From a virus: a DNA stretch of 32,223 bases. The stretch lies in IMG/VR virus record IMGVR_UViG_3300046467_002655, positions 1 through 32,223 of that record. One strand, 5' to 3'. Both the position numbers and the translations under genes were made by a program. Below the pieces are notes generated by a model. The model searched no databases, was not told the DNA's origin, and saw nothing but the letters and a program-made list of their open reading frames with translations. Position 1 is the stretch's first letter. Each line of letters begins with the position of its first letter. Below, one piece after another: positions 1 through 32,223 of the stretch.

Positions 1-297
1 TAAATTTATATCGGAGAATTTATTATAGAAGTCTGTTATTTCTTTCTTTATATGAAAAAATGATAAAGCCGGTAGTCCTATTATCTTCTTACCGCTGAAC
101 GCGCAGAGAGATTCATTGAAGCTTCTCACTTCATTAAGATCTAAAAGATTAAATTGAGAAGTGCCTGCTGTAGACATTAGAATATTGGCGCCCGCGTCTT
201 CAAGGTAGTCTATATATTTTGTAGTAGACTCTAACTCCAACTCTTCATTGGAGTCAAAGGATGGTGGAATGGGGTATACTGGAGAATCAAATATCAT
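1..297 (-). CDS. DHDPS/N-acetylneuraminate-lyase family aldolase, 3' end cut by window edge
   Basis: The frame is open from the ATG at 297 to the window edge (99 codons seen). The visible part matches the N-terminus of the DapA/NanA class I aldolase family: a YPIPPSFDSN strand like the usual VTPF.., the helix ESTTKYIDYLEDAGANIL, then STAGTSQFNLLDLNE where the family has GTTGEFxxLSxxE, and KKIIGLPA where it has VPVIAGV. The Schiff-base lysine would lie outside the window. Family members cleave or form pyruvate-containing compounds (dihydrodipicolinate, N-acetylneuraminate, keto-deoxy sugars). It is the last visible gene of the leftward glycan operon, so a role in making or recycling a sialic-acid-like sugar is possible, given the sialyltransferase upstream; that is inference. 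The gene is absent from automatic ORF lists because it is truncated. A short HAD-like ORF ends 7 bp upstream. Confidence 0.6.
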   Translation of the reverse strand, partial: MIFDSPVYPIPPSFDSNEELELESTTKYIDYLEDAGANILMSTAGTSQFNLLDLNEVRSFNESLCAFSGKKIIGLPALSFFHIKKEITDFYNKFSDINL

Positions 298-304
298 ATT
301 TCTT

Positions 305-361
305 CTATTTGTCTCCGATATAATAACAAATGGTTTCGTCTATGTCAACACAAATATTCAT
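305..361 (-). pseudogene. 18-codon remnant of a HAD-family phosphatase N-terminus
   Basis: An ATG 4 bp after the asparagine-synthase stop opens an 18-codon ORF, MNICVDIDETICYYIGDK, ending in TAG. The start is what one expects of small phage and capsule-locus HAD phosphatases (hydrophobic strand, then DxDxT: D6-I-D8-E-T10). The rest of the HAD fold is missing, and an unrelated aldolase frame (shifted by one base) follows at once. The simplest reading is a deletion that removed the body of a HAD gene, leaving its start codon and first motif. It could still be translated and couple the flanking genes. A chance match of an 18-codon ORF cannot be excluded. Confidence 0.4.
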
Positions 362-365
362 TTGC

Positions 366-1724
366 TTAAACATTAAAGCCTCTCTTGAAATGCAGTGGGT
401 TGCCCTTGCTGTGAGGGTAATTGTGTTCCATTAAAAAGTTAGTTATGGGAGACTTGAAGTACTTATTTTTCAAGCCAGGAAGGAGCCATAAAAATTCCTG
501 CACAACACGTTTATCCAGTAGCGGGTACCGACCCTCGACCCCAACTCCGCCAGAAATGGATTCTTCTTTTGAGATGTAACTGGAGTTGGCGCCATAAAAG
601 AAGTTCTCCCACGGAAAAACAGCAGAAAGATCTTCGGGAAACACCGCCGGATTGGGGTGGCCAAACGCATAGCTTTGGATGGTTGTCTGCACTTCGTCTC
701 CCCCTTGCCCAGATGCAAGGATTCTAATTTTTGGGTTTAATTGTTTAACATGTCGTAGGATACTCATCAACCCGTGGGCGCCGGGATCATCTATTCCCTG
801 GTGGGCATGCGTGGCTTCGTTTAGATCGGATCCGTAAGAAAAGTGGGCGCAGGTGTGAGAAATGTAGCTTCTTATATCCCCTCTTTCTCCTGGATCTAGG
901 TTTTTTCGGAGAATCGATGGGAACGCCCCTTGCGCTTTGTCTTTTAGTTGGATACGGCTTTGTAAGATCTGGAAGTCTTCATCTCCGACGAAAGAGTATG
1001 ATGTGAAGTCGATTCCCAACGCGCCACAAGCGCATGCAATTGCGCCACTGTCGTGACCACTGGATAGGCCGAGAATAATATCCCATTTAATATTGGTAAA
1101 TCTTTTTGATATCGATGTCAAAAAAGCCTCAGACCAATCATCAAAAGTTGTCTTGTGCTGGTTCAAGTCGAATGTATAGACATCGGACACCCTTGTTGCC
1201 TCCATGGTTTCCAAATTAATTCTCACCAACGTATTGGGGTCACACTTTTGAGGCCTCGAAAACCCTAGGTGAATTAGGGCTTCCTTGTTAGAGCACAGGC
1301 CGAACGTATCACCATCAAATACACAGTATAAAGGCTTGATCCCAAATACGTCGGTGGTGTAATATACAGTATTCTTTGAAAGATCAACTATCACTAAAGC
1401 AAATTCTCCGTCTAAGTGTCGGACGAAGCTTTCTCCGTGCTCTTTATAACAGTCTACCACCATCTGAGCTTCGCAGTCGTAACCCCCTTTTTCTAAGTAG
1501 TTGTATATTTCTCCGTTAAATAAACAGATAATATCATCCACTATATATGGCTGTGGTGTATACTCGCCGGTCATGCTTAATAGTGAATGAATAAAAGTTA
1601 AATTCTTCGCTGCTCCATAAGTAACTGATGTTTTTTTTATTTCATCTGGTCCTCGATTTCGCAAACGTGATCCTCCCTCGAAATCCTCAGGCACTTCTTT
1701 GTTGGTTGTTAATATTCCGCACAT
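366..1724 (-). CDS. Asparagine-synthase-type glutamine amidotransferase (AsnB-like)
   Basis: The 452-residue protein has both AsnB domains. The N-terminal class II glutaminase starts with Cys2 (MCGI) and has RGPDE (24-28), FNGEIYN (69-75) and DVFGIKPLY (125-133). The C-terminal ATP-pyrophosphatase/synthetase domain has SSGHDS (221-226) in place of the usual SGGxDS PPi loop, SGQGGDEV (338-345) and VEGRYPLLDKRVVQEF (396-411). AsnB uses glutamine and ATP to amidate an activated carboxylate. It is about 100 residues shorter than typical bacterial AsnB, mainly in the synthetase part. The start overlaps the sialyltransferase stop (TAATG at 1724-1726). AsnB-like proteins in O-antigen and capsule loci amidate uronic-acid sugars, and that role fits this operon better than free asparagine synthesis. 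The family call is firm; the substrate is unknown. Confidence 0.88.
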   Translation of the reverse strand: MCGILTTNKEVPEDFEGGSRLRNRGPDEIKKTSVTYGAAKNLTFIHSLLSMTGEYTPQPYIVDDIICLFNGEIYNYLEKGGYDCEAQMVVDCYKEHGESFVRHLDGEFALVIVDLSKNTVYYTTDVFGIKPLYCVFDGDTFGLCSNKEALIHLGFSRPQKCDPNTLVRINLETMEATRVSDVYTFDLNQHKTTFDDWSEAFLTSISKRFTNIKWDIILGLSSGHDSGAIACACGALGIDFTSYSFVGDEDFQILQSRIQLKDKAQGAFPSILRKNLDPGERGDIRSYISHTCAHFSYGSDLNEATHAHQGIDDPGAHGLMSILRHVKQLNPKIRILASGQGGDEVQTTIQSYAFGHPNPAVFPEDLSAVFPWENFFYGANSSYISKEESISGGVGVEGRYPLLDKRVVQEFLWLLPGLKNKYFKSPITNFLMEHNYPHSKGNPLHFKRGFNV

Positions 1725-2362
1725 TATGCTGTGTTCATTGGGGTCGTTATTAAGCCGTGGGAGGCTAGCCGTTTGAGTATATTTTGTTCCTCAGGCGGGT
1801 TATGGTTTACCTCATCCCATTCCTTGGGCCTATCTTGATAGTAGTGAGTTCGGGGGACGATTTCGGTGTCGAACCCAAACAGGGTAGGAGTCAGTGAGGC
1901 CTGCACACATAGCCCAACGCCGACGGAGCCAACCAGAAGGTTTTGAGAAAATTCACACCCTAAAAACTTTTTCAGATCTCTCATTTTACGATAGTCAAAT
2001 AAAAACAATTCATTGCTGTCGTGAGTGTTGGTTTTACGGAGGCGCCAAGGACCTAGGTCGGGCCCCACAAAAAGAATTCGACTATTTCGTAAGTCCCTCA
2101 CGAAATTAGGAGGTGAGTTGCTATACCCAAACTTCCTTATATCATCGTTGTTGAAAACATGATTATTAACAACTCTTAGTGTGGTTTTTTTACCGACATC
2201 CTGTTCGTAACCTTCTGTTGGAGACCGATTGAATCTTATAACTTCATCATGAGAATCTATTAGGGCGCCATAACCAGAATTAGTCAAACAGCCGCTCGCG
2301 CCCACAACGGCAACTCTTTTGTTTAAGATTAACTTTGGATTCACATATGAAATGGGATTCAT
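1724..2362 (-). CDS. Glycosyltransferase family 29 (sialyltransferase) homologue
   Basis: The 212-residue protein carries the GT29 sialylmotifs in order. Motif L is at 15-67: [20 protein letters not shown], then [10 protein letters not shown], then [13 protein letters not shown], close to the family VVGNSGxL..GxxID.HDxVxRFNxAP..GFExDVGxKTT. Motif S is at about 141-167 ([15 protein letters not shown]...LFGFDTE), motif III is H173-Y-Y, and motif VS is H187-xxxx-E192. GT29 enzymes transfer sialic acid from CMP-sialic acid. This is a minimal soluble catalytic domain with no signal anchor. Its start overlaps the exostosin stop (ATGA at 2359-2362). With neighbouring transferases and an aldolase of the NanA superfamily, it suggests a sialic-acid-like residue added to a phage or host-surface glycan. 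The family is well supported; the actual donor sugar is inference. Confidence 0.85.
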
Positions 2363-3243
2363 GTATTCATTAAATTAATTAGCACTGATTTATGTAAATT
2401 GTCTATATTGAAGTACTCCTGAAAAATCTTAAAACCATAGTCGGATTTTTCTTGTAGGACTTCTTGTGGGTAACTATCGATATTAATGCAGGACGCCTCG
2501 GATTCTTTAGCGAAGAAGCAAGCTTTGCCCCAATCTACTACATTAGAAAGAGGCATCTTTAAACCATCGGATATTATCAAGGGGATTGACCCGACCGCTA
2601 GAGAATCCCATATCCTAATAGTAGATGGACCAGTACCCCGAGGGCATAAGGAAATCTTTGTATTTTTTAAAACTTCAAGATAAGTCTGTTGGCACTTCTG
2701 TAGATCTTCTGGGCTTTTATCGAAATGCCACACCCCAGTGTCCTTCATGCTGCATGAATTATTATTAGGAATCGAGCCCAGTAGGGCTCTTCTTGTATGG
2801 TGAGTATAAGATGCCCCGTGGAAGGAGAAATCGTAACACCTGTCTATGGGTCTGATTGGAGAGTGAGTATCAAAGTGGGTGAAGTGAGGTATGGCGTAAA
2901 AGTCGTCGTTAGTTGTTGCGTGCGGTGTAAAAACCACCGCATTTGACGAGAAGCATATCTTGTCGACGTTTATGTGTTGGCAAATGAAAATAACCTTATG
3001 TGAAGCATGCTGGTTTTGGGCGGCGTTTACAATTTCCTGTGCGGCGTTTACTCCTGATTTATTTATTACGTCAGCGAAAGGGAATTTTACAAAAACGTAG
3101 TCACTGCATATATCTAAATCCTCCATTTCGAGGCCGCCCCAAATCGTTTCCTCGGTAAGAACTAGGTCGTTGCACTGACCAAAGACTCCGTCCTTAGCTT
3201 TTACGCATTCGGATGCATTGGAAAACCTAACTAGAGCAGTCAT
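2359..3243 (-). CDS. Exostosin-like (GT47-type) glycosyltransferase
   Basis: The C-terminal half has the exostosin-family signature: [20 protein letters not shown] followed by [12 protein letters not shown] (residues 212-243 counted from an ATG at 3291; subtract 16 for the start used here). [21 protein letters not shown] strand-helix sits before it, as in other bacterial and viral exostosin-like proteins. The fold is GT-B and transfers a sugar from a nucleotide-sugar donor; the donor cannot be told. Two starts are possible. The ATG at 3291 overlaps the FkbM gene by 65 bp. The ATG at 3243 overlaps it by 17 bp, closer to the short overlaps elsewhere in the operon, and is preferred. Neither has a convincing Shine-Dalgarno. 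No signal peptide is visible, so the enzyme is probably cytoplasmic. Confidence 0.75.
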
Positions 3244-3838
3244 TGTGTACGAAAGTGTATTCTTTGAAATTTTGGGTGTGATGAAAATCATACCCTATTT
3301 TTTTAAGAGCCTCAATGCTATTATTGTTGTCTACCTCAGAGAAGTGTGTACAAAATTGGTGAAACTCAACACAAATCTGAGGTATTTTGAAATCTCCGAG
3401 ACTTTTTATTACATCATACTCCGCGCCCTCGATGTCCATTTTTAAGACAGAAATGTCTTTGTAGGTGCTATGGAGATCCTGGACGCTAATGCAATCGCAG
3501 AAATGGTACTCTTTAGTGCAGTTGTCGTTGGATTCTATAATTGACTCCGAAACGTATTCGGGATTTTTCTGCTTAAATACTTTGATTGTCTCTCCATTTG
3601 TTCCAGTCAGGGCGGCCTTAATTAGCTTGAAATTTCGAGGTTTGTGATTTTCTATGAAGTTATGGGATTTTATGGTTGGATCAACGCCTATAATTTGACA
3701 ATTCTTTTTAAGCACCAACTCTGTGTCAAAGCTAATGTCTTCGCCTACTCCGGCAGATATTACCGTGGAGCCCTGGGGCACTAAGTCTAGACAGATTTCC
3801 CACCCCCCATATGTGGTGCCGATATAGTTTAAATTCAC
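3227..3838 (-). CDS. FkbM-family SAM-dependent methyltransferase
   Basis: The 203-residue protein has an SAM-binding first strand and loop, VISAGVGEDISFD (26-38), the acidic end of strand 2 (IIGVDP, 49-54) and the diagnostic FkbM motif VLKMDIEGAEYDVIKSL (131-147), followed by the C-terminal QICVEFH strand. FkbM enzymes O-methylate sugars or polyketides and are common in surface-glycan clusters, so methyl capping of a glycan is the likely job. The start is GTG, overlapping the stop of the upstream transferase as GTGA (3835-3838), which implies translational coupling. The length fits the short viral and cluster-borne members. Confidence 0.88.
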   Translation of the reverse strand: MNLNYIGTTYGGWEICLDLVPQGSTVISAGVGEDISFDTELVLKKNCQIIGVDPTIKSHNFIENHKPRNFKLIKAALTGTNGETIKVFKQKNPEYVSESIIESNDNCTKEYHFCDCISVQDLHSTYKDISVLKMDIEGAEYDVIKSLGDFKIPQICVEFHQFCTHFSEVDNNNSIEALKKIGYDFHHTQNFKEYTFVHNDCSS

Positions 3839-4485
3839 TTGAGATCCCTTATTCGGTTTAGAAGTTTTATTTTATTATCAACCCCCATTGTGTAATTTGC
3901 GTGATGCATGACGACGTTCTGCAGTTCCTCGGTATTTACGGGGATGTGCTCGTGACCCTCATAGCGACGCCAGTTATTGTCCATCGCGCAAGTGTAGAAA
4001 CGAGAGGATAGGCATTTATGGGAAACTCCAAACTGGGGCAGTAGGGAATTAAGGGCCTCCTGGTCGTCCGGATAGAGGTTTAGGTCGTTTAAGACTCGGG
4101 TGAATAAGCGCAAGATCTCTTCGTTGCATTTACACACAAAAAAACCCGCACAAAACTTAGTACCATCATTCTGGAACGCTATGTCATTGTTCCCGATTTC
4201 GGATAGTAGTATTTTTGATAGAGGAGCGCTTGGGTCGGCAAAAAACTGGATGTCGCAATCTCCGTGAACAATAAAGTCTTCTTTGTTTTCCTGGATCCCT
4301 CTAATTATTAATTCTAGTTTACGGCGCATTGTATTAGACCAGCCATCTTCTCGGTACGTTCCGGAGGGACATTCTTGATCTAGCTCATCTGTCACCAACT
4401 CCATATCTTCATGGGGAAAGGATGGTAAAAAATAATTATCGTAAAGCGCTTTGTGACTTGGGGTGTAGAATGTATAAAATTTCAT
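3835..4485 (-). CDS. DxD-type nucleotide-diphospho-sugar transferase (Nucleotid_trans-like)
   Basis: From the ATG at 4485 the protein has 216 residues and starts MKFYTFYTPSHKALYDNYFL. A metal and nucleotide-sugar binding DxD lies in VHGDCDIQFF (D76-C-D78), followed by a strand pair (NDIAFQND, AGFFVCKCN) and DDQEALN, the layout of the GT-A transferases in the Nucleotid_trans group (GT77-like). An ATG further upstream at 4518 would overlap the GT2 gene by 32 bp. The 4485 start is preferred because AGGA lies about 10 bp upstream and the gap to the preceding stop is 1 bp. It acts with its neighbours in glycan assembly; the acceptor and donor sugars are unknown. Confidence 0.7.
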   Translation of the reverse strand: MKFYTFYTPSHKALYDNYFLPSFPHEDMELVTDELDQECPSGTYREDGWSNTMRRKLELIIRGIQENKEDFIVHGDCDIQFFADPSAPLSKILLSEIGNNDIAFQNDGTKFCAGFFVCKCNEEILRLFTRVLNDLNLYPDDQEALNSLLPQFGVSHKCLSSRFYTCAMDNNWRRYEGHEHIPVNTEELQNVVMHHANYTMGVDNKIKLLNRIRDLK

Positions 4486-4486
4486 G

Positions 4487-5263
4487 CTATAATCCTGATA
4501 TTTCAGACAGGGCACCATGCAGCCTCCCTGTATAATTTATTATATTAGCATATTTTTGTTTTATTTCTAGCTCTTCTTTTTGGCGCCACTCTCGATTCTC
4601 TGAAGATGTGGATACCCCCTCCGGGTTTAGATAGTATAGCCCTAAAGTTTTTTTAAGCTTTTTGAATTTTGCGCCTCCGGTGGCACACCTAAGCCAGAAC
4701 TCAGAATCCGCAGCGGATTTATAATCGTTATTAAAGAAACCAAATCTATCATGCATGGATTTTCTGTAAACCGGAGACTGGTGTGGCATATTGTATATTA
4801 TTAAGTCTTCTATTGAGAATTCCGGAAAACTATACCTACTTATGTGGGTATTGGAATCAAATGAGGTATTGGCGATGGTCGTTATTAAACTGTCGCAATA
4901 AATTAAATCTATTGACTTGTCGGAATCTAGCGCCCGAACATGCTCATTAAGGAAAGTGCGGTGTTTTCCGTCGTCGGGATTAGCATTATTGAGGTATTCG
5001 CCCTGCGCCTCACGAATAGCGATATTCCAGCACTCATACATGCCCGGGTCTTTGTCTAGCTCTATATATTTTACGTTTTCATTGGAATGAGCAAACGGTT
5101 TAATGTACTTAGATTCATTTTCCGGGGAATTGGCGTCAACCATTATGAGTTCGCAATCGGAGAAGATCGTCTGACGCGAAATGTCAGAAAGATAGTGCTG
5201 TATATATTTTTCGCACTTAAATATAGAACAAAATATCGTGAGCTTATATTTTTTACTTGACAT
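4487..5263 (-). CDS. GT2-family glycosyltransferase (GT-A)
   Basis: The 258-residue protein begins with the GT2 pattern: YKLTIFCSIFKCEKYIQHYL, then ISRQTIFSDCELIMVDANSP (nucleotide-binding strand), KDPGMYECWNIAIREAQGEY (the usual DxGxYDAxNxGIxxAxGxY), and NNANPDDGKHRT as the DxD region. A later acceptor and base region is SAADSEFWLRCA. It is the first gene of the leftward operon, starting 27 bp from the 18-bp palindrome of the divergent control region. It most likely adds one sugar of the glycan from a UDP- or dTDP-sugar; specificity cannot be read from sequence. No membrane segment is seen. Confidence 0.85.
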   Translation of the reverse strand: MSSKKYKLTIFCSIFKCEKYIQHYLSDISRQTIFSDCELIMVDANSPENESKYIKPFAHSNENVKYIELDKDPGMYECWNIAIREAQGEYLNNANPDDGKHRTFLNEHVRALDSDKSIDLIYCDSLITTIANTSFDSNTHISRYSFPEFSIEDLIIYNMPHQSPVYRKSMHDRFGFFNNDYKSAADSEFWLRCATGGAKFKKLKKTLGLYYLNPEGVSTSSENREWRQKEELEIKQKYANIINYTGRLHGALSEISGL

Positions 5264-5289
5264 TTTCTTAAATTATGTTATAATATATT

Positions 5290-5307
5290 CCTCAAATACA
5301 TTTGAGG
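5290..5307. promoter_or_regulatory. 18-bp perfect palindrome upstream of the leftward glycan operon
   Basis: CCTCAAATACATTTGAGG has two perfect 8-bp arms around AC. It ends 27 bp before the GT2 start codon at 5263 and would overlap the -35 to -10 area of a leftward promoter with an A/T-rich -10-like sequence near 5270-5285. It looks like a dimer-binding operator. No T-run follows, which argues against a terminator. Confidence 0.5.
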
Positions 5308-5312
5308 ATATT

Positions 5313-5346
5313 TTCTTACGTAAACCTTATTATTCTTACGTAAACC
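5313..5346. repeat. Two direct 14-bp repeats (TTCTTACGTAAACC) 20 bp apart, operator-like
   Basis: TTCTTACGTAAACC occurs at 5313-5326 and again, identically, at 5333-5346. Each copy contains the palindrome TTACGTAA (5316-5323 and 5336-5343). The 20-bp period is about two helical turns, so both sites face the same side of the DNA. The second copy ends 11 bp before the TTGACA hexamer, the usual position for an activator or a cooperative repressor. The regulator is not identified. Confidence 0.55.
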
Positions 5347-5357
5347 ATATAATAGGG

Positions 5358-5387
5358 TTGACATTACTATAGATGTTATGTTAATAT
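5358..5387 (+). promoter_or_regulatory. Candidate sigma70-type promoter for the rightward operon
   Basis: A perfect TTGACA (5358-5363) is followed after 18 bp by TAATAT (5382-5387, four of six matches to TATAAT), or after 17 bp by TTAATA. Transcription would start near 5394, and AGGGG at 5388-5392 lies 9 bp before the ATG at 5402. The -10 is imperfect, so a helper factor at the adjacent repeats is plausible. Confidence 0.5.
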
Positions 5388-5401
5388 AGGGGTAATTCAA
5401 T

Positions 5402-6004
5402 ATGGAAGACATTAATTTTTTATCTGACGCCGAGCTAGCTAGTGGTATAAAGAAGCAATCAGACAGGGGAGACTACCTAAGAGAGCTAGTTAACCGCCAT
5501 AGTGGAATATACATATCCATGGTCAACAATTACTCCCCCCCGGCAACCTCATCTATAAACTCCCACAAAGACGACCTACTTAACGACAAGGATTACTATA
5601 TATATCAAGCCGCGCTAAAATACGATGACAGCAAGAACACTAAGTTCTCCACATATTTAGGTAACGAGACCAGATGGATGTGTTTGAATCTTTACAATAA
5701 AAATAAAAACTCAAAAGAAATTTCCGATCCCAACGAGCTCTATCGTTCGACCTACCTAGGAGAAGACCGGTTTATAGTTTCAATAAACGAAGAAATTTTA
5801 CAAAAAATAATGTCCATAGCCAAAAAAGAGCCAGACACTAGAGTCTCCAAGATATTCCAGCTGAGGTATATCGATGGAGAAAGAAACAAAGTCATGCCAT
5901 GGAACAAAGTCTGCAAGTTTGTAGATTTAAGCATACAGGGCTGTATAAACGTTCACAATAAAGCGATCAAGAAGATAAAGGAAGAGTTAAATAAAGATAT
6001 ATGA
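5402..6004 (+). CDS. Phage RNA polymerase sigma-like factor (T4 gp55-like)
   Basis: The 200-residue protein has a sigma70 region 2-like stretch at about 21-105: DLLNDKDYYIYQAALKYDDS, then KNTKFSTYLGNETRWMCLNL, comparable to the family DLxQEGxxGLxxAxxKFDxxxG.KFSTYAxxxIRxxI. A short region 4-like helix-turn-helix follows (about 146-197: RVSKIFQLRYIDGERNKVMP, WNKVCKFVDLSIQGCINVHN). Size and layout resemble T4 gp55, the late-promoter sigma subunit, though region 4 is better kept here. It would redirect host RNA polymerase to phage promoters, perhaps those of the tail operon. AGGGG lies 9 bp before the ATG. It is the first gene of the rightward operon and overlaps ssb by 4 bp. The family call is by pattern only. 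Confidence 0.7.
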   Translation: MEDINFLSDAELASGIKKQSDRGDYLRELVNRHSGIYISMVNNYSPPATSSINSHKDDLLNDKDYYIYQAALKYDDSKNTKFSTYLGNETRWMCLNLYNKNKNSKEISDPNELYRSTYLGEDRFIVSINEEILQKIMSIAKKEPDTRVSKIFQLRYIDGERNKVMPWNKVCKFVDLSIQGCINVHNKAIKKIKEELNKDI

Positions 6005-6387
6005 TAAATAAATACATAGCCATAGGGCACCTAACTAAAGATCCCGAAACAAAAGAGTTTACAAACAACACAAAATGCTCTTTTGGATTAGCGCTCAACC
6101 AAGGCAAGGACGAAACCTTATTTTGGGATGTGGAGTGCTGGAATAGGGTTGCCGAAAACTGCCAAAAGTACATAAAAAAAGGTTCATGCGTTTATGTAGA
6201 AGGAAAAATAAAGGAGAGTAAATGGGAGGATAAGAACGGGAATCCTAGGTCTAAGAGATACGTAAGCGCCGACCTAGTTAGGTTTTTACCCAATGGTAAG
6301 AAAGAAAATAATGAACTTAAAGTTGAAAAGCCCGAATCTAAACCTATTATTGAACCAATAATTGAAGACGAAGAAATGCCTTTTTAA
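6001..6387 (+). CDS. ssb: Single-stranded DNA-binding protein
   Basis: The 128-residue protein has an OB fold (1-98) with the SSB hallmarks MINKYIAIGHLTKDPETK, FWDVECWNRVAENCQKYIKK, GSCVYVEGKI, and KRYVSADLVRFL. A linker of about 20 residues leads to an acidic tip, IIEDEEMPF, the counterpart of the bacterial DDDIPF tail that recruits replication and repair proteins. The size is normal for short phage SSBs. The start overlaps the sigma-like gene (ATGA at 6001-6004), so the two are probably translated together. It coats ssDNA during phage replication and recombination. Confidence 0.92.
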   Translation: MINKYIAIGHLTKDPETKEFTNNTKCSFGLALNQGKDETLFWDVECWNRVAENCQKYIKKGSCVYVEGKIKESKWEDKNGNPRSKRYVSADLVRFLPNGKKENNELKVEKPESKPIIEPIIEDEEMPF

Positions 6388-6390
6388 AAA

Positions 6391-7482
6391 ATGACTAATT
6401 TAAATTTTAGCGGACCAATAAATTCATTAAGCTTCGGCAATGTCACGGTAAATATGCTGCGAGAGCTTCATAAGAAAGACATCAAGGTTTCATTTTTTCC
6501 CATTGGGGCAAATCTCGACTTTAGTGCGTTTGATAATTTATCCAAAGATTTCCAGGACTGGGTTACCGATTCGTACAATAAGCGCTTTTCTACCCTAAAG
6601 AATAGCTCGCCATCGTTCCGAATGTGGCACCTCAATGGATCTGAAAGCCGAATTGGGAAAAACCAAACCCTCTACACCTTCTACGAGTGCGACAACCCCA
6701 CGTTCTCTGAGAAAAATATTTGCGACATTCAAGATAATTGCATCTTCAGTAGCTCACACGCTAAAAAATGCTTCGACGATATAGGGTGCGATAATACGCA
6801 CCACATACCTATTGGCTTTGATACAGACTTCAAAAAAACGGACAAGAAATATCTAGAAGGGCGCATCCATTTTGGATTAATGGGCAAATTTGAGAGAAGA
6901 AAAAACACTGGAAAAATAATTAGACTATGGGCTGAGAAATACGGCAACAACAACGACTATCAACTTAGCTGCTGTGTAACTAACCCCTTTTTTAAGCCAG
7001 AGCAAATGAACCAGGTTATAGCGCAATCGCTAGACGGCAAAAGATACACTAATATAAACTTCATACCATTTCTTAAAACCAATTCTGAGGTTAATGAACT
7101 TTTGAATGCTATAGACATAGACCTCACCGGCCTCAGTGGGGCCGAGGGGTGGAACCTTCCCGCCTTTAACGCTACATGCTTAGGTAAATGGAGTATTGTT
7201 CTCAACAATACATCGCACAAGGACTGGGCTAGCGAGTCAAACGCCATACTAGTTGAACCTTCAGAGCAGCAAGATATTTACGACGGAGCGTTTTTCCACA
7301 AAGGAGCGGAGTTCAACCAAGGGTCAATGAGCACCTTTTCTAAGGAATCTTTTACTTCAGCAACGGAAAACGCCATTAAGAAGTGTAATACAATAAATAC
7401 GGATGGTGAAAAGCTCAAAAAGCAGTTCACGTATGAAAAAACAGTCTCTAATATATTGAAAATCATAGAAAATGAATCTTAA
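6391..7482 (+). CDS. GT-B glycosyltransferase (GT4-like)
   Basis: The 363-residue protein opens with NFSGPINSLSFGNVTVNMLR, a G-rich loop and helix typical of this phage and bacterial GT-B group. The middle has TLYTFYECDNPTF and CIFSSSHAKKCFDDIGCDNT before HHIPIGFDT, the usual interdomain passage (..xIPxGxD). The C-terminal Rossmann half has FGLMGKFERRKN and the donor-binding GAEGWNLPAFNATCLGKWSI, equivalent to the ExxGxPxxEAxxxG element of GT4. It starts 3 bp after ssb and is followed by an 11-bp overlap with the next gene. Its presence between replication genes suggests glycan modification is part of the early programme. Substrates are unknown. Confidence 0.75.
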   Translation: MTNLNFSGPINSLSFGNVTVNMLRELHKKDIKVSFFPIGANLDFSAFDNLSKDFQDWVTDSYNKRFSTLKNSSPSFRMWHLNGSESRIGKNQTLYTFYECDNPTFSEKNICDIQDNCIFSSSHAKKCFDDIGCDNTHHIPIGFDTDFKKTDKKYLEGRIHFGLMGKFERRKNTGKIIRLWAEKYGNNNDYQLSCCVTNPFFKPEQMNQVIAQSLDGKRYTNINFIPFLKTNSEVNELLNAIDIDLTGLSGAEGWNLPAFNATCLGKWSIVLNNTSHKDWASESNAILVEPSEQQDIYDGAFFHKGAEFNQGSMSTFSKESFTSATENAIKKCNTINTDGEKLKKQFTYEKTVSNILKIIENES

Positions 7483-7660
7483 GAAAGACGGCGAATCCAT
7501 TTTATTGTGCTGTGGTAAGAGAAGGTGCCCAGCCTTGAAGAAATCATCGAGCAAGAAAGGCCACTACGACCTTAAGGACGACTTTGGAGGGAGCGTCTCC
7601 CTAACTAGGGAGCAAATCCTGATAATTAAAGACGCTGTAAAACAACTTGATGCCGGTTGA
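7472..7660 (+). CDS. Small Cys-containing phage protein, function unknown
   Basis: A 62-residue basic protein with a compact LLCCGKRRCP motif (about 11-20) and a C-terminal helix SLTREQILIIKDAVKQL. Three cysteines within eight residues could bind a metal, but no complete four-ligand site is visible. It overlaps the preceding glycosyltransferase by 11 bp and the next gene by 11 bp, and that packing is the main support for its being real. The family is not recognised. Confidence 0.6.
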   Translation: MNLKKDGESILLCCGKRRCPALKKSSSKKGHYDLKDDFGGSVSLTREQILIIKDAVKQLDAG

Positions 7661-7949
7661 GCTCTTAGCCTCTATTGGCTTGATGTGGATTCTCAAATAT
7701 GGATCCATATTGAATACCCCAAGGTCTTTTTTTTGTAAACGCTCTAAATTATTAACTAAACTATTTAATTGTAGTTTATGTTTAGGTTTTTGGGCCGGAT
7801 TAATTATAGGATCCTTTTGTTATTTTTTAATAGACGATAATAAATTATATTTCTTATTCCCCTTGGTTTCTTCGGCTGTTTGTTGGTTTTTTGACTCCCT
7901 ATTGGACTTAATACAAGTTTGTTCGTGTTTTTTTGATAATAAGACTTGA
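7650..7949 (+). CDS. Small membrane protein, DUF1360-like
   Basis: From the ATG at 7650 (a TTG at 7647 is the longer alternative) the protein has 99 residues. Hydrophobic segments lie at about 3-20, 46-62 and 67-86, and it contains the motif FNCSLCLGFWAGLIIG (about 39-54), which recalls the C..C..FW.G signature of DUF1360-type membrane proteins. It probably sits in the host inner membrane with both cysteines at the membrane surface. The start overlaps the upstream gene by 11 bp. Function is unknown; holin-like or superinfection roles are conceivable, but nothing in the sequence shows them. Confidence 0.6.
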   Translation: MPVELLASIGLMWILKYGSILNTPRSFFCKRSKLLTKLFNCSLCLGFWAGLIIGSFCYFLIDDNKLYFLFPLVSSAVCWFFDSLLDLIQVCSCFFDNKT

Positions 7950-7974
7950 TTTATTGGTCTTTTTGTGGTATAAT
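7946..7974 (+). promoter_or_regulatory. Strong sigma70-type promoter inside the rightward operon
   Basis: TTGATT (7946-7951), a 17-bp spacer, and a perfect TATAAT (7969-7974). The predicted start of transcription (about 7980-7982) is only a few bases before the ATG at 7984, so a transcript from here would have almost no leader. No Shine-Dalgarno precedes that ATG. Confidence 0.5.
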
Positions 7975-7983
7975 CTGACGATA

Positions 7984-8370
7984 ATGCCTTTATATACTTT
8001 CGAGAATCCCGAAACCGGTGAATTTCAGGACGTCTTCTTCCATATGGACGACGATAAAACCTATATGGACAAAAATGGGTTAACCTGGAAAAGGGTTTTG
8101 ATTTCCCCACAACTTAGCACCATTAGCTCCATAGACCCATGGAACAACAACGACTTCGTTAACAAAACAGCGGACATGAAAGGTACAGTTGGAGACATGC
8201 TCGACAAGAGCGCCGAACTTTCCGCCAAAAGAGCAGAAGAGAGTGGTGGAGTGGATCCGGTTAAAAAAGAATTTTACAAAAACTATTCCAAAGAAAGAAA
8301 AGGGGCGAAACATCCTTCCGAAAAAGGGAAATCATACGAAAGTAAAAACGTAAAAATTGAATTTGATTAA
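7984..8370 (+). CDS. FmdB-like small protein lacking the zinc-ribbon cysteines
   Basis: From the ATG at 7984 the protein has 128 residues and starts MPLYTFENPETGEFQDVFFH. The beginning and spacing resemble FmdB-type zinc-ribbon regulators (MPLYEYxCxxCGxxFExxxxM...CPxCG..xRRxIS). Here the CxxC knuckles are replaced by NPET and by DKNG in YMDKNGLTWKRVLISP. The rest is a charged tail rich in Lys and Glu. An upstream in-frame ATG at 7933 would add 17 hydrophobic residues and lie within the preceding gene, so it is less likely. The function is unknown; the FmdB relation is by eye and moderate. Confidence 0.55.
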   Translation: MPLYTFENPETGEFQDVFFHMDDDKTYMDKNGLTWKRVLISPQLSTISSIDPWNNNDFVNKTADMKGTVGDMLDKSAELSAKRAEESGGVDPVKKEFYKNYSKERKGAKHPSEKGKSYESKNVKIEFD

Positions 8371-8371
8371 T

Positions 8372-8929
8372 ATGAGCATTCAAGTATACAAACCTAATAA
8401 AAACAACAATGGATTCGCCTTTAGCTTCTCTATGGGCGACGACAAAAAAAGCGGAGAACCCGTCCTCTATGTTTCTTCCATAGCACAACATTCTTGGGAC
8501 GACAAAAAAAGAATTGGTTCATTTATCGGTAATAGAGAAAAGCCAAACAAGAATCTAAACTTAAAATTCAACGAGTTCGAGTGTGGCGCCATCATTAGTT
8601 GTCTAAAAAACAGGTATGAATATAGTACTTTCCATAAATTCGAAGATAATAAAACCACAATCAAGTTTTCTCCTTGGGATAAAAAGACAAAGATACAAAA
8701 ATTCAATCCCTCCACTAAAAACTACGATGAGACGTCGCAGTTAGTTCCGGCGTTCGGTATAAGTATAACAAAAAACGGAAGTAATACATTCAAGCTCCCC
8801 CTAGAGCCCGGGGAGGTAGAGTGCCTTCGTGTTTTTATAGAATCTATTCTGTCTCAAATATATAGTTATAGGGCGAATAGGTCTATACCCGCTTCTAGCT
8901 CCTTAGATGACGATGAATGCCCTCTATAA
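8372..8929 (+). CDS. Conserved-looking phage protein with SSB-like acidic C-terminal tip
   Basis: From the ATG at 8372 (1 bp after the preceding stop; an ATG at 8357 would overlap by 14 bp) the protein has 185 residues. It is a beta-rich, basic and aromatic domain: QVYKPNKNNNGFAFSFS, QHSWDDKKRIGSF, FNEFECGAIISCL, TTIKFSPW, then LEPGEVECLRVFIESILSQI. A disordered linker ends in SSSLDDDECPL. This tip has the form of the SSB partner-binding tail (acidic run, Pro, hydrophobic end). A nucleic-acid-binding or replication-accessory role is inferred from the tip and the position in an operon with ssb. No family is firmly recognised. The stop overlaps the next ATG (TAATG at 8927-8931). Confidence 0.6.
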   Translation: MSIQVYKPNKNNNGFAFSFSMGDDKKSGEPVLYVSSIAQHSWDDKKRIGSFIGNREKPNKNLNLKFNEFECGAIISCLKNRYEYSTFHKFEDNKTTIKFSPWDKKTKIQKFNPSTKNYDETSQLVPAFGISITKNGSNTFKLPLEPGEVECLRVFIESILSQIYSYRANRSIPASSSLDDDECPL

Positions 8930-10833
8930 TGAAGAAGAAAATATTATTTCACACCAACCACAGTAAAGCCTTTACCGGCTTCGGCAAAAACTGCAAGAAT
9001 ATAATAAAGTATTTATACAAAACCGGAAAATACGAGGTAATAGAGGCCTGTAATGGCTTCCAAAAATCAAACCCAAACCTATCAAAACTTCCATGGAAGA
9101 CCGTAGGGACATTACCAGATGACCAAAACAAAATAAATCAACTAAACAGAGACCCGAACATGGCCAGGAACGCCGGTTACGGCTCCGAAGTTATAGACGA
9201 CCTAATTAAGGAATTTAAGCCTGACATTTATTTAGGAGCCGAAGATATATGGGGGTTTAATGGGTATTGGAAGCGTAAATGGTGGAATAAAACCAATTGC
9301 ATGATATGGACAACCCTTGACTCTGAGCCCATATTGCCCCTAGCTATAGAGGCGGCCCCTCATGTGAAAAACTACTACGTATGGGCGTCCTTTGCTGAAA
9401 GAGAGATGAAGAAGCTGGGGTTTGATCACGTAAAGACCCTGAGAGGCTCGCTCGATACAGATGTTTATTACAAAATAGATCCAGAGATTAGATCTTCTTT
9501 GCGCAAGAGGCAGCTTATTGACACCAATTGCTTTTTGATAGGCTTTGTTTTTAGAAATCAGTTAAGAAAAAGTGTTCCTAATCTACTGGACGGGTTCGCC
9601 GAATTCCTCAGGCTAAACCCTGAGTCCAATGCCAAGCTACTCCTGCATACCCACTGGGCAGAGGGGTGGGACATCCCTAGATTACTTAAAGAAAAAAGCA
9701 TAGACACCTCTAAGATATTAACCACCTACTATTGTAGTGCCTGTAGGCAATACGAGATTAAACCATTTAGCGGACAGGAGCAAAGATGCAAATTCTGCGG
9801 AAGTGAAAAAACCCAAAACACCACCAACGTAAGTGCGGGAGTTTCTGATGAGCAACTAAATGAGATATATAATCTATTTGATGTTTATTGCCACCCCTTC
9901 ACTAGCGGAGGCCAAGAAATACCAATCCAAGAGGCAAAACTAACCGAGCTAATAACCCTTGTTACGAATTATAGTTGCGGAGAGGATTGCTGCACTCCGG
10001 AAAGCGGAGGCCTCCCTCTGGAGTGGGCTGAATACCGGGAGCCAGGAACTCAATTCATTAAAGCCAGCACTTATGCCTCTAGCATATCGAAGCAGTTAGT
10101 GAAAGTTTATAAAATGAAGCCAAACAAGAGGGCTTCTCTTGGTTCTAAGGCGCGCCAATTTGTTATAGACAATTTTTCAACAGAAGTTATAGGCAAAAAA
10201 CTAGAAGCCATTTTTGACTCAATGCCTGATATGGATTGGGACTTTGATTTCTCTGAAAAACCTCGCAACCCCAACTATATGCCTCCACCCATCGATGGCG
10301 ACAGCGAATGGCTGGTTGATCTGTACGAAAATATACTTAATATGGACATCGACCCCGATACGGATGACGGGCATAAATACTGGATGTCTGAGTTATCTAA
10401 AGACGCCACTAGGGACGGAATATTAAACTATTTCAAGGGTATAGCCACCAAGGAAAACTCAGAAATAGTAAATAAAGTAGATTTCGAAAACCTTCTAGAT
10501 GGAGACCAAGACTCACGATTGGCCGTGGTCATACCACAGAGCGCCGGAGACGTCCTCATGATTAATTCCCTAATGGGCAACCTGAAATCCCTTTACCCAG
10601 CTCACGATATCTATGTATTGTCTCAAGCGGCCTTCCACCCCTTAATAGAGGACAATCCTGACGTATATAAAGTATTGCACTATCAAGAAGGAATAGACGA
10701 CCTTTTAGCCTTAGAGGGTAGGGGGAGCCATAAAGGTTATTTTGATTTAGCCTTTCTTCCTCATGTAGGTACCCAGAAAATATTCAACTACCAGCACAAC
10801 GGTAAAGATAAAACTCAATTTGCCTTACGTTAA
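8929..10833 (+). CDS. Fusion: GT4-like glycosyltransferase + zinc ribbon + DUF4214 + N-terminal half of GT9
   Basis: From the ATG at 8929 the protein has 634 residues. Residues 1 to about 445 form a GT4-like GT-B enzyme: KKKILFHTNHSKAFTGFGKN at the start, FRNQLRKSVPNLLDGF, and FTSGGQEIPIQEAKLTELIT as the donor-binding ExxxxxE-like element. A CxxC..CxxC zinc ribbon (C269, C272, C287, C290) interrupts it. Residues about 457-510 match DUF4214 (WLVDLYENILNMDIDPD..GHKYWMSEL). Residues about 526-634 are the first Rossmann domain of a GT9 heptosyltransferase-like enzyme (LAVVIPQSAGDVLMINSLMG, DIYVLSQAAFHPLIEDNPDV, FDLAFLPHVGTQ), after which the protein stops. The second GT9 domain is two genes downstream. 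The start overlaps the upstream stop (TAATG). Confidence 0.8.
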   Translation: MKKKILFHTNHSKAFTGFGKNCKNIIKYLYKTGKYEVIEACNGFQKSNPNLSKLPWKTVGTLPDDQNKINQLNRDPNMARNAGYGSEVIDDLIKEFKPDIYLGAEDIWGFNGYWKRKWWNKTNCMIWTTLDSEPILPLAIEAAPHVKNYYVWASFAEREMKKLGFDHVKTLRGSLDTDVYYKIDPEIRSSLRKRQLIDTNCFLIGFVFRNQLRKSVPNLLDGFAEFLRLNPESNAKLLLHTHWAEGWDIPRLLKEKSIDTSKILTTYYCSACRQYEIKPFSGQEQRCKFCGSEKTQNTTNVSAGVSDEQLNEIYNLFDVYCHPFTSGGQEIPIQEAKLTELITLVTNYSCGEDCCTPESGGLPLEWAEYREPGTQFIKASTYASSISKQLVKVYKMKPNKRASLGSKARQFVIDNFSTEVIGKKLEAIFDSMPDMDWDFDFSEKPRNPNYMPPPIDGDSEWLVDLYENILNMDIDPDTDDGHKYWMSELSKDATRDGILNYFKGIATKENSEIVNKVDFENLLDGDQDSRLAVVIPQSAGDVLMINSLMGNLKSLYPAHDIYVLSQAAFHPLIEDNPDVYKVLHYQEGIDDLLALEGRGSHKGYFDLAFLPHVGTQKIFNYQHNGKDKTQFALR

Positions 10834-10835
10834 GA

Positions 10836-11222
10836 ATGAGAATTTCCACACCTATTTCGGTTGGTGAGCTTTTTGATAAAATTTCCGTTCTTGCGGTGAA
10901 AAAACAAAAGATAAGCTCAAAAGAAAAATTAAAGCATGTAGCCAAAGAGTATGATCTACTTTACCCCCTCTACAGTAAATGTATTAAAAGGAAACCAGAG
11001 CTAAAGGGAACATTAAGAAAACTAACATCTATCAACGAAAACCTTTGGGATGTCCTTGAGACTCAAAGGCAAATGGAAGAAAAGGGTGATCTAGGAGAAG
11101 ATTTTGTCACGGTCTCCGTCAATGTGTATAGGAAAAACGACGAAAGATTCCGCTTGAAGGAAATAATTAATGAGCTAACCGGCTCCGCGATCAAAGAACA
11201 AAAACATTACACCACAAAATGA
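10836..11222 (+). CDS. DUF6165-like protein inserted between the two halves of GT9
   Basis: The 128-residue, mostly helical protein starts RISTPISVGELFDKISVLAV and continues with lysine-rich helices (KQKISSKEKLKHVAKEYDLL) and a final VYRKNDERFRLKEIINEL. This matches the small DUF6165-type proteins often found beside glycosyltransferases (SxGELxDKIxIL.. near the N-terminus). It lies 2 bp after the fusion gene and overlaps the next gene by 4 bp (ATGA at 11219-11222). It therefore sits exactly between the two GT9 domains. Function is unknown; it may act with the glycosyltransferase as an accessory subunit. Confidence 0.65.
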   Translation: MRISTPISVGELFDKISVLAVKKQKISSKEKLKHVAKEYDLLYPLYSKCIKRKPELKGTLRKLTSINENLWDVLETQRQMEEKGDLGEDFVTVSVNVYRKNDERFRLKEIINELTGSAIKEQKHYTTK

Positions 11223-12403
11223 GCCATATTGCCGAAGAATACGCTAAGTCCTTAGGTTGTAAGATAGGTTCCCCCGTACTGGAGCCACACTTCTTCCCTG
11301 TAACTTCTGAAAAATACATAACCTTCCACACTAACAGCGATAAGGTCCCAGCTAGACATTACGACTTTTGGGGTGTTGTTTTTTTATTAATAAAAGACAA
11401 GCTTAAGGAATCTAATATAGATATTATTCAGACCGGTGGTCCCAAGGACCCCCCTTATGCGGAATGTGACAACTCACACCTGGGCTGCTCTTTCAAACAA
11501 ATGTCTTATGTTATAAAAAACGCCGAACTCCACCTTGGGATAGACAGTCTACCCACGCATATAGCTAGTGCTTTTGGCAAGAAAATAGTAGCCCTTTACT
11601 CAAATCTTTATGTAGAGAACTCATCTCCCCTTTGGTCCTCTAAAGACGATTGTGCTCTTTTTTCTCCCGATTTTTCTAAAATAAAACCATCATTCTCAGT
11701 TGCTGAGACCAATAAGAGGGTTAACGAAATAAAACCAGAGAAGATAGCCTCAGCAGTACTGGATATGCTAGGGATCAAGAACGACCTATCTACTTATACA
11801 ACCTTGCATCTTGGGTCCCATTACCCCAACGTATTATTAGAGATAGTCCCTGACTTCATTCCCCCTCAGTCTTTTCAACCTAATGGTATCATTAATCTTC
11901 GCTGTGATTACGAATGTCTTTCGGATAGCCTCCCCGTCTGGCTTTCTAGAAAGGTGAACTTAATGAGCTCCCAACAAATAGACATAGGATTATTGTCTTC
12001 TTTTAGGGAAAACATAGCCGGCTTAACAATTTTTGTAGAAGATGGCGAATTTTCTGTTGAGTACATTAAGACTCTTAATAAACTTAATATAAAATTTAAT
12101 CTAATTTGCCGAGATAAAGAAAAACTTTCAGACCTAAGGTTGGATTTCTTCGACTGGACCGTGGAAGAATATAATCAACCAGCGAAAAAAGATATTGACT
12201 TTGAGTCAGAAATATGCCATAATACGTTCTATCATAGTAATAAAACCCTAATATCCAAAGGCAAGGAATACTCTAGTAAGGCCGCATGGATAAAAGGCGT
12301 AGAGAAAACCTCTGAAAATCAAGAGATAATCGATACGCCAGAGTTTTGGGAAGAAATAGAACACTTAAACATATACAATTATGGCAAGACCAAAGAAAAA
12401 TAG
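11219..12403 (+). CDS. C-terminal half of a GT9 (heptosyltransferase-like) enzyme plus unknown domain
   Basis: The 394-residue protein begins MSHIAEEYAKSLGC, an interdomain segment, and then gives the second Rossmann domain of GT9: EKYITFHTNS, IDIIQTGGPKD, and the nucleotide-sugar binding LGIDSLPTHIASAFGKKIVA (about 107-126; D109 and H114 match the family DTGxxHxAAAxxxP). Without the first domain it cannot be a complete GT9 enzyme, and that domain ends the fusion protein two genes upstream. Residues about 195-394 form an unrecognised alpha/beta region (THLGSHYPNVLLEIVPDFIP-like start, LTIFVEDGEFSVEYIKTLNK) without a clear catalytic motif. Translational coupling with the DUF6165-like gene suggests the two halves assemble in trans. 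Confidence 0.75.
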   Translation: MSHIAEEYAKSLGCKIGSPVLEPHFFPVTSEKYITFHTNSDKVPARHYDFWGVVFLLIKDKLKESNIDIIQTGGPKDPPYAECDNSHLGCSFKQMSYVIKNAELHLGIDSLPTHIASAFGKKIVALYSNLYVENSSPLWSSKDDCALFSPDFSKIKPSFSVAETNKRVNEIKPEKIASAVLDMLGIKNDLSTYTTLHLGSHYPNVLLEIVPDFIPPQSFQPNGIINLRCDYECLSDSLPVWLSRKVNLMSSQQIDIGLLSSFRENIAGLTIFVEDGEFSVEYIKTLNKLNIKFNLICRDKEKLSDLRLDFFDWTVEEYNQPAKKDIDFESEICHNTFYHSNKTLISKGKEYSSKAAWIKGVEKTSENQEIIDTPEFWEEIEHLNIYNYGKTKEK

Positions 12404-13202
12404 CGTTACAGAAACTACATCCGAAAATTCGCGCACAATCAGCGATATTAAGGTCGACAATAGCAAGGGTCCTGCAATATTTCAAAGAGGCTCCGACGGT
12501 CTTTTGAAGAATGTGCAATATGTCTTCAACGACGACGGCTCTATCAACTGGAGAGCAATGATTAAGGACGAACACCTTTTCCCTAATCGCTCCTGGTTTC
12601 AGTCCAGGGGGAAGGATATGCCGAGAACCACGGAAGGTCTTGCGGACCATCAACTACTTATAAAGCTTAGCGGCATCAAAGAGTTGGCTAGGCTTAGGGG
12701 GTTTTCCGATGTCTCATATGAAGTGGTTAAGTGTGAATCCGACCATGTTGCTGTATCTTGCCGCATGACCTTTATAGGCAACTACGAAACAGACTCTAAC
12801 GCCGTAGTTTTTCAAGATATTGCAAACGCCACAATCAATAACACTAGCAGTTTTGCTACCAAGTTTTTGGAAACAATCGCCTGCAATAGATCTTTTGTAA
12901 GATGTACTCGAAACTTCCTTAATGTTCATATCGTTGGAGACGACGAAATGGATAAATCAAGCATTAGCCCTGCGGCGTCATCCGCTAAGGAGCAAGACGA
13001 CCCATTTAGCCCCGCCACCACCCTAAGAAAGAAAGCCAAAGACTCACTTGGGTGTGAATCTTTTGAGGACTTCAAGACTCACCTAAAAGTTTGGTGGCAA
13101 GAAAAAAAAGAGGGTGTCTATCAGAACTCTAGCCTCAAAGACTGGAAGGACTGGGGGGATATTAACCCAAAAGATGCTAGATTATTGATAGGGCTAATTT
13201 GA
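12381..13202 (+). CDS. Putative single-strand annealing / DNA recombination protein
   Basis: The 273-residue protein starts MARPKKN, a basic N-terminus, followed by SINWRAMIKDEHLFPNRSWF. A conserved-looking core at about 88-190 (ADHQLLIKLSGIKELARLRG, VSYEVVKC, VAVSCRMTFIGNYET, FLETIACNRSFVRCTRNFLN, then GDDEM) has the beta-strand plus Ala/Arg-rich helix pattern seen in Rad52/Erf-type phage annealing proteins (AxxRAxxRAxRxxL.. before an acidic residue). The C-terminus holds a tryptophan-rich helix (KVWWQEKKEGVYQNSS). It overlaps the upstream gene by 22 bp and is the last rightward gene. Placement with ssb fits a recombination role, but the family is not proved. Confidence 0.4.
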   Translation: MARPKKNSVTETTSENSRTISDIKVDNSKGPAIFQRGSDGLLKNVQYVFNDDGSINWRAMIKDEHLFPNRSWFQSRGKDMPRTTEGLADHQLLIKLSGIKELARLRGFSDVSYEVVKCESDHVAVSCRMTFIGNYETDSNAVVFQDIANATINNTSSFATKFLETIACNRSFVRCTRNFLNVHIVGDDEMDKSSISPAASSAKEQDDPFSPATTLRKKAKDSLGCESFEDFKTHLKVWWQEKKEGVYQNSSLKDWKDWGDINPKDARLLIGLI

Positions 13203-15965
13203 TCCGGCTACACTGTTAACGTAAAGGACATACCCCGTATCAGCTGGCGCCGCAGTCAGTACAAATGTTACGCCTGTTGTTGTAGGCGCTCCGTTTATCA
13301 TGGCTCCGATGTACACCGTTGATGATTGAGTACCAGTATACCCCAATGTGTAGGTTACCTGAGGGGGTGCGCTGTGGGGATAGGTGAATTCGATGTCAAC
13401 TACAGTAGCCGAGCCGTAATAGGCGCTATCTAAGCTTTCGGTTGTAAACTGAGAGTCTAGCGTAGGGGTTAGATGTCCCGAGATTTCAAGCGCTTCTCCC
13501 GACGAAATTTTATCATAAAGAATAAACTTAAAAAACTCAGGGTTTTCACCACTTAAACTCCCGTTGAACGAAAAATCTCCCGACTCTGTTTGTATGAGGG
13601 TGGACTCTGTAAATGTTGAAAGAAAACTCCCCGAGCCTGGTGTTATGCCCGAGGTAACCCCTGTATATAAATCCACTTTTGTCAAATTAAAGTTGTCATA
13701 ATTTGGATCCGTGGGATCTGTAATTGTTTCATTATAATACTGCCTATCAATCGTTAGGCCAAAATTGAATCCAAGATTTCCAGTTTCTACAGTGTAACCA
13801 CCTACTCCTGGAGCTGGAGCATCCCCCGACATAGTTACCCCCGTAATGAAAGGTTCTAGGTATTCTTTGTATATATTTGGCTCGGGGAGGGATTCCGCAA
13901 TGCTTAATGGTTGATCTCTGGGGGTGTAAAATTTCCGCCCATTAATTACATAGATATTACAAGGAAACCCAGCTTTGTCTGAAGTTATATATACCGGATA
14001 GTAGTATCCTTCGTGTTGTAGCCCTAAATGCAAATTATTTTGAAGATTTATTATACCTCCCGCTTGCGTAAGTAAATAAGCATCGTCGCCCACTTGGTCG
14101 GCGGTAAGGTAATAACCGGTGTTGTCCAGTCTTCGCTTTGCGTCTATACTTAACCTTGATGTTCTTATTTTATTGTACCCGCTTCCTGCATATTTATATA
14201 TGGCGGTTCCGCTGCCGTTTACCCAGCACCACTTATCCCCCACATCCGTAGCATACAGCTCGCTGTGGTCAGTTCCCCCAGTTGGGTTTGGCACATCGAT
14301 TCCGGAAGCTACTGCAGTAGTAAAGTTAGTTTGTTCAAAAAATGTTTGATTTATATAGTTTTCACTAAAAAGGCCGCTCAAAAGACACACAGTTCCTCTC
14401 CTCATTCCTACCCATCCTCTTTTCCGGCCCATTGATTTTATTTTACTTAATTGAGAATTGTTTAAAATAACTGCCGGCATTTCGCCTATAGCGTTAAGGT
14501 AAGATGATGCCTGTTCGTAGCTTTTGGCGAAATTGGCCCCATCCCTGAAGTTGATTTCATAACTATTAGGATCATTGGCGGGCATTGAGTATATTCCCTC
14601 CATCCCCACTAAGTTGTTGGACGCCTCATACTCGGACGCCGACCCAAACAGCTTAATTAACCCATCATAGTATCCGTATTGGTATTTTCCGCTTGTGTTG
14701 CTGCTGTATTTTGGTGAGCCCTCCTCCCAGTATGCTCCAGCCCCTGACCCCACTTTTTGGTATCCAGTAAACCCACTCCCGGTTGACTCTACCCTCTCGA
14801 TCATTGTCCCGGTATAAAAGCCGCGCTGTAGTGGTAGGCTGTTGTCGTATACAATCTGGCCGCCGGTATTATAGGCTCCATATGTAGGGTCATAGGCCTC
14901 TCCGCTATCGAAATAAATTTCCTTATTATATCCAGACACCGCCCCAGTGGTTTGGCCTGTAGATCGCACCCCGTAACAGGTTTTTATCAACGAACTCCCT
15001 GTAGGGTAAGTGGGTGTGAAGCTATAATATATCGCGTCTCCGACATTGACTCTATACCCAGTTATTGTGTTTATTTCTATAGGGTATGGTATTAAGGCGG
15101 GCCTGTGAATATCGCCGCTCATTCCAGTAAATCCGCTTTGGCCCAAATAAGTCCGGGGCGCATATAGTCCCGAGATTGATCCCGTATTATATTGGTCCCC
15201 CCCTACCGCCATTATGTAGTTGTCGAGACCGGGCTCTAGCTCAATTGATATTTCTCCATTAAAAGCAGACCCATAGCCCACTCTCCTGGCTTGTTTAATG
15301 AAGTCCTCTTCCTGGGAAAACAACCCGCTCTTACCGCTATTCAGCCCGCTAAACAGATAGATCCCCAAACCTTGAAAACCGTTACTTAAGTTGACGTTTT
15401 TAGAGCTCATTCTCCCGCTGTAATAGACAGAAAACACCCCTGCGGACATCCCCGTCCCCGTTATGGAAAAATTAGGCTCTGGATTTTTTGAAGTTAATAT
15501 CCCCTTGCTCTGGTTTCCGGTAAAATCCACAACCGTCACATCTGCGGAGTAATTTCTTTTATCCCTGCTTCCAGTTATAATATAATCAAATCCGTTATCT
15601 TTTATTCCGCTTCGCTCGAATATTTTATTTCTACTTATTAGCACGTTTAACCCTGTAAGGTCCCCGCTGTTCTCGTAAATGGCAACATTGAATCCACTTA
15701 TATATGGGCTGTCTATCACCTCTTCTTTTGTAGTTAAGACATAATCGTTAGACGGATCAATCACGTTCCATTTGATCGATAGATATTCTGATTGAAAGTT
15801 TTGTTGGTATACCGCCGTCGATGACGAGCTCGCCGGCAAGTGGTAGGAGGTTCTTGGGTCGTCAGAGGAATTTAAATATATGTCAGAAACCCGAAATGTC
15901 TTTCCGTACCTAATCAATGGATCCGACAGAGGAATTTTAATTGGACTGGAATCTGAAAAGGACAT
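13194..15965 (-). CDS. Putative tail fibre / receptor-binding protein with C-type-lectin-like region
   Basis: The 923-residue protein is rich in Gly, Ser, Thr and Tyr, with many short SG and TG turns, as in extended tail fibres. Residues about 465-590 resemble a C-type lectin domain: NFAKSYEQASSYLNAIGEMP, AVILNNSQL, WVGMRRG and KWCWVNGSG match the family's TWxxAxxxCxxxGGxLAxIxxxxE, WIGLxx and WxWxDGS. A later GYYYPVYITSDKAG...VINGRKFYTPR block (about 640-685) looks like a separate small fold. The last 100 residues are beta-rich. It follows gpI-J with 1 bp between stop and start, the usual place for the receptor-binding fibre. The C-terminal coding end overlaps the convergent gene by 9 bp. The structural role is likely; the ligand is unknown. 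Confidence 0.65.
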   Translation of the reverse strand: MSFSDSSPIKIPLSDPLIRYGKTFRVSDIYLNSSDDPRTSYHLPASSSSTAVYQQNFQSEYLSIKWNVIDPSNDYVLTTKEEVIDSPYISGFNVAIYENSGDLTGLNVLISRNKIFERSGIKDNGFDYIITGSRDKRNYSADVTVVDFTGNQSKGILTSKNPEPNFSITGTGMSAGVFSVYYSGRMSSKNVNLSNGFQGLGIYLFSGLNSGKSGLFSQEEDFIKQARRVGYGSAFNGEISIELEPGLDNYIMAVGGDQYNTGSISGLYAPRTYLGQSGFTGMSGDIHRPALIPYPIEINTITGYRVNVGDAIYYSFTPTYPTGSSLIKTCYGVRSTGQTTGAVSGYNKEIYFDSGEAYDPTYGAYNTGGQIVYDNSLPLQRGFYTGTMIERVESTGSGFTGYQKVGSGAGAYWEEGSPKYSSNTSGKYQYGYYDGLIKLFGSASEYEASNNLVGMEGIYSMPANDPNSYEINFRDGANFAKSYEQASSYLNAIGEMPAVILNNSQLSKIKSMGRKRGWVGMRRGTVCLLSGLFSENYINQTFFEQTNFTTAVASGIDVPNPTGGTDHSELYATDVGDKWCWVNGSGTAIYKYAGSGYNKIRTSRLSIDAKRRLDNTGYYLTADQVGDDAYLLTQAGGIINLQNNLHLGLQHEGYYYPVYITSDKAGFPCNIYVINGRKFYTPRDQPLSIAESLPEPNIYKEYLEPFITGVTMSGDAPAPGVGGYTVETGNLGFNFGLTIDRQYYNETITDPTDPNYDNFNLTKVDLYTGVTSGITPGSGSFLSTFTESTLIQTESGDFSFNGSLSGENPEFFKFILYDKISSGEALEISGHLTPTLDSQFTTESLDSAYYGSATVVDIEFTYPHSAPPQVTYTLGYTGTQSSTVYIGAMINGAPTTTGVTFVLTAAPADTGYVLYVNSVAGSN

Positions 15966-15966
15966 A

Positions 15967-18900
15967 TTATCTAGTTAGAGCATAAACTCTTGTGAAGTAT
16001 TCTCCGTCTTCCACCACTCCGGCCCCCCTGTAATTATAAGACTGAGTGGTTTCAGTCCCAGTATCAGCCTCAGTCTCAAAAGTGGCCAATAATATTAGTC
16101 CATTAAAAAACTGTACCCTATAACCGGCAGCCCCCTGTACCTTGTCCCATGAAGCCTTTAGGCCGTATCCGTTTTCTTCGAATATACCTATTTCTACATT
16201 TGTTGGCCCCCCCAGCGGTTGCTCCGTGAATATTAAGGGGGATTCGGGTTCTTTAAGTGATAAATCGTTATCTATATTCCCGAATTTCCCTGAGTTGTAT
16301 TGAACCCCCTGTATTTTAAACACCCCGAAAGACTCCTCGGTTATATTAATCACCCTATAACTATCAGGATTTGCCAAATTCACTGAGTCCTCAAGGGCGA
16401 ATGTAGTGCTCTGCGCGCCGTCTATTTTCATCAATGAATCGTCGGCTTTCTTTTCTAGGATATAAGGGCCTGTTTGCCCCGCTACAATCGTCACCCAGCC
16501 CCCGTGCTTAGAAGCAGAGTATGATCCGCTTGTGGCGATGAAATTCCTCATAGTAGACGGCACCCTTCCCTCGTCGGGTATTGTCGGTTCTGGGGCATCC
16601 GGCGTTATGGTTAGGTCTGTAGGGGCATCCGGAAGAGGAGGGAGGATATCGGGGAACCCATCCGCCCAATCAAAGTAACTTATGGCGTCTCCAGTACAGC
16701 CTTGTGGCTGATACCACACGAACCCAGTGGGCTCATGCTCCCCTCTGTGGTACCCCCCTAACCAGGCTACCTGGTCTTTGGGTAAAATGGCCTCCACGAG
16801 CCCTTGGTCTACGGAGTTATTTACGGTGGCCAGTATTCCTCCCTGGGCCTCCGCCTCCTTCAATGCTTCGGTCCAGGTGTAATCACCCTCTATGAAACTA
16901 TACGGATTGTTCCTTAAATGTAATTTAGTGTCATTATGCGTTATGTCCGACACCGAATATTGCCCAATTTGCCTAGCCCTTAAGTCGTCTATGTTCCCGT
17001 CAGTTACCTTACCTCCTTCGTCCGCAATAGCATTTAGAGACCCTATGGTTTGATTTCCTGATAGGCTGTATATATTTATTGTTTTCCATGTACTTGAGGT
17101 CCCCGGGTCTATGAGTGCCCTAATCGGAAAGTCAATATCAACCTCTGCCGCTTTCCCGTCTCCGCTTACCTTGAAATCTAAAACCTTACCAGCGAACCTC
17201 CCCACTGTTCTTTTGCTGTCAAGGACACTAACGACATCTCCGGGCCTGAGGTAAGACCCTATGACGCTTGTTTTGAATGAAATTAGTTCAGTTTCTAGGT
17301 TTGCACTTTTAACTAAAAACTCAGTCGCCCTTTTTGCTTGCCCTGGAGAAGTAATACCGAATCCATCTATTGTTTGCTCGATTATATTATTGTCCCTTAT
17401 CGATGGAGTGTCTTCAGTGACCTCTATTTTTGCCCTAAACTTATTATATTTATCGGTGTATCTTATTTTACAGGAATTTGTTCGGCTTGTTTTGGGTGTG
17501 CTAGAGTAGCTAAACCCCTCTTCTGATATATTATTATTGGAGAAGAGCATAACTGGCTCCTTTTCCTCATCCTGAAAGAAGTTTATTGCTCCGCCCGCCC
17601 AATAAGCATAAGCCCGGAATATGGCGGCAAATTCACTTATCACCTTGAATGCGTTCTGACGGCTCATCAACATTCCATTAAAGGTATATCTGGGCTCCAG
17701 GAGGGGATAGTCGATGGATACGGCACAAACCCCTCCTTGTTGCTGTGGTTCGTAGTCCAGTGTTATTGTTTTTTCTTCTACGCTAAAGCTCTTTATTTTT
17801 ATAGAGTCATAGCTTCCGTCTGCGTAAAAAAGGGCTAACTGTTTCCCTACGCGAGCAAACTCAGTTTTAAAGCTGGGAAGTTCGTAGTTGGGAGCTGTTA
17901 TTTTGATTTCTCCCCCACCAAGTATTTCAAATTCTCTTTTGGGATACTTCGAGCTATATCCCGTAGGTATTTTTTGATCACAATATTTGGCTATTTTATA
18001 AAGGGTCCACTTGTCTATATTTTCAGGCCTAAGCCCGAACTTGGCTACCCCGTATCTTTGGCTAGATATTAAATCATAAAGGCACCAGGCGGGGTTGTCC
18101 GTCCAGTGATTTGACGGTTCATCCTGCATTTGAGTTTGTCCCTTAAACTTGCCATTCCAGTTTCCTTCGTATTTTCTTGTTTCTGCATCATAATTGCTAG
18201 GTATCGCCACTTTTTTGAGTTTTAGATTATAGGTCCTATTCGGTGTTGAGGGCACGTCTTTTGCGTTCACCCTTGTTCCGATCATTACGGAATTTGAATA
18301 ATTCAAACGGGTTGGGACGATTTCGGTCACTGACCCTAAGCTCATTTTTTCCTTATATCTAGCCGACATTTCCCCTTCTTTTACGGGGTTTCTTTCGTAG
18401 TTTAATTTAAAAACCTTTATAGTTCTGTCCTTTTGCGACGGATTGGGCGGGAGATATAGTTTTATATCTTTTAGGTAGGGGGAGGTGGCTACACCGTAAA
18501 TGTTTATATCGGTTACGAATGGTATTTCCGCTTCGTTTCCATATTTTATCCTAAATCGGGCTCTATTAGGCCACGTTTCTCCCGAGTTCTCCACCTTTGT
18601 CCCCACCTTCCACCACTTGTTCGCTATGTATACTATAATTCCTAGTGTGACTATGGCGCCAAAAGCCAGATTGACGCCCGTTCCCACTCCTGCGCTTTTA
18701 GCTGCGCCTCCTAACCCCATCGCTGACTCCACAAGCCCAGGCTCTAAATTTAATGTTTGCGGAGAAATAGCGGCTGTTGCAGCCACCCCCTGGCCGTGCC
18801 CGGCCACCGCCAACTCGAGTGCCATCGCGGCCTTCGCTTTCCCCTTGGCTATCTCAAACAGTCCCATTGCGGTTAAATATAACGCCCAAAACTTCCCGAG

Positions 18901-21309
18901 TTGATACGTTACATCTATCTCATCCCCAGGATATATGAACACTAACTCGTCCACCCTAAGGGTTACAATGACCTCCTCAACCAATGGGTTTATTACGGTA
19001 TGAGATAAAGAATACTCCTCTGCCGACTTAGCTAAAACCGTCCCATCGCTAGAAGAATACAATACAAATAGACTCCTCCTTAAATCTTCATCCGCAACCC
19101 CCTTGACGGTAACCCCCCCTTCGGTAGGTGAATCTATTTTGACCTTATCCCATAACGCACTAGTGCTTGTTGGGGTCACATCAACTTCGGTAGCGTGACC
19201 CGCTGCACTGAGGACCTCCATCGGGTATATTTTATTTTGGTCTACATATAATGGATCAGCCCTACTGGACAGATTTCCTCCTATGGCTACTCCCGTTATT
19301 TTAAAGAGTTGACCCATTGTGTTCGGACTGTTTCCCATTGATTGCTGTACTATATCCCCATTTGTATAAGTTCCGTCTTCACTATACTCTCCTTTAAAGA
19401 TGTCAATGCCATTGGTGAATTCATAATATTTCATGGCCTCTTCAAACCCTATGCCCTTGACTTTATCCCCGGCCCGATAGGGCCTTGTGTTTTGCACAAA
19501 TTGCCCGCTGAACGCTGGGTATCTATTAAACTCTTTGGTTCCTACGTAGAAAGAATATGTCTCTTGGGATTGTATATATACGTAGTCCCCCGACTTGTGG
19601 TCACTCCCCTCCTTGAACGGTGTGTCTAAATTACCCATTACCCTATAATTGTAGCTAGAGTCCGTGGTCGTGTGCGTCAGTACGTCCCCCCAGTTATAGG
19701 GAACATTGGGGACGAATTCCGTCATGTTGATCGTGGTTGTTCCTATATTGGTTACCTTCGTATTTCTAGGTCCGAATAGCTGCTGTCCATATTGAGTGGT
19801 ATTGGCCGTGAACAGATATTGTGGCTCCAGTAGCGTTTGGTCTTGGGCCCCTATGTCTCCATTGACGTTCATTCCTACGTCTATATCGAACTCATTTACA
19901 TTGTAAGAGTCTTGGGCGGCTATAGTCCCTGGATTTGTTATCTCCTTAACTGGGGTGTTGTCTAAGAAAACTGCCCTCATGTAATCGTCGTCTTTACTTC
20001 TTAGTACAACCCCCTCTGTGCTAAGCAGTTCCGCTGTTGGATTTTCTATAATTTTTTTAAATTCCAAAGTGTTCCCGTTTTCGTCGGAAAATCCCTCAAT
20101 CGGCCCCTCCCCAATTAAGTCTATGGTCTTTTGTATGGATACCGACTCTAGCTTAAACCAACCAACACCGTACTTTTTCTGTTTATTCCTCCACCTTTGG
20201 CCCACTTGAATTGGGAATACCCCATCAGCATTCTTCTCCGTTGTCCACGTCGGGAGATAGCCTAATTCGTTAGACCCAAAAGCAGTTGGATAAAAGAACC
20301 TCTTTGCTTCCTGCATGCCTGGGGAGTTGTCCAGTAGAGGGGAGCTTTGCAAACAAACAAACGAACTTTTTGTTGTATTCACTTCCGCAACAGCATAGCC
20401 CTCTCCGTCCTCTGGATCTGGCCACCAATTCCCGTGCGGCTCAGCATTGGGTATTAGGTAAGTATCCAAACCTTTAAAATAATTATTACAATAGTTGAAG
20501 TATCCCCCTATAAAGTTTCCTTTCTTCTGGCACCTTTGGAACTTTGCGTTCGTGACATCGTCCTTCCTATACTGATCTATATCTACATAGCCCCCATATA
20601 GAGTCTCCCTTGCTCCAAAGAAGTTCCCGGCGGTTTGTTTCGATAACGCAGCAAAGGTGGGGTCCACCGACCTAAATTGACTTACTCCGTCAAACGCATT
20701 TAGGATGTAAGAGGACCCGAGGGGCCCTAACTCAGGAATGTAGTACCTGCTATAAGTCGGCACCACACTATATTGGCCGCTATTAAAGCTTATTATCCTT
20801 CCGTTCTCATTGTTGAAGTCATAGTTAACAATGGCGCTTGATATTACATTACTCCCCACGATGAGTCTACCATATCCCAATGGCACCGTAGTTCCTTGCT
20901 CGGCCCTATTTTCTTTTCCTTGGTAAAGATAGGATTGGGTTTGGGCCGCCTTGACCGAATCGTCTCGCTCCATCGCTTCCGCAAACTTTTTGTTGATATA
21001 TATACTCCCCGCAATACTCGCCGCCATCATAAGTAAGGACCCCAGAAAACCAGCACCTTCCGGTATTGCAAATACATGAATGTCCCCCGGCATCCTTACC
21101 TCCCCCTCTCCTTCCCCTAGAAACTCCCCATCTGGATAGCTCTTAAACCCATATACTACCCCGTCCTTTTGCTTGTCGAATAAATATTTTTCTATGTCTG
21201 GGTTATTGGCCGTAAGGGCTCGAAAAGCCTCCATGGGGGTATAGACGTCGAGATCCCACTCGCCCCCAAACTTGTCCCCTAATGCTCCATGCAAAAATAC
21301 CTTTTTCAT
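15967..21309 (-). CDS. Fused tail-tip protein: gpI-like domain + host-specificity protein J with C-type lectin domain
   Basis: The 1780-residue protein starts with a gpI-type ubiquitin-like domain (1 to about 95: KKVFLHGALGDKFGGEWDLD, TPMEAFRALTANNPDIEKYL) and continues as gpJ. J marks are AEQGTTVPLGYGRLIVGSNV (about 135-155), KTIDLIGEGPIEGF, and HWTDNPAWCLYDLISSQRYG (about 1066-1085). Hydrophobic stretches lie near 87-105 and at about 882-903 (LAFGAIVTLGIIVYIANKWW). Residues about 1461-1552 are a C-type lectin domain (TWTEALKEAEAQGGILATVN, VAWLGGYHRG, FVWYQPQGC, FDWADGFPD). A Pro-rich linker and a C-terminal fibronectin III-like domain (about 1690-1780) follow. Lambda J has about 1130 residues, so this one is greatly enlarged. 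It forms the tail tip that contacts the host receptor. AAAGG lies just before the ATG. Confidence 0.88.
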   Translation of the reverse strand: MKKVFLHGALGDKFGGEWDLDVYTPMEAFRALTANNPDIEKYLFDKQKDGVVYGFKSYPDGEFLGEGEGEVRMPGDIHVFAIPEGAGFLGSLLMMAASIAGSIYINKKFAEAMERDDSVKAAQTQSYLYQGKENRAEQGTTVPLGYGRLIVGSNVISSAIVNYDFNNENGRIISFNSGQYSVVPTYSRYYIPELGPLGSSYILNAFDGVSQFRSVDPTFAALSKQTAGNFFGARETLYGGYVDIDQYRKDDVTNAKFQRCQKKGNFIGGYFNYCNNYFKGLDTYLIPNAEPHGNWWPDPEDGEGYAVAEVNTTKSSFVCLQSSPLLDNSPGMQEAKRFFYPTAFGSNELGYLPTWTTEKNADGVFPIQVGQRWRNKQKKYGVGWFKLESVSIQKTIDLIGEGPIEGFSDENGNTLEFKKIIENPTAELLSTEGVVLRSKDDDYMRAVFLDNTPVKEITNPGTIAAQDSYNVNEFDIDVGMNVNGDIGAQDQTLLEPQYLFTANTTQYGQQLFGPRNTKVTNIGTTTINMTEFVPNVPYNWGDVLTHTTTDSSYNYRVMGNLDTPFKEGSDHKSGDYVYIQSQETYSFYVGTKEFNRYPAFSGQFVQNTRPYRAGDKVKGIGFEEAMKYYEFTNGIDIFKGEYSEDGTYTNGDIVQQSMGNSPNTMGQLFKITGVAIGGNLSSRADPLYVDQNKIYPMEVLSAAGHATEVDVTPTSTSALWDKVKIDSPTEGGVTVKGVADEDLRRSLFVLYSSSDGTVLAKSAEEYSLSHTVINPLVEEVIVTLRVDELVFIYPGDEIDVTYQLGKFWALYLTAMGLFEIAKGKAKAAMALELAVAGHGQGVAATAAISPQTLNLEPGLVESAMGLGGAAKSAGVGTGVNLAFGAIVTLGIIVYIANKWWKVGTKVENSGETWPNRARFRIKYGNEAEIPFVTDINIYGVATSPYLKDIKLYLPPNPSQKDRTIKVFKLNYERNPVKEGEMSARYKEKMSLGSVTEIVPTRLNYSNSVMIGTRVNAKDVPSTPNRTYNLKLKKVAIPSNYDAETRKYEGNWNGKFKGQTQMQDEPSNHWTDNPAWCLYDLISSQRYGVAKFGLRPENIDKWTLYKIAKYCDQKIPTGYSSKYPKREFEILGGGEIKITAPNYELPSFKTEFARVGKQLALFYADGSYDSIKIKSFSVEEKTITLDYEPQQQGGVCAVSIDYPLLEPRYTFNGMLMSRQNAFKVISEFAAIFRAYAYWAGGAINFFQDEEKEPVMLFSNNNISEEGFSYSSTPKTSRTNSCKIRYTDKYNKFRAKIEVTEDTPSIRDNNIIEQTIDGFGITSPGQAKRATEFLVKSANLETELISFKTSVIGSYLRPGDVVSVLDSKRTVGRFAGKVLDFKVSGDGKAAEVDIDFPIRALIDPGTSSTWKTINIYSLSGNQTIGSLNAIADEGGKVTDGNIDDLRARQIGQYSVSDITHNDTKLHLRNNPYSFIEGDYTWTEALKEAEAQGGILATVNNSVDQGLVEAILPKDQVAWLGGYHRGEHEPTGFVWYQPQGCTGDAISYFDWADGFPDILPPLPDAPTDLTITPDAPEPTIPDEGRVPSTMRNFIATSGSYSASKHGGWVTIVAGQTGPYILEKKADDSLMKIDGAQSTTFALEDSVNLANPDSYRVINITEESFGVFKIQGVQYNSGKFGNIDNDLSLKEPESPLIFTEQPLGGPTNVEIGIFEENGYGLKASWDKVQGAAGYRVQFFNGLILLATFETEADTGTETTQSYNYRGAGVVEDGEYFTRVYALTR

Positions 21310-21326
21310 CCTTTTTCCGTAATTAC

Positions 21327-22040
21327 TTACACTAGGGACGGATGCCTGTAAACTTGTTTTATTTTATTTTGCCAACGTTCATCTAGAATTTCCGTCTTAG
21401 ATAGTAGTTTGTCTGGCTGATGTATAAATTTATCGTCCCCTAAATATATCCCTACATGTAATCTTTTGTTCTTTTTTATTTCAAAAACTATTAAGTCATG
21501 TTGGTTTATTTTTTCCTTTTTTACTAACTTCATGTTCTTTTTTAATATTCCACCTAGTAATGCATTTGCTTTTTTATCTTCCTTTGGCAGCCAGTAGTTC
21601 TTATTCCATTCACTTATGTTTATATTTAACTCTCTTTTGTAATAGTCTTTAAATATTGAAATACATTCACAAAACGCCTGAACATAAGGTCTTTGAGTTA
21701 GCTCTGGAGGCCTGTAACTATCGGGGTAATAGAGAAAGAACTTTTCTGTTTTAACGCTGTAAATCAAATAAGGTATACCCATCTCCTTTGAGGCGGCCCG
21801 ATCTCTAGCCGAAGGGCGTTCCGTAGACGAAGGGTGCGAATGATAAATCCCTAATATGTTTTTATTTATTTTATAATCCAGAAACTTAGAAGGGGATATC
21901 GCGAAAAAGTCTTTCCTGTTAGGGCTTTCGTTAATTGCTCTCTCTACTCTTACGGTAAGGTCTGGGTTTAGCAATATAAAGCCACACACCTCTTCCTCGG
22001 GGCGTTCTTTGGCGTGGTCAATTATTTCTTTTTCAAACAT
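21327..22040 (-). CDS. Tail assembly protein K homologue: JAMM domain + NlpC/P60 peptidase
   Basis: The 237-residue protein has the two gpK domains. Residues 1 to about 105 are a JAB/MPN metallopeptidase with an intact JAMM motif: H67-S-H69, then seven residues, S77, two residues, D80, with an upstream Glu in EEEVCGF (15-21). Residues about 118-237 are an NlpC/P60 cysteine peptidase: FCECISIFKDYY aligns C125 with the nucleophile of DCYGLVRDYY, H195 lies in LHVGIYLGD, and H207 in FIHQPD may be the third residue. Such proteins act in tail-tip assembly and may cut cell-wall peptide during entry. It abuts gpL directly (stop at 22041, start at 22040). All catalytic positions look intact. Confidence 0.9.
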   Translation of the reverse strand: MFEKEIIDHAKERPEEEVCGFILLNPDLTVRVERAINESPNRKDFFAISPSKFLDYKINKNILGIYHSHPSSTERPSARDRAASKEMGIPYLIYSVKTEKFFLYYPDSYRPPELTQRPYVQAFCECISIFKDYYKRELNINISEWNKNYWLPKEDKKANALLGGILKKNMKLVKKEKINQHDLIVFEIKKNKRLHVGIYLGDDKFIHQPDKLLSKTEILDERWQNKIKQVYRHPSLV

Positions 22041-23105
22041 TTACTTAAACTCATAAGGGTCAACCCCGGGAAATCCCCCAAACGGCAATCCGTTCATTCC
22101 CTCTATCCATGTATTTGAAGATGAAGTTGTTTGGGTCGTCATCCGTTTTCCTCCGCCTGCACCAGTGGCTGAGTTTGCGAATCTTAATCGGCATCCACAC
22201 AGAGTTCTAGAACATTGATCGAGAGCCCATTCTTCTTGGTTGTAGGCAGGATTCGACCCTGCGTTGTTTTCTAGACACACATAGACGTCGACAGGGCTAC
22301 ATCCTCCGTCAGTCTCGAAAGGCGAAATAGCTACGGTGTCCCCCTTTTTATACACTCCGGTAGCCGCCCATTCCGGATACGATCCATTCGCATTTTGGGG
22401 AGCGAATTCAGTAGATAAAAAGTCACCACTAAAGTACACCTCCGACCCAACCATGCTTGTGTCCCCTCTCCCCTCCGTGTTGTTTTTGTTGTGATAACCG
22501 CTATTAACGAATCTTTTATTTTTTACATCCGCTATAGGCTTTCCCTGGTAGCCGCACCCTATTTTCCCTCGATAAACCCAAGGGCACGAATTAGAATATA
22601 TTGTCCTAGCTGGCACATCGGCGTTTTGAAGCTCAAGCAGTGAAACTAGTTCAAACTCAACAATATTATCGTCTTCCCTAGTTTTTTGGTTCACGTAAAA
22701 TACATCTTCAGAGAAGGCGGCTTCTGGATCGGCCTCTGCGTGAGGGTTCACATTGTCTGGGAAATTTATATCGTCTAAGTATTTTACAAAAGTCTTAATC
22801 CTCGTTACCTTGTAATTTATAAAGTCCTTGAAAGAATTCAACCTTAACGATATTACCCCTTGATGATTTGAAAAAGTTAATTTGGGCCTAGGTAGCTTCC
22901 CATCCCCATGCATTTCAAACCCCTCGGCTTTTATGGGAAAGTAGTCATACTCTTTTGCATTAAAAACTAGTTTTTGTTGGTACCCATTTTCTCCGGCGTG
23001 AAAAAGATAACTCCCCCGTTCCTTTAAATCAATTTTATATAAACAAATCACAACCGAAGGGTCGAGCTCGAATAAGGTTTTTGTGTTCTTTTCTGTGTCT
23101 CTCAT
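22041..23105 (-). CDS. Minor tail protein L homologue with inserted carbohydrate-binding-like module
   Basis: From the ATG at 23105 (1 bp after the preceding stop; an ATG at 23144 would overlap by 38 bp) the protein has 354 residues. The N-terminal 170 residues follow gpL (ELDPSVVICLYKIDLKERGS, GFEMHGDGKLPRPKLTFSNH, FELVSLLELQNADVPARTIY). The C-terminal domain keeps the cysteines that bind an iron-sulfur cluster in lambda gpL: C174 (NSCPW), C184 (IGCGY), C298 and C303/C305 (CSRTLCGC). Between the second and third cysteines lies an insert of about 110 residues. It contains PEWAATGVYKKGDTVAISPF and VYVCLENNAGSNPAYNQEEW, like a CBM5/12-type carbohydrate-binding module. gpL is part of the tail-tip ring under gpJ. 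Confidence 0.88.
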   Translation of the reverse strand: MRDTEKNTKTLFELDPSVVICLYKIDLKERGSYLFHAGENGYQQKLVFNAKEYDYFPIKAEGFEMHGDGKLPRPKLTFSNHQGVISLRLNSFKDFINYKVTRIKTFVKYLDDINFPDNVNPHAEADPEAAFSEDVFYVNQKTREDDNIVEFELVSLLELQNADVPARTIYSNSCPWVYRGKIGCGYQGKPIADVKNKRFVNSGYHNKNNTEGRGDTSMVGSEVYFSGDFLSTEFAPQNANGSYPEWAATGVYKKGDTVAISPFETDGGCSPVDVYVCLENNAGSNPAYNQEEWALDQCSRTLCGCRLRFANSATGAGGGKRMTTQTTSSSNTWIEGMNGLPFGGFPGVDPYEFK

Positions 23106-23106
23106 A

Positions 23107-24375
23107 TTAATAGCCCGGTGTTGTTGAGGCGCCCCCATCGGCACCCCCGAAGGATCCAGTGAAAGATACTAAATTTAAATCACTAGTGATATTGCCTGCA
23201 TAAGCACTCCTAGGAGGTAAGCCAAACACTTTATGCACATATGCGTATTTATTGGTGGGCGGTAGTAATGTATTTTCTTTTTGTAGATATCTACTTTGGG
23301 AAGAATGAGGCTCTAGCGCTCCTAGTCCCATATGCCACCTGATTTTTGTCCCTACCCCATTGAAAGACCAAGGGTTTACGTAATTAACTTTGCCTAGACT
23401 TCTTATGTCGTCGGAAGCCCCGAAGTATAAAAAACAATAATTAATTACCCTTCTTAATGTCTCGGGGTCTCTTGAGCTTAGGTCTACGTTGGTATTATCA
23501 ATTACGTTTCCCCATAAATGGCTTTTTAATTTTCCATACCAATGCTGATTTAAGTAATCGATCATCTCATTGGAAAATACAGTATCCCGGTTCTCTCCAT
23601 TTCTAAATACCGACCCCGCATTACAGCCATCGTTTATAGCGAAAATACTATTCCACTCATTGAGGGTGGATAGCTTATCTGTTCTATTGGTGATAGTGGT
23701 TCCAAATCTTTCGGGCAGCACAGTCGACCCCGCATTCGCCCACGTATTGTTTGAGAAATTTCTTCGTAAGTCTACCTGAAATACGCAACCCTCCAATGTG
23801 GAGGCATATAAATCGAAAGATCCAGTTGTTGCGATATCCGTATTCCGGGAGATAATAAACGGTACGTCCGTGTTTCTAGCCACACTCCCCCTTAGCCCCG
23901 TAGGAGAGGCTCCTAGGGTCAGAGGAGACGTGGGGGGCTGTAGGTTGTTTATTTGAATATGTCCAGATGGAGTCCAGGCGTCATCGTAATATTGCGAGGG
24001 AACCAATTTCCCAGATTTCACGACTGCATTTTCATTTAGTGACGCTTTATCCGTAAACGTGTCCAGTCTTCCGGTGGTTAATAAATTAGACGAAGACAAG
24101 AGGGATACTGAACTTCCAGGCACCCAGCTCAAGAAGCCGGAATACCCCGTCTGACTTGACTCTGACGCAGATAGTGAGACTATATTTCCATTTTTTCCTC
24201 TTTTTCTGGTAATGGATGATACATAGTCGCTGGTTGTGGAATAGTCTATGACGCCATTCCCTCCGCTCTCATAAACTTTTATCGAAGAGTAAGCCCCTGC
24301 GTCCATAGCTACGGTTAGACTAAAAAAGTCGTTATTGGGGTCGTGATTCCCGGAAGATGCGCTGTAAATATTCAT
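23107..24375 (-). CDS. Tail-tip protein of unknown family
   Basis: From the ATG at 24375 the protein has 422 residues. It begins MNIYSASSGNHDPNNDFFSL and is rich in Ser, Asn, Thr and Gly with few charged clusters, typical of a beta-structured virion protein. No catalytic motif or known domain is seen. A mixed region (about 265-330: NEMIDYLNQHWYGKLKSHLW, PETLRRVINYCFLYFGA) is helical, and the last 25 residues are Gly-rich. It is translationally coupled to the upstream gene (TAATG at 24373-24377) and precedes gpL. In lambda, M is followed directly by L, so this is an extra tip component. An ATG at 24393 gives a longer but less likely start. Confidence 0.6.
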   Translation of the reverse strand: MNIYSASSGNHDPNNDFFSLTVAMDAGAYSSIKVYESGGNGVIDYSTTSDYVSSITRKRGKNGNIVSLSASESSQTGYSGFLSWVPGSSVSLLSSSNLLTTGRLDTFTDKASLNENAVVKSGKLVPSQYYDDAWTPSGHIQINNLQPPTSPLTLGASPTGLRGSVARNTDVPFIISRNTDIATTGSFDLYASTLEGCVFQVDLRRNFSNNTWANAGSTVLPERFGTTITNRTDKLSTLNEWNSIFAINDGCNAGSVFRNGENRDTVFSNEMIDYLNQHWYGKLKSHLWGNVIDNTNVDLSSRDPETLRRVINYCFLYFGASDDIRSLGKVNYVNPWSFNGVGTKIRWHMGLGALEPHSSQSRYLQKENTLLPPTNKYAYVHKVFGLPPRSAYAGNITSDLNLVSFTGSFGGADGGASTTPGY

Positions 24376-25523
24376 TATGTTCCCGCCTCGCACATTGGCT
24401 GTTCGGAGTAATTTCCGCTTTCCACTATGAACATCCTTACATCATCAGGGGGCCCAGCGACTATCTCCGCATTGAAAAACACCGTATGATTGTGCGTGCT
24501 TTCTGGAAATTGCTCAGATAGTATCTCAAATTGCATCCCAGTATAAGTATACCCCCCCGCTTCAAATATCTTATAATTATTGGCCTGGTAAGATCCGCTA
24601 ACGAATTCCCCGACTTTATAATCTTCTATGCTTGCGCCCAGAAGGTCCCCGATAAACCAAGGGAGCGGTCGGCTCATCGTCTCGGTGATTAACTGATGAA
24701 AAGTCCCCAATGCTCCGCTTATTCCATAGTCCCCATAGAGATCTATCCAGTCGTCGCCAAGGAAATCTGGGAAAAAATCTGCCGCCCCTGATATCCCAGT
24801 GTATTGGTTCTCAATGGAATTTATGTCGCTTACAGTTTGAAAGCCTATAGTCGGGGTGCTTTGGAGGCAGTGGTAGCTCGCTATAGTTGCCAGCGTACTG
24901 ACGTCTGGGGTGGTAAAGTTATCATTATTGGATAAAAAGTCCGGGACATCCACTGTATCGCAAACCAATTGGCCAGTTAACGTAAAAAAAGCGTCGCAAT
25001 CAAATTCATCCGCTGAACAGTTTAGAATAGGAATTCCTGGATATATTTCTATTTTTGCGCCAAACTTATCCCCCGTCATATTGTCATAAGTTCCAGCGGT
25101 CCCCGTTTCTAACTCGCTACGTAGTGGATGAAAAAACGTGGGAATATTTACGGTCGAATAAGGGGGTATTGTGAGTGGCAATTGAGTTGTATTGCCACTC
25201 GAATAGGTGTCGTTGTAGTTCTCCTCGGTAAATATACTAAACCTGACTGGGTCTGAATTCCTAAATCCAGTTATCGTAAAAGGGAGCGTGCATGTATTTG
25301 CTATGGTTACGAATTTTCCCTTGTCTACCGTTTTCCTTTCTATGTTGCAATAAAATAAAGGTATCGCCGCTTGAGCGCACGCGCCATCCACCATGAGATT
25401 CTCCGAAGCTTCTGTTTGTATGTACTCCACGCCCGGCTCGGTGATTATTTCACCGCACGTAGGGAATACTGAAGTGCCCATTGGGCTGAGGCATATTCCG
25501 GAATCTGTAGTTATAAAAGCCAT
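24375..25523 (-). CDS. Tail protein with a possible ASH/Ig-like domain, otherwise unrecognised
   Basis: From the ATG at 25523 the protein has 382 residues, starting MAFITTDSGICLSPMGTSVF; an ATG at 25604 would overlap the upstream gene by 73 bp. AAGG lies 11 bp before the chosen start. Residues about 65-205 resemble an ASH (ASPM-SPD2-Hydin) immunoglobulin-like domain: GKFVTIANTCTLPFTITGF, VRFSIF, LPLTIPPYSTVNIPTFFHPL and FFTLTGQL follow its pattern of a non-terminal strand, a PxSxxxxxVxFxP strand and a final strand. Several cysteines (for example CSADEFDCD) could form disulfides in the virion. The C-terminal half is acidic and unrecognised. It lies between the M-like protein and gpL. Confidence 0.6.
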   Translation of the reverse strand: MAFITTDSGICLSPMGTSVFPTCGEIITEPGVEYIQTEASENLMVDGACAQAAIPLFYCNIERKTVDKGKFVTIANTCTLPFTITGFRNSDPVRFSIFTEENYNDTYSSGNTTQLPLTIPPYSTVNIPTFFHPLRSELETGTAGTYDNMTGDKFGAKIEIYPGIPILNCSADEFDCDAFFTLTGQLVCDTVDVPDFLSNNDNFTTPDVSTLATIASYHCLQSTPTIGFQTVSDINSIENQYTGISGAADFFPDFLGDDWIDLYGDYGISGALGTFHQLITETMSRPLPWFIGDLLGASIEDYKVGEFVSGSYQANNYKIFEAGGYTYTGMQFEILSEQFPESTHNHTVFFNAEIVAGPPDDVRMFIVESGNYSEQPMCEAGT

Positions 25524-25531
25524 ATTAGTGT

Positions 25532-28500
25532 CTACCTTAGGTCCCAAAAAAGATCTCCGAAACAATCGTTTCCTATACGAATAGTGTGAGGAGTACCTGC
25601 GCAAGGATCAACTGGAGTAGGATTTACAACATCTACAGGGGCAGACGTTATGGGGGATATGTCTACTATAGGATCATCCGGTTCGCTACAGTTTTGCAGC
25701 CAGGTTTGGTAGGCGGTCTCGAACAGAGGGGAAGCGCCCCAGAAAGAAGCCTCGACCAAGCATTTGTCGAGTAGGTCATTAGCTGTAGTGATGAATGGCG
25801 CCGTCTGAATATCCTGGAGCAACAATTGAGTATTTTGCGGAGTAATTGGGCCCGTAGGTGATGATAATCTAGTCCATGATGTACATGGCGTATCCGCAGG
25901 CGGGGATTGTGTGCAAAGCTGCCTAACTATATCTAGGAAAACCTTTGCGTTATTAGGTGCGCTCCCGTCTGCTTCTGCAGGGAAATACACGCACTCAGAT
26001 AGGGTATTGTAATATAATCCATTTGTACTTTTGTAGAAATTAAATATTACATCTTCCGTTGCCATTGGGCTTAACAATATAAACGCGTTACTCAGTCTTA
26101 TATCTCCCTGGTAAGAGTACTCCACCGGGCTTTCCGGCCACTGCCTTAAGCCCGCGTCGAGCCCTTGTTGATTTAACGTTAACCCGGTATTCGCGGGAAG
26201 CCCCCCCGTTGCTGCCTCTAACGCCAACCAAAGCTCGTCTCCCCCTCCGGTCATTCCTTGGCTATCGAGAGATCCCGTCCAAGGCCTTAACTCTCCATAT
26301 CCCGCCTCCGCCAATACAGCCGCCCAGTCCAATTTCTTTCCGGAAGTTGTATCTAAAACGTACCACCCCGTACTGCCAACATCTTCATATGGCTTCTGTA
26401 TCGGTTGGTTTTGATACCCGCTCAATAGCCTTCTCATGGGGGCTGTATTCACTTCCAGCCCTTGAAAACTTTTGCTTCTTAATTGGAATTTTTCTGCGCA
26501 TCTACCGGCAGGTGACTCAGGGTCGGTCGGGGGCTCGGGGGTCGGCTCGGGGGTCGGCTCGGGGGTCGGCTCGGGTTCTGGTTCCTCTGGGCAAGAGCAA
26601 TCCACAGGGTCTCTGCTTGAACCATCCCAGCAAATGTCCATTGGGCAGATAACGGGCTCTACAATCGGAGCGCGGGGTGGCTGTGAGGCTACGGCATCCT
26701 CCGCTGATGGGACTTTTATAGTGAACTCATAATTACCAAAACACTCCATTTGCCTGGAGGTTCCGTCGTCTGAATTAATCACTATCTGAACCTTTTCGCT
26801 AAAATCGCTTAGCTGGTTTACTCTTACCCCAAAGAACAAATCCAACTGTTCTCCTGGTTGCAGCTTCGGTAGATGAGAGTAGTCTCCCTTGTGATCATTT
26901 GCCGCCATCACGTTTCCGATATTGTAATCTACTATCTGAAGACCAGAGTCAGCCGTAAATACCCTGATTGGAGAACCCTTGAACGCAACCCCAGTGTTTT
27001 TTACCCCCTCAGTGGACCCCGAGTTTTGAGCCCACCCGTTACCTATGTCGCTCACTTTTCCGGCCCTGTAAACCTCGAACTCGGTATTAAATGACTCCCA
27101 TAATATATTAGATGCGAGAGAATCGTCTGTGAAAAGGTTTTGATTATTTGGGTCGAAGAAATACTGCCCCCCATAACCTCTTTTTATAGAATTTAGTCCC
27201 TCGTTGGGCTGCGTAAAATTCAGTTGGGACACGCTGCCCCCCTTCGGGATCCCTTGATCTAAGGTTTCGGTGGACCACTTAAGTGCAGATGGTTGATTTT
27301 TTATATTGATTAAACTATTCAGTAGGGTCACCTCTTGAGGGCCACAGTTATGCAAGGTTATCGAGAAAATATTTTGATATCCATCATCCTTGGTCAGTTT
27401 TTCTAAAATAGCAATTAGATCCATCATTCTCTGGAGCTCATCCGTCTGTAAATCTCCGGACGAAGTTATAGGGAAGTAAAACTGAGGGAGAGGATCTATC
27501 GCCCCGCTAAAAGGAGGAGGCAAGCCCTCGTAGTCATAAGCATAGGTTGGGGCGTATTTTGATAAATGCCCCGGGACCCCTATGGCGCAAGGCATGACCA
27601 TTGTGGGTATATTATCGCCGTACCAGCCTGGATTATCTTCGCCGCCTTCAGACTTATCCGGGTTGATTAATTTAGATACTCCGTCACGCCCTTCTTCTCC
27701 TTCATATTTTTCCATTTCGCTGTTTATAGACCACCGCCCCCCATAAGATTTTAGAATAGCGTCCTTCGGTCTTCTTTTGGCTAGATTGCCCCCTTTCTGC
27801 ATGGCCTGACACATAGCGAACGCAGCGGGGTCATGATAAGTATTATAGGCGCGTCTACCCGCCCCCGATTGGCCGTACCCTCCGGTCAGGACGAAGTCAC
27901 TAAGAGCTATGATAATCCTATCAGTTACATATTCAGCCCTTGGGCTATTATACATCATGGCCATTGCCTGCGACAGTGCGCCAGTCAAGTTTTCATACCC
28001 GCCCGCACGTGCGGCTCGGCTATTCACCTTTCTAAGTAGATTTAATTTGTCAAATGAATCAGGGTAGTCTGATATATCTATCACTACCCCAGACTCTCCT
28101 GAGTGGCCGGCAATAAGCCCCGTCATTAGAATGAATCCTATATTGGTTCTTTTTTGGTCTATTGGTATTTTAAACCTCTCTAGGTTTTTTAGATTATACC
28201 CAACCGCATCTAGCTGTAAATTAAGATCTTGATCGGGATCTTCCGCGTAGAGTTCGCTTATTAGGCTAGTGTAGTTGGCTATATCAGCTCCTGAAACGGT
28301 TGGGCTAGATAGTTTCGCCGGCCAAGGAGGGAGGTTGGAATTGCCGTCTATGGAAGTAAACCCCAAAGCGGGAACATTATAAGTCCCTCCCCATGACAAA
28401 GTTTGAGGCATCTGGTAGTCGTCATAGGCCATTATTATCTTTTTGATGACATCTAGGGCTACGGTATATTTTTGGTGCCTCTCTCCTCCAGCGCTTATTG

Positions 28501-31174
28501 TATACGTCATGCTGCCTGACCCATCTATCATAAAAACAATATCCACGGCTTTGAATCTTGCGTTTATTCCAGGTGCGCCATTAAGGGATGAAAACCCTTT
28601 CCCTGGAGCCACCTCCAGCACTGAGGAGAAAGTACACAACCCATGCTGAGTAATGGGGTCAAACAACTGTGCTCCAAAACATGGCTCTTCCGCTTTTTGG
28701 TTAATCCCGAATACAGCCCTCAAGTCTTCTTCTATGCTTGTGGATGATTCAATAAATGTTGCCGAAATGGTGTGGTTGTTTTTGTATATTACCTGATGGT
28801 TCCATGTTGGGCAGAAGAATGTGGACATGTATGGCCTAGCCTGAGTAGTTAGGCTACTGTCGTCCTTGAGGTAGGGCCTCGGCATCTGGAATCTGAATTT
28901 TTTATACCCCAATTGGGACTCTAAAAACTGCAGTATCTCCGCAGCTTCGGAGTCGCTTCTTTTGTCAAACGTTACTGTAAATGTCGACAGGTTTTGGTTT
29001 ATTCCTTTTTTGAATTTATGGTTGTAATACTGAACGAACTTAGAAGATGTATGAGAGGGGGCATCCTGAATTGAGAATGCCATGCTTGGCTTATGGTCAA
29101 AGTTTCTTACCTTTATCCACGGATACTTGATAAACTCATCGGGGCATTTCATATAAATGCTGTGCCTCCCCCTTACTGCTGGCAGAAGCAGCTTGAAATC
29201 ATCGGTCGATTTAAGAGTAAAGGTCTCCAGTGGAGTCACCTTTATGCTTCCCGTCCTGGCCGCCTCTTCCCATTTCGATGTATCGAAAGATATACCCGAA
29301 GTATGCTCTACAATGCATGTGTACACGGCGCCATTAAAGCTCACAGAGTACCCCACGCTATAAGGAGTGGAGGCGCCCCAGGCCGCTGAGGCCTCCACAT
29401 CGTCCCAGTTGATATCCGAGTCTAACTGTAATTTTCTGTAATATTTAGTATAAAGAATACGCGCATAAGTTTCTCCGGTACAGGGATTTGTGGGACGAGC
29501 TTCTATCGTCGTCACTCCCGGGGGCATTAATATGGTGTTAGTTATACAGTCCTCCGGACACCTTATCAGCTTCTTAACCGTGGCGGGATTGCTTACAGTG
29601 GAATCTAAAACAGCCAACGCCTCTTCAGCCGTCTCAGTTGAAATTAAATCTCCATCTTCTATTCCAACCGGAATCCTTGCTCCTATTGCCGTTTGGCTTC
29701 CCGTAGCCTTTATTGGAGAGAAAACAAATTCTGTGTCCGATAATTTTTGAGTTACCTTGGTTTGCCCTACGTCAAATATGGAATCGGATTCGTCCGGTAC
29801 GTCTATGTAAAGGCAATCTCCGACCCCTAGGTCTTGGTTGGCGCTAAAGCTTAGTAATCCTCCCTGTATTAATTCAGCTTCGTCCTCTGGGTATTTTGAT
29901 ATTTCTATTAAATTTGTAAGTAGCGTTGCGGCAGCAGCTTCTAGTGAGAAAGTATTAAGCTTTATTGGCACTCCCTTTCGGAAGGTAGTGGTTTTATCTA
30001 GAAACACGGGGATCAATGCGTCAAGCCTATCATTATAGCCCGCATGACTCTCTACGTTTCGCAAAGTACTCTCGGTATTGCAAATGAATTTGGCTTGAAC
30101 CTGATTATTGTTCCTGTATTTTTTGTTATGACTAAAATCCGTACAGGTAAACTTCAAGTCTTCTCTGTACGGGTAAGTGTATTTGAAACTAAAAGTCCCA
30201 ACATCACTTGATAGTAAGCGGTTGCCTCTGTAGTCTAATGCAAAAATAGATTCATAAGGAAAAAACTTTTCTTGTAAAAAATGTATAATGGCTCGAGCTT
30301 CTTTATCCGTCTTGTTCTCAAAGCTTAGGCTTAATTCCATAGGCAGCGAGTTGATAGCCAGATTGGCAACATAATCGGCCCCCTCGCCCATTTTAAATTT
30401 ATCATCTATTGCGGCGAAATTTGATTTTGAGTTATAAGCTGGCCTCCAAACGAAATCTTGTGTCCAGTAAGTTGACCCTTGTGCGCTGTTCGGGTTGTTG
30501 GAACTAGACGAAGTATTGTCTTTAACGCAATAAAAGAATCTACTCATATTGCTAGCCCATGGCTGCTTAAATACGAAACTCCCTACTTTTAGTCCATAAA
30601 CAAAAACCACTAAAGCAGCGCTAGTGGCGTTGGACGGAATTGACTTTGATTCTATATCTAGTTGGGTATTGTAGTATTCATTTTCATTGAGCTCGCTCGA
30701 CCCCATTAACCTGTGAGTCTTCCTTAGGTCCGCTACGCCTAGCCGGTCTCCACTCGAATCGTAAAATTTTATACCTACCCCCACCCCTAGGGAGGTGTCA
30801 GGATCTACGATATATATTCCATCCTCTAGCTTTTCTTTGATTAAAGTTTTATAGGGGTCTACTGTCTGAGATTTTTCGTTTCCTTTTCGAATCATCGAAC
30901 GTATGGAATAATTCAAGGATGGGTCTATGGAAAACCGATCCCCAATTTGAACTTCTTGGCTGTTTCTTAAGCTTGCTTCATCTGTAATCTCTATAACGAT
31001 AATCGACTCGTTTTCTTCTACAATCTGTTCTCCGCCGTCGGTTGCAAGTGGGGTGATCGGCATGTCGTTAATAGTGACCCCCTCCTCTGACGGAAACGCA
31101 AAATTCCCAACCCTAACTATATCGTTAACTTGGTATTTTTTTTCGCTTCTCCAGCTATTTGCGGGGATATCCAT
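25532..31174 (-). CDS. Giant tail protein: two minor-tail-M-like domains, CBM-like module, vWA domain, PEPT hinge
   Basis: The 1880-residue protein has two regions like the phage minor tail protein M family. They are at about 230-370 (MELSLSFENKTDKEARAIIH, FKYTYPYREDLKFTCTDFSH) and about 690-810 (LSTFTVTFDKRSDSEAAEIL, FFCPTWNHQVIYKNNHTISA). Between them, about 592-637, is a CBM5/12-like module (AWGASTPYSVGYSVSFNGAV, YTCIVEHTSG). Residues about 876-1250 form a von Willebrand A domain with complete MIDAS residues: D884-G-S886-G-S888, T1064 (NLTGALSQAM) and D1093 (LSDFVL). A Cys- and Pro-rich hinge with PEPT repeats (about 1533-1551) leads to a C-terminal domain of about 330 residues with several cysteines. 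Lambda gpM has about 110 residues. The gene takes M's place between the upstream tail genes and gpL. Its start overlaps the upstream stop (TAATG). Confidence 0.8.
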   Translation of the reverse strand: MDIPANSWRSEKKYQVNDIVRVGNFAFPSEEGVTINDMPITPLATDGGEQIVEENESIIVIEITDEASLRNSQEVQIGDRFSIDPSLNYSIRSMIRKGNEKSQTVDPYKTLIKEKLEDGIYIVDPDTSLGVGVGIKFYDSSGDRLGVADLRKTHRLMGSSELNENEYYNTQLDIESKSIPSNATSAALVVFVYGLKVGSFVFKQPWASNMSRFFYCVKDNTSSSSNNPNSAQGSTYWTQDFVWRPAYNSKSNFAAIDDKFKMGEGADYVANLAINSLPMELSLSFENKTDKEARAIIHFLQEKFFPYESIFALDYRGNRLLSSDVGTFSFKYTYPYREDLKFTCTDFSHNKKYRNNNQVQAKFICNTESTLRNVESHAGYNDRLDALIPVFLDKTTTFRKGVPIKLNTFSLEAAAATLLTNLIEISKYPEDEAELIQGGLLSFSANQDLGVGDCLYIDVPDESDSIFDVGQTKVTQKLSDTEFVFSPIKATGSQTAIGARIPVGIEDGDLISTETAEEALAVLDSTVSNPATVKKLIRCPEDCITNTILMPPGVTTIEARPTNPCTGETYARILYTKYYRKLQLDSDINWDDVEASAAWGASTPYSVGYSVSFNGAVYTCIVEHTSGISFDTSKWEEAARTGSIKVTPLETFTLKSTDDFKLLLPAVRGRHSIYMKCPDEFIKYPWIKVRNFDHKPSMAFSIQDAPSHTSSKFVQYYNHKFKKGINQNLSTFTVTFDKRSDSEAAEILQFLESQLGYKKFRFQMPRPYLKDDSSLTTQARPYMSTFFCPTWNHQVIYKNNHTISATFIESSTSIEEDLRAVFGINQKAEEPCFGAQLFDPITQHGLCTFSSVLEVAPGKGFSSLNGAPGINARFKAVDIVFMIDGSGSMTYTISAGGERHQKYTVALDVIKKIIMAYDDYQMPQTLSWGGTYNVPALGFTSIDGNSNLPPWPAKLSSPTVSGADIANYTSLISELYAEDPDQDLNLQLDAVGYNLKNLERFKIPIDQKRTNIGFILMTGLIAGHSGESGVVIDISDYPDSFDKLNLLRKVNSRAARAGGYENLTGALSQAMAMMYNSPRAEYVTDRIIIALSDFVLTGGYGQSGAGRRAYNTYHDPAAFAMCQAMQKGGNLAKRRPKDAILKSYGGRWSINSEMEKYEGEEGRDGVSKLINPDKSEGGEDNPGWYGDNIPTMVMPCAIGVPGHLSKYAPTYAYDYEGLPPPFSGAIDPLPQFYFPITSSGDLQTDELQRMMDLIAILEKLTKDDGYQNIFSITLHNCGPQEVTLLNSLINIKNQPSALKWSTETLDQGIPKGGSVSQLNFTQPNEGLNSIKRGYGGQYFFDPNNQNLFTDDSLASNILWESFNTEFEVYRAGKVSDIGNGWAQNSGSTEGVKNTGVAFKGSPIRVFTADSGLQIVDYNIGNVMAANDHKGDYSHLPKLQPGEQLDLFFGVRVNQLSDFSEKVQIVINSDDGTSRQMECFGNYEFTIKVPSAEDAVASQPPRAPIVEPVICPMDICWDGSSRDPVDCSCPEEPEPEPTPEPTPEPTPEPPTDPESPAGRCAEKFQLRSKSFQGLEVNTAPMRRLLSGYQNQPIQKPYEDVGSTGWYVLDTTSGKKLDWAAVLAEAGYGELRPWTGSLDSQGMTGGGDELWLALEAATGGLPANTGLTLNQQGLDAGLRQWPESPVEYSYQGDIRLSNAFILLSPMATEDVIFNFYKSTNGLYYNTLSECVYFPAEADGSAPNNAKVFLDIVRQLCTQSPPADTPCTSWTRLSSPTGPITPQNTQLLLQDIQTAPFITTANDLLDKCLVEASFWGASPLFETAYQTWLQNCSEPDDPIVDISPITSAPVDVVNPTPVDPCAGTPHTIRIGNDCFGDLFWDLR
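26532..26575. repeat. 12-bp tandem repeat encoding a Pro-Glu-Pro-Thr hinge
   Basis: GGCTCGGGGGTC occurs three times in tandem (26532-26543, 26544-26555, 26556-26567) with a partial fourth copy. On the coding (minus) strand it encodes PEPT repeats in the giant tail protein, between its vWA part and its C-terminal domain. Copy number could vary by slippage without breaking the frame. Confidence 0.85.
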
Positions 31175-32223
31175 TATCTGTAAGATTGCTTTATAGACGC
31201 TCCACCGGCTAAATATCCACCCTCGGATACGCTTAAGTCGTTACTGTCGATTACTCCATATAAAGAAAACTCTTTTAATGTTCCAAACTTATTATCAGTA
31301 AATCCAGTTTCAAATCCTAAATCTTTTAATTTTATATTTAAATTAGCTCTTTTACCTGTTATCTTTAAATACGGATCTAGTCTTTCTCCTCTTATTTTAG
31401 CTGTTATGTTTATTGCTTCTTTTGTTACCCTTGTCGGAACTTCTCCGTCAGGGTCTTGATTTCCGCTTATAGGCAACTCAAAACAGGGACTCCTGCTTGC
31501 TGAAATTGAATAACTGAAATCTAAAGGATAATTTATTCCAGCATCGTCAGATCCATTTATTTTTGTATTTATCGCATGAGGCACCGTTTTTTGGTTGGGC
31601 ATAAAACAACCGTAATTGCTAGTTATACTCTCGGAGTTCCCCTCTACGTATCTAAGGTTTCCATATATATCTAAATTTGCTGTTGTTTGTATTACTTGGA
31701 ATGGTTTTGCGGAAAAAGATATATCTCTTATATAAGCATTATCAAAAAAATAATCGCCCAAACACCCAGTGACTTTCCCTTCATTTACTTGAGGATATAC
31801 AGTGCTATCTATTAACCCCGTAACATCAAAAAAAGACTGAATGTTTCCAGTATTCATATAATAAGTTATAGCCAGAGAGCCTTTTGTCGGGCCTGCTGCC
31901 GCATAGCTTCTTAAAACCTCGATCTCTCCCTGCTCGATGTCGTATTCGTAGCTTAAGGTAGTTTCGCCGGTCGACCTCACTTTTATGTAATAATCCCCAG
32001 GATTAACATCAGCGTCTACGATCAGGCTTTGGCCGCCGGGGTAGGATATTTTTGAGCCGCTCTTAATTACCTCTATAGAATCCGAAAGTTTAACCCCTGG
32101 GCCATTTGGGGGGCCCATCAAGAACCCGGAACTATGCGCTTCATTAAAATAGACGTCACCAGTCTGCAACGCAAATGAAATGTGGTGGTCGTCCGCGAAC
32201 TTTTTTGCATCTATTGGCTGAGA
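31174..32223 (-). CDS. Tail structural protein, 5' end beyond the window
   Basis: The frame is open to the right edge (349 residues seen), and the nearest internal start (TTG at 32169) is not needed. The residues before it (DAKKFADDHHISFALQTGDV) read as normal protein, so the true start lies outside. The protein is beta-rich: LSYEYDIEQGEIEVLRSYAA, IRDISFSAKPFQVIQTTANL, DIYGNLRYVEG, LDFSYSISASRSPCFELPI. The style resembles tail-tube or tube-capping proteins, but no family is firmly recognised. The stop overlaps the start of the giant M-like protein (TAATG at 31172-31176), so both belong to the tail operon. Its place, where lambda has the tape-measure/M boundary, makes a minor tail role likely. 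Confidence 0.6.
   Translation of the reverse strand, partial: SQPIDAKKFADDHHISFALQTGDVYFNEAHSSGFLMGPPNGPGVKLSDSIEVIKSGSKISYPGGQSLIVDADVNPGDYYIKVRSTGETTLSYEYDIEQGEIEVLRSYAAAGPTKGSLAITYYMNTGNIQSFFDVTGLIDSTVYPQVNEGKVTGCLGDYFFDNAYIRDISFSAKPFQVIQTTANLDIYGNLRYVEGNSESITSNYGCFMPNQKTVPHAINTKINGSDDAGINYPLDFSYSISASRSPCFELPISGNQDPDGEVPTRVTKEAINITAKIRGERLDPYLKITGKRANLNIKLKDLGFETGFTDNKFGTLKEFSLYGVIDSNDLSVSEGGYLAGGASIKQSYR

Follow-up and report, generated by a model that had tools for sequence, protein, structure and literature searches.

A tail protein with two M-like domains and a predicted von Willebrand A adhesion arm in an IMG/VR phage record

Introduction

In phage lambda, gpM is a protein of 109 aa with a single domain, and six copies in two conformers form a 3-fold ring (PMC10721106). 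In phage JBD30, three gp49 chains, each with two beta-sandwich domains, form a trimer that leads from six-fold to three-fold symmetry; gp49 also carries additional oligosaccharide-binding domains (PMC11445458). The evolved Dit proteins of lactococcal skunaviruses contain inserted carbohydrate-binding domains, which differ between phages and promote adsorption (PMC10688798). A central von Willebrand A (vWA) domain is present in gp164 of Bacillus phage 0305phi8-36, which is encoded in a baseplate/fibre gene region, and this domain is replaced by another one in relatives (PMC2147016).

Here, we describe an 1880-aa phage protein in which two M-like domains are followed by a vWA domain in the same chain. 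The vWA and integrin-type I domains are classic cell adhesion modules; to our knowledge, attachment chemistry of the I-domain type on the distal tail ring of phages has hardly been discussed.

Organization of the tail operon

The window (the whole stretch analysed, 32,223 nt) is a 32-kb IMG/VR virus record, from an uncultured, apparently marine phage group, with its tail operon on the minus strand. The operon begins with a gene cut by the contig end, followed by the gene for the 1880-aa protein, two genes without family matches, and gpL-, gpK-, and gpI/gpJ-like genes, as listed below.

31174..32223, minus strand: upstream tail gene, truncated by the contig end; relatives encode 399-403 aa, and homology to the 399-aa genes starts from their residue 35.
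25532..31174, minus strand: whole gene for the 1880-aa double-M distal tail protein with a putative vWA adhesion arm; open reading frame, with homologues in ~30 contigs that cover most of the chain.
24375..25523, minus strand: first gene after the arm, an ORF of 409 aa that is exchanged together with the arm; it lies inside the exchanged block and is absent from sister phages.
23107..24393, minus strand: second gene of the exchanged block, 428 aa; DNA identity returns only near its 3' end, and sister phages lack it.
22041..23144, minus strand: gpL-like hub protein (Pfam Phage_tail_L, 1.6e-46; PHROG 18).
21327..22040, minus strand: gpK-like protein (JAB and NlpC/P60; Pfam and PHROG matches).
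15967..21309, minus strand: gpJ-like central fibre with a gpI-like N-terminus (PHROG 31, E 1e-105; PHROG 32 at residues 1-106).

This arrangement agrees with the sequence-only reading, which had placed an 1880-residue protein at the position of lambda gpM; between it and gpL, two extra genes are present. The true start of the 409-aa ORF is probably at codon 28, to judge from homologues that begin at ORF residue 28. Profile comparison lent no support to a relationship of the two following genes and the upstream gene with JBD30-type gp47, gp48, and gp50.

Ring domains and carbohydrate-binding-like modules

Four domains were delineated in the N-terminal half of the protein.

30527..30979, minus strand: jelly-roll domain resembling CBM16/CBM4/CBM22, residues 66-216 (AlphaFold, local pLDDT mostly 80-92; Foldseek).
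30020..30412, minus strand: M-like ring domain 1, residues ~255-385 (matches the profile of domain 2; found in every sister double-M protein examined).
29255..29401, minus strand: inserted CBM5/12 module, residues ~592-640 (Pfam PF02839 at 598-626, E 5.8e-8, above the cut-off).
28751..29104, minus strand: M-like ring domain 2 (Phage_min_tail), residues 691-808 (Pfam PF05939, E 9.8e-14; profile match to lambda gpM).

The presence of two M-like domains, proposed from the sequence, was borne out for domain 2 by PF05939 (52.1 bits vs a cut-off of 39) and for domain 1, which Pfam does not detect, by its profile-to-profile match to domain 2 (probability 98.8%, E 4e-17). All members of set A2 (9/9) match Phage_min_tail, and a profile search of solved structures matched domain 2 to lambda gpM (8iyk_M, E 1.2e-4). 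The AlphaFold model of the N-terminal half is of moderate quality only (pLDDT 66.5); its best Foldseek matches include the Chi tail tip (8vjh_B, E 1.4e-4), the JBD30 baseplate (8rk3_D), and the lambda tail tip (8iyk_E, gpM, probability 0.99), as well as carbohydrate-binding modules of families 16, 4, and 22. The latter matches (probability 0.99-1.00, ~149 columns, E 4e-3) correspond to the N-terminal jelly roll, and were placed on residues 66-216 from the strands of the model rather than from the tool output. The CBM5/12 insert, of chitin-binding type, occurs only in the window phage and is absent from all other aligned family members.

The protein thus resembles lambda gpM in the sequence homology of its M domain 2 and in its position upstream of the gpL-, gpK-, and gpI/gpJ-like genes, but differs in its length of 1880 aa, its two M-like domains, its CBM-like domains and arm, and the two extra genes before gpL. 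With JBD30 gp49 and the Chi distal tail protein, it shares two ring domains per chain, decorating domains, and a fold match, whereas those proteins are ~560 aa long and lack a vWA arm. Alignment of the family profile by hhalign with JBD30-type gp49, represented by that of the JBD30 relative JBD25 (same length, 567 aa), revealed no detectable sequence similarity (probability 0.2%). The trait of an evolved Dit is present, as the distal tail protein is longer by binding modules than the short form of the sister phages. In the skunaviruses these modules are carbohydrate-binding, whereas the main added module here is the vWA arm, in a different phage type. We read the protein as a double-domain distal tail protein of JBD30 gp49/Chi-like architecture and file it as an evolved-Dit variant.

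In this reading, the tail would be of the lambda-like siphophage type, with this protein as its distal (ring) component. Three copies would probably assemble into a ring of six domains linking the six-fold tube with the three-fold tip, with a tandem M-M chain in place of the six gpM copies of lambda; the trimer is suggested by analogy with JBD30 gp49.

The vWA domain and its metal-dependent adhesion site

The C-terminal half begins with an enlarged vWA domain containing a metal-dependent adhesion site (MIDAS).

27389..28558, minus strand: enlarged vWA domain, residues 873-1262 (AlphaFold; Foldseek to MIC2, integrin I, and VWF A3; relative L114 passes VWA_2).
28511..28525, minus strand: MIDAS motif DGSGS (D884, S886, and S888), at the C-terminal end of model strand 1 (sequence).
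27983..27985, minus strand: MIDAS T1064, capping the N-terminal end of model helix 238-250.
27896..27898, minus strand: MIDAS D1093, directly after the strand at model 260-267; invariant in the family (34/34).

In the window protein, the Pfam match to PF00092 is weak (17.1 bits, or 20.4 on the isolated region, vs a cut-off of 23.8). The assignment is secured by relative L114, which exceeds the cut-off of VWA_2 (PF13519; 30.3 bits vs 27), together with an AlphaFold model and Foldseek. The model of residues 826-1495, built from 26 sequences, has a pLDDT of 84.4 and a pTM of 0.87 and adopts an open Rossmann-like fold. Its Foldseek matches are A/I domains of MIC2, integrin, VWF A3, and TRAP, among them the MIC2 A/I domain (2xgg_B, probability 1.00, target TM 0.66); the E-values are modest (7e-4 for the best PDB match and 3e-3 to 9e-3 for MIC2). 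A search of solved structures by sequence with the arm profile gave no match. The predicted fold and MIDAS layout are thus common to the window domain and the adhesion I/A domains (Toxoplasma MIC2, integrin I, VWF A3, and TRAP), but the window domain shares only ~10% identity with them, contains large insertions, and occurs in a viral tail context.

All five MIDAS residues are at the positions named in the sequence-only reading (in the contexts IVFMIDGSGSM, GYENLTGALSQ, and IIALSDF), and in the model they occupy canonical topological places at strand and helix ends. The comparison with vWA adhesins likewise came out as proposed, in that the predicted fold matches adhesion I/A domains. The domain is also enlarged, to ~390 residues (307-443 in relatives), close to the earlier estimate of ~370 vs ~200. 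With less certainty, Mg/Mn may be bound at the intact MIDAS of the window phage, which would then take part in ligand binding.

Three further regions follow the vWA domain.

26705..27388, minus strand: conserved beta-rich domain (beta-sandwich), residues 1263-1490 (model secondary structure; invariant NCGP, GGQ, and DLFFG motifs).
26510..26584, minus strand: PEPT hinge, residues 1531-1555 (sequence).
25535..26509, minus strand: Cys-containing, lineage-specific C-terminal region, residues 1556-1880 (not conserved; replaced between near-identical phages).

The hinge and the Cys-containing C-terminus, with several Cys beyond the PEPT stretch, are both present as had been described from the sequence, but they lie outside the conserved machine, since several relatives end at ~1490 without the C-terminal module. 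They were therefore rejected as part of the core device. The largest versions of the protein, L066:8001-15590 (2530 aa) and L065:872-7951 (2360 aa), have C-termini of ~850 residues of unknown kind. In L074:1202-3439 (a contig also listed as L009), a CBM5/12-like stretch (YVVGDIV...YYQCIKNT...YWQN) was read by eye inside the vWA domain, where Pfam gives no match.

Related contigs and sister phages

Neither the whole protein nor the arm matched any of 50,697 phage records; an IMG/VR pattern search with the window arm alone returned no relatives, and neither did a search of GTDB genomes with the ring half. Relatives were reached via gpL, which identified ten IMG/VR contigs at 58-65% identity, each with the same large protein in the same place, and subsequent profile searches extended this set. 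In total, the protein is conserved in ~30 related IMG/VR contigs at 36-50% identity. Conservation is uneven along the chain, the mean pairwise identity being 68% for M domain 1, 64.5% for M domain 2 (the two most conserved regions), 42% for the vWA domain, and 24% for the C-terminus. In four contigs (L060, L061, L062, and L070), adjacent but separate genes encode the ring and vWA halves, divided near residue 856-872, which indicates that the vWA part is a distinct unit.

A further ~30 contigs represent sister phages, with gpL 35-39% identical. They encode only a naked double-M protein of 376-513 aa, nearly the whole of which consists of the two M-like domains, and gpL follows directly. The arm and the two genes after it therefore appear to be an add-on, unless the sister phages have lost them. 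Two genes upstream of one sister ring protein, a 2289-aa protein (L136:1-6867; tape measure by position) has a match to PF00565 barely over the cut-off (1.5e-4, staphylococcal-nuclease-like). The only host hint, a weak one, came from a gpL search of GTDB genomes, which gave a relative (66%) on L086, a short, 3.6-kb contig of a Candidatus Marinamargulisbacteria MAG whose binning is uncertain.

Variation of the MIDAS within the family

The DxSxS motif is intact in 26 of 34 family members and broken in eight (8/34), all of which fall inside one 15-sequence part of the arm tree, the root and long branches of which are uncertain. Broken or altered forms include DGDPI, DGSAA, DGGPS, EAGEG, and KKGAS. 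At the column of T1064, T or S is found in only 6/34 sequences, as counted in a fixed alignment column with adjacent T/S ignored. The most divergent members have canonical sites (DISGS/GGT/TDG in L036 and DRSGS/GGGT/SDG in L114). On the arm tree, the simplest reading is that the ancestral site was intact and the losses came later.

The proposal of a metal-gated arm is thus supported only in part: the MIDAS is intact in the window phage, L036, and L114, but metal dependence is not a property of the family. The arm cannot depend on metal in general, as some family members have a degenerate site; these relatives must bind in some other way.

Exchange of the arm between near-identical phages

An exchange junction was located just upstream of the vWA domain.

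28585..28615, minus strand: arm-swap junction, residues ~854-863; DNA identity breaks here in two independent pairs, and the gene is split nearby in four relatives.

The breaks in the two independent pairs map to residues 854 and 863. In the pair L048 and L045, the DNA is 99.5% identical up to residue ~854 (window numbering), whereas the arms share 37-38% protein identity; the next two genes also differ, with 77% partial similarity where the first of them begins. DNA identity returns, at 99.7%, where the second of these genes ends, and extends into gpL, gpK, and gpJ. In the pair L055 and L067, identity breaks at the same two places against a lower background identity. The L045 arm is present in one contig only, so a chimaeric assembly may underlie that one case, but the L055/L067 breaks lie at the same two places. 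The MIDAS is lost in the L045 arm (KKGAS), whereas the L048 arm carries DTTGS, and both are joined to the same chassis. As intact and broken arms both fit, the tail can be assembled without metal binding at this site.

The regions that change most in near-identical pairs are the vWA domain and the C-terminus. In L052/L054 and L068/L059, only the C-terminal end has been swapped and the vWA domains are 96-99% identical, while in L063/L071 the vWA domain is the most changed long domain (69% vs 88-98%). Exchange of the arm between near-identical phages is as expected for an attachment part, and the swap pattern is what receptor-specificity modules show; as sequence evidence for a role in adsorption, it is only suggestive.

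Other phage proteins with vWA domains

A vWA domain on a tail-tip protein had been regarded as an unusual attachment device, but it is not unique. The isolated Rhodobacter phage RcTitan (Titanvirus; likewise RcSpartan, RcHartney, RcThunderbird, and RcMotherGoose) encodes a vWA domain with a full MIDAS in gp22 (L082:17177-18904), a protein annotated only as hypothetical or tail assembly protein. This gp22 is related by sequence to JBD30 gp49 (E 6.7e-5), and its vWA domain separates two halves with matches to YuA gp72, for which the annotation is particle protein. Like the window protein, it is a distal-tail-type protein with a vWA domain and a full MIDAS, and its gene directly follows that for the tape measure; unlike the window arm, its vWA domain is ~190 aa long and lies between the ring-domain halves instead of at the C-terminus. 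Comparison of the two vWA domains gave no useful match beyond the DxSxS stretch (hhalign 6.7%), and the insertion in RcTitan is, from the sequences, apparently independent. Stenotrophomonas phage QH3 has a related vWA domain with a full MIDAS (DTSNS/GGT/TDG) in a different protein, annotated as virion structural. The gp164 protein of 0305phi8-36 is a further example, from the baseplate/fibre gene region of an unrelated large Bacillus phage. As sequence comparison revealed no kinship of these precedents with the window vWA beyond the motif, recruitment looks repeated. The vWA proteins of haloarchaeal viruses (CobT-like, or beside AAA ATPase genes outside the virion module) and a Vi01-like VWA protein were set aside as different systems.

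Possible roles of the arm

We consider it likely that this distal tail protein bears an exchangeable arm for adhesion, with a ligand on the host surface. The C-terminal half (vWA domain, beta-sandwich, and variable end) would project outward, and the arm would bind its ligand probably together with the products of the two following genes; we infer both the projection and the host-surface binding. The main rival is an arm that acts as an internal assembly dock, to which side-fibre or baseplate proteins of the phage itself (encoded at 24375-25523 and 23107-24393) would bind instead of a host ligand. vWA domains often mediate protein-protein contacts, the arm swaps with these two genes, and the sisters lack all three, as expected of co-adapted partners; moreover, distal tail proteins help to build the tail-fibre attachment sites in JBD30 (PMC11445458), and the distal tail protein bears fibres or spikes in Sf11, T5, and p2. 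A fixed dock would not be expected to be more variable than the ring domains in near-identical pairs, and the CBM-like domains in the same chain also speak against a dock. A purely internal dock is therefore a real but rather improbable alternative, and it does not exclude an adhesion arm, since a mixed role is compatible with both.

How an adhesion arm would bind is a separate question. In a full metal-gated version, the Mg/Mn ion of the MIDAS would coordinate an acidic ligand residue as in integrins, and the metal would switch attachment. The canonical places of the five residues in the model and the canonical sites of L036, L114, RcTitan, and QH3 favour this, but the degeneracy of the site within the family, the lack of conservation at T1064, and the replacement of an intact by a broken arm on the same backbone leave it doubtful. 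It is unlikely that the vWA domain is only a scaffold, a stable Rossmann-like spacer without a ligand of its own, with binding by the variable C-terminal module. Loss of the MIDAS in part of the family, retention of D1093 even at broken sites as for a structural residue, and the swaps confined to the C-terminal module in L052/L054 and L068/L059 would suit such a spacer; the relatives that stop at ~1490 have no such module, however, and in L063/L071 it is the vWA domain that has changed most among the long domains. An assembly artefact, or a chance joining of a gpM gene to one for a bacterial vWA adhesin, might be suspected from the absence of a similar protein in the phage records and from the separate halves in four contigs, but the occurrence of the fusion in many independent contigs from different metagenomes refutes it.

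For an adhesion arm of this kind, natural exchanges provide matched arm pairs on nearly the same backbone, and the association of the arm with a two-gene block predicts which proteins make up the attachment device in uncultured phages. RcTitan is an isolated phage of Rhodobacter capsulatus, so the question of metal use can be addressed in the laboratory at once. More speculatively, integrin-like MIDAS domains may have been added to the distal tail ring several times among tailed phages, to serve as metal-dependent attachment arms, which in the present family would form a recombining specificity cassette with metal-dependent and metal-independent arms interchangeable on one chassis.

Glycan-related genes in the window

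A dense glycan cluster is present at 366-12403, with GATase_7/asparagine-synthase-like, GT2, nucleotide-sugar transferase, and GT9 genes and two phrog_2170 glycosyltransferases. The 150-kb relative G004 also contains many glycan- and nucleotide-sugar-like genes, as judged by N-terminal sequences only. Within the glycosyltransferase cluster of the window, two adjoining minus-strand genes, 1724-2362 and 2359-3291, encode proteins resembling a GT29 sialyltransferase (PF00777, 2.2e-26) and an exostosin of family GT47 (PF03016, 3.7e-19; RXYLT1_C, 3.4e-10), respectively; both families are best known from animals.
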